Origin: Bacteroidaceae bacterium
GTDB lineage: Bacteria > Bacteroidota > Bacteroidia > Bacteroidales > Bacteroidaceae
Assembly: GCA_017534815.1 (NCBI GenBank)
Contig: JAFXVS010000074.1
Span: 1 to 46,771 of the forward strand
Length of the DNA: 46,771 bases
Direction of reading: 5' to 3'
A model generated the notes under the pieces. It was not told the origin of the DNA, did not search any database, and was given only the letters and a program-made list of their open reading frames with translations. Positions 1 through 46,771 of the stretch are shown here, piece by piece (the first letter of the stretch is position 1; each line of letters opens with the position of its first letter). The position numbers and the translations under genes were made by a program.

Positions 1-375
1 GGCTATGCCATCAACGAACGTCCAATGGACGATGGTCGTGTACAGTTGGCCTATTATGCAGGTCAGGAAGCCACTTATACGATTAAAGCCCAACGTGCTG
101 ACGGACAGGTTTATCTGTATGATGCAGAAGAAGATCAAACCATTGATTTGACTAAAGAAGATTATTCTTTCCAGAGTGATGCTACCAATGGCTATAACAA
201 GAGCCGTTTCATGCTGAGTTTTAAGACCATCGGTAATGAAGCCACTGACATCATCTCTGTGGAAGATGAAGAAGGAACTGTTGATAACTCGATTTACGAC
301 TTACAAGGACGTAAGGTTGAGGTGCCTCAGAAGGGTATCTTCATCCAGAAGGGGAGAAAGGTTGTGTATGAATGA
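1..375 (+). CDS. C-terminal end of a secreted protein (5' end outside window)
   Basis: The frame is open from the first base of the window, so the gene begins upstream; the ATG at base 25 is internal. About 124 residues remain. They form a beta-rich segment followed by a short module reading IYDLQGRKV...GIFIQKGRKV, ending in a basic tail. This DLQGR...G(I/V)YI..GRK module closes many extracellular proteins of Bacteroidales and resembles the type A C-terminal sorting domain of the type IX secretion system. It appears in divergent form at the ends of the next two genes, which suggests one export or anchoring route for all three. The function of the missing N-terminal part cannot be judged. Confidence 0.8.
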   Translation, partial: GYAINERPMDDGRVQLAYYAGQEATYTIKAQRADGQVYLYDAEEDQTIDLTKEDYSFQSDATNGYNKSRFMLSFKTIGNEATDIISVEDEEGTVDNSIYDLQGRKVEVPQKGIFIQKGRKVVYE

Positions 376-432
376 TAGTAACCCGTATGCGAACCTAATC
401 ATGAATTGTAAATCCTTAAAAAGTCAACAACT

Positions 433-3400
433 ATGCGAAGTAACAAGTATATACTCTTCGTGCTGTCACTCATTGTGAGTGTCGGCACGTGGGGGCAATA
501 CAATCCTTCGAATCCGGCCGAGCCAGGGGCGCCGCAACAATATGTTCTGACCCTTGAGACCGACCCGTCGGGGGGAGGCAGCTTCAACCTGAACGAGACG
601 TCGAACCATGTGGCAGACGAGACGTTCTGGGTGCAGGCTAATACCGCCTCCAACTTCACCTTCGTGGAGTGGACATTGGACGGGGAAGTGATATCCACCA
701 ACTACCGTTTCCAATACACGATGCCTACCCGTGATGTGAAGCTGATTGCCCACTATCGTTATACCCCCTCGAGCCCGACGGAACCCAGTGAGCCCAACCT
801 TCCAGCGAAGCCCATTTATTCCAATCTGTGGCTCATTGCACAGCCATCGGGCGGTGGTAGCTTTAATATATCTTCTGGTACCAGTTATGAGGTGGGTGCC
901 TCTGTGCGTGTTCAAGCCAATCCCGCCTCTAACTTCACTTTTGTGAATTGGACGCAGGATGGTGAGGTCATCTCTGAAAGCCGTGCGTTCAACTATGTCA
1001 TGTCGGACGGAGCAGATGCTAACCGTTTGGTGGCAAATTTCACTTATACTCCAGGAAGCCCAGGTGAACCCTCAGTGCCCAAAGTCTATCATCGTGTTTA
1101 TCTGATGGCTGATCCTGTTAGCGGTGGCTATTTCAACACGGAAAGTGGCAATCAATTTGAGGAGGGTACACAGCAGACCTTCCGTGCCTATAACAACCAG
1201 TGGTACACATTCCAGAACTGGACTATCGATGGCGAGGTGGTATCTACCAGCAGTAACTACACAATGACGATACCAGATAAGGATGTGACCTTGACGGCCA
1301 ACTATATATATGAATATAATCCAGGCAACCCTAACGAGCCAAGTCCATCAACGACGAAGCACCTAAGCGTCTATGGTATGACAGCCAATGGTGTGCGCGG
1401 CCAAACCATCACATATCCAGTATTCCTTGAAAATACAGAGGACGTGTATGGTGTGACGGTGGTGGTTCAATTTCCAGCAGGCTTTACGGTCAATGCAGAA
1501 AATGTAGTGCTGGCTGAGCGTGCTGTTGGTCATGAACTGGAGGTGGAGGCACGCGGCAACAATGCCTACCGTTTTGAGCTGACGGCAGATCATGTGCTTA
1601 CTGGTCAGAACGGTAAAATCTTTGACGTGCCTGTGACTATCAGTGCTGACTGCAATCCAGACCAGAGTTATCAGGTGTTACTGACCAATGCTGCCCGCAT
1701 TAATTTGGACGGTTCGAGAGACATGCTTAATGCTCGCAATGGTTACATCTTCGTAGAGGATGTCAAGGAAAGCGGTCTCTTTGCGCAGTTTGCATACGAG
1801 AAACTACAAGGACGCGTGAAATTCAATAACTTGTCTTCGGAAAAGGCTGTTCGTTATCAATGGGACTTTGGTGACGGTAGTAGCAGTACGGAGAAGGAAC
1901 CGCTGCACATCTATAATGCTTCAGGTTACTACGATGTGACATTGACGGCATTTGGACAGACGGGTAGTGATGTGGCCAAGATGACAGTGCTTATTAATGA
2001 TGAGAGCACATGGGTGGTCAATGGTGTGTTCTTCCTCGATACAGAGGTGAAGGGCGTGCGCTATTTCACGTCTGCTCAGGATCTCTTCAACTATATGACA
2101 GCTAAACCCATCACAGGTGACCTGAAGATATCAGTTAAGCCAGGCATGACATTTGCTTATGGCTTGACAGAGGAGAATGTGGAAAAACTGACCTCGATTC
2201 AACTGCAGTTGATGAGTGGAGACAATACACTGACGATTGACAAGAATGGTGAGGGAGACACGCCAGTGCTGAGCTTTGGTGCGAAGAATGGAACGATTGT
2301 TGGAGATGTGGTGACCCTCTTTGTCGATTGGGGTAAAAACATGGTATGTGATAATGTCATCCTTCAGCTTTGGGGTATAGATTTCAATCCGACGAAACTG
2401 GATCAGCTGAAAGAACAGACGGTGTTCAGTGGATATCCAACAGTGGAAGTGGATTTTGCTGTCGTGAGCAAAGATCTCACATTCACCTGGACTGCCACAG
2501 CTGATGCAGAAACGGCTGCAGGGTATCAGAAAACAGGTTCTGGTAACCTCCCCGCTATGACGATTGAGGGCGGCAGTGCTGATGATTGCCACATTATATA
2601 TAATATAGGGGCGACTTATCAGGGTACAAAGTTTTGGGAGATGACCCACACCATCACAGTGCAACCAACGTTGGAGGGAAAGTTCTCCCGGTTGCAGCCT
2701 GCTGATGAGACTGTGCTGGAAACAACGACAGTTACATTGTCGTGGAACCCCATTAAGAATGCCGTCTATGATGTCTATTTGTGGAACGCAGTGAACCAAC
2801 GCCCAACGACACCTGTTGCAGAAGGCATTACAGACTTGAACTACACATCCAAAAACTTCTGTCAGAACAAGACGAACTACAAATGGATGGTGGTGGCCAG
2901 AAATGGTTTACAGGAAATGTCCAGTGATATTATGAATTTTTCTGTCAGGCTGTTACCAGACCTGCATGTTTATGATTTGCGTGCCACATCTCTTTTGCAG
3001 GCAGGAGAAACTGTGACAATAAAATGGACTGTACGGAATGACGGTGCAGATACTCCAGAGGAGCAGAATTGGCAAGACCGGTTGTGGTTAGTGCCCGATG
3101 TTTACGGCGGAACTGACCAAAGCAAGTGTCAACTTCTCGCAACCGTGCCCAATCCCAAGGCATTGGCTGCTGGTGAGGTATATACAGGGAGTACGGAGGT
3201 CACCTTCGATGATTACACGTATGGTAATTATTACTTGTTGGTGGCTTCTGATATGAGTTCAGTTACACAGATAGATTGGCCTGCTATTGGAGGAACCATT
3301 GTGAATCCCTATCAGCCAGTCTATGGAGGTAATGCTGAGCAAGGCACTTATCCATATCTCTATGCCAATACCGCAGCTGCAGGCAACCAACTGAAGGAAG

Positions 3401-4965
3401 AAGGGGAGACGACCACGCGCAGCGATAACTTCTTCTATTGGAAGGTGGAGATTGCTCCTCCAAGTGTGAACGAGGCAGATTGGCTCATCTTGAAAGAGGC
3501 CTATCAGGAAATGGGCAATGGACAGGGATGGACCACACCTTGGGACTTTAATTCTGAATTGCGCTCCATCTTGGGATTGCCGGGCGTGCAATTGAGAGCA
3601 GGTCGTGTGGTAGGTATCAATCTGTCAGAAAAGAATGTGTCGGGTACATTCCCCACAACGCTTCTGAAACTTGCTTGTCTGGAAACCTTGAATGTAGGGA
3701 ACAATCATTTGACGGGTGATCTTGGTCAGACGATGAAGACCTTTATGGAAGCAAATCCTGATTTGGAAGTGTCTGTTAAAACCCTCAATGTGGAGAATAG
3801 CAATTATTCTGGCAACATTGGACTGTTCGCACAGTATTTTCCACATCTTGAATCTCTGAATGCCCAAGATAATCAGCTTGAGGAAGTGTCTCCGATGATT
3901 GCCCCGACGGTAACTAACCTGAGTCTGGGCAGACAACAGATTGACAAAACCATCAACATCCACTTGAACACGCTGACGGCAGAAGGCTTGCTTGCTCAAG
4001 TGCCAGGGATTTTGCTTTACAATCATGCCAAGCAGACTTATTCGACTAACATCAATCTGCTCTGCACGACGAAAGATCAGTCGTGGGGACTGCAGTTGAC
4101 TTGTCAGAATGGGGAAGTGACCATGCCGTATGTGACGCCACAAAACGCCTACTATGGAAAGAGTGGTGACATCCTCAATGTGGCAATGGTGAATGCTAAG
4201 CGTGAGTTGGAGGGCAGCACTTTCAATATGAAGATGGAATTTGCACAAGGCGACGCCAACTTTGATGGTAACACCAATGTGTTGGATCTCCAAACCATCA
4301 TCAATTATGCTTTCGAAGATTATAAAGACCGTCCGTTCAATTACACAGCGGCCAATCTCTGGAAAGACGAAGTGATTAATGTGCAAGATGTGGTGAAGAT
4401 GACCGACATCCTCCTTACGATTGATGATGATGCGGCAGACAGTCGTAGATTGCAAGAAGCTGAAACAGATGAGATGGAACTCCAAGCATCAGAAGCCTGC
4501 ATTTATATGAAGCAGGGACAGGTGTGGATTGATACGGAGATTCCTGTGGCTGCCTTCGAATTGACACTTCGCAATTCCAATGATGTCACTCTCAATGCTC
4601 AATTGGAGGAACTGGGCTTCACCTGTCGCAGCAACACCCGAAATGGTGTTACTCGCATTGTGGGTTATTCCATGAACGGAGCCAAGTTACCATTAGGTGA
4701 GACGGCTGTCGCTTCTACCAAGACGGTTCAGTCATGGGTAGGTGATGCGGCTCTCTCCAATGCTGACGCAGAGATGATTTCTGTTCGATTGGTTTCTGGC
4801 GAAGCCACTGGAATCGACGAAATAGAAGGAACCGAAGAAGACGAATCTGACGCCGTGTTCTACGACCTGCAGGGGCGTCGTGTTGAGACTCCAACTACGG
4901 GCTTGTACATTCAGCGTTCCGTTGACGGACTAGGCAAGAAAAGTCGAAAGGTTTGGATTAAGTAA
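433..4965 (+). CDS. 1510-aa secreted multidomain surface protein (InlB-like, cohesin-like, PKD, CARDB, LRR, dockerin-like)
   Basis: A signal peptide (about residues 1-21, MRSNKYILFVLSLIVSVGTWG) is followed by three InlB-like repeats near 37-110, 131-212 and 220-293, each with a GGGSF or GGYF turn and an NWTxDGEVIS strand. They are joined by Pro/Ser/Glu linkers. Next come a cohesin-like beta-sandwich (about 305-445), a PKD domain with YQWDFGDG at 475, an Fn3-like stretch, a CARDB-like domain (LPDLHVYDL) and a short leucine-rich segment near 1058-1100. A dockerin-like module near 1272 has one full calcium loop (DANFDGNTNVLD) and a degenerate second one. The protein ends in FYDLQGRRV...GLYIQ. 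There is no catalytic domain I recognise, so adhesion or scaffolding is the best inference. The gap to the next gene is only 20 bases, which suggests cotranscription. Confidence 0.85.
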   Translation: MRSNKYILFVLSLIVSVGTWGQYNPSNPAEPGAPQQYVLTLETDPSGGGSFNLNETSNHVADETFWVQANTASNFTFVEWTLDGEVISTNYRFQYTMPTRDVKLIAHYRYTPSSPTEPSEPNLPAKPIYSNLWLIAQPSGGGSFNISSGTSYEVGASVRVQANPASNFTFVNWTQDGEVISESRAFNYVMSDGADANRLVANFTYTPGSPGEPSVPKVYHRVYLMADPVSGGYFNTESGNQFEEGTQQTFRAYNNQWYTFQNWTIDGEVVSTSSNYTMTIPDKDVTLTANYIYEYNPGNPNEPSPSTTKHLSVYGMTANGVRGQTITYPVFLENTEDVYGVTVVVQFPAGFTVNAENVVLAERAVGHELEVEARGNNAYRFELTADHVLTGQNGKIFDVPVTISADCNPDQSYQVLLTNAARINLDGSRDMLNARNGYIFVEDVKESGLFAQFAYEKLQGRVKFNNLSSEKAVRYQWDFGDGSSSTEKEPLHIYNASGYYDVTLTAFGQTGSDVAKMTVLINDESTWVVNGVFFLDTEVKGVRYFTSAQDLFNYMTAKPITGDLKISVKPGMTFAYGLTEENVEKLTSIQLQLMSGDNTLTIDKNGEGDTPVLSFGAKNGTIVGDVVTLFVDWGKNMVCDNVILQLWGIDFNPTKLDQLKEQTVFSGYPTVEVDFAVVSKDLTFTWTATADAETAAGYQKTGSGNLPAMTIEGGSADDCHIIYNIGATYQGTKFWEMTHTITVQPTLEGKFSRLQPADETVLETTTVTLSWNPIKNAVYDVYLWNAVNQRPTTPVAEGITDLNYTSKNFCQNKTNYKWMVVARNGLQEMSSDIMNFSVRLLPDLHVYDLRATSLLQAGETVTIKWTVRNDGADTPEEQNWQDRLWLVPDVYGGTDQSKCQLLATVPNPKALAAGEVYTGSTEVTFDDYTYGNYYLLVASDMSSVTQIDWPAIGGTIVNPYQPVYGGNAEQGTYPYLYANTAAAGNQLKEEGETTTRSDNFFYWKVEIAPPSVNEADWLILKEAYQEMGNGQGWTTPWDFNSELRSILGLPGVQLRAGRVVGINLSEKNVSGTFPTTLLKLACLETLNVGNNHLTGDLGQTMKTFMEANPDLEVSVKTLNVENSNYSGNIGLFAQYFPHLESLNAQDNQLEEVSPMIAPTVTNLSLGRQQIDKTINIHLNTLTAEGLLAQVPGILLYNHAKQTYSTNINLLCTTKDQSWGLQLTCQNGEVTMPYVTPQNAYYGKSGDILNVAMVNAKRELEGSTFNMKMEFAQGDANFDGNTNVLDLQTIINYAFEDYKDRPFNYTAANLWKDEVINVQDVVKMTDILLTIDDDAADSRRLQEAETDEMELQASEACIYMKQGQVWIDTEIPVAAFELTLRNSNDVTLNAQLEELGFTCRSNTRNGVTRIVGYSMNGAKLPLGETAVASTKTVQSWVGDAALSNADAEMISVRLVSGEATGIDEIEGTEEDESDAVFYDLQGRRVETPTTGLYIQRSVDGLGKKSRKVWIK

Positions 4966-4985
4966 TTATCAAATAAAGTATATAT

Positions 4986-7900
4986 ATGGAACTATCATAT
5001 AAAACAAGATATTGGCTTTTGTCATTGCTGATGCTGTTGTCTGTGACTGCGTGGTCACAGCAGAAGAATGTGCTCAGCATCTCTGACGCCAAGGTGTCGA
5101 TAGGAGACGCGCAACTGCCTGTCGCCATCGAGAATACCGATGAGATTGTGGCGGTTCAGTTTGATTTGACGCTGCCGTCCACCATCTCGGCTGGTACTGA
5201 GGCTGTAGTGACCAATCGCTGTGATGGTCATACCGTCATCATCCGTAACATAGAGGCGACACGTTACCGTGTGATGCTCTATAGTGATGACAATCGCCCA
5301 TTGATAGCACAACAGGGAACTGTACTCTATGTGCCTCTGAATATCCCACAAACAGTGGCAGATGGCAGCGAACTTCCTCTCGTCATCAGCAACGCCACAC
5401 TGACTGTGGCTTCGGGTGAGAATGTGCTGACAGAAACGAAAACAGGTAAACTCATCGTCTCGATGTTGCCCGATCTCACGGTGATGAACATTGCTCCAAG
5501 TGTGCAGGGTGATGCCGAAGCTCTGACCATCACACCAGGTGATCATTTGTCACTTTCTTGGCAGGTGCAGAATGTGGGTGAGGCAGCGACGAAGGGTGGC
5601 TGGAGTGAGCAAATCATGGTTGTGAACAAGCGCGGAACTGTGACCAAACTGATAGGTACTGTTTATCAGCAGGAGATACTTGCTGCAGGAGCTGTGATGA
5701 GCCGCCAGGCTGACATCATCGTACCACAGTTGCTTGGTCTCGAAGGCGATGCCTATGTGCAAGTACATATCGTCGCCACCAGTGAGACGGGAGAATCAAC
5801 GCTCGCTGCCGGTAACAACACTGCACAATCTGAGGATGTGTTCACGGTCAGCAAACGACTCTTTGTAGAACCGAATCCTATCCGTATTGTGGAGAACTCC
5901 ACATCACGCGTGGCCGTCAAGGTGAGCCGTAGTGGTGATTGGAATACCGAACAGACCTTTATGCTCAGCACCAATGGTGACACACGTGTCACGTTGCCTT
6001 CTCAGGTAACTATGCCTATAGGCCAGTCGGGTGCTATTGTCTATATGACGGTGAGAGACAACAGTGTGCTTGATGACGATGACATTGTGATGATCACAGC
6101 CAAAGGTAATGGTTATGCCGATGCCCAAGGGGAATTGACCATTGAGGATAATGAATACCCCAATCTCACATTGACTACATCGAAGTCGGCTGTGACTGAG
6201 GGTGAAACCTTCCAACTGACCGTCACGACGAGCCGAGTTCCCAAGGAACCCGTTGTTGTGACCCTTGCCAGTGAGAACGCCAAGCGCTTCACCTTCCCTC
6301 AGACTGTCACCATACCGGCAGGTGAGACATCGGTAACTGTGGATGTGGAGGCAGTGGATGATGAAGCACCTAGTCTGGAGTTGGTGAATGCTTTCACAGC
6401 ATCAGCCCTTAAGTATAATAAGGCTGAGGTCAACGTTGTCTTATATGACAATGACCTGCCAGTCCTCGAGCTGCAGCTTACCCCAACGACAGTTCAGGAA
6501 AGTGCTGGTGTGATGGCTATAGCTGGTGTGCTGCGCCGTACTACCAATACAAATAGCAAGATCACCGTTAAGTTGACTGACGATGCTGATGGTGGCCTCT
6601 ATATCGGTAATCGCACATTGGAATTGGCCAAAGGTACAGAGGAAGTCCACTTTAATTTCGGTCCTGTGGATAATGCCACCGTTGACGGTGACCGCACCTA
6701 TACCATCACGGCTGCTGTATGGTTGTCATCGTGCAGTTGTGGTGCCTCATCAAACGAATCGGCGGGTTATGTTACAGCTCAGGTGAAGGTACTTGACAAC
6801 GACGGTGCAGCCTTAAGCCTTTCCTCTTCGCAGAGTACGGTGAAGGAAGGAGGTACGACCTCGCTCACTGTGAGCCGCAACACTACCGACACCTCGTCAC
6901 CGCTCAATGTCACGCTCAGCAGTAACTATGAAGAAGGATTGACCTACCAGCATACGGTAACGATTCCCGCTGGACAGCAGTCGGTTATGGTAGAAGTGGC
7001 CTCGGCTGCTAATAGTGTGCAGGGTGACAGTCATACTGTTATCTTCACCGTACAGGCCGATGGATATGCTACCGGAACCTGCTATATGAATATGACAGAC
7101 CAGACAATGCCCGATGCCCAGATTACAGATTTGCGTGCTGACCGCACTCAAATAGAGGTGGGTGAGCAATTGTCTATTACTGTTATCGTAGCCAATGAGG
7201 GCGTGGCAGTCCTCCCTGCAGGAACAGTGGTGACACTAAATTTCAGCGGTACTCCTTCAAAGAAGATATTATACACGCTTGCTGATTTGGCGGTAGGCGA
7301 GACTGTAGAATTGACGGAAGAATTTGCTATAACATCTACAAGACCGAATAGCTACACCTTCAAGGCTACCGTCAATGCTGACAAGAATGTGAAGGAATTG
7401 AACTACAACAATAACACATCACAGGATTTGACTATCACATTGTTGCCTAATTTCACGGCAACCGTCAGCACAGACAAGGAGGTATATCGCCAAGGTGAGG
7501 CTATCACTATCAGCGGCCAGACCAGTGCTGGAGGCAAGAATGCCAATGTGGAGGTCTATTTTGTCAATGGTGGCATTCGCCAATCCATCACTGTTCAAGC
7601 CGATGCTGAAGGAAACTTTGAAACAACTTATCAGCCTTACAACCGTCAAGCAGGTCATTTCACTGTGGGTGCATGCTATCCAGGAACGGGCGAGAGTGAC
7701 GGCTCAGCAGAAATTGATGTCTATGGTCTTCGTTTGTCAAGCTATTTTACTACTCACGACCTTAGCTTGGGTGATGAGGCTCAGGGAACAATTGTTGTGG
7801 AGAACCCTGGTCAATTGCCTCAGACTGGTATGTCCATCGTGCAGCAAGCTGAGACGGGGGATAATAAATTGACGTTGGGTGCGATTTCGTCCATCGGGGC

Positions 7901-10900
7901 AGACGGCCAGATAACAATACCTTATACACTGAAGGGCAATGCTTTGACAGAAGGTAATGACTGGCAGCAGATACCGCTGCATATCACATCTGCAGAGGGT
8001 AGTGTTGTTGATTATAACATTTATTACTATGTTCGTCCGCTTAAAGGAAAACTGAAAGCCAGTCAAACACGCATAGAGACCACTGTTACAAAGGGTGCTC
8101 CACGTGATTATCAGTTGCAGATTAGTAATATTGGACGTGGAGAAACCGGTCGTATCACTTTATCTGTGCCTTCATGGGTGGAATCATTGACACCCACAGA
8201 GATGTCCTCGCTCAGTCAGGGTGATACGGCAACTGTCGTACTGCGACTGAAGACCACGGATGATATGCAGTTGAATGTTCCAGTGACTGGACAGATAGGC
8301 ATTAACTGCGCCCAAGGCGATGGCGTTCCTATTAGTTTGAAAGTGACACCTGTATCGGAGGCCACAGGACATCTGCTCATTGACGTAGTGGACGAGTATT
8401 CTTACTACGCTGAAGGCAAACCGCATGTTGAGGGTGCCAAAGTATTGGTGAAGCATCCAACGACGGGTAAAGTCGTGGCGCAAGGTCAGACCGCTTCCGA
8501 TGGCCGCTATTCCGTAGAACTGCCTGAGGGTTGGTACACTGTTAGCATCAGCGCTGAAAAGCATCAAAGTTACCAGACAACCCTTGAAGTGGCACCTGGT
8601 CAGCAGATAGGCAAAGAAATTTTCCTCACTTATGAAGCCGTTTCCTATACATGGGAGGTGGTAGAGACAGAGGTGGAAGATGAATACGAGATTGAGACCG
8701 TGGTGAAGTACGAGACTAATGTGCCGAAGCCGGTTGTTATCATCACACTGCCAGAGGAAATGCCACAAGTGGGTGAAGTAATCCCTGTCATTATTACCAA
8801 TAAGGGATTGATTGGTGCAAATGATGTGGATGTGACCATGTCTGTCACAGAGGGACTGGATGTGGAATGGCTCACAGATCCCACATTGACCGTTCTCGCA
8901 CCTCAGCAAAGCGCTATATTCTATGCAGTACTGAAAGACAATGAAGCACATTCAGCGCGCAGAAGAGCGCCAGGTGAGGGACTCGGTTTTTGCCTCCATC
9001 TTTACTCTACGTTGTTGGGTCACTATGTTTGTGGTGATTATGAAGAGACAATCGCTGTTGAGACCTCTCGTGCTTGGGGTGATTGTCTTAAGACAATGGC
9101 TACCAGTGGAAGTGGTGGAAGTGGTGGAAGCGGTGGAAGTGGCGGAGGAAATTGGAGTGGTGGCCCCAATCCTGTAAATCATCCGGTTAGTACTCCAAAT
9201 AGTAACACTAATAGCTCGTATGATGGTTCTATGAGTATGGTTCCCAATCTCTCGCCAACGGCTAAGTTCTGTCATGAAAAGGAACTGGTGTTATTAAAGA
9301 ATTTAGCTAAAATCGCAACACCCGAAAGAGGTAATTGTGGCGACACACAAATTGGCGGTTATGTTTTGATTCCTGATTCGGGTCCTGAATATGATGTGTG
9401 GGGTGTGGCAGCTGATGGTGTATCGAAGGTGCGCATTAGGTTCAAAGAAGGTGTCAAAAATGTGATACCATTTGATGAAAGATGTGGTAATCCTCACTGG
9501 ACGATAAAGGAAGGAATTGGTACATTGGAAAATGCTGATGGTTGGGAAAATGTGGTTTTTAAGGCTCCAGACGACTTTCCTGGTGATGAACATAGCAGTT
9601 CATATACTGTGCATGCGGTTCTTGAATATATGGTTAATGGCTCTAATTCGAATGGTGATTTTGTCATGAAGAGGGATACATCTGAAGTCCCCATTAAGAT
9701 AACCCGTGCTCCTTTAGCATTGATACATGGCCTTGCATCTAGTCCAGAAACATGGGAGAAATTTGCAGGATATCTCACTAATGCAGAAAATGCAATCAAT
9801 ATGTATGATGATTATCAAGTTTTGTGTGTGGACTATAGCGACACCCACTTTCGCCATTTCGCAACAAATGAAAATGTCGTGAATAATAGTATACAACAGC
9901 TTATTGCTAAGTATATGTCAAAAGGTATTGTGGCAAACAAGGCTGATCTTATAGGGCATAGTATGGGTGGCATTCTTGCAAGATGGCATGTTCAATATGT
10001 CCCAAAGGGGAACACCAACGTTCATAAGATTATTACTGTGAATACGCCTCACTCGGGAAGCCCAGTTGCAAATTTTATGAATGAATTGTCACAGACTAGT
10101 GCATTAAATATATTGAAAGATGTTATAACAGGTAACATGTTGCATGGTGGTTACGATGGTGCAATTCAAGACCTTGCAATCGGTTCTGAAGCAACAGACT
10201 ATTATCTAAATGATTCATATAAAGAAAACAGTGAGATACTCGCTAAGATGAATAACATCCCGATTCATGCTGTGACCTCTTATATCGAAGGAAAAGTTCA
10301 AGATGCATATTATGCTGCCATTGCATTAGGCACAAATGAGGCAATAGAAGATTTCTTAACCATATATGATGCATTTGTTAATCCTGTGGAGGCATGGGAA
10401 CTCCCCAAGGCATCGTATGATTTGTTTAAGGCCATAACTGAGGTCGGAGGTGAATTGGACTATGGAATAGCATTGGCTGATGCATTAGCTCCTGGTGATT
10501 GTATTGTTCCTTATGAAAGCCAGACGGGTGGGCTCCCATTGGGTTGTGTGCAGCCTTTCTCTGGGGGATTGGAAATATGTCATACGGCGATGACAGGAAA
10601 TCATGAAGTATGGGAACATCTTATTACGATGCTTAATGCATCTGTGATGGATTCAAGATTTTGTAAGACAGGTTTTCACCCAACAAAATTAGAATTTATG
10701 AAAAGGGATATGAGTCGAAGATTAGGTGATGAGGCTGAACCACAAATAACCCAAGACGTGTCTTTAGACATTCAACTGAGTATAAATGAGGGTGAACTTC
10801 ATGTACGAGTAGATGATTTGAAAGGGGGTAGTATGAACAATCTTAAAGTTCTTGTAAGATTTGATGGATATGACGAATTAAAAGCTGGAAACGATTTCAT

Positions 10901-13900
10901 CTTGTCTATCCCCTCCACTCATCAAGGTGTGATTAAGGTGTATGCTTGTTGTGAGACTTTTGTCGGAGAATCTGTTTGTGATAGTGCATTCATTGATGTA
11001 CAAAAAAGCCAGACATCGCCTGTTGAGTTGAAATGTATACGCCTTTGTCAAATAGACATGAGTACTCCTCTTGCTGTCACCCTTGTATGTACTTGGGCTG
11101 ATGGATCCGTGACCCATGTTATTCCTGATGCGGCTACATTCACAGACAATTTGGCTACCTATTCCAATGGCAAAATCACAGGTCTGCATAGTGGTAGTGG
11201 TACGGCTACGTTCACCTATCAGGGCTTGACATGCGAAGCACCATTCACGGTCTATAACTTTGGACAGAGTGATGATGAAGAGGGCAGCACGTCCGTTTGT
11301 TCTACTGTGTCTCTGAAGTTGTCACAGACGATGACGATGACTCGTCAGGCCTTCCGTGGTACACTTACCGTATTTAATGGTAATGAATCTGCCGCCATGC
11401 GGGATGTGAAATTGGATTTGAAGGTGACGAACTCTGTTACAGGAGAAGTGGCCACCTCTCATGAGTTCCAGATTAATGCGGAATCTTTGGACGGGTTTAA
11501 TGGTGAACTGGCATTGGATGCAGGTTGGACGCTCGCCGGTAATGCTACGGGTACAGCCACTATCCTGTTTATCCCGACGAAGTATGCTGCTCCGACGGAA
11601 CCTGTGGAGTGGAGTTTTGGCGGTACATTCAGTTACATTGATCCATTTACGGGAACGGAGGTGACTCGTGAACTCTATCCCGTCACCCTCACCGTGAAGC
11701 CTTCTCCAGAGCTTGACCTCACCTACTTCATGCAGCGTGATGTCTATGGTGACGACCCATTGACGCTTGATGTGGTCGAGGCGATGGAACCTGCTGAGTT
11801 TGCACTCCTTGTTAATAACAAGGGTTATGGGGATGCGACGAATGTGAAGATGTTGACACAGCAGCCAGAGATCACGGAGAATGAGAAGGGATTGCTCATC
11901 GATTTCGAACTCATCAGCTCTCAGGTGAATGGTAGTGATGCAACCTTGTCGTTCGGTCAAAGCATCGCCAATGACTTCGGTACGATTCCGGCTCACTCGC
12001 AGTTGTACGCTCAGTGGTGGTTGACGAGTACGCTGCTCGGACATTTCACCGAGTATGATGTGCAGGCCACCCATGTGACCAGCTATGGTAATCCAGACCT
12101 GTCGTTACTTGATCAAGTGACCATCCATGAACTCATCCACGGCTTTGACATGCCGAATGGAAGCTTGATTGGTGGTCCTGAAAAGGGTAGGGCATTCCTG
12201 GTGAATGACATCGTGGATGCCAATGATCTGCCAGACAAACTCTATTTCACCAATGGAGATACGGCTGGCGTGGTCATTGCCACGACGGCGAAGATTGAGC
12301 GGACATCGCCTACTACTTGTCTGCTGACTGTCACTCCGTCGGCTCCAGGTTGGAACTATGGCAATCTGCTCGACCCGACTTATGGCTATGCGGAATTAAA
12401 GAGCATCGTGCGCCAGAGTGACGGTCAGGAGTTGGGCAATACCCGATTCTGGCAGACCGACCGCACATTGCGTGATGGCAAGGATTGGCTCTATGAATAC
12501 CGCCTGCACTTTGTTGACGAATTCAATACGGGTGCGCCAGTGACATATCTGCTGACCTTCGATCCTGTGCCCGAAGAGGTGCTGGAGGTGGCTTCCATCG
12601 GCGTCGTACCTGAAGAAGGAAAGATTGCTGAAGAGCCTATCGAAACATTGACGGTGACCTTCAACAAGCCTGTTGATGCCTCGACCTTCACCAGCGATGA
12701 CATCACACTCGCTGTGCAGGGAGCTAAGCAGGATGTCAGCACGATTGGCATCAGCACCAACGACAACAAGTCTTTCGTGTTGGATATGAAGACCGTCAAC
12801 CCGCAACTTGGTAACGGTTACTACACGCTGACTGTGCAAACGGCAGGCATCACTGATTGGGAAGGCTTCCAAGGTAGGGCAGGCAAGCAGGTTGGCTGGA
12901 TTATGTTCCGTGGTGGACTGGTACAGCTGCTGACGTCTGCTTGGCCAAAGAACGCTGGTTCGGTGATGCGCAAACCTGATGAAGCCGCTGGTTCACGCCG
13001 TCTGGCTCAGACCAATGAAGACATCAATGACAACACTGCCGAATATGGTTCTACGGTAACTTTGGTGGCTGTGGCTGAGGGGGGTTATGAATTCACCAAT
13101 TGGACGCTCAATGGTGAGGTGGTATCGACCGATGTGGAGTTGGAGACGACCGCTTTGGGCGACATGAATGTGGTGGCCAACTTCGCAAAGAAAAAGTATA
13201 TGGTCAATGTCACAGTCGAAGGCACAGGCGGCACCACGGCCGGTACAGCTACAGGTATCTATGAGTATGAGACTGAAATCAGTGTGACGGCTGTTCCTGA
13301 CGAAGACTTTGACTTGGAGAACTGGACAGTCAATGGCAAGGCAGTTGAGGGAAGTGGCAATATGTTGACGGTGACAGTGGACAAGCCGCTTGATGTTCAG
13401 GCTTCCTTCCTGCAGGAGTATTTCTACCAGAGGGTCACACTGGATAAGGGTTGGAACTGGATTTCAGCTTACTTGAGTGAACCTTGGGCTGTGACAGACT
13501 GGAGCCGATACACGAACCGTATCATGGGTCAGACGGATGAGGCCGTCAACGATCCAGAAACAGGAATGACGGGACGCCTCTCCGAACTGATGTCAGGACA
13601 AGCCTACAAGGTGGAGGCGAACAGCCGCTTCACGAACACGCTGCGTGGTCATCTGTACAATACGGCAGTGAGCCCCATCAATCTGCGTAAGGGTTGGAAC
13701 TGGGTGGCATTCCCATACATGAATGGAGCCACGATGGATGTCGTGACGACAGCAGAAGAGGGTGACTTCATCGCATCGCAGAAAGGCTTTGCCGAGTATG
13801 TGGACGGTGCATGGATAGGAACACTCGATATGTTCATCCCAGGTGAAGGCTACCTCTATAAGTCAACATCCGAGAAGAGCTTGGCGTTTGACAAGTCCAA

Positions 13901-14408
13901 ACTCATCGACGACAGTTCTTACGGAGAAACTGATGCGGACATCACCGAACAGGATGTGGATATTCGTCGCTACCCCAGCACGATGAACATGACGGCACGC
14001 ATCTGTCGTGATGAATCAGAAGAGTTGGGCGAAGGCTACAGCATCTATGCGATGGTGGGCGATGAACTGCGTGGTGTCAGTCAGCATGTGTCAGGCAAGC
14101 ATTACTTGACGGTCTATGGCGACGAAGCTGCTGACGTGACGTTCTTCGTGGAGTCTGCTGAAACTGGTGAAACCTTTGAGGCTCACGAGACACTGGCGTT
14201 CCGAGATGACGTGGTGGGCAGCAGCAAGAGTCCGTTCACCATCAATATTGGTGAAGTGACCGGCATCGACTCGATCAGCAGTGATGGCAAGATGACCATC
14301 TATACCGTCGAGGGTGTGCTTGTCAGTCAAGAAGCTACGATGAAGACGCTGCTCAGTTTGCCGAAGGGTGTTTACATCATCAACGGTAAAAAGCGATTCA
14401 TAAGGTAA
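4986..14408 (+). CDS. 3140-aa secreted giant protein with embedded alpha/beta-hydrolase (lipase-like) domain
   Basis: After the signal peptide (about 1-25) come a cohesin-like domain (27-160), a CARDB domain (162-288), four Calx-beta-like repeats (about 289-704), a second CARDB (707-818), more Ig-like modules and a carboxypeptidase-regulatory-like domain (1128-1215). A Gly/Ser linker (1375-1393) precedes a hydrolase at about 1572-1892. This has LIHGLASSPETW (oxyanion-type loop), nucleophile elbow GHSMGG with Ser1659, a likely acid Asp1838 in PGDCIVPY, and His1866 or His1873. The rest is Big_2-like, SbsA-like Ig and two InlB-like repeats (2685-2808), two GWNW motifs (2822, 2902) and a C-terminal GVYIINGKK motif. 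The family pattern implies an extracellular esterase or lipase carried on an adhesive stalk. The substrate is unknown. The DNA around the hydrolase is visibly more AT-rich than the flanking modules. Confidence 0.85.
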   Translation: MELSYKTRYWLLSLLMLLSVTAWSQQKNVLSISDAKVSIGDAQLPVAIENTDEIVAVQFDLTLPSTISAGTEAVVTNRCDGHTVIIRNIEATRYRVMLYSDDNRPLIAQQGTVLYVPLNIPQTVADGSELPLVISNATLTVASGENVLTETKTGKLIVSMLPDLTVMNIAPSVQGDAEALTITPGDHLSLSWQVQNVGEAATKGGWSEQIMVVNKRGTVTKLIGTVYQQEILAAGAVMSRQADIIVPQLLGLEGDAYVQVHIVATSETGESTLAAGNNTAQSEDVFTVSKRLFVEPNPIRIVENSTSRVAVKVSRSGDWNTEQTFMLSTNGDTRVTLPSQVTMPIGQSGAIVYMTVRDNSVLDDDDIVMITAKGNGYADAQGELTIEDNEYPNLTLTTSKSAVTEGETFQLTVTTSRVPKEPVVVTLASENAKRFTFPQTVTIPAGETSVTVDVEAVDDEAPSLELVNAFTASALKYNKAEVNVVLYDNDLPVLELQLTPTTVQESAGVMAIAGVLRRTTNTNSKITVKLTDDADGGLYIGNRTLELAKGTEEVHFNFGPVDNATVDGDRTYTITAAVWLSSCSCGASSNESAGYVTAQVKVLDNDGAALSLSSSQSTVKEGGTTSLTVSRNTTDTSSPLNVTLSSNYEEGLTYQHTVTIPAGQQSVMVEVASAANSVQGDSHTVIFTVQADGYATGTCYMNMTDQTMPDAQITDLRADRTQIEVGEQLSITVIVANEGVAVLPAGTVVTLNFSGTPSKKILYTLADLAVGETVELTEEFAITSTRPNSYTFKATVNADKNVKELNYNNNTSQDLTITLLPNFTATVSTDKEVYRQGEAITISGQTSAGGKNANVEVYFVNGGIRQSITVQADAEGNFETTYQPYNRQAGHFTVGACYPGTGESDGSAEIDVYGLRLSSYFTTHDLSLGDEAQGTIVVENPGQLPQTGMSIVQQAETGDNKLTLGAISSIGADGQITIPYTLKGNALTEGNDWQQIPLHITSAEGSVVDYNIYYYVRPLKGKLKASQTRIETTVTKGAPRDYQLQISNIGRGETGRITLSVPSWVESLTPTEMSSLSQGDTATVVLRLKTTDDMQLNVPVTGQIGINCAQGDGVPISLKVTPVSEATGHLLIDVVDEYSYYAEGKPHVEGAKVLVKHPTTGKVVAQGQTASDGRYSVELPEGWYTVSISAEKHQSYQTTLEVAPGQQIGKEIFLTYEAVSYTWEVVETEVEDEYEIETVVKYETNVPKPVVIITLPEEMPQVGEVIPVIITNKGLIGANDVDVTMSVTEGLDVEWLTDPTLTVLAPQQSAIFYAVLKDNEAHSARRRAPGEGLGFCLHLYSTLLGHYVCGDYEETIAVETSRAWGDCLKTMATSGSGGSGGSGGSGGGNWSGGPNPVNHPVSTPNSNTNSSYDGSMSMVPNLSPTAKFCHEKELVLLKNLAKIATPERGNCGDTQIGGYVLIPDSGPEYDVWGVAADGVSKVRIRFKEGVKNVIPFDERCGNPHWTIKEGIGTLENADGWENVVFKAPDDFPGDEHSSSYTVHAVLEYMVNGSNSNGDFVMKRDTSEVPIKITRAPLALIHGLASSPETWEKFAGYLTNAENAINMYDDYQVLCVDYSDTHFRHFATNENVVNNSIQQLIAKYMSKGIVANKADLIGHSMGGILARWHVQYVPKGNTNVHKIITVNTPHSGSPVANFMNELSQTSALNILKDVITGNMLHGGYDGAIQDLAIGSEATDYYLNDSYKENSEILAKMNNIPIHAVTSYIEGKVQDAYYAAIALGTNEAIEDFLTIYDAFVNPVEAWELPKASYDLFKAITEVGGELDYGIALADALAPGDCIVPYESQTGGLPLGCVQPFSGGLEICHTAMTGNHEVWEHLITMLNASVMDSRFCKTGFHPTKLEFMKRDMSRRLGDEAEPQITQDVSLDIQLSINEGELHVRVDDLKGGSMNNLKVLVRFDGYDELKAGNDFILSIPSTHQGVIKVYACCETFVGESVCDSAFIDVQKSQTSPVELKCIRLCQIDMSTPLAVTLVCTWADGSVTHVIPDAATFTDNLATYSNGKITGLHSGSGTATFTYQGLTCEAPFTVYNFGQSDDEEGSTSVCSTVSLKLSQTMTMTRQAFRGTLTVFNGNESAAMRDVKLDLKVTNSVTGEVATSHEFQINAESLDGFNGELALDAGWTLAGNATGTATILFIPTKYAAPTEPVEWSFGGTFSYIDPFTGTEVTRELYPVTLTVKPSPELDLTYFMQRDVYGDDPLTLDVVEAMEPAEFALLVNNKGYGDATNVKMLTQQPEITENEKGLLIDFELISSQVNGSDATLSFGQSIANDFGTIPAHSQLYAQWWLTSTLLGHFTEYDVQATHVTSYGNPDLSLLDQVTIHELIHGFDMPNGSLIGGPEKGRAFLVNDIVDANDLPDKLYFTNGDTAGVVIATTAKIERTSPTTCLLTVTPSAPGWNYGNLLDPTYGYAELKSIVRQSDGQELGNTRFWQTDRTLRDGKDWLYEYRLHFVDEFNTGAPVTYLLTFDPVPEEVLEVASIGVVPEEGKIAEEPIETLTVTFNKPVDASTFTSDDITLAVQGAKQDVSTIGISTNDNKSFVLDMKTVNPQLGNGYYTLTVQTAGITDWEGFQGRAGKQVGWIMFRGGLVQLLTSAWPKNAGSVMRKPDEAAGSRRLAQTNEDINDNTAEYGSTVTLVAVAEGGYEFTNWTLNGEVVSTDVELETTALGDMNVVANFAKKKYMVNVTVEGTGGTTAGTATGIYEYETEISVTAVPDEDFDLENWTVNGKAVEGSGNMLTVTVDKPLDVQASFLQEYFYQRVTLDKGWNWISAYLSEPWAVTDWSRYTNRIMGQTDEAVNDPETGMTGRLSELMSGQAYKVEANSRFTNTLRGHLYNTAVSPINLRKGWNWVAFPYMNGATMDVVTTAEEGDFIASQKGFAEYVDGAWIGTLDMFIPGEGYLYKSTSEKSLAFDKSKLIDDSSYGETDADITEQDVDIRRYPSTMNMTARICRDESEELGEGYSIYAMVGDELRGVSQHVSGKHYLTVYGDEAADVTFFVESAETGETFEAHETLAFRDDVVGSSKSPFTINIGEVTGIDSISSDGKMTIYTVEGVLVSQEATMKTLLSLPKGVYIINGKKRFIR

Positions 14409-14449
14409 GACTTATGACGTGAAACATATAGTGTTTTCTTGACCCATCA

Positions 14450-14485
14450 GGGGAAGGCTGCAATTGTTGCGGCCTTCCCCTTTTT
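14450..14485 (+). terminator. Intrinsic terminator after the 3140-aa gene
   Basis: GGGGAAGGC pairs with GCCTTCCCC, extended inward by GCAA/TTGC after one mismatch, around a three-base loop. It is followed by TTTTTATTT. It lies about 40 bases after the stop codon. Confidence 0.9.
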
Positions 14486-14665
14486 ATTTGCACGTCTTTA
14501 CATTCACACCTTAGAGCAGACAAATATTATCTGCGCAAGTGGTACGAGTGTCTCCAGCGTATCCAACAATGTAGGTTTCAACGATAAAATTCAGAAAGAC
14601 AGTAACTGCCTGTTCCCGCAGCTTTGGTGACTGGGATGACGAAGACTGGTAAAGCAATGCAATGG

Positions 14666-14732
14666 TATGATACTAAAGTGGCGTTAGTATCATACTAAAG
14701 GGGTTACGGTATCATACTGCAGCCCCTTTAGT
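14666..14732. repeat. Compound palindrome: two overlapping inverted repeats
   Basis: The first inverted repeat is TATGATACTAA (14666-14676) with TTAGTATCATA (14684-14694). The second is ACTAAAGGGG (14694-14703) with CCCCTTTAGT (14723-14732). They share base 14694. The core TATCATACT recurs at 14710. Both repeats are perfect. There is no T-run and no coding frame across them. The surrounding 14486-14844 stretch otherwise holds no recognisable gene. Confidence 0.75.
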
Positions 14733-14763
14733 GTTAGGGCATAGAAAAGAAACAGAAATTTTC

Positions 14764-14783
14764 TTTTGGTACTTCGCTCGATT
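14764..14783 (+). repeat. Short dispersed element, TTTGGTAnTnCGCTCGATT
   Basis: This stretch and 16187-16205 match at 17 of 19 positions. Both lie in the intergenic DNA just upstream of a TACCTTTG promoter box, of the GH3 gene and of folP respectively. Function unknown. Confidence 0.45.
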
Positions 14784-14844
14784 AAGCGTAACGTTGCCTA
14801 CGCCGAAGTTACTTACGCTCGACAATAAAAATAGTTATTTTCAT

Positions 14845-14875
14845 TTTGTATTGTGCTCACTTAATCGTACCTTTG
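14845..14875 (+). promoter_or_regulatory. Promoter of the GH3 gene
   Basis: TTTG at 14845-14848 and TACCTTTG at 14868-14875 are separated by 19 bases, matching the Bacteroidetes -33/-7 consensus. Its position rules out translation starts upstream of about 14880. Confidence 0.75.
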
Positions 14876-14902
14876 CAACCGATAATGCAAAAAAGAATAA
14901 GA

Positions 14903-16066
14903 ATGAAAAGGTATATTTTATGGATGCTGACCGTCATCCTGACTTGCGGTCTTGTGATGACATCGTGTTCGAACGATGAAGAAGCTGCACTACCACCAGT
15001 GAACGAGGTGGAAGCGCTGCTACAGAAAATGACGCTACGCGAAAAGGTGGGACAGATGTTCTATATCCGCATGGAGTCGCTTGACGCCACGATTGAATGG
15101 GAGACATTCGATGATCTGGCTGCCCTCAAGAATCAGGAAGTAACCACGAAGATGAGGAGCACGAACGAGAACTATCCCGTGGGCGGCATCATCCTGTATG
15201 CTTGGAACATAGAGGACGAGGAACAGTTGGCACGCATCATCCCGCAGCTGCGCTCATTGAACGGCAATCCACTGATCTGCATCGATGAGGAAGGAGGCAG
15301 GGTGGCACGCATTGCTAACAATCCGAACTTTCACCTCAAGAAATACGAGTCGATGGCTTCCATTGGTGCCACAGGCGACCCACAGAAAGCCTACGAATGC
15401 GGCAACACCATCGGCACTTATCTGAAGCGTTACGACTTTGACATCGACTTTGCTCCCGTGGCTGACGTGAACACCAATCCTGAGAATATCGTCATCGGTC
15501 CCCGTGCCTTCAGCGATGATCCAGCCGTAGCCGCGTCCATGGTGACCAGCTATCTGCAGGGGCTGAAGGATGCGGGTATCACAGGCTGCATCAAACACTT
15601 CCCGGGTCATGGTGATACATCGGCCGACACGCACACGGGTTATGCACAGTCGCTGAAGAGTTGGGACGAGATGAAAGAGTGCGAGATGGTAACCTTCCGT
15701 GCAGGCATCGAGTGGGGTTGTCAGCTCATCATGACAGCCCATATCGCTGTGCCTAATGTCACTGGTACCACCGACCCCTCCACGCTGTCGCCTATCATCC
15801 TGCAAAACAAGCTGCGCGGCGAGTTGGGCTATCAGAATATCATCGTCACCGATGGCATGGAGATGGGCGCCATCACCCAGCACTACACCAGTGCCGAGGC
15901 AGCAGTGGGCAGCATACAGGCAGGTGCGGACATCGTGCTCGGTCCTCGCGACTTTGTCGAGGCCTTCGAGGCCGTTGTCGCTGCTGTGAACAACGGCACC
16001 ATCAGCGAGGAACGCATCAACCAGAGCGTGCGACGCATCCTGACACTCAGATTAGGAATGAGGTGA
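14903..16066 (+). CDS. GH3 beta-N-acetylhexosaminidase/beta-glucosidase-type lipoprotein
   Basis: This is a single-domain glycoside hydrolase family 3 enzyme of about 388 residues. The ATG at 14903 gives a clean lipoprotein signal with lipobox MTSC (Cys22). An in-frame ATG at 14885 is possible, but earlier ones precede the promoter. Motifs include GGIILYAWN, CIDEEGGRVAR and KHFPGHGDTSADTH (residues 231-244), which contains the Asp242-x-His244 dyad typical of NagZ-like members. The probable nucleophile is Asp317 in VTDGMEMGAI. The dyad favours an N-acetyl-beta-hexosaminidase acting on peptidoglycan fragments or glycans; beta-glucosidase activity is the alternative. As a lipoprotein it should be attached to a membrane facing the periplasm or the outside. 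Confidence 0.88.
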   Translation: MKRYILWMLTVILTCGLVMTSCSNDEEAALPPVNEVEALLQKMTLREKVGQMFYIRMESLDATIEWETFDDLAALKNQEVTTKMRSTNENYPVGGIILYAWNIEDEEQLARIIPQLRSLNGNPLICIDEEGGRVARIANNPNFHLKKYESMASIGATGDPQKAYECGNTIGTYLKRYDFDIDFAPVADVNTNPENIVIGPRAFSDDPAVAASMVTSYLQGLKDAGITGCIKHFPGHGDTSADTHTGYAQSLKSWDEMKECEMVTFRAGIEWGCQLIMTAHIAVPNVTGTTDPSTLSPIILQNKLRGELGYQNIIVTDGMEMGAITQHYTSAEAAVGSIQAGADIVLGPRDFVEAFEAVVAAVNNGTISEERINQSVRRILTLRLGMR

Positions 16067-16186
16067 GTCAAATCCTCCCAGCGTCAGGTTTTCCCTTGAC
16101 GCCTTCTCCGAAACGGAATAGGTTTTGTATTTTGCCTGCGTTTCTGCACCGGCGAAGTTAATAAATGTGAAAAATCCGTTTTTTCC

Positions 16187-16218
16187 TTTGGTATTCCGCT
16201 CGATTTGCACTACCTTTG
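16187..16218 (+). promoter_or_regulatory. Promoter of folP-cdaA-murF
   Basis: TTTG at 16187-16190 and TACCTTTG at 16211-16218 are 20 bases apart. The -7 box ends only five bases before the folP ATG, so the transcript would start at or next to the start codon. The 16067-16186 stretch upstream contains only an imperfect hairpin (GCGTCA...TGACGC, about 16080-16101) that might end the GH3 transcript. Confidence 0.75.
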
Positions 16219-16223
16219 CCCCC

Positions 16224-17078
16224 ATGAAAGGTTTCATATCTTATACTATCAATGTGCGGGGGAGGTTGTTGGATCTCTCGGAGCCTCAGGTGATGGGCAT
16301 TTTGAACGTGACCCCCGACTCGTTCTATGCGTCCAGTCGGATGGAAACGGAGGTGGCCATCCGTGAACGTGTCAGACAGATTGTGAAGGAGGGTGGGGCG
16401 ATGATTGACATGGGTGCCTATTCCTCGCGTCCGGGGGCAGAAGATGTGAGTGTGGAGGAGGAAATGACACGATTGAGACGTGGCATGAAGGTGTTGCGGG
16501 AAGAGGCTCCCAATGTGCCTGTGAGCATTGACACTTTCCGTGCCGATGTGGCGAAGATGGCTGTGGAGGAATTGGGGGCTGACATCATCAATGACATTTC
16601 GGGCGGAGAATTGGACGAGAAGATGTTTGAGACGGTGGCGCGGTTGGGCGTTCCTTACATCCTTATGCACATGAAGGGGACACCCCAGACGATGCAGGTG
16701 GCTCCGCACTATGATGACTTGATGAAGGAGGTGATGCGTTACTTTGCGGAGAAGATACAGCTGCTACGAGATCTCGGGCAGAAGGACATTATCCTTGATC
16801 CTGGGTATGGCTTCGGCAAGACACTCGATCACAACTACGAATTGCTGGCGCATCAGGAAATGCTCCATGTCTTCGAGCTTCCGTTGTTAGTGGGCTTCTC
16901 ACGCAAGAGCATGATATATAAATTGTTGAACTGCACGCCCGACGAGGCGCTGAACGGTACCACGATGCTGAACACCTTTGCCTTGACCAAGGGGGTAAGC
17001 ATCTTGAGGGTGCATGACGTGAAGGCTGCCTACGAGGTGGTTACGCTGGCAAATAAACTAAAACTTAACCGTGTTTGA
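16224..17078 (+). CDS. folP: Dihydropteroate synthase
   Basis: The enzyme condenses p-aminobenzoate with hydroxymethyl-dihydropterin diphosphate in folate synthesis, in the cytoplasm. All family signatures are present in order: VMGILNVTPDSF, DMGAYSSRPGAEDV, VPVSIDTFRADV, IINDISGG, ILMHMKGTPQ, ILDPGYGFGKT and LLVGFSRKSM. With the ATG at 16224 the product is 284 residues, normal for the family. The frame extends upstream, but that part lies over the promoter. The gene overlaps the following cdaA by eight bases, so the two are translationally coupled. This pairing with a diadenylate cyclase gene is common in Bacteroidetes. Confidence 0.95.
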   Translation: MKGFISYTINVRGRLLDLSEPQVMGILNVTPDSFYASSRMETEVAIRERVRQIVKEGGAMIDMGAYSSRPGAEDVSVEEEMTRLRRGMKVLREEAPNVPVSIDTFRADVAKMAVEELGADIINDISGGELDEKMFETVARLGVPYILMHMKGTPQTMQVAPHYDDLMKEVMRYFAEKIQLLRDLGQKDIILDPGYGFGKTLDHNYELLAHQEMLHVFELPLLVGFSRKSMIYKLLNCTPDEALNGTTMLNTFALTKGVSILRVHDVKAAYEVVTLANKLKLNRV

Positions 17079-17844
17079 ATTTGGCATAAAAGACGCTATT
17101 GACATTCTGTTGGTCGCCATGTTGCTGTTTTACGCATGGAGGCTGATGAAGTCGTCGGGCTCGTTGAACGTGTTCTATGGCATCATGGTGTTTGTCATCA
17201 TTTGGATTGTGGTGTCGCAGATGCTGGAGATGAAACTGCTTGGCAGTATCTTCGATAAACTGGTTAGTGTGGGTGTGTTGGCGCTTATCATCTTGTTTCA
17301 GGAAGAGATTCGACGGTTCTTCCTCACGCTGGGTTCGCAACGGCGGTTGAATTTCATCACCAGATACTTTGTGAAGAACAAGGCCAACATCACCGAAGAA
17401 CACGAGGATCAGCAAATCATGCGCATTGTGTTGGCTTGCGACTCAATGAGCAAAAATATGGTAGGTGCCCTTATCGTCATTGAACGGGAGATGTCGCTGA
17501 GTGACGTCGTCAAATCGGGCGAAGTCATCGATGCAAACATCAGCACGGAGCTTATCAAGAACATCTTTTTCAAGAATTCACCTCTCCATGACGGTGCCAT
17601 GATTATTGGTCACAATCGTATCATGGCGGCTGGTTGCATTCTGCCTGTGAGCCACAACCTGAATATTCCCAAGGAACTGGGACTGCGCCATCGTGCAGCC
17701 CTTGGTATTACCTCGCAGAGTGATGCCATTGCCATCATCGTGAGCGAGGAGACGGGAGCCATCAGTGTGGCACAAGGCGGCGAGTTCCACCTGCGTCTGG
17801 CCAGCAACGAATTGGAGAGTTATTTGATTAATGCGTTGAGATGA
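17071..17844 (+). CDS. cdaA: Diadenylate cyclase (CdaA/DacA type), membrane-bound
   Basis: It makes cyclic di-AMP from two ATP. The N-terminal 80 or so residues form about three membrane helices (DILLVAMLLFYAW, VFYGIMVFVIIWIVV, LVSVGVLALIILF). The DAC catalytic domain follows, with the DGA motif at Asp174-Gly175-Ala176 and the RHR motif at 206-208. The start is GTG inside the end of folP. Length (257) fits the CdaA family. No CdaR-like regulator is adjacent; the next gene is murF, which suggests a link between c-di-AMP and wall synthesis, as seen in other phyla with glmM. Confidence 0.93.
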   Translation: MFEFGIKDAIDILLVAMLLFYAWRLMKSSGSLNVFYGIMVFVIIWIVVSQMLEMKLLGSIFDKLVSVGVLALIILFQEEIRRFFLTLGSQRRLNFITRYFVKNKANITEEHEDQQIMRIVLACDSMSKNMVGALIVIEREMSLSDVVKSGEVIDANISTELIKNIFFKNSPLHDGAMIIGHNRIMAAGCILPVSHNLNIPKELGLRHRAALGITSQSDAIAIIVSEETGAISVAQGGEFHLRLASNELESYLINALR

Positions 17845-17878
17845 GAGTTGAGGGTATAGAGTTGAGAGTTTAGAGATT

Positions 17879-19192
17879 ATGGATAAGAAAAATTTATATG
17901 AACTGTTTCTGCAGCATCCGACCATTACGACTGACAGCCGCAATGTGCCTGAGGGCTCGCTGTTTTTTGCCTTGAAGGGTGAAACCTTTGATGGCAATGC
18001 CTACGCCAAGATGGCGTTAGAGAAGGGAGCGGCATACGCTGTGATTGATGAGAAAGAATATGCTGATGAAAACAATGAGCGGCTGATTCTGGTGGATGAC
18101 GTTTTAGTGGCCTTGCAGCAACTGGCTAAATTTCATCGTGTCCACTTGGGGACGCCCATCATCGGCATCACTGGTACAAACGGCAAAACGACCACCAAGG
18201 AACTGATTGCCACTGTGCTGAAGAAGAAATACAACGTGCTCTATACACAAGGCAACTTCAACAACCACATCGGAGTGCCGAAGACGCTGCTGCAACTGAG
18301 GAAGGAGCACGACATAGCCGTCATCGAGATGGGCGCCAACCATCCAGGGGAAATCAAGACGCTGGTGGAGATTGTCCTGCCTGACTTTGGCATCATCACC
18401 AACGTGGGCAAGGCACACCTGTTGGGCTTCGGCTCGTTCGAGGGTGTCATCCACACCAAAGGCGAATTGTATGACTTCATCAGAGAACTGCAGGGCACTG
18501 TCTTCATCAACAACGACAACCCGCACCTCTTAGGCATCAGCCAAGATTTGAAGCTGGTCAAGTATGGTCAGAAGGAAGCGGACGATTTGTTGGTGAAGGG
18601 GCAACTCCTTGAGTGCAATCCGTTCTTGAAGTTCCAATGGGGAATACAGACAGCGGACAACAGCCAATCGTCAACCGTTCAAACTCGCCTGATTGGTTCG
18701 TACAATCTTGACAATGCCCTTGCTGCAGCTTGCATCGGAACCTATTTCGAGGTGCCGGCCAACGACATCAGTGCAGCGTTGGAAGAATACACCCCATCCA
18801 ACAACCGCAGTCAGTTGACCATCACAAAGGACAACAAGCTCGTGGTGGATGCCTATAATGCCAATCCTACCAGCATGAAGGCTGCACTTGACAACTTCCG
18901 CCTGATTCCTGCCGATCACAAGATGTGTATCCTCGGACAAATGGGTGAATTGGGTGATGTGAGTGATGAGGAACATCAGAAAGTGATTGAACAGATTGGC
19001 GAAGGCGGTTTCGAACAAGTGTGGCTGGTAGGTGAGAATTTCACCAAAACCCAGCATCCTGCCCAGTATCGGCTCTTCGCCAACGTGGATGAGGTGAAGG
19101 CGGCAATAGCCACTCAGAAACCTCAGGGTTACCTCATCCTTATCAAAGGCTCAAACAGCAACAAACTCGTGCAGACAGTGGAACTGCTGTAG
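17879..19192 (+). CDS. murF: UDP-N-acetylmuramoyl-tripeptide--D-alanyl-D-alanine ligase
   Basis: MurF adds D-Ala-D-Ala to the UDP-MurNAc-tripeptide, the last cytoplasmic peptide step of peptidoglycan synthesis. The Mur-ligase ATP loop GITGTNGKTTTKE lies near residues 96-108. The central domain shows VIEMGANHPGEI and ITNVGKAHL, and the C-terminal domain shows VVDAYNANPTSMKAAL and LGQMGELGDVSDEEH, characteristic of MurF rather than MurC/D/E. The length of 437 is normal. A 34-base spacer containing GAGTTGAGAGTTTAGAG, one of the intergenic heptamer-like repeats, separates it from cdaA, so cotranscription is likely. Confidence 0.95.
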   Translation: MDKKNLYELFLQHPTITTDSRNVPEGSLFFALKGETFDGNAYAKMALEKGAAYAVIDEKEYADENNERLILVDDVLVALQQLAKFHRVHLGTPIIGITGTNGKTTTKELIATVLKKKYNVLYTQGNFNNHIGVPKTLLQLRKEHDIAVIEMGANHPGEIKTLVEIVLPDFGIITNVGKAHLLGFGSFEGVIHTKGELYDFIRELQGTVFINNDNPHLLGISQDLKLVKYGQKEADDLLVKGQLLECNPFLKFQWGIQTADNSQSSTVQTRLIGSYNLDNALAAACIGTYFEVPANDISAALEEYTPSNNRSQLTITKDNKLVVDAYNANPTSMKAALDNFRLIPADHKMCILGQMGELGDVSDEEHQKVIEQIGEGGFEQVWLVGENFTKTQHPAQYRLFANVDEVKAAIATQKPQGYLILIKGSNSNKLVQTVELL

Positions 19193-19220
19193 GCACTGAC
19201 CCACATAAATAGCATCGAAT

Positions 19221-20066
19221 ATGAAATACCTTACCAACCTATTCCTCAGTCTGGTGCTCGTCTTTGGAGTGAGCATCCATACACAGGCTCAGACAAGAGT
19301 CATGACTGCCAACGACTCCATTGTGCAGGAACTGAAAGACCGTATCAAGACTGCCAAAGAGAAGACACGTGCCAGCAGGACACAATGGAGAGCGGATGAA
19401 CGCGAAGTGAACCGGCTGACCCGTGAATTGGAACGTGCCAGACGACAGACACAAAAGGACAAATTGGCTGCCAGAAGAGCGAAAGCCAAAGGCAAGGACT
19501 ATACCCCCAAGGTGGCCAAGGTGCAGTTAGACAATCCCAAGGCTCCCAAATCGACAACCCCTAAAGCCACTACTTCAAAGGCTAAGTCTGAGGCTAAATC
19601 TGAGGCGGCTCCAAGAGTAACCCAGAAGAAGACTGCCAGTGCGGCGGCACAAAGGAGACAAGAATTACGCGAGAAAACTCAGGCTGCCAAAGCCGAGAAG
19701 GTTGAGAAAGCTGAGAAAACCGAAAAAGTCGAGACAAAGCCCGCCACAAGGACAACAGAGCCCAAAGTGGAAGTCGAGAAAGAACCTAAGGTGAAAGTTG
19801 AGAAAGCGCCTAAGGAGAAAATCGAGAAAGAACCCAAGGAGCCTAAAGCTCCCAAGGAACCCAAGCCCAAAGTGGAGAAAGAACCCCAACCCAAAGTTGA
19901 AAAGGCTACCAAAGCGAAAGTAGAAAAGACTCCTGTTCAACGAGAGACCAAAGAAGAGAAGGAGCGTGCCAAAGAGGTCAGGAAACAGCGTGATGTGAAG
20001 GTGAGCGTGAGGCGGAAACGCGACATGAAGAGTGACGAGAAAGATGACGATGACGAAGAAGAATAA
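19221..20066 (+). CDS. Secreted Lys/Glu/Pro/Ala-rich repetitive protein of unknown function
   Basis: A signal peptide (MKYLTNLFLSLVLVFGVSIHTQA) is followed by a predicted coiled coil (about 30-85, rich in KDRIKTAKEKTRASR-type heptads). From about residue 90 there is a long low-complexity tract of KVEKEPK / KAPKEKIEKEPK units, then a basic segment and an acidic tail (DEKDDDDEEE). There is no conserved enzyme domain. Such extended Pro/Lys tracts occur in periplasm-spanning linkers and surface-exposed proteins, but no specific role can be assigned. It lies 28 bases after murF and is probably in the same transcription unit. Confidence 0.7.
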   Translation: MKYLTNLFLSLVLVFGVSIHTQAQTRVMTANDSIVQELKDRIKTAKEKTRASRTQWRADEREVNRLTRELERARRQTQKDKLAARRAKAKGKDYTPKVAKVQLDNPKAPKSTTPKATTSKAKSEAKSEAAPRVTQKKTASAAAQRRQELREKTQAAKAEKVEKAEKTEKVETKPATRTTEPKVEVEKEPKVKVEKAPKEKIEKEPKEPKAPKEPKPKVEKEPQPKVEKATKAKVEKTPVQRETKEEKERAKEVRKQRDVKVSVRRKRDMKSDEKDDDDEEE

Positions 20067-20109
20067 ATGATATACAAAACAGCATTACAACACCTTTTTA
20101 CAACCTATT

Positions 20110-22323
20110 ATGATGAAAAAGAACATATTGAAGCGAGTTATCTATGCTATGATGGTCGCCTGTTTTCTGTATGGATGTACAGAAAACAAACCTCTTACGT
20201 TTGTTGCAGGCAGTTACGAGGCCACCTACAATGGGCATAATGGTCCCGTCACCATCAAAGCCACATTCAGTGATTCGTGCATTACAAACATCGATGTGCT
20301 CGAACAATCCGAAACCCCTCACCTCGGTGATTGTGCCTTCGAACAACTGATACCCCAAATCATCTCTGCCAATGGTATCGGCATGGATGCCATTTCGGGT
20401 GCCACTGTCACCAGCCATGCTTTGATGAACGCTGTGGCACAAGCTGCCGAGGATGCCCATGTGTCGGATATTGACCAGTTCCGGAAGAACAATCTGGCGG
20501 GCAAGAATGAAGACATCGACGACACGTGGGATGTGGTGATCGTCGGTGCAGGTGGCGCAGGAATGGCAGCTGCTGCTGAGGCTTCTGCTGAGGGCAATTC
20601 CGTGTTGGTGATAGAGAAAAATGGAGAGATGGGCGGTAACACCTTGGTGTCGGGTGGCATATACCAGAGTGTGGTTCCTTATTTGGTGTGGGAGCCTTCA
20701 CAACCTGATGCCACGATGGGTAAGGGATATGATGGCCAGATGTACGAGAAGGCCAAGATGGGCACAGGTTGCATCGATGAACTCAAGATCATCATGGACT
20801 GGTCGGAAGAGGATTTTGATAGTCTTTATTATACTACACATGATTTCAACCCAGGTAAAACTGAGGAACTGTCCCGACGTGGTGTACACAGGGAATATCG
20901 CCCCATTCTGCAGGCACTGAAGAAGGAAATCGCTGCTTACCTTGCTTGGGCAAAACCTAAGTTGCAAAGTGGTGTGCCAGAAACAAAGCTCACCCTGTTC
21001 TCCACCGACAATCTGCACATCTTCCAAACCTACTATGGAGGTCTGCGCCAAAGTGCGGAGGGCAACAAGTGGGCGTATGGTGATATGGAGTTGGTGAAGC
21101 AGATGGTGGAAGAAGGATCGGCGCTGAAACCCTGGTTGCTCTCGATGGGTGTAGAGTTTTTGGAACAGCAATTGATGATTACAGGTGAGATGTGGTTCAG
21201 AGGTAATAAGATGACGGGAGCCCGTATAGATACCGATGGTGATGGAGAGCCCGAATTGTACGAAGGGAATTGGGGTGCTTATGTGATGGCGCCTTACCAC
21301 ACCTTCATCAAGGCAAATCCCAAGAATAAAGTGCTGACATCCACTACGGCATACGAGCTGATCATGGATGGAGACCGTGTGACTGGTGTGAAGGCAGAAA
21401 GGCAGGACGGTACCAAGGTGAAGGCACATGCCAAGAAAGGGGTGATTATTGCCTCTGGCGGATATGCAGCCAACATCAGCAAGGTCATCAACACCAACCT
21501 CTATTGGAAACCAGAATATTTGAGCCGTCAGATGGGTTCCACCAACCGCTCCTCCATGCGAGGTGATGGCATCGAGATGGCACAAGACGTCGGTGCTGCA
21601 GTGACGGGCATGGGCTGGACACAGTTGATGCCACAGGCGTATGTTGATTATGGTAATATCGCATTCGGAAGCATCTCTGATGCTATTTTCGTGAATCCAG
21701 AGACGGGCAAACGCTTTGTGGATGAGTCGCAGGAACGTGACGTTCTTGCCATTAAGGCATTCAAGACTGGTGTCACCATCAACGGCAAATCCGGCGCCTT
21801 CCTCTATATCGGTGGTGAAACCACGACGGAACCGAACGACATCAGAGGCGTGGACATTCCTGGCAAGCAATACGCCAGAACAGTGGAGCAACTCCCCGAA
21901 CTGCTGAAATCTCTGAAACTGCATGCCCTCTCCGAGCAGATCATCAAGACCATCCGTGCCTACGATGCAGCCATCATGGACGGAAAAGAGCCCGATGACA
22001 TAGACAAGAAGTTCGCCACTTCTATTATCGGACGTGCCAAGAAGAATGAAGACGGCACCTACGACAAATCCACCTATACGCTGGACAGCGTGATGCTGAC
22101 CATCCGAGTGATGGCTCCAGCCGCTCACCACACGATGGGTGGTTTGCGGGTGGACACTTGGCGCAGAGTCTTAGACAACTCTGGCCGACCCATCCCAGGT
22201 CTCTTTGCTGCAGGTGAAGTGACTGGTGGTATTCATGGTGGCAACCGCTTGGGCGGCAATGCCCTGACCGAAGTGATGGTTTCAGGACGTATCGCTGCTC
22301 GCAGTGTGAATAGACAGCGATAA
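20110..22323 (+). CDS. FMN-binding, FAD-dependent fumarate-reductase-like lipoprotein
   Basis: The 737-residue protein has a lipoprotein signal ending in FLYGC. An FMN-binding domain follows at about 30-120, with flavinylation motif DAISGAT at 93-99; Thr99 is the likely covalent FMN site added by an ApbE-type transferase. The rest is a flavoprotein reductase with dinucleotide fold VIVGAGGAGMAAAAEA near 142-157, an EKNGEMGGNT loop, and the C-terminal APAAHHTMGGLRVDT and GGIHGGNRLGGNALTE segments of the succinate dehydrogenase/fumarate reductase flavoprotein family. The architecture matches extracytoplasmic flavinylated reductases that use fumarate, urocanate or other enoates as anaerobic electron acceptors. 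The acceptor here is unknown and no dedicated electron-donor gene is adjacent. Confidence 0.88.
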   Translation: MMKKNILKRVIYAMMVACFLYGCTENKPLTFVAGSYEATYNGHNGPVTIKATFSDSCITNIDVLEQSETPHLGDCAFEQLIPQIISANGIGMDAISGATVTSHALMNAVAQAAEDAHVSDIDQFRKNNLAGKNEDIDDTWDVVIVGAGGAGMAAAAEASAEGNSVLVIEKNGEMGGNTLVSGGIYQSVVPYLVWEPSQPDATMGKGYDGQMYEKAKMGTGCIDELKIIMDWSEEDFDSLYYTTHDFNPGKTEELSRRGVHREYRPILQALKKEIAAYLAWAKPKLQSGVPETKLTLFSTDNLHIFQTYYGGLRQSAEGNKWAYGDMELVKQMVEEGSALKPWLLSMGVEFLEQQLMITGEMWFRGNKMTGARIDTDGDGEPELYEGNWGAYVMAPYHTFIKANPKNKVLTSTTAYELIMDGDRVTGVKAERQDGTKVKAHAKKGVIIASGGYAANISKVINTNLYWKPEYLSRQMGSTNRSSMRGDGIEMAQDVGAAVTGMGWTQLMPQAYVDYGNIAFGSISDAIFVNPETGKRFVDESQERDVLAIKAFKTGVTINGKSGAFLYIGGETTTEPNDIRGVDIPGKQYARTVEQLPELLKSLKLHALSEQIIKTIRAYDAAIMDGKEPDDIDKKFATSIIGRAKKNEDGTYDKSTYTLDSVMLTIRVMAPAAHHTMGGLRVDTWRRVLDNSGRPIPGLFAAGEVTGGIHGGNRLGGNALTEVMVSGRIAARSVNRQR

Positions 22324-22337
22324 CGCCGTCCTTCCCG

Positions 22338-22745
22338 TCAAATCAATTTCGTTTTGCGATAGCCCATCCCTGTGACATGGCAGATGAGCTGTCCTTCTTG
22401 ATTAGTCACCCGTACCTCCACTGCAGGAATCTTGTGGTGGTCGGCCACGCTGACGGCCTCAGCCCGAAGTAGATCCCCCTCTTTGGCACTCGACACAAAC
22501 ATGATGCCGCTGTTGATGCCAAAGGTGAGTTGCCCCGAATGATTCATCAGGGCTGCGATGGCCAAATCTGCCAACGTGAATAGGGCACCCCCTTGACACA
22601 CATTTCCACCATTCAGGTGCTCCTTCGTCACCGTCATCTCTGCCACAGCGTGCGTTGCATCCACTTCTGTGATCCTACAACCTGCATTCGCGGCAAAACG
22701 ATCCGTGCGATTCAGCATTTCTCCTATGTTCATTGTTTCCTTCAT
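22338..22745 (-). CDS. PaaI-type hotdog-fold acyl-CoA thioesterase
   Basis: The 135-residue protein has the hotdog signature HLNGGNVCQGGALFTLADLAIAAL. PaaI-like thioesterases usually have HGG at the position where this sequence has CQGG, so the oxyanion-hole glycines are kept but the His is not. It probably hydrolyses short-chain or aryl acyl-CoA; phenylacetyl-CoA is possible because a phenylacetate-CoA ligase lies elsewhere in the window, but the two genes are far apart. It is transcribed divergently from the BASS transporter gene, with its own TAACTTTG box. Confidence 0.85.
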   Translation of the reverse strand: MKETMNIGEMLNRTDRFAANAGCRITEVDATHAVAEMTVTKEHLNGGNVCQGGALFTLADLAIAALMNHSGQLTFGINSGIMFVSSAKEGDLLRAEAVSVADHHKIPAVEVRVTNQEGQLICHVTGMGYRKTKLI

Positions 22746-22770
22746 ATCCTTTTTTGTATAAAATCCACTG

Positions 22771-22778
22771 CAAAGTTA
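22771..22778 (-). promoter_or_regulatory. -7 box of the thioesterase gene
   Basis: On the minus strand this reads TAACTTTG, 26 bases upstream of the start codon. No convincing -33 element was seen. Confidence 0.6.
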
Positions 22779-22800
22779 TAAAGAATCAAGATATTTTTCA

Positions 22801-22808
22801 TAACTTTG
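22801..22808 (+). promoter_or_regulatory. -7 box of the BASS transporter gene
   Basis: TAACTTTG lies 40 bases upstream of the ATG and back-to-back with the minus-strand box 22 bases away. Confidence 0.6.
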
Positions 22809-22848
22809 TACTCAAATTTCGTATATGGTTATGAATAAGATCTGAAAC

Positions 22849-23775
22849 ATGAAAAAGATATGTGATTTTATCGCCCAATGGATGGGCTTGTTGGTGCTGG
22901 TAGTGGCAGCATGGTCATTGTTGATGCCTGCATCTTTCTTGTGGATTGACACATGGGCTATCAACCCGTTGCTGGGCGTGATCATGTTCGGCATGGGATT
23001 GACGTTGTCTCCGCTTGATTTCAAGATGGTGTTGAGCCGTCCCAAGGATATTCTTATCGGGTGTTTGGCTCAGTTCACGGTCATGCCGCTGCTTGCATGG
23101 TTCCTGACGTGGGCTTTCTCCTTACCTAAGGAGTTGGCATTAGGTGTGATTCTCGTGGGCTGTTGTCCTGGAGGCACGGCTTCCAATGTCATCACCTATC
23201 TGGCAAAGGGCGATCTGGCGCTGTCAGTCGGCATGACAGCCACGTCCACTTTACTTGCCCCGCTCCTCACGCCGCTACTGGTCTGGTGGATGGCCGGAAC
23301 GATGGTGGATGTGGATGTGTTGGGCATGTTGCAGAGCATCGTTTATGTGGTGATTGCGCCCATCATCTGCGGATTACTTTGCCAACGTTTCTTGCCCAAG
23401 ATGACACAGAGTGTTGTTCCCTACCTGCCAGCATTCTCTTCCGTTGCCATTGCCATCGTGGTGGGCATCGTCGTGTCCCACACGGCAGACAAGCTCTTAG
23501 CAGGAGGTCTGTTGGTTGTGCTGGTGGTGATGGCGCATAATCTGTTGGGACTGGCTGTCGGTTTCGTGGTGGGTTTCCTCCTGCGATTGTCAAGACCCAA
23601 GTGTGTGGCAGTCAGCATTGAAGTGGGCATGCAGAACTCCGGCCTTGCCTCGTCATTGGCTGTGTTGCATTTCGCGGCCTATCCTCTTGCCACCATCCCT
23701 GGAGCCATTTTCAGCGTGTGGCATAACATCAGTGGTGCTTTAGTGGCAAAGCTGTATCAAAGAATCTTTAAGTAG
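22849..23775 (+). CDS. BASS-family (bile acid:sodium symporter-like) transporter
   Basis: An integral membrane protein of 308 residues with about nine to ten hydrophobic helices. Family hallmarks include FGMGLTLSPLDFK, GCCPGGTASNVITYLAKGDLALSV and the E-x-G-MQNSGLASSLA segment in the C-terminal half. These form the discontinuous helix and sodium-site region of ASBT-like proteins. Bacterial BASS members carry bile acids, pantoate, pyruvate or other organic anions with sodium. Sequence alone does not settle the substrate. The last eight bases overlap the end of the converging plsC gene. Confidence 0.88.
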   Translation: MKKICDFIAQWMGLLVLVVAAWSLLMPASFLWIDTWAINPLLGVIMFGMGLTLSPLDFKMVLSRPKDILIGCLAQFTVMPLLAWFLTWAFSLPKELALGVILVGCCPGGTASNVITYLAKGDLALSVGMTATSTLLAPLLTPLLVWWMAGTMVDVDVLGMLQSIVYVVIAPIICGLLCQRFLPKMTQSVVPYLPAFSSVAIAIVVGIVVSHTADKLLAGGLLVVLVVMAHNLLGLAVGFVVGFLLRLSRPKCVAVSIEVGMQNSGLASSLAVLHFAAYPLATIPGAIFSVWHNISGALVAKLYQRIFK

Positions 23776-24508
23776 TGCGGTATTTCTCTTCCAACCCGCC
23801 ATTGATGACGTCGAAAACTTCCTGCATGATGACTTTGGTCTGCTTGCCTTGACGCTCTTCGGCGGTGATGGGTTTGTGGATGGTCAGCGTGACAGTACCC
23901 CAATGGACGGACTTGTGGTGACGATTGAAGACATCGAAAGAGCCATTGATGGTGAGAGGCACGATGGGGAGCCCGATTTCATTGGCAAGCATGAAGGAGC
24001 CTCGTTTGAAGGGGGACATCTTGCCGGTGTGGGTTCGTGTGCCCTCTGGGAAGATGACCATGGACATGCCGCCCTGAAGGGTCTCACGTGATTGCTGTAC
24101 AGCTTTGGATATGCCAGAGATGCCGTCGGCGAGGTAGATTTGCTTGGATTTGGCGCAAGCATAGCCGACGAAAGGTATCTTGCGCAAGTATTCCTTCATC
24201 ATCCATTTGAAGTTGTGGCCGAGGTAGCCATAGACGAGGAAAATGTCGTAGTAGCCCTGATGATTGGCAAGGAATACGTAACTTTCTTCTTTCTTGATGT
24301 TCTCTTTTCCTTCCACCTTGACACGGAGCAGGAAGAGCCAGAAGGCGCACTTTGACCAGAACTTGGGCAGGTAGTAGGCCACCACGTCGGTGTCGCCCAG
24401 GAATCCTGCAATGATGACACTGGTTGCCACGAAGATCGTGATGACCACGAAGATGGGTAAAGCAATGAGGAATGAGTAAATCTTGTAGAGTATGTTCAGG
24501 ATGATCAT
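23768..24508 (-). CDS. plsC: 1-acyl-sn-glycerol-3-phosphate acyltransferase
   Basis: It acylates lysophosphatidic acid to phosphatidic acid at the inner membrane. The N-terminal segment is hydrophobic (SFLIALPIFVVITIFVATSVIIAGFL). Catalytic motif NHxxxxD appears as NHQGYYD, and the glycerol-phosphate-binding motif as FPEGTR. Further motifs are FVGYACAKSKQIYLAD and GLPIVPLTINGS. Length 246 is typical. It is the last gene of the five-gene minus-strand operon, 15 bases after the metallophosphoesterase gene. Confidence 0.92.
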   Translation of the reverse strand: MIILNILYKIYSFLIALPIFVVITIFVATSVIIAGFLGDTDVVAYYLPKFWSKCAFWLFLLRVKVEGKENIKKEESYVFLANHQGYYDIFLVYGYLGHNFKWMMKEYLRKIPFVGYACAKSKQIYLADGISGISKAVQQSRETLQGGMSMVIFPEGTRTHTGKMSPFKRGSFMLANEIGLPIVPLTINGSFDVFNRHHKSVHWGTVTLTIHKPITAEERQGKQTKVIMQEVFDVINGGLEEKYRTT

Positions 24509-24523
24509 GCTTTGACTTTGTTT

Positions 24524-25732
24524 TTAGTTTTTTGTTCTTTTGAGTGTGATGACATTGACTTCAGGCCATGCACCGAAACGGAAGGGGAACATGACGGCTC
24601 CGATGCCATCGCTGACGTTGAGAATCTGATTCCCTTCAGCATAGCCGCCAGACCATTCGCGATAGACGTGGGCGACGGGCGACCAACCGAACACCTTAAA
24701 TTGGCCTGCATGAGTGTGGCCTGAGAGGGTGAGCTGGATGTTGGTCTGGGGTATGATGTTGCGTCGCCAGTGGGTTGGGTCGTGACTCATGAGCACGGTG
24801 AAACAGTTGCGCTTGAGCCCCTTCATGGTCTTGGGCAGGTCGCCGAGGGCAGGGAAAGGAGGACGTCCGTCGTTCTCCACACCGGCAATGACGAGAGAGT
24901 CGTTGCCGCGTCGGATGATGCGGTGCTCATTGAGCAGAAGCGTCCATCCGTAGTCACGAATGCGTCGCTGGAGTTCTTCGACGTCTGCGTGGCGTTCGTC
25001 CTCAGTGGGGTAGCGCAGGTACATGCTATAATCGTGGTTGCCCATCACGGCATAGACGCCATCGGGTGCATGAAGTTTATTGAGGTCACGACGGAATCCG
25101 TCGAGTTCGGCGCTTTGGTGGTTGACGAGGTCACCTGTGAAGAGGATGGCATCGCATTGTTGGGCGTTGATGAGGTCAACAATCTTGCGTGCATCGGCTT
25201 CGTGTCCATCACGCAGCGTGCCGATGTGCAGATCGGAGAACTGGGCGATGCGGTAGCCATCGAACTGCTTGGGCAGGTCGGGAAAGTAGAAGGTCTGCTG
25301 ATGAACGACATAGCGGTTGCGCCCGATAAAATAGCCGTAAGTAAGCAAAGTGATGGCGAAGAGGGCAAGTGCCATGCCGATGATGCGGAAGATGCGCACG
25401 AAGATGCAGTCATAGCCTTCGCGGGTCTTGGCTCCGCCAGTGACGAGCAGGTTGATGCCGTGTCCGATGCCATCGACCAGCATGAAGAGAGCTTTCGGGG
25501 CACAGAGGAGCAGGAAGAAATACATGTAGATGCTGACCCATGCCTGATGGTCGGGGCGCATATCGTTGCTGGAGATAATGATGGCTGCAGCGACGGCTAA
25601 TGCGAGTGAAGGCACCCACCAGAGAAGGCGCAGCCAGCGTCGTTGAGTCCATTGGCGTATGTACACCCAATAGATGTACACGTCTGGCAAGACCAGCAGG
25701 AGTATGATGAGCAATAGTATTCTTAACAGCAT
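24524..25732 (-). CDS. Membrane-anchored metallophosphoesterase
   Basis: The ATG at 25732 gives 402 residues beginning with a strongly hydrophobic helix (MLLRILLLIILLLVL). The frame stays open upstream, but that part overlaps the preceding gene and is not protein-like. Three to four membrane segments are followed by a calcineurin-like phosphoesterase domain with metal-ligand motifs FSDLHIG, FTGDLVNH, MGNHDY and SGHTHAGQ. Related proteins (YkuE-like) hydrolyse lipid-linked phosphates such as UDP-diacylglucosamine-type substrates or unknown phosphodiesters. Its position next to plsC supports a role in envelope lipid metabolism, but this is inference. The start overlaps the previous gene's end by 10 bases. 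Confidence 0.88.
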   Translation of the reverse strand: MLLRILLLIILLLVLPDVYIYWVYIRQWTQRRWLRLLWWVPSLALAVAAAIIISSNDMRPDHQAWVSIYMYFFLLLCAPKALFMLVDGIGHGINLLVTGGAKTREGYDCIFVRIFRIIGMALALFAITLLTYGYFIGRNRYVVHQQTFYFPDLPKQFDGYRIAQFSDLHIGTLRDGHEADARKIVDLINAQQCDAILFTGDLVNHQSAELDGFRRDLNKLHAPDGVYAVMGNHDYSMYLRYPTEDERHADVEELQRRIRDYGWTLLLNEHRIIRRGNDSLVIAGVENDGRPPFPALGDLPKTMKGLKRNCFTVLMSHDPTHWRRNIIPQTNIQLTLSGHTHAGQFKVFGWSPVAHVYREWSGGYAEGNQILNVSDGIGAVMFPFRFGAWPEVNVITLKRTKN

Positions 25733-26562
25733 TGGATGTATTTGTTGATTTCGTCGAGTGAGAGATGTCGTCGTTGGGCGTAGTTGGCGAGTTGGTCGCT
25801 TCCTATCTTGCCCACAGAGAAGTAATGTGCCTGTGGCAGACTGATCATCAGTCCGCTCACAGAGGCGTGGGGCTGCATCATGGCAGATGTGGTGAGTGTG
25901 ACTCCGATGCTCTTGAAACCGATGAGCGTGTCGAGCAGGAAGTTGATGGAGATGTCGGGCAGGCAAGGATAACCCACAGCGGGTCGGATGCCTTGGAACT
26001 TCTCCTGATGTAGTTCCTGAATGGTGAGTTGTTCGTCGGGAGCATAGCCCCAGATGGTTTTTCTAACCTCCTCATGCAGTCGTTCAGCCCCAGCTTCAGC
26101 CAGTCGGTCGGCGAGGGTCTGGAGCAACATCCGATTATATTCATCGGTGGGGAAGGTCTGATCCACATCGATGCTGGTGGAGGTGGCAAAGATGCCTATT
26201 TTGTCTTGACGTGTAGCTGTCTTAGGACGCACATAGTCGCTCAGACAACAACACACACCCTCGTTGTTGGGCACTTGTTGACGCAACATGGGCAGATGAA
26301 CCGGTTCTCCATAGGGGTGGCTTTGTCCACAGTCGCAGGGACGCATGGGTTGCACCACGATGTCATCACCTTCGCTCCATGCTGGCAGGATTTCCACTAC
26401 CGTCTTGACTTTCAGGTAGGGTTGGAGGCGTTGGAGCATCTTTTGTGCTTCGTCGTACAGCCGCTGACCCTCTTCCGACTGCTGTGGCAATGACCATGCA
26501 TGGAAGAAATACACCCAGTTGATGTAGTCTTTCAGGTCGCTGATGCGGTAGTTACGTCTCAT
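25723..26562 (-). CDS. Free-standing MetH reactivation (AdoMet-binding) domain protein
   Basis: The 279-residue product aligns by eye with the C-terminal activation domain of cobalamin-dependent methionine synthase. It shows ISDLKDYINWVYFFHAW, LADRLAEAGAERLHEEVRK, WGYAPDE, the AdoMet-binding GIRPAVGYPCLPD, and IGVTLTTSAMMQPHASVSG followed by YFSVGKIGSDQLANYA. In MetH this domain binds AdoMet to remethylate the oxidised cob(II)alamin cofactor. Here it has no homocysteine, folate or cobalamin-binding modules. It probably reactivates a truncated MetH in trans, or another corrinoid protein. The ATG overlaps the pyrC stop as ATGA, so its translation is coupled to pyrC. Upstream in-frame codons lie inside pyrC and were not used. 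Confidence 0.9.
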   Translation of the reverse strand: MRRNYRISDLKDYINWVYFFHAWSLPQQSEEGQRLYDEAQKMLQRLQPYLKVKTVVEILPAWSEGDDIVVQPMRPCDCGQSHPYGEPVHLPMLRQQVPNNEGVCCCLSDYVRPKTATRQDKIGIFATSTSIDVDQTFPTDEYNRMLLQTLADRLAEAGAERLHEEVRKTIWGYAPDEQLTIQELHQEKFQGIRPAVGYPCLPDISINFLLDTLIGFKSIGVTLTTSAMMQPHASVSGLMISLPQAHYFSVGKIGSDQLANYAQRRHLSLDEINKYIQCC

Positions 26563-27902
26563 GACACCTGAAATCTCAGTTCCTTGCCTCTGATGCCATC
26601 CACCACCACACCGTCGCAGTAGGCGGTGAGACCATTGACAATGGTGCGGCGCACACGCCACTTGAAGGTGCGTTCGTCCATCGGTGTCCAGCCACATTTG
26701 GTATAGTAACGTCCTTCCTTCACTTGCCAGTTGCCGTTGGGGTCAACCAGGGTGAGGTCAGCGTAATAGCCAGGACGGATGAATCCGCGTTTCTCTATGT
26801 GGAAGAGTTGGGCAGGGTTGTGTGCCATCAAGTCGGGGATGCGCTCGATGGGCAGTACGCCCTGGTCGCTCATTTCCAACATCGACACGAGGGAGAACTG
26901 AATCATCGGCATACCTGATGCTGCCTTTAAGGCGCCACCCAATTTCTCGTTCTCCAGATGGGGGGCATGGTCGGTGGCTACGACGTCAATGCGTCCGTTG
27001 GTCAGCGCCTCCCGAAGGGCTGCACGGTCTTCTGGGGTCTTGACAGCAGGGTTGCACTTGATGCGTGTACCCAATGTGTCGTAGTCTTCGGTCGTGAACA
27101 TCAAGTGGGCGATGACTGCCTCTGCCGTAATCTTCTTCTCTTCAATGGGCTTGTTCTCAAACAGCTCCAATTCTTTGGCGGTGGAAACATGGGCGATGTG
27201 CAGGCGAGCACCTGTCTCTTTCGCCATTTGCACCGCTAAGGCCGAAGACTCGTAGCAGGCTTCCACGCTGCGGATGCGTGAGTGATAGCGTACAGGGAAG
27301 TCGTTCTGACCTTTATATCTCTTTTTGAATGCTCGGATGTTGGCCTCGATGATGCCTGTGTTTTCGCAATGAGCCATCAGCAAGAGGGGGGACGTGGCAA
27401 AGATGCGGTAGAGGGACTCTGCACGGTCAACGAGCAGATTGCCGGTACTGCTGCCCATGAAGACTTTGACACCTGGCACGCGTTGGCGGTCAAGGATGGG
27501 CAAGGTCTCCACGTTGGTGTTGGTGGCTCCGAAATAGAAGGAGTAGTTGACGCGACTGTCTCTGGCCGCAATCTGAAATTTCTCTTCCAACAGGTCGAGG
27601 GTCGTTGTGGGGGGATTGGTGTTGGGCATTTCCATGTAAGAGGTCACACCTCCAGCGGCGGCTGTGCGGCTCTCGCTGGCAATATCAGCTTTGTGAGTCA
27701 TGCCTGGCTCACGGAAATGCACATGGTCATCTATCACACCAGGGAATAGGTATAGCCCTGTTGCATCAATCTCCGTATCGTAGGACTGCGTGGTGTCATC
27801 GTTCTCCAGCACCTGCTGAATCATCTCGTCTTCTATCACGACAGAGCCGATGAACTTGCGTCCCTCATTCACGATGGTAGCATTTCTGATGATCGTTTTC
27901 AT
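26559..27902 (-). CDS. pyrC: Dihydroorotase
   Basis: The zinc amidohydrolase closes carbamoyl-aspartate to dihydroorotate in pyrimidine synthesis. The class I metal site DDHVHFREPG follows the PGVID strand near residue 57. Other signatures are GGVTSYMEMPNTNPPT, MAHCEN, RLHIAHVSTAKE and VATDHAPH. Length 447 matches Bacteroidetes dihydroorotases. The start lies 15 bases after the glycosyltransferase stop. No other pyr gene is nearby, so pyrC here sits in a mixed housekeeping operon. Confidence 0.94.
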   Translation of the reverse strand: MKTIIRNATIVNEGRKFIGSVVIEDEMIQQVLENDDTTQSYDTEIDATGLYLFPGVIDDHVHFREPGMTHKADIASESRTAAAGGVTSYMEMPNTNPPTTTLDLLEEKFQIAARDSRVNYSFYFGATNTNVETLPILDRQRVPGVKVFMGSSTGNLLVDRAESLYRIFATSPLLLMAHCENTGIIEANIRAFKKRYKGQNDFPVRYHSRIRSVEACYESSALAVQMAKETGARLHIAHVSTAKELELFENKPIEEKKITAEAVIAHLMFTTEDYDTLGTRIKCNPAVKTPEDRAALREALTNGRIDVVATDHAPHLENEKLGGALKAASGMPMIQFSLVSMLEMSDQGVLPIERIPDLMAHNPAQLFHIEKRGFIRPGYYADLTLVDPNGNWQVKEGRYYTKCGWTPMDERTFKWRVRRTIVNGLTAYCDGVVVDGIRGKELRFQVS

Positions 27903-27917
27903 AGGTTATTCTTTCGG

Positions 27918-28700
27918 TTAGTTCTTGTTCTCTGGTTGTTCTTTAGTTTTGGTGTCCACAGGTTTTGGATATTTCCTGAACCATCCGTCCCATCTCAGTC
28001 TCATCACGCCGAAGAAGGCTTCACCAAAGATGCTGCTATTCATCTTCGACACACCTTCCACGCGGTTGACGAAGATGACGGGAACCTCCTTGATTTTGAA
28101 GCCACACTTGTAAGCGGTGAATTTCATTTCAATCTGGAATGCGTAACCCTTGAAACGGATGGCGTCGAGGTCGATGGTCTCCAGCACACGGCGTTTGTAG
28201 CACTTGAAACCTGCTGTGGTGTCATGAACCTTGAAACCCGTGATGAACCGTACATATTTCGATGCGAAATACGACATCAGCACTCTGCCCATGGGCCAAT
28301 TGACCACATTGACGCCTGAGATGTAACGGCTGCCGATGGCAAGGTCATATCCTTCATCTGCACAGGCCGAGTACAACCTCGGCAGGTCGCTGGGAGCATG
28401 GGAGAAATCGGCATCCATCTCGAAGATGTAGTCATAATTATGTGCCAATCCCCATTTGAATCCAGCGATGTAAGCCGTACCCAGACCCAACTTTCCTTTA
28501 CGCTCCATCAAGAATAGACGGTCAGCAAACTCATGCTGCATCAGTCCCTTCACAATAGAGGCGGTGCCGTCAGGGGAGCCATCATCAATCACGAGAATAT
28601 GAAAACATTTCTCCAGCGCAAAAATTGCACGGATAATCTTCTCGATATTCTCCTTCTCGTTGTAGGTCGGTATGATAATTATGCTGTCGCTTTCGTTCAT
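27918..28700 (-). CDS. Polyprenol monophosphomannose synthase-like glycosyltransferase (GT2, Dpm1 type)
   Basis: The protein transfers a sugar from a nucleotide donor to polyprenyl phosphate at the inner membrane. The GT-A core shows IIIIPTYNEKENIEKII, LVIDDGSPDGT, the metal-binding EMDADFSH (DxD-like) and IGSRYISGV...NWP. Dpm1-type marks include FKVHDTTAGFKCYKR and GYAFQIEM. There is no long C-terminal membrane region, as in bacterial Ppm1/Dpm1. The start at 28700 (MNESDS) fits relatives; an in-frame ATG at 28715 is the alternative. It leads the operon. Bacteroidetes use such enzymes for protein O-glycosylation and lipid modification, though the exact pathway here is inferred. Confidence 0.88.
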   Translation of the reverse strand: MNESDSIIIIPTYNEKENIEKIIRAIFALEKCFHILVIDDGSPDGTASIVKGLMQHEFADRLFLMERKGKLGLGTAYIAGFKWGLAHNYDYIFEMDADFSHAPSDLPRLYSACADEGYDLAIGSRYISGVNVVNWPMGRVLMSYFASKYVRFITGFKVHDTTAGFKCYKRRVLETIDLDAIRFKGYAFQIEMKFTAYKCGFKIKEVPVIFVNRVEGVSKMNSSIFGEAFFGVMRLRWDGWFRKYPKPVDTKTKEQPENKN

Positions 28701-28730
28701 GTACGATACATGCATTGTTCTTTTGTGTTG

Positions 28731-28761
28731 CAAAGTTAGCACAAACCGCCCATTCGTCAAA
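28731..28761 (-). promoter_or_regulatory. Promoter of the five-gene operon (glycosyltransferase to plsC)
   Basis: On the minus strand TTTG (28761-28758) and TAACTTTG (28738-28731) are separated by 19 bases. The predicted leader before the 28700 ATG is only about 25 bases. Confidence 0.75.
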
Positions 28762-28823
28762 ATAAAAGCACTTATTTTTTGTTAAAGTTGACGAAATAGG
28801 GGTGAACTTTGGGTTGTTTTCCG

Positions 28824-28831
28824 TACCTTTG
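28824..28831 (+). promoter_or_regulatory. -7 box of the inositol-3-phosphate synthase gene
   Basis: TACCTTTG followed by CA. The -33 region is weak. The leader to the ATG is about 55 bases and AT-rich, with no clear structure. Confidence 0.65.
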
Positions 28832-28893
28832 CAAAGTATTGACGCATTCCTACTTCAATTAGGAATATATTAGATTTAGCATTATATAGTAAA

Positions 28894-30222
28894 ATGAAGA
28901 ATCAAAATGTGGAGCCTGCAGAAGGTAAATTAGGCATTCTGGTAGTAGGATTGGGTGCCGTGACTTCCACTTTCATGACAGGCGTGTTGATGGCTCGCAA
29001 AGGACTTGCTAAGCCCGTGGGTTCAATGACTCAGTATGATAAGATTCGTGTTGGCAAGGGTGCTGACAAGAAGTATCTTTCTTATTCGGAGATTGTTCCA
29101 ATGGCAAAACTGGATGACATCGTGTTTGGCGCTTGGGATGTGTATCCTGCCAACGCCTTCCAGAGTGCCATGTACGCAGAGGTGTTGAGAGAGAAGGACA
29201 TCTTGCCCGTGAAGGACGAGTTGGAGAAGATTGTCCCTTTCAAGGCCGCTTTCGACAAGAACTTCGCCAAGCGTCTGGATGGTGACAATGTGAAGCAATG
29301 TGCCACACGTTGGGAGATGGTGGAGCAGATTCGTGAAGACATTCGGACATTCAAGTCAAAGAATAACTGCACACGCATCGTAGTGGCGTGGGCTGCTTCT
29401 ACAGAAATATATGTGGAGCCCAACATGGAGGTGCATGACACGCAGGCACATCTTGAGGCCGCCATGAAGGCTAACGACACCAAGAACATTGCCCCCTCCA
29501 TGTGCTATGCCTATGCAGCATTGGCAGAGGGTGCTCCTTTCATCATGGGTGCACCTAACACCACTGTCGATATACCCGCCATGTGGGAGATGTCGGAAAA
29601 GCTTGGCCTGCCCATCGCAGGTAAGGACTTCAAGACTGGTCAGACGCTCGTGAAGTCAGGCTTTGCCCCCATCATCGGCACACGTTGCCTAGGTCTGAAC
29701 GGTTGGTTCTCCACCAACATTCTTGGCAATCGCGATGGCTTGGTGCTTGACGAGCCAGCCAATTTCCGCACCAAGGAGGTGTCCAAACTCTCCACGCTTG
29801 AGACCATCCTCAAGCCCGATGCACAGCCTGATCTCTACGGACACGGCAATGACACCGATGATCAGTACTACCACAAAGTGCGCATCAACTACTATCCTCC
29901 TCGCAACGATAACAAGGAGGGTTGGGACAACATCGACATCTTCGGATGGATGAACTATCCCATGCAGATCAAGATCAACTTCCTCTGCCGAGATTCCATT
30001 CTCGCTGCACCTTTGTTGCTCGACCTCTGTCTGCTCAGCGACCTTGCTGCACGTGCCGGCAAGAGTGGCATCCAGCGCTTCCTCTCTTTCTTCCTCAAGG
30101 CCCCCATGCACGACTACACCCAAGGCGAGGAGCCCGTCAACCACCTCTTCCAGCAATACACCATGCTGAAGAATGCCATCCGTGAGATGGGTGGTTATGA
30201 GCCCGACGAAGAAATAGACTAA
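28894..30222 (+). CDS. ino1: Inositol-3-phosphate synthase (Ino1 family)
   Basis: It converts glucose-6-phosphate to myo-inositol-3-phosphate using NAD. The Rossmann loop LGILVVGLGAVTSTFMTGV lies near residues 12-31. Family signatures include WDVYPANAFQSA, VVAWAASTEIY, GAPNTTVDIPAMWE, AGKDFKTGQTLVKSG and GWFSTNILGNRDG. Length 442 matches the Bacteroidetes form. Gut Bacteroidetes use this enzyme to make inositol phospholipids and inositol sphingolipids. The phosphatidylinositol-phosphate synthase and phosphatase genes of that pathway are not in the window. It is transcribed divergently from the Dpm1-like operon. Confidence 0.94.
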   Translation: MKNQNVEPAEGKLGILVVGLGAVTSTFMTGVLMARKGLAKPVGSMTQYDKIRVGKGADKKYLSYSEIVPMAKLDDIVFGAWDVYPANAFQSAMYAEVLREKDILPVKDELEKIVPFKAAFDKNFAKRLDGDNVKQCATRWEMVEQIREDIRTFKSKNNCTRIVVAWAASTEIYVEPNMEVHDTQAHLEAAMKANDTKNIAPSMCYAYAALAEGAPFIMGAPNTTVDIPAMWEMSEKLGLPIAGKDFKTGQTLVKSGFAPIIGTRCLGLNGWFSTNILGNRDGLVLDEPANFRTKEVSKLSTLETILKPDAQPDLYGHGNDTDDQYYHKVRINYYPPRNDNKEGWDNIDIFGWMNYPMQIKINFLCRDSILAAPLLLDLCLLSDLAARAGKSGIQRFLSFFLKAPMHDYTQGEEPVNHLFQQYTMLKNAIREMGGYEPDEEID

Positions 30223-30235
30223 TAAACTCTCAATC

Positions 30236-30775
30236 CTAATCCGAAAGGACGAAGATGGTCTTGCTTGAGCCTCGGCTCTCCTCGATGGCAAGGCCATCTT
30301 CTTTGATGCGGATAACGCTCACCGAAACAGGGAAGTCGCCATTCTTTGGATAGACATCATAGGCGCTGTTGCCACGCTTCTCCAAGAAGTAGTGCGACAG
30401 CTTTCCCTTCTTGGTGGGGTCGGCAAACGTCGCATCAAATTGGCCTTCGCCATCTTCCGATGCCATGAAAGTCCACACGCCTCCATCCTCATTCACGTAG
30501 GGGCTGTCGAATTGGGGCATCACGTCCTCCGTGGCTTCCTCTTCCTCCTCACCCTCATAGGCATCCAAAGCATTTTTGACAATGACGCTGCCAATGGGAG
30601 GTAAGTTGCTGTCTGACTCCTCTTTAGGTTCTGGCTCCTCCTTGCCGATTTCGTCCAGTTGGGAGAGTGCCTTCTCGAGGTCATCACAAGCCGTGAACAC
30701 CATCGTCGATGAAATCAGCATCAGCGCCAAAAACATCGTCGTCAATTTAGTAAAAGATTGTCTTTTCTTTCTCAT
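30236..30775 (-). CDS. Acidic lipoprotein of unknown function
   Basis: The signal peptide ends in lipobox VFTAC (Cys30). A mature acidic linker follows, rich in Glu/Asp/Pro (KEEPEPKEESD, EGEEEEEATED). The C-terminal half (about 85-179) looks like one small beta-domain (GGVWTFMASEDGEGQFDATF, KLSHYFLEKRGNSAYDVYPKNGDFPVSVSVIRI). I do not recognise the family. It converges on ino1 with only 13 bases between the stops, and no terminator hairpin was seen there. Confidence 0.75.
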   Translation of the reverse strand: MRKKRQSFTKLTTMFLALMLISSTMVFTACDDLEKALSQLDEIGKEEPEPKEESDSNLPPIGSVIVKNALDAYEGEEEEEATEDVMPQFDSPYVNEDGGVWTFMASEDGEGQFDATFADPTKKGKLSHYFLEKRGNSAYDVYPKNGDFPVSVSVIRIKEDGLAIEESRGSSKTIFVLSD

Positions 30776-30816
30776 GTTCTTGTCTTTTTAGGGGTTGTAC
30801 AATCGTTTATGCGTGG

Positions 30817-30848
30817 CAAAGGTAAGCCTTTTCATCGACACCTGCAAA
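30817..30848 (-). promoter_or_regulatory. Promoter of the acidic lipoprotein gene
   Basis: On the minus strand TTTG (30848-30845) and TACCTTTG (30824-30817) are 20 bases apart. The leader is about 40 bases. Confidence 0.75.
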
Positions 30849-30889
30849 TTTTAGAGACAAAATTTTTGTCGGACAAAACAAATACTAAT

Positions 30890-30920
30890 TTGCCAAATAT
30901 CCCGCCTCTGCCGAGAAATA
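30890..30920 (+). repeat. Imperfect 31-bp direct repeat, left copy
   Basis: It begins TTGCCAAATATCCCGCCTCT and matches 33344-33374 at 29 of 31 positions. The two copies bracket the VirE-like gene and its palindromic flanks, 2.45 kb apart. Confidence 0.7.
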
Positions 30921-31033
30921 GTTGTGCCTTCAGAGAAGTGCGTCCGTCTGACGTACTTCTTTTTTATTTCTGGTCGCATTCGCTCAAAATCTCCCAAAAA
31001 TCTAAGGCAAAATCTTCAAAAAATGAGAAAGGG

Positions 31034-31074
31034 AGTTTCTCGGTAACAAACCACCAGTTTGTCGGTAAGAAACT
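31034..31074. repeat. Nested palindrome with symmetrical CGGTA internal loops
   Basis: Outer arms AGTTTCT/AGAAACT and inner arms ACAAAC/GTTTGT are each perfect. Both sides are separated by the same pentamer CGGTA, and the apical loop is CACCA. Its regularity suggests selection for a folded DNA or RNA form, or for protein binding. The neighbouring 30921-31033 and 31075-31160 stretches hold no convincing gene. Confidence 0.75.
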
Positions 31075-31160
31075 ATCCTTTTCCTTACGAGTAACTATCC
31101 GCTTGCTGCTTGGGGTTAAAACCAACTTAAAATCACGTGAACCGTCAGCTCGGCGGAGCC

Positions 31161-31190
31161 AATTAACTCGATTCATCAAACGAGTTAATT
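31161..31190. repeat. Perfect inverted repeat AATTAACTCG/CGAGTTAATT
   Basis: Ten-base arms flank a ten-base loop. A further GAGTTAATT half-site follows at about 31204. There is no T-run, so it is not a simple terminator. Confidence 0.65.
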
Positions 31191-31492
31191 CAATCGATGA
31201 TTTGAGTTAATTCACGGTCTGGGACGGGTCATTTTCTACGACGCGTTCCAGAACTTTTCAATATGAGTCAATGATATTGCCATAGTCAGCGTTTCTTGCT
31301 ACATACCTTTTTACTGTGTGCGCACACAGAAATAAAAACACAAAAAATGTAAAAAAACATTTCAGATTATTTGGTGGATAAATTGAAAATTCTTTAATTT
31401 GCAACGTCTTCGCGCCGAAGTCACTTTTATGTGACGGGCAATAAATTTTAATCCGGATTTCTCTGAAACCTTCCAAGTAGGTTACGTCATAA

Positions 31493-31590
31493 AACACCTC
31501 ACATACACACATAGTAGGCCTTGAGCCTCGATGTACACTGGGTTGAAGGGACGTGAGGTGTTGCTCAAACACCTCACAAACACCTCACGT
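31493..31590. repeat. AACACCTCAC repeat cluster, 3' side of the VirE-like gene
   Basis: AACACCTCAC occurs at 31493, 31568 and 31579. ACGTGAGGTGTT (31551-31562) is exactly inverted as AACACCTCACGT (31579-31590). The palindrome lies ten bases beyond the VirE stop codon and may double as a transcription end. The same decamer in opposite orientation clusters upstream of the gene. Confidence 0.75.
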
Positions 31591-31599
31591 CCAACCTCA

Positions 31600-32811
31600 T
31601 CATGCAGCAACCAAAGGAACGACCCTGTAGAAAGCGACGTGGCTATGATTGGTGCTCTCGAACCCAAGTTCTTTCATGGCCAAGCCCAAGTGGATCTTGG
31701 TGCTGTGATTGATCTTCACCAAAGGATATTCACGCTGAATCACCTGCAACAGCTGGAGGCTGTTCATTGATTTTGAAACTTCCCCGTCCATAGGTCTTCT
31801 GAAGCAGACCTTCACAATCTCCCCTAAATCCTTCTGTTCCATATACCCCAGATTGATTTCCTGAATGCGAGCCACCTCCACATTGTTGAACCAATAAGGC
31901 GCCTTCACCACCTTCAACTCGTGCAGCACCTGCGCATACAGCTGGTCATAGTCGATGTCACCCGTGTTGTCGATGAACATCCCCTGTGGAATGGTCAGGC
32001 AGATGTAACGTCGGCTGCCTGTGGCATCTGTCAAAGGATGCGGATTGTTGGTCGATGCCACAAACGAGGCATAACGGGGTCTGTCTTCCTGCGAAGCGCC
32101 ATAGATGGGGCGTCCGTTCACCTTGCTCTTCGAGAGCGTCTGCTTCAGGGCTGGATGCTGGCTGGGGCGGATGGCATCCAACTCATCGAGGTTCACCAGG
32201 AGGTTGTTGGTCAATGCCATCTCCTTGTCGAACTTGTTCGAGAGGTTCAGGTGATCCAGATAATACTGGCGCAGATGTGGGGGCAGCAGTCGCAGCAGGA
32301 AGGTGGTCTTTCCACATCCCTGCGGCCCGATGAGGGTCGGCACACATTCGTTGCCATGCTGGGTGTCCATCTGCAACCAGTGAGCCACCATCGAGCGCAT
32401 CCAGATGGACAGGAACGAAAACTGCTCTGTGCTGAGATTGGGGATGCGGCTGAACAACTTGGCTACGTGGTTCTGCCCGTCCCAAGCGGGAAGTCCATCC
32501 AAGTACTCCTTCACGGGGTCGAAACGCTCGACCTCCTCAGAGTTGATGTACTCCATAATGTCCGTCTTGGGACTCCCGTTTTCGCCAACGCCCTCACGTT
32601 TGGCACGCAGGATGATGCTGTTGAGCGCCTGCTGTGTCAGCGTGCGGAACTCAGCCTTCTCTCCATCCTTAGACTTGTTGACAAACTCCACTTTCCCGTT
32701 CAACACATTGTTGCGGAAAAGATAATTCTCTTGAAGGAACAGCTCCACGTCGAGCATTCCCTCCTGTGAGGCAGGTACAGCCTCTCCATTAATGTGTATT
32801 AATTCTTTCAT
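31600..32811 (-). CDS. Stand-alone VirE/VapE-type P-loop ATPase (putative replication helicase)
   Basis: The ATG at 32811 gives 403 residues; the longer frame runs over the promoter. The VirE-family core shows SEEVERFDPVKEYLDGLPAWDG (about 91-112), Walker A GPQGCGKTT (162-170), Walker B-like LLVNLDE (204-210), sensor segment ASTNN (252-256) and GSRR (265-268). VirE/VapE proteins are helicase-like ATPases of phage satellites, integrative elements and Bacteroidetes mobile regions, usually fused to or beside a primase domain. Here only the ATPase part and a short N-terminal region remain, with no integrase, primase or mobilisation gene alongside. The dense flanking repeats suggest it acts on its own surrounding DNA; that is inference. 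Confidence 0.85.
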   Translation of the reverse strand: MKELIHINGEAVPASQEGMLDVELFLQENYLFRNNVLNGKVEFVNKSKDGEKAEFRTLTQQALNSIILRAKREGVGENGSPKTDIMEYINSEEVERFDPVKEYLDGLPAWDGQNHVAKLFSRIPNLSTEQFSFLSIWMRSMVAHWLQMDTQHGNECVPTLIGPQGCGKTTFLLRLLPPHLRQYYLDHLNLSNKFDKEMALTNNLLVNLDELDAIRPSQHPALKQTLSKSKVNGRPIYGASQEDRPRYASFVASTNNPHPLTDATGSRRYICLTIPQGMFIDNTGDIDYDQLYAQVLHELKVVKAPYWFNNVEVARIQEINLGYMEQKDLGEIVKVCFRRPMDGEVSKSMNSLQLLQVIQREYPLVKINHSTKIHLGLAMKELGFESTNHSHVAFYRVVPLVAA

Positions 32812-32881
32812 GATTTTAGATAAATTTAAATAATGTATTAGAGGTACAGGCATGTGTTTCTCATGGCCTGTAATTTGACTA

Positions 32882-32913
32882 CAAAGGTACAACATTTTTC
32901 TGTCATATGCAAA
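32882..32913 (-). promoter_or_regulatory. Promoter of the VirE-like gene
   Basis: On the minus strand TTTG (32913-32910) and TACCTTTG (32889-32882) are 20 bases apart. The leader is about 65 bases. An intact promoter argues that the gene is expressed. Confidence 0.75.
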
Positions 32914-32984
32914 TAAAAGTCCATTATATTTCATAAAAAAACAAAAAAATGACATTGTTTCATCAGCCCATCTTTGAGATGTGG

Positions 32985-33088
32985 GGTCTATGTGAGGTGT
33001 TTGTGAGGTCTATGTGAGGTGTTCGGGCAATACCTCACATGCTCAACAGATTGAAATGCAAATCATTAAACCGCCTTATGTGAGGTGT
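32985..33088. repeat. GTGAGGTGTT iteron-like cluster, 5' side of the VirE-like gene
   Basis: GGTCTATGTGAGGTGTT occurs twice, at 32985 and 33007, exactly 22 bases apart. A partial GTGAGGT lies between them. An inverted CCTCAC follows at about 33033 and another GTGAGGTGT at about 33080. These copies face opposite to most copies on the far side of the gene. Confidence 0.75.
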
Positions 33089-33175
33089 CGGCACTTTTTG
33101 CTTCAAAATTCTTCTATCTGATTATCTGAAGATGTTTCGCCCCCAAGACGCCCCTCAACCCCTTTCCCAAAGATT

Positions 33176-33254
33176 GCCGACGGCTCTCTTGCCTTTTGCC
33201 GTCGGCTCTTTGATGCTTTGCCGTCGGCAAACTTGAAAATTCTCAAGAGAATTT
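33176..33254. repeat. GCCGACGGC/GCCGTCGGC repeats and AAATTCTC hairpin
   Basis: GCCGACGGC at about 33176 is inverted by GCCGTCGGC at about 33198 and again at about 33220, giving two alternative stems. AAATTCTC/GAGAATTT follows with a two-base loop at about 33237-33254. Confidence 0.65.
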
Positions 33255-33257
33255 CTG

Positions 33258-33320
33258 AACGATACGACGTTTCAATCCCCTTGATACGCCGTATCACTGT
33301 CCACGAAACGGCGTATCGTT
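33258..33320. repeat. Large nested palindrome (AACGATACG...CGTATCGTT)
   Basis: Sixteen-base arms AACGATACGACGTTTC (33258-33273) and GAAACGGCGTATCGTT (33305-33320) match at 15 of 16 positions. Between them sits a second palindrome, GATACG C CGTATC, at 33283-33295. Confidence 0.75.
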
Positions 33321-33343
33321 TATGCGTGAATAAGGTACCCTTA

Positions 33344-33374
33344 TTGCCAAATAACCCGCCTCTGCTGAGAAATA
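33344..33374 (+). repeat. Imperfect 31-bp direct repeat, right copy
   Basis: The partner of 30890-30920, with two differences. Just upstream the sequence ATCGTTTATGCGTG (33315-33328) is also shared with the left side (about 30802-30816), but at a different spacing. Confidence 0.7.
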
Positions 33375-33400
33375 ACCCAGCGTTATTGGAGAATAACTTT

Positions 33401-33465
33401 TCCCGCTCCGACCGCGAAGGGCTCCCGCTCCGACCGGCAGGGCTTCCTGCTCCGACCAGGAAAGC
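33401..33465 (+). repeat. Three-unit tandem repeat, TCCCGCTCCGACC...
   Basis: Units start at 33401, 33423 and 33444, giving periods of 22 and 21 bases. The third unit is diverged (TTCCTGCTCCGACC). There is no credible reading frame. Confidence 0.65.
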
Positions 33466-33501
33466 CTCTTGCCTCTTGCGGCATAACTCTGATTTTGGGA
33501 A

Positions 33502-33541
33502 TCGGAGGAACATCGGAGGTAATTCGGAGGAACATCGGAGG
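33502..33541 (+). repeat. Two-unit 22-bp-period repeat, TCGGAGGAACATCGGAGG
   Basis: Two identical 18-base copies start 22 bases apart. Each copy itself contains TCGGAGG twice. The 33542-33644 stretch after it holds nothing else recognisable before the MATE promoter. Confidence 0.7.
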
Positions 33542-33644
33542 CACTCCTTGGGTGCGTTTTTGGTGTTCAAATGAAAAAACCTTCTTTGTTGCCGTAGGAT
33601 TTATTCAATTGAGGATAATTGTTGAATATGTCATTTTTTTGTCG

Positions 33645-33652
33645 TACCTTTG
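33645..33652 (+). promoter_or_regulatory. -7 box of the MATE transporter gene
   Basis: TACCTTTG in the extended context TCGTACCTTTGCA. The leader is about 30 bases. Confidence 0.7.
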
Positions 33653-33687
33653 CAGCCGAAAATAAAAATCAATCGAATATACAGACG

Positions 33688-35025
33688 ATGGATACAGAAG
33701 GAAAGAGGGCTTTCAATGTTGAGTTCTGGCGTTTTCTGTGGTCGAGCATCCTGATTGCGCTGTCAGCTTGCTTGGGTAATGTGGTCGATTCAATCATTGT
33801 GGGTAACCTGATTGGCGAGGATGGCGTGAGTGCCATCAACCTGACCAAGCCCGTCACGCAGTTTATGTTTACCGTCAGCATGTTGCTCTCTACCGGAGCG
33901 GGCATGTTGGTGGGCATGCAGCTCGGCAAAAAGGACTATGCCCGTGCTGCTTCCATCTATACCATTTCCACCATCGGCAGTTTTGTCTTTGGGTTGTTGA
34001 TGACTCTCTGCGGTTTCTTCCTCACCCAACCCATCACGGGTTGGCTGTGTTCCAACGAGCAACTCTTCGGAGGCACCAACGACTATCTCTTCCCCTTGCT
34101 GGTGGGTGCGCCTACCTATATGATATCTTGGGCGTTGGCCACGATGGTCGGAGTGGATGGCAGCCCGCGTCTGGTTTCCATTGCCATCCTGATAGATAAT
34201 GCCGTCAACTTGTTCTGCGATATCATTTTCATCCAATGGTTGGGCTGGGGCATCGAGGGTTCTTCTACGGCGACCGTCGTCGGTCACATTGTGGGCATCG
34301 CCATCATGTGCTGGCATTTCCGTTATCCCAATCATCACATCAAGCTATGTGGGGGTAATGATCATGTGTGGGACACGCTGAGGCAGATGGTGTCCCAAGG
34401 TGCGCCTCTGGCACTGGCATCCATCAGTTTGACGGCGTTGCTTTACTGTGCCAACACGATTGTATTGTCTTCATTGGGTCGTATAGGTATCTTTGCCTTC
34501 TCCGTCTGCATGAACATTCTTTATATCTACAACCTCTTCCTCTCTGGCACCTGCCGCACCATCCAGTCGCTTGGAGCCATCCAAGTGGGTAAGGGGGATA
34601 ATGAGACGTTCCGACTCGTCATCAGCAAGTCGTTCCGTTTCATCACGATTGCCATGTTGCTCACCTGTGCAACCATCTGGCTGTTCCCAGAGGCGATTAC
34701 AAGATTCTTTGGTGCCGATGAAGAAAACCTGATTGGGGAAGGTGTGCGCGCATTGCGTATCTTCGCCTTCAGTTTCATTCCTTTCTGCTACATCTACGTG
34801 CTGATGGTGGTCTATAAGCTTTATGGTCACCACCACATGGCGCTATTCATCTCGTTGGCGCTCTCGCTGATGGTGATTCCAGCACTGTGGGTGATGGCGA
34901 AACTATCGCCAGACAATCTCTGGTACAGCTACCTCATCGCTTATGCCATCGAAGCGTTGCTCATCATACTCTTCCATCGCTTAGGGCATTTGAAGTTTGA
35001 ACTCAAGGCGGAACACAAGAATTAG
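33688..35025 (+). CDS. MATE-family multidrug/cation antiporter
   Basis: An integral membrane protein of 445 residues with about twelve helices in two similar halves. The N-terminal half shows LIALSACLGNVVDSIIVGNLIGEDGVSAINLTKPV and LLSTGAGMLVGMQLGKKD, typical of the MATE/DinF fold, and the second half repeats the pattern (SLGRIGIFAFSVCMNILYIYNLFLSGTCRTIQSLGAIQVGKGD). Such proteins export drugs or metabolites using sodium or proton gradients. The substrate is unknown. The start is the first ATG after the predicted transcription start; the frame extends upstream across the promoter. Confidence 0.88.
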   Translation: MDTEGKRAFNVEFWRFLWSSILIALSACLGNVVDSIIVGNLIGEDGVSAINLTKPVTQFMFTVSMLLSTGAGMLVGMQLGKKDYARAASIYTISTIGSFVFGLLMTLCGFFLTQPITGWLCSNEQLFGGTNDYLFPLLVGAPTYMISWALATMVGVDGSPRLVSIAILIDNAVNLFCDIIFIQWLGWGIEGSSTATVVGHIVGIAIMCWHFRYPNHHIKLCGGNDHVWDTLRQMVSQGAPLALASISLTALLYCANTIVLSSLGRIGIFAFSVCMNILYIYNLFLSGTCRTIQSLGAIQVGKGDNETFRLVISKSFRFITIAMLLTCATIWLFPEAITRFFGADEENLIGEGVRALRIFAFSFIPFCYIYVLMVVYKLYGHHHMALFISLALSLMVIPALWVMAKLSPDNLWYSYLIAYAIEALLIILFHRLGHLKFELKAEHKN

Positions 35026-35044
35026 TTTTTTAATTGATAATGAT

Positions 35045-36175
35045 ATGAGAAAATTATTGATTATGGCCTTTGTGGCCATCGCATTGGTTGCCAATGCACA
35101 AGAGAACACCAAGAAGTGGTATGACAACATCAAGTTCAGCGGCTACAGCATGCTGCAGTTTCAGGCCACAGACAAGTACAGTAACAAGACCATCACGAAG
35201 GAGGATGGAACAAAGGAGACCATTGCGGTGAAGGATGCCGACAATGCTTTCAACCTTCGTCTCGCCCGTTTCATGCTTGATGGCAAAATCAGCGATTTCG
35301 ACTGGCGTGTCCAGATTCAGGGAACCAATGCCAAAGGTGCCGGAGAACCGACGGTGCAGCTCGTTGACCTCTACGCTGAGTGGGTGAGGTACAAGGAGGC
35401 TCGTATTAAGGTGGGACAGTTCAAGCGTGCCTTCACCTTCGAGAACCCCATGAATCCCATCACTCAAGGTTGGTATTCGTACGCCAATGTGGTGAACGCT
35501 TTGTCGGGCTTTGGTGACCGTACGGGTGAGAAATCAAGCGGTGGACGTGACATAGGTCTGCAAGTGCAGGGCGACCTCTTCCCCAACGCTCAGGGACGTC
35601 GGTTGTTGCACTATCAGGTGGGTGTGTACAATGGTGAAGGTATCAACACGAAAGAAAAGGATGAACGCAAGGACTTCATCGGTGGTGTGTGGGTGATGCC
35701 TATCGCTGGATTACGTCTTGGTGTTTTCGGATGGACTGGTAGCCGTGGTGGAATGACTGATCCAAGGACAGGTCAAACGGTGAGCATGGAAAAGAATCGT
35801 TATGCCCTCTCTGCTGAATATGACAAGAACGAGTACACCTTCCGTGCCGAGTATCTGCATAGTCAGGGATGGGGTGCCGACAAGGTGGGAAGCACGACCA
35901 TTGACTACTCGAAAGGTGACAAGGCTGACGGTTTGTATGCCTTGGGTATCGTGCCTGTCATCAAGAGCAAACTTCATGCAAAGGCTCGTTACCAGCTCTA
36001 TCGCGACAACAAGGATTGGAAGCGTTCCAAGACGATGTATGAAGTGGGTGCCAACTATTTCTTCAACAAGAACCTGCAATTGAATGTGGAATATGCTCGT
36101 GTCAATGACCGCAGCATCGTCTGCGACAAGCACAATTATAACTTCTTTGATGCAGAATTGGACTTCCGATTCTGA
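35045..36175 (+). CDS. Outer-membrane porin, phosphate-selective porin O/P-like
   Basis: The 376-residue protein has a signal peptide (MRKLLIMAFVAIALVANAQ) and then alternating beta-strand sequence throughout, ending in DAELDFRF with the terminal Phe expected of an outer-membrane barrel. FNLRLARFMLDGKI and VDLYAEWVRYKEARIKVGQFKRAFTFENP match the OprO/OprP-like porin family, as does NIKFSGYSMLQFQATD. The ATG at 35045 is chosen because upstream residues are not signal-like. It sits 19 bases after the MATE gene. The ligand is not predictable; the family name does not prove phosphate selectivity. Confidence 0.85.
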   Translation: MRKLLIMAFVAIALVANAQENTKKWYDNIKFSGYSMLQFQATDKYSNKTITKEDGTKETIAVKDADNAFNLRLARFMLDGKISDFDWRVQIQGTNAKGAGEPTVQLVDLYAEWVRYKEARIKVGQFKRAFTFENPMNPITQGWYSYANVVNALSGFGDRTGEKSSGGRDIGLQVQGDLFPNAQGRRLLHYQVGVYNGEGINTKEKDERKDFIGGVWVMPIAGLRLGVFGWTGSRGGMTDPRTGQTVSMEKNRYALSAEYDKNEYTFRAEYLHSQGWGADKVGSTTIDYSKGDKADGLYALGIVPVIKSKLHAKARYQLYRDNKDWKRSKTMYEVGANYFFNKNLQLNVEYARVNDRSIVCDKHNYNFFDAELDFRF

Positions 36176-36206
36176 ACGGAATAACGATTCCAATACACAA
36201 CATAAG

Positions 36207-36244
36207 AAAGAACCCATGTAGCGTTGCTGCTGCATGGGTTCTTT
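36207..36244. terminator. Hairpin terminator between porin and uxuB (convergent)
   Basis: AAAGAACCCATG is perfectly inverted as CATGGGTTCTTT around a 14-base loop. A stem ending in A/T tracts can serve both converging transcripts. Confidence 0.8.
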
Positions 36245-36261
36245 CGTGTGGATATTGTCAT

Positions 36262-37848
36262 TTATCTTGCTGACACGTATTTGTGAAGCGTTGCACGGAC
36301 GGCTCCGCTGCCAGCGTAGAGTTCCTTGACCATTCCCTCGATTTGGTCGCCAAGACCGGCTTCGTAGAGGTTGACGCCAAAGACATCGGCACGGCTGTAG
36401 AGGTTCTTCAGACAGCTGTAGTCCTGATCTGCCTTGCCCACTTCGAGGGGTGCGACGATGGCTTGGAGTTCTGCGAGCATGGGGTCTGGTGATGGCTCGA
36501 ATGGTGTGCCGTCATCCTTGATGCCCTTGAGGTAGCGGGCATAGCCAGCAAGGGTGAGTGGGATGAGGATGAGGTTGGACTTGTCGAGTCCGCGAGCCAA
36601 GTACTTCTTGATGGTTTCGCCGAAACGGATGGGGAGTTTCTGGCTGGTGTCCATCGCGATGCGCTGAGGAGCGTCTGGCATAAACGGATTGGGCAGACGG
36701 CGGTTGATGACGGCGCCGATGAACTCGTAAGGATTGAGCACACCTGGGTCAGTCACCACAGGCATGGCTTCCATGTAGCCAATCTTTTGGATGAAGGCAC
36801 GGAGGTCTTCATCGGCCATCTCGGCAGAAATCAGCGTGTAGCCCAACATGCAGCCGTAGATGGACATGGCCGTGTGAAGCGGATTGAGGCACGTGGTCAC
36901 CTTCATGGTCTCCACCTTGTCCACGGTTTCACGAGTCGTGTAGAGCGCACCACCCAAGTCGAGTGGGGGACGTCCGTTGGTGTAGTTGTCTTCGATGACA
37001 AGGTACTGCACTTCCTCGGCATTCACGAAGGGTGCCGTAAAGGTGTGTTTCTCTGTCTCGATGTAGTCATTGTCCTCGAAGCCGTCAGCAGCGAGCATCT
37101 CCTTCACCTTCTCATGGGGACGAGGGGTGATTTTGTCAATCATCGACCAAGGGAAGGTGATCTTTGTCTCGTCCTTCAGGTAGTCGAGGAACGCGGCGGG
37201 CACGAGTCCGTCTGCCACCCAACGCTCCGCATAAGCGAAGACACCAGCTTTCACCTTGTCGCCGTTGTGGGAGCAGTTGTCCATCGACTGGATGGTCAGA
37301 GGAAGAGCTCCTGCCTGCCAACGCTCAAGGAGCAGGGCGCACACTTTACCCATCGCGAAGAGGGGAGTGAGTCCGCGTGCGAGGTCGGCTTCGTTGTAGG
37401 TGTAACCCTTCTCCGTGATGGTGAAGGAAATCATCTGGAGGGATGGATTCTTGAAAATCTCGACGAGACGAGCCCAGTCGGGGAACTGTGGGTCGGCCTT
37501 GAGGGCTTCGGTCACAGAGGCAATGACCTTCTTCTCGATGGTGCCTGTAGATTGGAGGGACACGAGAAGAGAAAGGTTATTGTAGGGTGTGTAGGCCTTA
37601 TCGACCACTTCGAAGTCGAACGTCTCAGCCACGATGACACCACGATCGTACTTGCCTGTGTTGAGAGCATCGTTGAGAATGGCGGCAGGGAAAGCACGGA
37701 AGATGTTGCCTCCGCCAAAGTGTACCCATGTGGGGTTGTCGTGGGTCTTCTGACGCACGGCTGCTATGTCAAACTTGGGAAGCTGATAGCCTTTGGCTTC
37801 CCACTCAGCGGCATTGTAGTTGCCTGAGAAAATATCGTTGAGTTTCAT
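36262..37848 (-). CDS. uxuB: D-mannonate oxidoreductase (fructuronate reductase)
   Basis: A long-chain mannitol-dehydrogenase-family enzyme of 528 residues. It reduces fructuronate to D-mannonate with NADH in hexuronate breakdown. The Rossmann start THDNPTWVHFGGGNIFRAFPA lies near residues 34-54. Family motifs are MDNCSHNGDKVK, FPWSMIDKITPR and CLNPLHTAMSIYGCML, the last carrying the usual Lys/Asn/His region in a variant form. Related enzymes act on mannitol or tagaturonate, but the neighbouring uxuA decides the call. It lies downstream of uxuA in the same orientation. Confidence 0.9.
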   Translation of the reverse strand: MKLNDIFSGNYNAAEWEAKGYQLPKFDIAAVRQKTHDNPTWVHFGGGNIFRAFPAAILNDALNTGKYDRGVIVAETFDFEVVDKAYTPYNNLSLLVSLQSTGTIEKKVIASVTEALKADPQFPDWARLVEIFKNPSLQMISFTITEKGYTYNEADLARGLTPLFAMGKVCALLLERWQAGALPLTIQSMDNCSHNGDKVKAGVFAYAERWVADGLVPAAFLDYLKDETKITFPWSMIDKITPRPHEKVKEMLAADGFEDNDYIETEKHTFTAPFVNAEEVQYLVIEDNYTNGRPPLDLGGALYTTRETVDKVETMKVTTCLNPLHTAMSIYGCMLGYTLISAEMADEDLRAFIQKIGYMEAMPVVTDPGVLNPYEFIGAVINRRLPNPFMPDAPQRIAMDTSQKLPIRFGETIKKYLARGLDKSNLILIPLTLAGYARYLKGIKDDGTPFEPSPDPMLAELQAIVAPLEVGKADQDYSCLKNLYSRADVFGVNLYEAGLGDQIEGMVKELYAGSGAVRATLHKYVSAR

Positions 37849-37859
37849 ATTTTCGTTGT

Positions 37860-37893
37860 TACGTTATGACGTTATTTCGTTATATCGTTATGA
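37860..37893 (+). repeat. CGTTAT tandem repeat between uxuA and uxuB
   Basis: Four CGTTAT units at 8-9-base spacing fill most of the 57-base gap. Similar short tandem motifs lie in other gaps of this window, which suggests a dispersed slippage-prone class rather than a uxu-specific operator. Confidence 0.6.
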
Positions 37894-37905
37894 CGACCTC
37901 GATGC

Positions 37906-39159
37906 TTAATCAAAGAAGCCGGGTTGCTTGTATTCGATGCCTAATTCTCTGTCCACCGTGGCGAGGATGCCCTGTACCTGTCCGAGGGCGAACATACGTC
38001 CGAGGAGGGTGTAGCCGGCATTGTGGCCGTGGCTGCTCTCATCCATGATGCCACCAGGCTCATCGGTGAAGGTCATGCCGTGATCGACACGCATGGGCAG
38101 TTGTGGGTTCTCTTGCTCGAAGATGCGGCAGAGTTCGATGATGTCAGCGCGTCCGCCGAGGTGAGAAGCCTCCGTGAAGTCGCCGTTGGGGAAGATGTGG
38201 CAGGAACGCAGATGCACGAAGTGGGTGCGTGAAGCGAATTTCTTTGCCATCTCCACCACGTTGTTGTAAGCACCTGCACTCAGGGAACCAGCACAGAAGG
38301 TCAGACCGTTGTGCTTGTTAGGCACAGCATTGAGGAACCACTCGATGTCCTCTTCTGTGCGGACGATGCGTGGCAGGCCGAGCACCTCAATTGGTGGGTC
38401 GTCTGGATGTACACACATATTCATTCCGTATTCCTCGCAGGTCGGCATGATAGCCTCCAAGAAATATTTCATGTTGGCACGGAGCTGTGCCTTGTCAATG
38501 CCCTTGTAGAGGTCGAGGAAGTCGCGGAACTTCTGGATGGGAGCCTCGTCGTTTTCGCTGAAGTTGCCAGACACGAAACCTTGGGTCTTGATGATGATGT
38601 TCTCCACGAGTTTGTGGTCTTTTTCTGGAGTCATCGTCTTGGCAAGTTCGTCGCATTCTGCTATCACGCTACGGCCTTCGCCCCATCCTTCTGGGAACTG
38701 GAACTTCTCCCACTCTTCGCGAGCACCTTCACGCTTCAGAATGTAGATGTCGAAATATGCGAACTCTGCATAGTTGAAATAGAGGTTTGTGGAACCGTTG
38801 GGGTTCTCGTGGAAGAGGTCAGTACGTGCCCAGTCGAGCACAGGCATGAAGTTGTAGCAGATGCAATGGATGCCTTCAGCCGAGAGGTTGCGCAGGCTCT
38901 CCTTATAGACCTCGATCTGGTGGTCGCGGTCAGAACCGCCATACTTGATGGTCTCCACCACTGGCAGGCTTTCCACCACGCTCCAGCGCATTCCATAACT
39001 CTCGATGTACGCTTTGAGGTCGTGAATCTTCTCACGGGTCCACACTTCGCCCAGAGGCACATCATGCAGGGCAGTCACGATGCCCTCTACACCAATCTGT
39101 TTCAGCATGGCAAGGGTAATTTTGTCCTTCTTGCCAAACCAACGCCATGTTCTTTCCAT
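37906..39159 (-). CDS. uxuA: D-mannonate dehydratase
   Basis: It dehydrates D-mannonate to 2-keto-3-deoxygluconate, the step after UxuB. The protein begins MERTWRWFGKKDKITLAMLKQIGVEGIVTALHDVPLGEVW, which is characteristic of the family. Other UxuA features are NMCVHPDDPPIEVLGLPRI, FCAGSLSAGAYNNV, FVHLRSCHIFPNGDFTEASH and MRVDHGMTF, giving the Cys/His metal site. Length 417 is normal. The uxuA-uxuB pair implies use of glucuronate or related uronic acids; no isomerase, kinase or aldolase is in view. Confidence 0.94.
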   Translation of the reverse strand: MERTWRWFGKKDKITLAMLKQIGVEGIVTALHDVPLGEVWTREKIHDLKAYIESYGMRWSVVESLPVVETIKYGGSDRDHQIEVYKESLRNLSAEGIHCICYNFMPVLDWARTDLFHENPNGSTNLYFNYAEFAYFDIYILKREGAREEWEKFQFPEGWGEGRSVIAECDELAKTMTPEKDHKLVENIIIKTQGFVSGNFSENDEAPIQKFRDFLDLYKGIDKAQLRANMKYFLEAIMPTCEEYGMNMCVHPDDPPIEVLGLPRIVRTEEDIEWFLNAVPNKHNGLTFCAGSLSAGAYNNVVEMAKKFASRTHFVHLRSCHIFPNGDFTEASHLGGRADIIELCRIFEQENPQLPMRVDHGMTFTDEPGGIMDESSHGHNAGYTLLGRMFALGQVQGILATVDRELGIEYKQPGFFD

Positions 39160-39228
39160 ATTATTATAAGTTTAATGTTTAAAGCTTGCAGTTTAGAGTT
39201 TGGAACTCTCAACCCCTTTCGATGGGTG

Positions 39229-39236
39229 CAAAGTTA
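39229..39236 (-). promoter_or_regulatory. -7 box of uxuA-uxuB
   Basis: Minus-strand TAACTTTG about 70 bases upstream of the ATG. The leader contains AGTTTAGAGTTTGGAACTCT, part of the dispersed ACTCTAA repeat class. No operator could be defined. Confidence 0.6.
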
Positions 39237-39345
39237 GGGAAAAATCTGCAGATAGACTTGCTTTCCCGTATCTTTTTTGTTTGATGCCGTAACATGAGCG
39301 AAAGAATGTGTAACAGATTGTAAGGAATATGTGAAAAAAATGTCG

Positions 39346-39353
39346 TACCTTTG
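39346..39353 (+). promoter_or_regulatory. -7 box of the GH97 gene
   Basis: TACCTTTG in the extended context GTCGTACCTTTGCACCC. The leader (39361-39419) contains two ACTCTAAA-like units immediately before the ATG. Confidence 0.7.
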
Positions 39354-39419
39354 CACCCATCCCACGCGCTGGGCGATTCACTAAACTCTAAATTGTAAAC
39401 TCTAAACTATAACAGCAAT

Positions 39420-41357
39420 ATGAAGAAAATTATCTTGAGCATGCTTGTATTGGCAAGCGTATGGTCGTCAGCTTGGGCGACTGAGAAATCTTTTACGAGC
39501 CCTGATGGAAAACTGACGGTAGTGGTGGAGGATCAGAACGGAATCGCCACCTATCGTGTCAATCTGGGCACTACTGAATTTATTGGCAGCTCACCTCTGG
39601 GTGTCAACACCAACATGGGCAACTACACCAATGACTTGACTTTGGCTGGTTGCGAGGTGACGACAGTGAAGGAATCCTATGACCTGCGTAACATCAAGCA
39701 GAGTCACGTCGATTATGAAGCCACTGAAGCTGTATGCAGTTTCGAACAGAAGGGCAAGAAGGTGCTGGATGTCATCTTCCGTGTGAGCAATCGTGACGTG
39801 GCTTATCGTTATCGCATCTTGCCACAGCGTGACACCAAAGTGTGTATCGTGGAGAATGAAGCAAGTGGCTTCAAGTTGCCAGAAGGTACAACCACTTTCA
39901 TGTGTCCTCAGTCACGTCCTATGGGTGGCTTTGCACGTACAGCACCCAGCTACGAAACCTCCTATACTGACGATGACCAGATGGGTAAGAATGGTTGGGG
40001 TGAAGGTTATTCCTTCCCATGTCTTTTCCACTTGGGTGACAAAGGTTGGGTGCTGATCAGTGAGACAGGTGTGGATGGCAGTTATGTAGCCAGCCGACTC
40101 CTTAATGTGGATGGTGGTCTTTACAAGATTGGCTTCCCACAGGCAGGTGAGTGCAATGGATGGGGGTCTACCTCCGCATCTGTGGCATTGCCTTGCGAGA
40201 CTCCTTGGCGTACCATCACTTTGGGTACTACACTCGCTCCCATCGTGGAGACCACCGTTCCTTTCGACCTCGTGCAGCAGAAGTACAAGGCTTCACAGGA
40301 GTATGTCTATGGCAAGGGCTCTTGGAGCTGGATTATCGGTATGGATAACAGCTGCAACTTCGATGAACAGAAGCGTTACATTGATTTCTCGGCAGCGATG
40401 GGTTATCAGACGGTGCTCGTTGATGCCCTCTGGGACAAGCAGATTGGTTATGAGAAAATGGCGGAATTGGCTGCCTACGGCAAGAGCAAGGGTGTGAGCT
40501 TGTTCCTGTGGTACAACTCCAACGGCACCTGGAATGACGCTCCTCAGTCGCCCATCGGCAAGATGGACAAGAGCCGTGAGCGTCGTGCCGAGATGGCTTG
40601 GATGAAGAGTATTGGTATTCGTGGCATCAAGGTCGATTTCTTTGGTGGCGACAAGCAGAACATGATGCAGCTTTACGAAGACATCCTTTCGGATGCCAAT
40701 GACTTCGGAATTCTCGTGATTTTCCACGGTTGCACCCTGCCACGTGGCTGGGAGAAGATGTATCCTAACTATGCTGCCAGCGAGGCAGTTCTCGCCTCTG
40801 AGAACCTCCATTTCGGACAGGGTGCTTGTGATGCTGAGGCACACAACGCCACACTTCACACATTTATCCGTAACACCGTAGGTTCTATGGACTTTGGTGG
40901 TTCCACACTCAATAAGTTCTACAATGCAGACAACAAGCGTGGTACCCATCGCGTCACTTCTGACGTTTATGCGCTCGCCACAGCAGTTCTCTTCCAAAGC
41001 GCTGTGCAGCATTTCGCATTGGCACCCAACAACCTCACCGACGCTCCAGCATGGGCTATAGACTTCATGAAGACTGTGCCCACCATTTGGGATGAGGTGA
41101 AGTTCATTGACGGTTACCCAGGTAAGTACGCCATCATTGCTCGTCGCACAGGAAACAAGTGGTTCATCGTTGGTGTCAATGCAGACAAGGAGCCCCTGAA
41201 GAAGAATCTTGACCTGAGCCTGTTCGACAAGGGTGCTGAACTGCAGGTTTATAGCGATGATGCCCAGCTCAATGGCAGCGTCACCACGATCAAGGCCAAG
41301 AAGCAAATCGCTGTCACCATTCCAACAAATGGTGGTCTGGTGATTGTGAACAAATAG
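39420..41357 (+). CDS. GH97 glycoside hydrolase, probable retaining alpha-galactosidase type
   Basis: A signal peptide (MKKIILSMLVLASVWSSAWA) is followed by the N-terminal beta-sandwich of GH97 (to about 275) and a catalytic barrel. The barrel strand GIKVDFFGGDKQ places Asp406 at the nucleophile position used by retaining GH97 enzymes. Glu461 in VLASEN lies 55 residues later, the same spacing I recall for Asp415/Glu470 of Bacteroides thetaiotaomicron BtGH97b. Inverting SusB-like alpha-glucosidases lack this Asp. Length 645 is typical. Alpha-galactosidase is therefore the leading call; other retaining alpha-glycosidase activities are possible. The protein should act in the periplasm or outside the cell. 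Confidence 0.9.
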   Translation: MKKIILSMLVLASVWSSAWATEKSFTSPDGKLTVVVEDQNGIATYRVNLGTTEFIGSSPLGVNTNMGNYTNDLTLAGCEVTTVKESYDLRNIKQSHVDYEATEAVCSFEQKGKKVLDVIFRVSNRDVAYRYRILPQRDTKVCIVENEASGFKLPEGTTTFMCPQSRPMGGFARTAPSYETSYTDDDQMGKNGWGEGYSFPCLFHLGDKGWVLISETGVDGSYVASRLLNVDGGLYKIGFPQAGECNGWGSTSASVALPCETPWRTITLGTTLAPIVETTVPFDLVQQKYKASQEYVYGKGSWSWIIGMDNSCNFDEQKRYIDFSAAMGYQTVLVDALWDKQIGYEKMAELAAYGKSKGVSLFLWYNSNGTWNDAPQSPIGKMDKSRERRAEMAWMKSIGIRGIKVDFFGGDKQNMMQLYEDILSDANDFGILVIFHGCTLPRGWEKMYPNYAASEAVLASENLHFGQGACDAEAHNATLHTFIRNTVGSMDFGGSTLNKFYNADNKRGTHRVTSDVYALATAVLFQSAVQHFALAPNNLTDAPAWAIDFMKTVPTIWDEVKFIDGYPGKYAIIARRTGNKWFIVGVNADKEPLKKNLDLSLFDKGAELQVYSDDAQLNGSVTTIKAKKQIAVTIPTNGGLVIVNK

Positions 41358-41391
41358 GCTTTCTGCAAAGGAAATCATAGAATCAAGAGAT

Positions 41392-41438
41392 AAAAAGAGC
41401 AAAAAGGCGACCCCAAATCGACTTTTTTGCTCTTTTTC
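41392..41438 (+). terminator. Terminator after the GH97 gene
   Basis: AAAAAGAGCAAAAAGGCGA pairs with TCGACTTTTTTGCTCTTTTT with one bulge around a short loop. The downstream arm is itself T-rich. Confidence 0.8.
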
Positions 41439-41446
41439 TTTAAAAA

Positions 41447-41477
41447 ACTCTAAACTCTAAACTCTAAACTCTAAACT
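41447..41477 (+). repeat. Perfect ACTCTAA heptamer tandem array upstream of rplS
   Basis: Four exact ACTCTAA units and a partial fifth end seven bases before the rplS -7 box, covering the place of the -33 element. Looser forms lie before murF, GH97 and uxuA. Confidence 0.8.
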
Positions 41478-41483
41478 TTTTCG

Positions 41484-41491
41484 TACCTTTG
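41484..41491 (+). promoter_or_regulatory. -7 box of rplS
   Basis: TACCTTTG in context TTCGTACCTTTGCACC. It gives a leader of about 120 bases. Confidence 0.7.
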
Positions 41492-41503
41492 CACCGTTTT
41501 TGG

Positions 41504-41582
41504 CGAAGCCGCTGTCTGATAGGGAGAGAGCCCAAGGACTTGAGACATGAGGTCTCATGGTTCTGAAAAGGAGAATGCTTCG
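41504..41582 (+). promoter_or_regulatory. Structured 5' leader of rplS (candidate autoregulatory RNA)
   Basis: The leader is closed by CGAAGC (41504-41509) with GCTTCG (41577-41582). Inside are GGG-agagag-CCC (about 41522-41533) and the perfect hairpin TGAGAC-atgag-GTCTCA (41541-41557). The layout is a multi-branched element just ahead of a ribosomal protein gene, as in r-protein autogenous leaders. I cannot confirm membership of a known RNA family. Confidence 0.55.
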
Positions 41583-41615
41583 TTGTAACTCTTTAATTAT
41601 CAAAAATCTAAAACA

Positions 41616-41993
41616 ATGGCAGTAGATTTGATTAAAGTGGCAGAGGAAGCCATGAAGGCTTCTGAACCAAAGCAGTTCCCTGATTTTAAGGCAGGTGACA
41701 CTGTAACAGTGGCTTACAAAATCATTGAGGGTAGCAAAGAGCGTATCCAGTTGTATCGTGGTGTGGTCATCAAGATTGCTGGTCACGAAGACAAGAAGCG
41801 CTTCACTGTCCGCAAAATGTCTGGCACTGTAGGTGTTGAGCGTATTTTCCCACTGAACTCTCCTAACATCGATTCTATCGAGGTGAACAAGGTAGGTAAG
41901 GTGCGTCGTGCTAAACTCTATTATCTGCGTGCACTCACAGGTAAGAAGGCTCGTATCAAGGAGAAGCTCTCAGGCAAGAAGGCTGAGGCTTAA
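41616..41993 (+). CDS. rplS: 50S ribosomal protein L19
   Basis: L19 sits at the 30S-50S interface of the ribosome. The protein shows [60 protein letters not shown] and [17 protein letters not shown], all standard for L19. Length 125 includes a short N-terminal extension common in Bacteroidetes. The gene stands alone here, not in the rpsP-rimM-trmD-rplS operon seen in many other phyla. Confidence 0.97.
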
Positions 41994-42018
41994 ACAAGAG
42001 TCACGAATCTTAGTACAC

Positions 42019-42050
42019 AAGGGGAATTGCATTTGCAGTTCCCCTTTTTA
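42019..42050 (+). terminator. Terminator after rplS
   Basis: AAGGGGAA...TTCCCCTT with inner TGC/GCA pairing, followed by TTTTA. Confidence 0.88.
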
Positions 42051-42126
42051 TTGTTCTAAATGTATTATTTACAATTATTTTTGTTCTAAAGCGCATATAT
42101 TACACCTTATTCCTAATTTTTTTCTT

Positions 42127-42134
42127 TACCTTTG
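42127..42134 (+). promoter_or_regulatory. -7 box of the MaoC-like gene
   Basis: TACCTTTG followed by CACCC, 25 bases before the ATG. Confidence 0.65.
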
Positions 42135-42159
42135 CACCCGAATTCAGAAAAAACATAAT

Positions 42160-42624
42160 ATGGAAAAGCTTATTGTTAATTCATACGACGAGTTTGCTTC
42201 GCATTTGGGCGAAGTGATTGGTACGAGTGAATGGCTCGAAATCTCTCAGGAACGTATCAACCTTTTTGCTGATGCGACGATTGACCACCAATGGATTCAT
42301 GTGGATCCAGAGCGTGCCAAGGTGGAAAGCCCCTACAAGTCAACGATTGCTCATGGCTATCTGACGCTTTCCCTCTTACCTCATTTGTGGCAGGAACTGA
42401 TTCAAGTGAACAATGTGAAGATGTTGGTCAATTACGGCATGGATCAGATGAAGTTTGGACAGCCCGTCTTGGCTGGTCAGCGTGTACGCCTCACTGCTTC
42501 ATTGCATGAAATTGCCAACATTCGTGGTATCTGCAAGGCGCAGATCAAGTTCAAACTGGAAATTGAGAATCAGAAGAAGCAGGCGCTTGAAGGTCTTGCC
42601 ACCTTCCTGTATTATTTCGAATAA
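42160..42624 (+). CDS. MaoC-like (R)-specific enoyl-CoA hydratase
   Basis: The 154-residue hotdog-fold protein starts at the ATG after the promoter; upstream frame residues overlap the rplS terminator and are not protein-like. The hydratase signature reads INLFADATIDHQWIHVDPERA, holding the Asp and His of the catalytic motif, followed by AHGYLTLSLLPHLW. MaoC-like hydratases act on 2-enoyl-CoA or enoyl-ACP in fatty-acid or related pathways. The gene is monocistronic with its own promoter and terminator, so its pathway is not evident. Confidence 0.88.
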   Translation: MEKLIVNSYDEFASHLGEVIGTSEWLEISQERINLFADATIDHQWIHVDPERAKVESPYKSTIAHGYLTLSLLPHLWQELIQVNNVKMLVNYGMDQMKFGQPVLAGQRVRLTASLHEIANIRGICKAQIKFKLEIENQKKQALEGLATFLYYFE

Positions 42625-42666
42625 CCCATCGACTCTCTCGAGAAGTATCACATTATTATATAATAA

Positions 42667-42700
42667 AGAAGGCGGAACCTCTGTTGAGGCTCCGCCTTTT
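42667..42700. terminator. Bidirectional terminator between MaoC-like and symporter genes
   Basis: AAGGCGGA and TCCGCCTT with inner CCTC/GAGG pairing, A-rich before and TTTT after. It serves the two converging genes. Confidence 0.85.
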
Positions 42701-42714
42701 GGTTGATACTCTCC

Positions 42715-44667
42715 TTACCACAACCAGATGTATAGGATGAGGGTGATGAGGCATACGCTAAGGGCGCCAATGGTGTATCCTCGTGTGGTGGAGAAGAGGG
42801 CAAGGTTCATTTGTAGTGCCTTGGGGTCTTGCTTTGGGCTGGTTGCATTCGAGAACAAAAGCAGGGAACAGGCACCCGTCAAGAAACCAAAGAAGTAGAA
42901 TGCTTGGAAACCGATGTCATCGAGATAGGCAATGATATTATTATCGGGGGTCGCATCGGCTGGTAGTAAGAAAGAACCAATGCTGACGATCAATGCTGCA
43001 ACGATGGACAATGCTGCTACTACAGCAAGCCCTTTGCTCCAATTCACCATCAAGCTTCTACTCAACTTTGGTATGGTCTGAGCTGGGTGTTTCTTCTTGC
43101 TGCTCAACGAGATGGTGACGAAGAGGACGAGAAGAATCATGAAGACATATCCTGCACGGAATTGGAATGGTACATCGGGCAGGAATACTTTGAAGAGCAC
43201 GCCCAATGGGATGGTGAGGATGGTTGTCCAAATGGAAGCCGTTGTGGAGGCGCGTTTCCAGAGAAGTCCGAGTCCGAAGACGATGGCGACACCAGGATAG
43301 ATGAATCCTGAATATTCCTGAATGTATTGGAACGCCTGGTCAAGTTCACCCAGCAGAGGAGTTGCTGCGACAACCGCGATGATAAGCGCAAGGATAGCTG
43401 ATAAACGTCCTATGGTTACCAATTTCTTGTCGGATGCATCAGGGTTGATGTATTTTCGGTAGATGTCAATGGTGAAGATGGTGGAAGTACTGTTAAGCAT
43501 CGATCCCAAAGAGGAAACGACGGCTGCAGTCAGTGCCACAAATCCAAGTCCTTTGATACCTGTGGGTATGAAGTTTTTGAGGAACCAAGGATAAGCCTCA
43601 TCTGACACATTGATGGCATCTTGTATGTTGGTTTCACCATATTGGATGATGTAGAATGTACATAAACCAGGAATGAGGACGATAAATGGAATGATGAGTT
43701 TCAGAAAACCTGCAAAGAGGAAACCCTTTTGCGCCTCATGGATGCTGTATGCCGCCAATCCTTTTTGGGTGATATATTGGTTAAATCCCCAGTAGCAGAT
43801 GTTAGTCAGCCAAAGTCCACCTACGATTGCTGCGATACCAGGCACATTGTCGAATGCCGATGGATTGCGACTTTCCTGAATGATGAGGTGGAAATGGGGG
43901 TCTTTGGCGTATTCTCGGTCAATGGTGAAATAGTAGAGGCGCTCCAAACCTTCCGAGAAAGTTCCATTTTCTCCTGCTATAGCATTCAGGGCGTAATAGG
44001 CGGTGGCAAGTCCACCACCAATGATGAAGATAACTTGCATAATGTCTGTCCATGCAACCGATGTCATACCTCCGTGGATGGAATAGAGACCCGCAATGAC
44101 GAACAGTGCAATGATGATGATCATACGTACGGATATGGTGAACAATCCTGTGTCAAGAATCAAACCTTGAAAGCCCATGAGCTGTTCGATGGCTAAGGCT
44201 CCCAACCAAGCTACAGAAGTGAGGTTGATGAAGATGTAGAGGAACAGCCAGAAGATGGAGAAGGAGAGACCGACGCCATTGTTGTAGCGGTTGCGCAGGA
44301 ATTGCGGCATGGTGAAGATGCGCTGATCCATCATGATGGGCATCAAGAACTTGCCGATAATAAGCAAGGTAACGGCAGCCATAAGCTCGTAGGCAGCGAT
44401 GGCGATACCGTCAGCATAGCCCGTACCTGCCATACCGATGAATTGCTCGGCCGAGATGTTGGCTGCGATGAGCGATGCTCCCACTGCCCACCACGTCAGG
44501 GTGTTGCCAGCCAGAAAATAGTCAGTAGTGTTCTTGGTCTCTCTGTTATAACTGAGAAAGATGCCAAGGCTAATCAGCATGACAATATAAGTGAAAATGA
44601 TGACGTAGTCAATGGACTCCAATCCGCTTTGACCTAACGCCTCAGTAAGACTCATTTGTGTGTTCAT
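42715..44667 (-). CDS. Sodium/solute symporter family (SSS) transporter
   Basis: An integral membrane protein of 650 residues with about 14 helices. The first part has SIDYVIIFTYIVMLISLGIFLSY and TTDYFLAGNTLTWWAVGASLIAANISAEQFIGMAGTGY, the classic SSS opening with the sodium-site helix. Later SSS features are FTMPQFLRNRY, GGMTSVAWTDIMQ and AAVVSSLGSMLNSTSTIFTIDIYRKY, followed by extra C-terminal helices. The sequence is closest in style to sugar (SGLT-like) members, so a monosaccharide or related solute is plausible, but the substrate is not proven. Confidence 0.9.
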   Translation of the reverse strand: MNTQMSLTEALGQSGLESIDYVIIFTYIVMLISLGIFLSYNRETKNTTDYFLAGNTLTWWAVGASLIAANISAEQFIGMAGTGYADGIAIAAYELMAAVTLLIIGKFLMPIMMDQRIFTMPQFLRNRYNNGVGLSFSIFWLFLYIFINLTSVAWLGALAIEQLMGFQGLILDTGLFTISVRMIIIIALFVIAGLYSIHGGMTSVAWTDIMQVIFIIGGGLATAYYALNAIAGENGTFSEGLERLYYFTIDREYAKDPHFHLIIQESRNPSAFDNVPGIAAIVGGLWLTNICYWGFNQYITQKGLAAYSIHEAQKGFLFAGFLKLIIPFIVLIPGLCTFYIIQYGETNIQDAINVSDEAYPWFLKNFIPTGIKGLGFVALTAAVVSSLGSMLNSTSTIFTIDIYRKYINPDASDKKLVTIGRLSAILALIIAVVAATPLLGELDQAFQYIQEYSGFIYPGVAIVFGLGLLWKRASTTASIWTTILTIPLGVLFKVFLPDVPFQFRAGYVFMILLVLFVTISLSSKKKHPAQTIPKLSRSLMVNWSKGLAVVAALSIVAALIVSIGSFLLPADATPDNNIIAYLDDIGFQAFYFFGFLTGACSLLLFSNATSPKQDPKALQMNLALFSTTRGYTIGALSVCLITLILYIWLW

Positions 44668-44716
44668 AATGATAGATGTGTTAGTTTTATACCAATATGA
44701 TTGTGTTGAGGAGTTG

Positions 44717-44724
44717 CAAAAGTA
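44717..44724 (-). promoter_or_regulatory. -7 box of the symporter gene
   Basis: Minus-strand TACTTTTG, matching TAnnTTTG, followed by CAAC. The leader is about 45 bases. Confidence 0.55.
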
Positions 44725-44789
44725 GTAATAATAGTTTGAAAAGAAAAGTTTTTCGTAGTATTTTTTTGCAAATAGCCCTAAAATGGGTA

Positions 44790-44830
44790 AAAAAAAGACT
44801 CCTAACGAAACTTTTTGTTTGTTAGAAGTC
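44790..44830 (-). terminator. Terminator of the tRNA-Phe transcript
   Basis: On the minus strand GACTTCTAAC pairs with GTTAGGAGTC with one mismatch, followed by a run of seven T. It begins eight bases after the tRNA. Confidence 0.8.
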
Positions 44831-44838
44831 CTTTATAG

Positions 44839-44911
44839 TGGTACCACCAGGATTCGAACCGGGGACACACGGATTTTCAGTCCGATGCTCTACCAACTGA
44901 GCTATGGCACC
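44839..44911 (-). tRNA. tRNA-Phe (anticodon GAA)
   Basis: Cloverleaf on the minus strand: acceptor GGTGCCA/TGGTACC (one G-U), D arm GCTC...GAGC, anticodon loop CTGAAAA with GAA, T loop TTCGAAT. The discriminator is A and CCA is not encoded (CTA follows). Position 27-43 is T-T, and the middle pair of the T stem is C-T. Confidence 0.95.
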
Positions 44912-44934
44912 AACGTGCTTTTGAATTGCGAGTG

Positions 44935-44942
44935 CAAAGGTA
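44935..44942 (-). promoter_or_regulatory. -7 box of tRNA-Phe
   Basis: Minus-strand TACCTTTG followed by CACTC, 24 bases upstream of the tRNA 5' end. Confidence 0.7.
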
Positions 44943-44968
44943 CGCCTTTTTTTCGTACTGGCAAAACT

Positions 44969-45011
44969 TTTCCGCACTTTTTTCGTGAAAGGGGTGAAAA
45001 AAGTGCGGAAA
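44969..45011. terminator. Strong hairpin, probable terminator of the paaK-ACT transcript
   Basis: TTTCCGCACTTTTTTC is perfectly inverted as GAAAAAAGTGCGGAAA around an 11-base loop. It lies about 50 bases past the ACT gene's stop on the minus strand. Confidence 0.75.
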
Positions 45012-45062
45012 TAGTATGGATAAGACTTATAGATCCTATAGTAATTATAGTTCCTGTAAGAA

Positions 45063-45488
45063 TTATAAGCTCTTGAAGTCGGCCTCGGTCATGAACGTCA
45101 GTTTGTTCAACATGATGGTTTCCTTGGCCTTTTCGCTTTGGTCGGCACGGAAGACGAGTACGCCCTTACCCTGCCACAAGAAAGAGTAGAGGTAGAGGAT
45201 GCTCACTCCTGCAGCGGAGATCTCCTTGATGGCTTCAGCTGCACGACCAGGCTGGTCGTCGATGCTGAGTGCAAACACGTCAGAGAGTTGGACGTTGATA
45301 CCAGCGTCTTTCAGTATGAGATAAGCCTGAGCAGGATTGTCACACAGCACACGATAGATGCCGTAATCCTTGGTGTCGGCCACTGTGGAGGCAATGATTT
45401 GTATGCCTGCCTTGCTGAGCAGGTCGAGAACCTTGATGAGGGTGCCTCCCTTGTTCTCGATGAAGATGGATAGTTGTTTGATTGTCAT
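45063..45488 (-). CDS. Tandem ACT-domain protein
   Basis: The 141-residue protein contains two ACT folds: KQLSIFIENKGGTLIKVLDLLSKAGIQIIAS (about 3-33) and FALSIDDQPGRAAEAIKEISAAGVSILYLYSF (about 73-104). ACT domains bind amino acids as regulatory ligands. In Bacteroidetes and other anaerobes a gene of this type commonly follows phenylacetate-CoA ligase and indolepyruvate oxidoreductase genes, as here with paaK 46 bases upstream. It may sense aromatic or branched-chain amino acids. Intergenic TATAGTTCCT-type repeats flank it on both sides. Confidence 0.88.
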   Translation of the reverse strand: MTIKQLSIFIENKGGTLIKVLDLLSKAGIQIIASTVADTKDYGIYRVLCDNPAQAYLILKDAGINVQLSDVFALSIDDQPGRAAEAIKEISAAGVSILYLYSFLWQGKGVLVFRADQSEKAKETIMLNKLTFMTEADFKSL

Positions 45489-45534
45489 AAAGCTTTATTT
45501 TATAGGAACTATAGCTACATAGATTCTACAGAAC

Positions 45535-46771
45535 TTATTGATAAACTTTTCTCTTATCGACCACTCTCACGGCTTTGCCTTCGCTGACAGGTAGGGAGCC
45601 TTTGGGCACGAGTTTAACATGAGGGGTAAGAAGGATCTCGTCCTTCAGACGACGCTTGATTTCCTTCTGTAAAGCGATGAGACGCTGATAGTCATCTGTG
45701 AAGAGCTCTTCAAGTTCCACTTCCACAGTCATGTTGTCGTTGTTCTCGTCGGTGGTGAGGGTGATGAGGTAGTTGTTGGCGAGTTCCTTAAACTGCATGA
45801 GAATCTTCTCAATCTGGATGGGGAAGATGTTCACGCCACGCAGCACCATCATGTCGTCTGAGCGACCGCGCATACGGTCTAGACGTATATGGTTGCGTCC
45901 GCAAGGACAGGTGTGACCCAGCACACGTGTGAGATCTCTGGTACGATAGCGGAGCAATGGCATGGCCTCACGACAGAGTGTGGTGAGCACCAATTCACCG
46001 ATTTCGCCTTCTGGCACAGGTTCGAGCGTTTCGGGATTAACGATTTCCACGATATAATAGTCTTCCCAGAAATGGAGACCATTCTGCTCTGGACATTCAA
46101 AACCTACACCAGGACCACACATCTCACTCATGCCAAATGAGTTGTATGCTTTCACGCCCATCATCTGCTCGATACGCTGGCGCTGCTCTTCTGAATGAGG
46201 CTCAGCACCAATAGCCAGTACCTTCAGTTTGGTGTCGCGGCGTGGGTCAACGCCTTCTTCCTGCATCACCTCATAGAGGCGGGTCACATAACTGGGCACA
46301 GCGTGGATGGCTGTGGTGCCGAAGTCCTTAATAAATTTGATTTGGCGCAGGGAGTTGCCTGCTGCAGCTGGGACTGTGAGCATACCCAGCTTCTCGGCAC
46401 CATACTGAAAGCCAAGACCTCCAGTGAACATGCCATAGCCTGAAGAATTTTGGAATACGTCGTCAGGACGCAGACCCACCATCCAAAGGTTACGTGCCAC
46501 CTGATTGGCCCATTCGTCAAGGTCTTTCTGTGTGTGGAGAATGACGGTCGGATTGCCTGTCGTTCCTGATGAGGAGTGCAGGCGCACACACTGACGGAGG
46601 GGCACACTGGCAATGCCGAACGGATAGGTGTCACGTAGGTCTTGCTTGGTGGTGAAAGGAATTTTGCGGACATCGTCGAGGGTCTTGATATCCTCAGGCT
46701 TCAGTCCAATCTCGTCAAAACGTTTCTTGTAGAACGGTGAGTTCATACAATGCTTCACCGTTGCCTGCAAC
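45535..46771 (-). CDS. paaK: Phenylacetate-CoA ligase (AMP-forming), N-terminus outside window
   Basis: The enzyme activates phenylacetate or related aryl acids to CoA thioesters. The frame is open to the window edge; relatives have about 20 more N-terminal residues, matching the missing part. Visible motifs are VKHCMNSPFYKKRF, PFTTKQDLRDTYPFG, the ATP-binding loop LHSSSGTTGNPTV, NSFGMSEMCGPGVGFEC, LRYRTRDLTRV and GRSDDMMVLRGVNIFPIQIE, plus a C-terminal Lys region (SEGKAVRVVDKRKVY). With the ACT protein downstream, it probably works with 2-oxoacid (indolepyruvate-type) ferredoxin oxidoreductases in aromatic amino-acid metabolism; those genes would lie beyond the window. Confidence 0.93.
   Translation of the reverse strand, partial: LQATVKHCMNSPFYKKRFDEIGLKPEDIKTLDDVRKIPFTTKQDLRDTYPFGIASVPLRQCVRLHSSSGTTGNPTVILHTQKDLDEWANQVARNLWMVGLRPDDVFQNSSGYGMFTGGLGFQYGAEKLGMLTVPAAAGNSLRQIKFIKDFGTTAIHAVPSYVTRLYEVMQEEGVDPRRDTKLKVLAIGAEPHSEEQRQRIEQMMGVKAYNSFGMSEMCGPGVGFECPEQNGLHFWEDYYIVEIVNPETLEPVPEGEIGELVLTTLCREAMPLLRYRTRDLTRVLGHTCPCGRNHIRLDRMRGRSDDMMVLRGVNIFPIQIEKILMQFKELANNYLITLTTDENNDNMTVEVELEELFTDDYQRLIALQKEIKRRLKDEILLTPHVKLVPKGSLPVSEGKAVRVVDKRKVYQ

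What the first reader, a model, noticed from the sequence alone, without database searches (positions are those of the whole stretch)
30890..33541. Lone VirE-like ATPase in a cassette of palindromes, iteron-like arrays and flanking direct repeats
Seen: one intact, promoter-bearing ATPase gene; at least five palindromes; repeat clusters on both sides; a 29/31-matching direct repeat bracketing 2.45 kb. All of this sits between ordinary genes, with no integrase, transposase, primase or mobilisation gene. Known: VirE/VapE proteins are replication helicases of satellites and integrative elements. Inference: this is either a minimal non-autonomous element mobilised or replicated in trans, or a domesticated replicon module. 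I know of no described system with this exact layout.
Basis: partly seen in the sequence, partly recalled or inferred. Interest (0 to 1): 0.75.

Follow-up and report, generated by a model that had tools for sequence, protein, structure and literature searches.

The report
Helicase gene between inverted iteron ends
A single helicase gene in a gut-type bacterium sits between two inverted, hairpin-forming end repeats that its protein probably recognises, and gene-less pairs of such ends are scattered through related genomes, so it looks like a mobile element without any recognisable cutting enzyme.

Summary
The gene, palindromes and iterons are real. The 31-bp bracketing repeat is a dispersed genomic repeat and bounds nothing. 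The meaningful boundaries are two inverted modules beside the gene (31503-31577 +, 33012-33087 -): outer iteron, hairpin, inverted iteron pair, tandem iterons. A scan of public genomes found 562 stretches encoding a relative (capped list). Of the best 80 loci, 54 carry inward-facing modules close on both sides. None of 12 window-flank proteins lies near the gene in 20 fetched same-genus stretches. Iterons agree between both ends of an element but differ between elements. They track the protein's C-terminal DUF3874 domain (66 elements, partial r 0.52, 0/2000 permutations), peaking at residues 373-397, not the ATPase or N-terminus; upstream iterons alone agree. Gene-less inverted module pairs are dispersed: 23 of 27 stretches inspected in one genome. 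No nuclease, integrase or transposase was recognised in the element. Best reading: an initiator-helicase element that reads its own ends, analogous to REPtrons and SaPI rep-ori modules but a member of neither. Movement chemistry, target duplication and empty sites are not shown. The structure prediction did not finish.

The parts
31492..33092 (.). proposed element, outermost iteron to outermost iteron (~1.6 kb); ends uncertain by some tens of bp
   Evidence: inverted modules; in three pairs of near-identical relatives four of six ends lose similarity at or within about 40 bp of the outermost iteron, one runs about 100 bp into shared flanking repeat, one is truncated
31503..31577 (+). left terminal module: spacer, hairpin A with core CGATGTACACTGGG, inverted iteron pair (hairpin B)
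   Evidence: covariance model R1, 60.6 bits, E 1.4e-14; this stretch is one of the 49 rows R1 was built from
31492..31508 (-). outermost left iteron (AACACCTCACATACAC)
   Evidence: the repeat finder D2/I6/I18
31566..31594 (-). inner left tandem iterons, 11-bp period
31600..32811 (-). VirE/VapE-like (BT4734/BF3469-type, short form) AAA+ helicase gene, 403 aa
   Evidence: Pfam VapE-like_dom 1.4e-32, DUF5906 6.3e-9, DUF3874 1.2e-6
31852..32499 (-). VapE-like AAA+ domain, aa 105-320
31603..31824 (-). C-terminal domain (DUF3874), aa 330-403
31621..31695 (-). aa 373-397, the stretch whose divergence tracks iteron sequence; top columns 393, 392, 369, 391, 374
32882..32913 (-). promoter TTTG-N20-TAnnTTTG
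   Evidence: L001 2780-2811 = window 32882-32913
32980..33023 (+). inner right tandem iterons, 11-bp period
33012..33087 (-). right terminal module, hairpin B intact, hairpin A core degenerate
   Evidence: R1 30.0 bits, E 1.8e-6; not among the rows R1 was built from
30890..30920 (+). copy of a dispersed genomic repeat (not an element boundary)
33344..33374 (+). second copy of the same dispersed repeat
30948..31212 (.). left mosaic of palindromic repeats (30948-31021 and 31032-31111 recur beside a module elsewhere in the genome)
33104..33541 (.). right mosaic of palindromic/tandem repeats (33104-33487 recurs at 87.5% beside a module pair elsewhere in the genome)

Best explanation
The locus is one copy of a family of short mobile elements. 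Each consists of one gene for a D5/VapE-type initiator helicase between two inverted terminal modules. The protein's C-terminal domain (DUF3874, winged-helix-like by its sequence pattern) recognises the iterons in both of its own modules; the AAA+ part then opens or unwinds the ends. I infer that this lets host replication copy the element or its ends, and that the copies are re-inserted without an element-encoded nuclease. The same protein could act on gene-less module pairs, which explains the dispersed copies. Shown by sequence: inverted modules, different sites, gene-less copies, iteron/DUF3874 co-variation, purifying selection. Inferred: DNA binding, unwinding, replication, insertion. The window's copy may be weakened, because the core of its right module is degenerate. 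My confidence that this is a self-recognising mobile element is about 0.8; in the replicative helicase mechanism about 0.4.
For: Two inverted modules flank the gene. Of 80 relatives, 54 have a + module within 1.2 kb upstream and a - module within 400 bp downstream, 14 have one and 12 none. Inverted-repeat score between the two flanks: median 42.6 against 10.8 in 364 mismatched pairs, 39 of 74 loci above the control 99th percentile. Hairpin B: 46 of 72 unselected modules score >=9 against 3 of 720 shuffles. None of 12 window-flank proteins (E<=1e-8) near the gene in 20 fetched same-genus stretches of 4-19 kb, one with a 92% identical protein. Gene-less copies: 23 of 27 HUN156 stretches have two modules facing inward within about 200-415 bp. 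Modules in 18 of 21 VirE-positive genomes against 1 of 13 VirE-negative. Iteron distance follows DUF3874 distance: r 0.536, partial on ATPase 0.522, 0/2000; N-terminus 0.016. Upstream iterons alone: r 0.521 with the C-terminus, 0.107 with the adjacent N-terminus. dN/dS about 0.02-0.15 in the core in 15 pairs. For initiator helicases of staphylococcal elements, C-terminal recognition of iterons next to the gene is reported (PMC7581432, passages).
Against: No direct evidence of movement: no empty site, no target-site duplication, no extrachromosomal form. No enzyme in the element is known to cut or join DNA. The dispersed copies lie inside larger mosaic repeats whose other parts have no shown link to the gene, and one pair of near-identical elements at different sites also shares about 100 bp of flanking repeat (L124/L131 upstream). 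The own-genome copies have a different iteron (GGTAGGTGTT) from the window's gene. Same-site copies are kept between sister species, as for a resident gene. 12 of 80 relatives show no module, 3 of 21 VirE-positive genomes none, and G005 has modules without a found gene. The permutation test does not fully remove relatedness, and no structure model was obtained.
Confidence: 0.6

Rival explanations
1. Trans-mobilised element: a transposase encoded elsewhere (for example a Y1/HUH enzyme of the RAYT or IS200 type) recognises the hairpin modules and moves them; the VirE gene is a passenger or an auxiliary factor.
For: No nuclease recognised in the element; hairpin modules, inverted pairs and mosaic clusters resemble REP/BIME organisation (PMC6006769 passages). 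Six of 14 module-bearing genomes have a Y1_Tnp match at E<=1e-3, five above the family's cut-off, among them the genome with most module hits, HUN156.
Against: No Y1_Tnp match in the other 8 of 14, including three with 43, 35 and 31 module hits (draft genomes, so absence is not proof). Iterons co-vary with the VirE C-terminus, which a foreign transposase would not require. Other transposase families were not searched.
Confidence: 0.2
2. Regulatory or replicon relic: the iterons are operators or an origin of the helicase, kept for the host or left from a satellite; spread of gene and modules is by ordinary recombination between repeats.
For: Initiator helicases of SaPIs use iterons next to their gene as origin (PMC7581432 passages); same-site retention and purifying selection; shared flanking repeats could serve recombination.
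Against: Two inverted copies at both ends, gene-less inverted pairs at many places, and relatives at unrelated sites go beyond an operator or a single origin.
Confidence: 0.15
3. Host-serving repeat system: module pairs act in chromosome organisation or transcript ends and the helicase is their domesticated maintenance factor.
For: Some copies lie directly behind terminators and in repeat mosaics (by eye); ORFs intact in 77 of 80 relatives, the other three being cut at a contig end (two) or lacking an ATG near the expected start (one).
Against: Patchy distribution (138 of 399 genomes of the family) and turnover of iteron type, with more than one type in a genome.
Confidence: 0.1
4. The first reader's cassette bounded by the 31-bp direct repeats.
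For: The two copies exist.
Against: The repeat is dispersed in the genome; among the relatives only some share it nearby (one same-genus locus), whereas the inverted modules recur.
Confidence: 0.03

Closest known systems
REPtron / RAYT (TnpA-REP) with REP and REPIN/BIME repeats
   Same: Gene flanked by inverted hairpin repeats; many gene-less repeat pairs in the genome; each gene has its own repeat family; mosaics (PMC6006769, passages).
   Different: The gene is a D5/VapE-type AAA+ helicase, not a Y1/HUH transposase; modules are ~100 bp with iterons instead of 21-65 nt with a GT[AG]G foot; [quoted passage not shown]
SaPI Rep-ori and SCCmec Cch2 initiator helicases (PMC7581432, passages); VapE structure 7pds
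   Same: Related helicase (7pds E 2.3e-15 over aa 79-294); iterons next to the gene; C-terminal domain as recogniser.
   Different: No integrase, packaging or primase gene in the element; iterons at both ends in inverted orientation; gene-less copies; not in a recognised island.
Insertion sequences with MITEs
   Same: Size, terminal inverted repeats, short gene-less derivatives.
   Different: No transposase recognised; no target-site duplication seen.
BrickBuilt MITE of Porphyromonas gingivalis (PMC4596501, passages)
   Same: Bacteroidales, repeat-bearing MITE found 19 times in a genome.
   Different: 23-nt tandem array; the paper's text has 0 occurrences of VirE and of helicase.
BT4734/BF3469 family proteins (long form) of Bacteroides
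   Same: VapE-like and, in most scanned, DUF3874 domains; 8 of 20 loci tested exceed the control 99th percentile for inverted flanks, five with clear iteron-bearing repeats.
   Different: Extra N-terminal BT4734-like domain; the other 12 loci do not exceed the control.

Membership tests
VapE/VirE-like (BT4734/BF3469-type) helicase proteins | VapE-like domain above curated cut-off | tested here: met
   113.3 bits against cut-off 25
VapE/VirE-like (BT4734/BF3469-type) helicase proteins | N-terminal BT4734-like domain (long form) | tested here: not met
   only VapE-like, DUF5906 and DUF3874 found; first 95 aa match no Pfam family
RAYT / REPtron | Y1/HUH transposase gene | tested here: not met
   no such domain in the protein; no Y1_Tnp match in the window's genome (draft, 75% complete)
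RAYT / REPtron | gene flanked by inverted hairpin repeats of a family dispersed in the genome | tested here: met
   own-genome copies of the module type, with another iteron; other genomes
Insertion sequence | transposase | tested here: not met
Insertion sequence | terminal inverted repeats | tested here: met
Insertion sequence | target-site duplication | tested here: inconclusive
   none seen by eye; ends not exact, no empty site
SaPI/PICI satellite | integrase and phage-dependence genes | tested here: not met
   no other gene recognised between the modules; the six neighbours scanned match dihydroorotase, glycosyltransferase, inositol-1-phosphate synthase, MATE, porin, or nothing
SaPI Rep-ori type initiator | C-terminal domain binds iterons next to its gene | tested here: inconclusive
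   co-variation only; binding not testable here
MITE (gene-less copies) | short copies with the same terminal inverted repeats | tested here: met
   in HUN156; but embedded in larger mosaic repeats
Phage or plasmid gene | close relatives on phages or plasmids | tested here: not met
   no place at 60% identity or more in the 469 phage and 78 plasmid records that match; IMG/VR matches 22-36%

The most novel reading that the evidence does not exclude
A nuclease-free transposon: an initiator helicase whose C-terminal domain reads the iterons of its own inverted ends spreads itself and gene-less end pairs by helicase-driven copying through host replication. New specificities arise by co-change (or exchange) of the DUF3874 recognition segment and the iterons, so that several types live side by side in one genome.
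Probability: 0.35. Interest if true: 0.93.

Novelty: categorically new. Interest (0 to 1): 0.82.

Why it matters
Described DNA transposons and REP systems rest on an enzyme that cuts DNA (established knowledge, recalled). A family built on a helicase alone, with gene-less derivatives, would be a new way for DNA to spread. It is common: one capped scan confirmed 562 stretches encoding some relative, and 138 of 399 genomes of the family carry a short or long form. It would help explain why lone 'virulence-associated E' genes are frequent in Bacteroidales, and it suggests a role for DUF3874. The match between residues about 366-397 and the 11-bp iteron gives a directly testable protein-DNA recognition code.

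Tried and rejected
31-bp repeat as boundary or target duplication: rejected. Same site in relatives: 38 of 45 genus genomes have ino1 at E<=1e-100, but of 20 stretches fetched around ino1 or the MATE gene (several cut short by contig ends) only one (G040, L092) has the 179-aa ORF next to ino1 and none joins it to the MATE gene, so no empty site could be read for the window. Empty sites for five relatives by joined flanks: single-sided neighbours were found (near typA, dnaK and ridA by my reading), no clean two-sided empty site. Empty copies of a HUN156 flank motif: of 26 motif copies, 23 lie within about 40 bp of a module listed or 79 and the other three within about 270 bp; no empty copy. Phage or plasmid origin of the short form: not supported. 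RNA family: no Rfam match at E<=1 in 30700-33700; the only match at gathering threshold in eight relatives' stretches was a tRNA. Linkage as the reason for the co-variation: tested with upstream iterons alone and not supported. Structure prediction was queued and unfinished, so no fold search was run; the winged-helix reading of DUF3874 is inference from the sequence pattern. A search of solved structures with the C-terminal 77 aa gave only insignificant hits. Literature: ten searches of an open-licence library without preprints. In the lists shown, no title or abstract joined VirE/VapE genes of Bacteroidales with iterons or inverted ends; most lists were long and shown only in part. DUF3874 is in 0 papers; BT4734 and BF3469 have 0 occurrences in the 25 of 75 papers listed, one of which (PMC10620215, listing only) holds 'VirE N-terminal domain' once.

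Rows dropped or chosen: alignment A3 took 48 of the 61 modules that passed a hairpin score of 6 (from 72 modules) plus the window's left module, so its 90.9% pairing in hairpin B is partly by selection; one search gives the unselected count. The co-variation test kept 65 of 80 relatives plus the window (module near the gene, few gaps, protein over 380 aa). The module count used the best 150 of 171 matches. Hit numbers include some overlapping opposite-strand hits of the palindromic hairpin, so places are fewer than hits.
Full report
WHAT IS THERE. The window is contig 8 of an unnamed 2.31-Mb draft genome (74.7% complete). The gene at 31600-32811(-) encodes 403 aa with a VapE-like AAA+ domain (aa 105-320, E 1.4e-32), DUF5906 (a match inside it) and DUF3874 at the C-terminus. 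The first 95 aa match no Pfam family. It is the only such gene found in this genome. A TTTG-N20-TAnnTTTG promoter lies at 32882-32913(-). Neighbours are ordinary: dihydroorotase, glycosyltransferase, inositol-1-phosphate synthase and a 179-aa ORF without family on one side, a MATE transporter and a porin-like gene on the other.

BOUNDARIES. The 31-bp direct repeat is one of several dispersed copies. The meaningful repeats are the GTGAGGTGTT iterons, found as this tandem only here in the genome and arranged as mirror images on the two sides. Compared with relatives they form one module, read from outside inwards: outer iteron(s), hairpin A with a core conserved in many elements (GCCGATGTACAAAGGG or CCTTTGTACAAAGG), a reversed and a forward iteron forming hairpin B, then tandem iterons towards the gene. 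Of 72 modules from the 36 loci with long inverted ends, 46 contain a hairpin scoring >=9 against 3 of 720 shuffles. A covariance model from 49 modules chosen for a clear hairpin B, whose rows include the window's left module, finds the left module (31503-31577 +, 60.6 bits) and, not being built on it, the right one (33012-33087 -, 30.0 bits, core degenerate). In that alignment hairpin B is paired in 90.9% of cells with changes on both sides in 11 of 12 pairs, partly by selection; hairpin A is weaker, 55.7%.

RELATIVES. A protein search finds matches in 16 of 45 genomes of the genus, the window's own included. A profile search finds 138 of 399 genomes of the family at E<=1e-60, short (~400 aa) and long (~700 aa) forms together. 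Phage, plasmid and viral-contig records hold only distant relatives. Of the 80, 77 have an intact ORF of at least 385 aa starting with ATG; two are cut at the contig end and one lacks an ATG near the expected start. In 74 loci with enough flank, the best inverted repeat between the two flanks scores 42.6 (median) against 10.8 for flanks taken from different loci (364 pairs), and 39 of 74 exceed the control 99th percentile, a control inflated by related elements. With the model, 54 of 80 have a + module within 1.2 kb upstream and a - module within 400 bp downstream, 14 have one and 12 none (without a distance limit 56, 12 and 12). Of the 24 loci incomplete, nine run into a contig edge within 400 bp on one side. 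Of the 12 without a module, nine still show an inverted repeat above the control 95th percentile (25.8) and two have no upstream flank.

DIFFERENT SITES. None of 12 proteins flanking the window gene is found (E<=1e-8) in 20 same-genus stretches of 4-19 kb around relatives, although the closest relative is 92% identical. In three pairs of near-identical elements judged to lie at different sites, four of six ends lose similarity at or within about 40 bp of the outermost iteron. The upstream end of L124/L131 runs about 100 bp further into a shared flanking repeat, and L174 has lost its upstream module next to the gene. Other pairs of sister species keep the element at the same site: L167/L171, L132/L135, L129/L133 and L146/L156 by similarity running far into the flanks; L168/L173, L147/L158 and L166/L172 probably. 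No target-site duplication was recognisable by eye, and no clean empty site was found. These are the main gaps.

GENE-LESS COPIES. Of 27 HUN156 stretches searched, 23 show two modules facing each other within about 200-415 bp, too close for a 1.2-kb gene. By eye their iterons match those of the resident elements. They sit in larger mosaic repeats, so they are MITE-like but not clean MITEs. RUG037 (G440) has 43 hits and P. communis (G263) 22. The window's own genome has 7 hits, its own two modules included. Two other sites (L315, L316) carry modules with a different iteron, GGTAGGTGTT, L316 as an inverted pair and L315 as one module, beside mosaic repeats that also flank the window's element. 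Among the 38 genomes, modules occur in 18 of 21 genomes known to carry the short gene (two of the 18 by marginal hits only) and in 1 of 13 without it (G005). Four genomes whose gene status had not been tested beforehand were left out of this comparison: two have hits (G450, 19; G477, one marginal) and two none; G450 proved to have a VirE gene of 54% identity between its modules.

SELF-RECOGNITION. Within an element the iterons agree (mean distance 0.059); between elements they differ (0.385). Over 66 elements the iteron distance correlates with the distance of the C-terminal domain (r 0.536; partial on the ATPase domain 0.522, 0 of 2000 label permutations as high), not with the N-terminus (partial 0.016) or, after the C-terminus, the ATPase (-0.128). 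The signal peaks at aa 373-397 (r 0.64), columns 393, 392, 369, 391 and 374. A first run with 28 elements gave 0.658, 0 of 5000. Upstream iterons alone, next to the N-terminus and about 1 kb or more from the C-terminal codons, give r 0.521 with the C-terminus and 0.107 with the N-terminus (53 elements); downstream iterons 0.554 and 0.141 (65 elements). Element pairs with iterons differing by at most one base share 73% of residues 366-397 (162 pairs) against 48% for pairs differing at four or more (1341 pairs), with similar ATPase identity, 84% against 81%. Examples from that list: GNVAF with GGTAGGTGTT, GNRPH or NNRPH with TATATGTT, QTYY with GGGTNNGTGTT, HSHVAY/F with GGGAGGTGTT, and the window's HSHVAF with CGTGAGGTGTT; there are exceptions. 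The permutation test does not fully model relatedness. The segment has the pattern of a recognition helix followed by a wing; this is inference, because the structure job did not finish.

SELECTION. In 15 pairs the first 328 residues evolve under constraint, dN/dS about 0.02-0.15 (for example dN 0.018, dS 0.295 for the window and L104). In some pairs (window/L104, L142/L149) the C-terminal part has a much higher dS as well, suggesting exchange of that segment between elements.

MECHANISM. For SaPI Rep and SCCmec Cch2, initiator helicases of the same broad class, recognition of iterons beside the gene by the C-terminal domain is reported (PMC7581432, passages read). Solved VapE (7pds) matches aa 79-294 here (E 2.3e-15). 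I therefore propose that DUF3874 binds the iterons of both ends, the AAA+ part opens the hairpin-bearing ends, and host replication makes copies that are joined elsewhere by host enzymes. The last two steps are inference. A transposase acting in trans remains possible. Y1/HUH enzymes are not a general answer: 8 of 14 module-bearing draft genomes show no Y1_Tnp match, among them genomes with 43, 35 and 31 hits, but 6 of 14 do, HUN156 among them. Long-form relatives in complete or near-complete genomes also show inverted ends in part: median score 16.1 against 11.0, 8 of 20 above the control 99th percentile of 16.8 (control maximum 48.8), with clear iteron-bearing cases L335, L338, L339, L344 and L347.

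COMPARISON AND NOVELTY. The layout works like a REPtron (gene, inverted flanking repeats, dispersed pairs, one repeat family per gene; PMC6006769, passages) and like a SaPI replication module, but fails a defining feature of each: no Y1/HUH enzyme, no integrase or satellite genes, no transposase. Ten searches of the open-licence library listed no description of it; lists were shown in part, and preprints and most subscription journals were not covered. I rate it categorically new with the caution that mobility is shown only by comparison, and the mechanism is not shown.

Noticed in passing
L167, L171, L245, L248: VirE-like genes of at least two kinds sit just after the dnaK gene in four genomes; L167/L171 lie directly behind its terminator. 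In four others (L246, L247, L249, L250) no such gene was found beside it in the fetched stretch: a possible insertion hot spot.
   Followed up: partly
window 32800-32870 (-) and upstream of the gene in many relatives: A conserved leader around (A/G)TGAGAAACAC...GCC lies between promoter and gene in many elements; it may be a leader peptide or RNA signal.
   Followed up: no
L042, L043, L047 N-terminal domains: The BT4734-like N-terminal domain of these long forms has LLEVNNL/LLEINNL/LLTIGGI where L048 has LCDIDHI, as if a primase-like active site had decayed (reading; the motif meaning is recalled).
   Followed up: no
window vs L104; L142 vs L149: The C-terminal segment has several-fold higher dS than the core, suggesting swapping of the recognition domain between elements.
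   Followed up: partly
L174 (Prevotella communis): This copy lacks its upstream module next to the gene while the near-identical L177 keeps iterons there.
   Followed up: partly
G005 (L322, L323): Six module hits in a genome with no VirE hit.
   Followed up: no
L289, L291, L293, L314 (G440): Other repeat families in RUG037 keep a core close to GCCGATGTACAAAGGG with quite different surroundings; possibly further element types.
   Followed up: no
window 433-14408: Two very long ORFs (1510 and 3140 aa) at the left end of the window, not examined.
   Followed up: no
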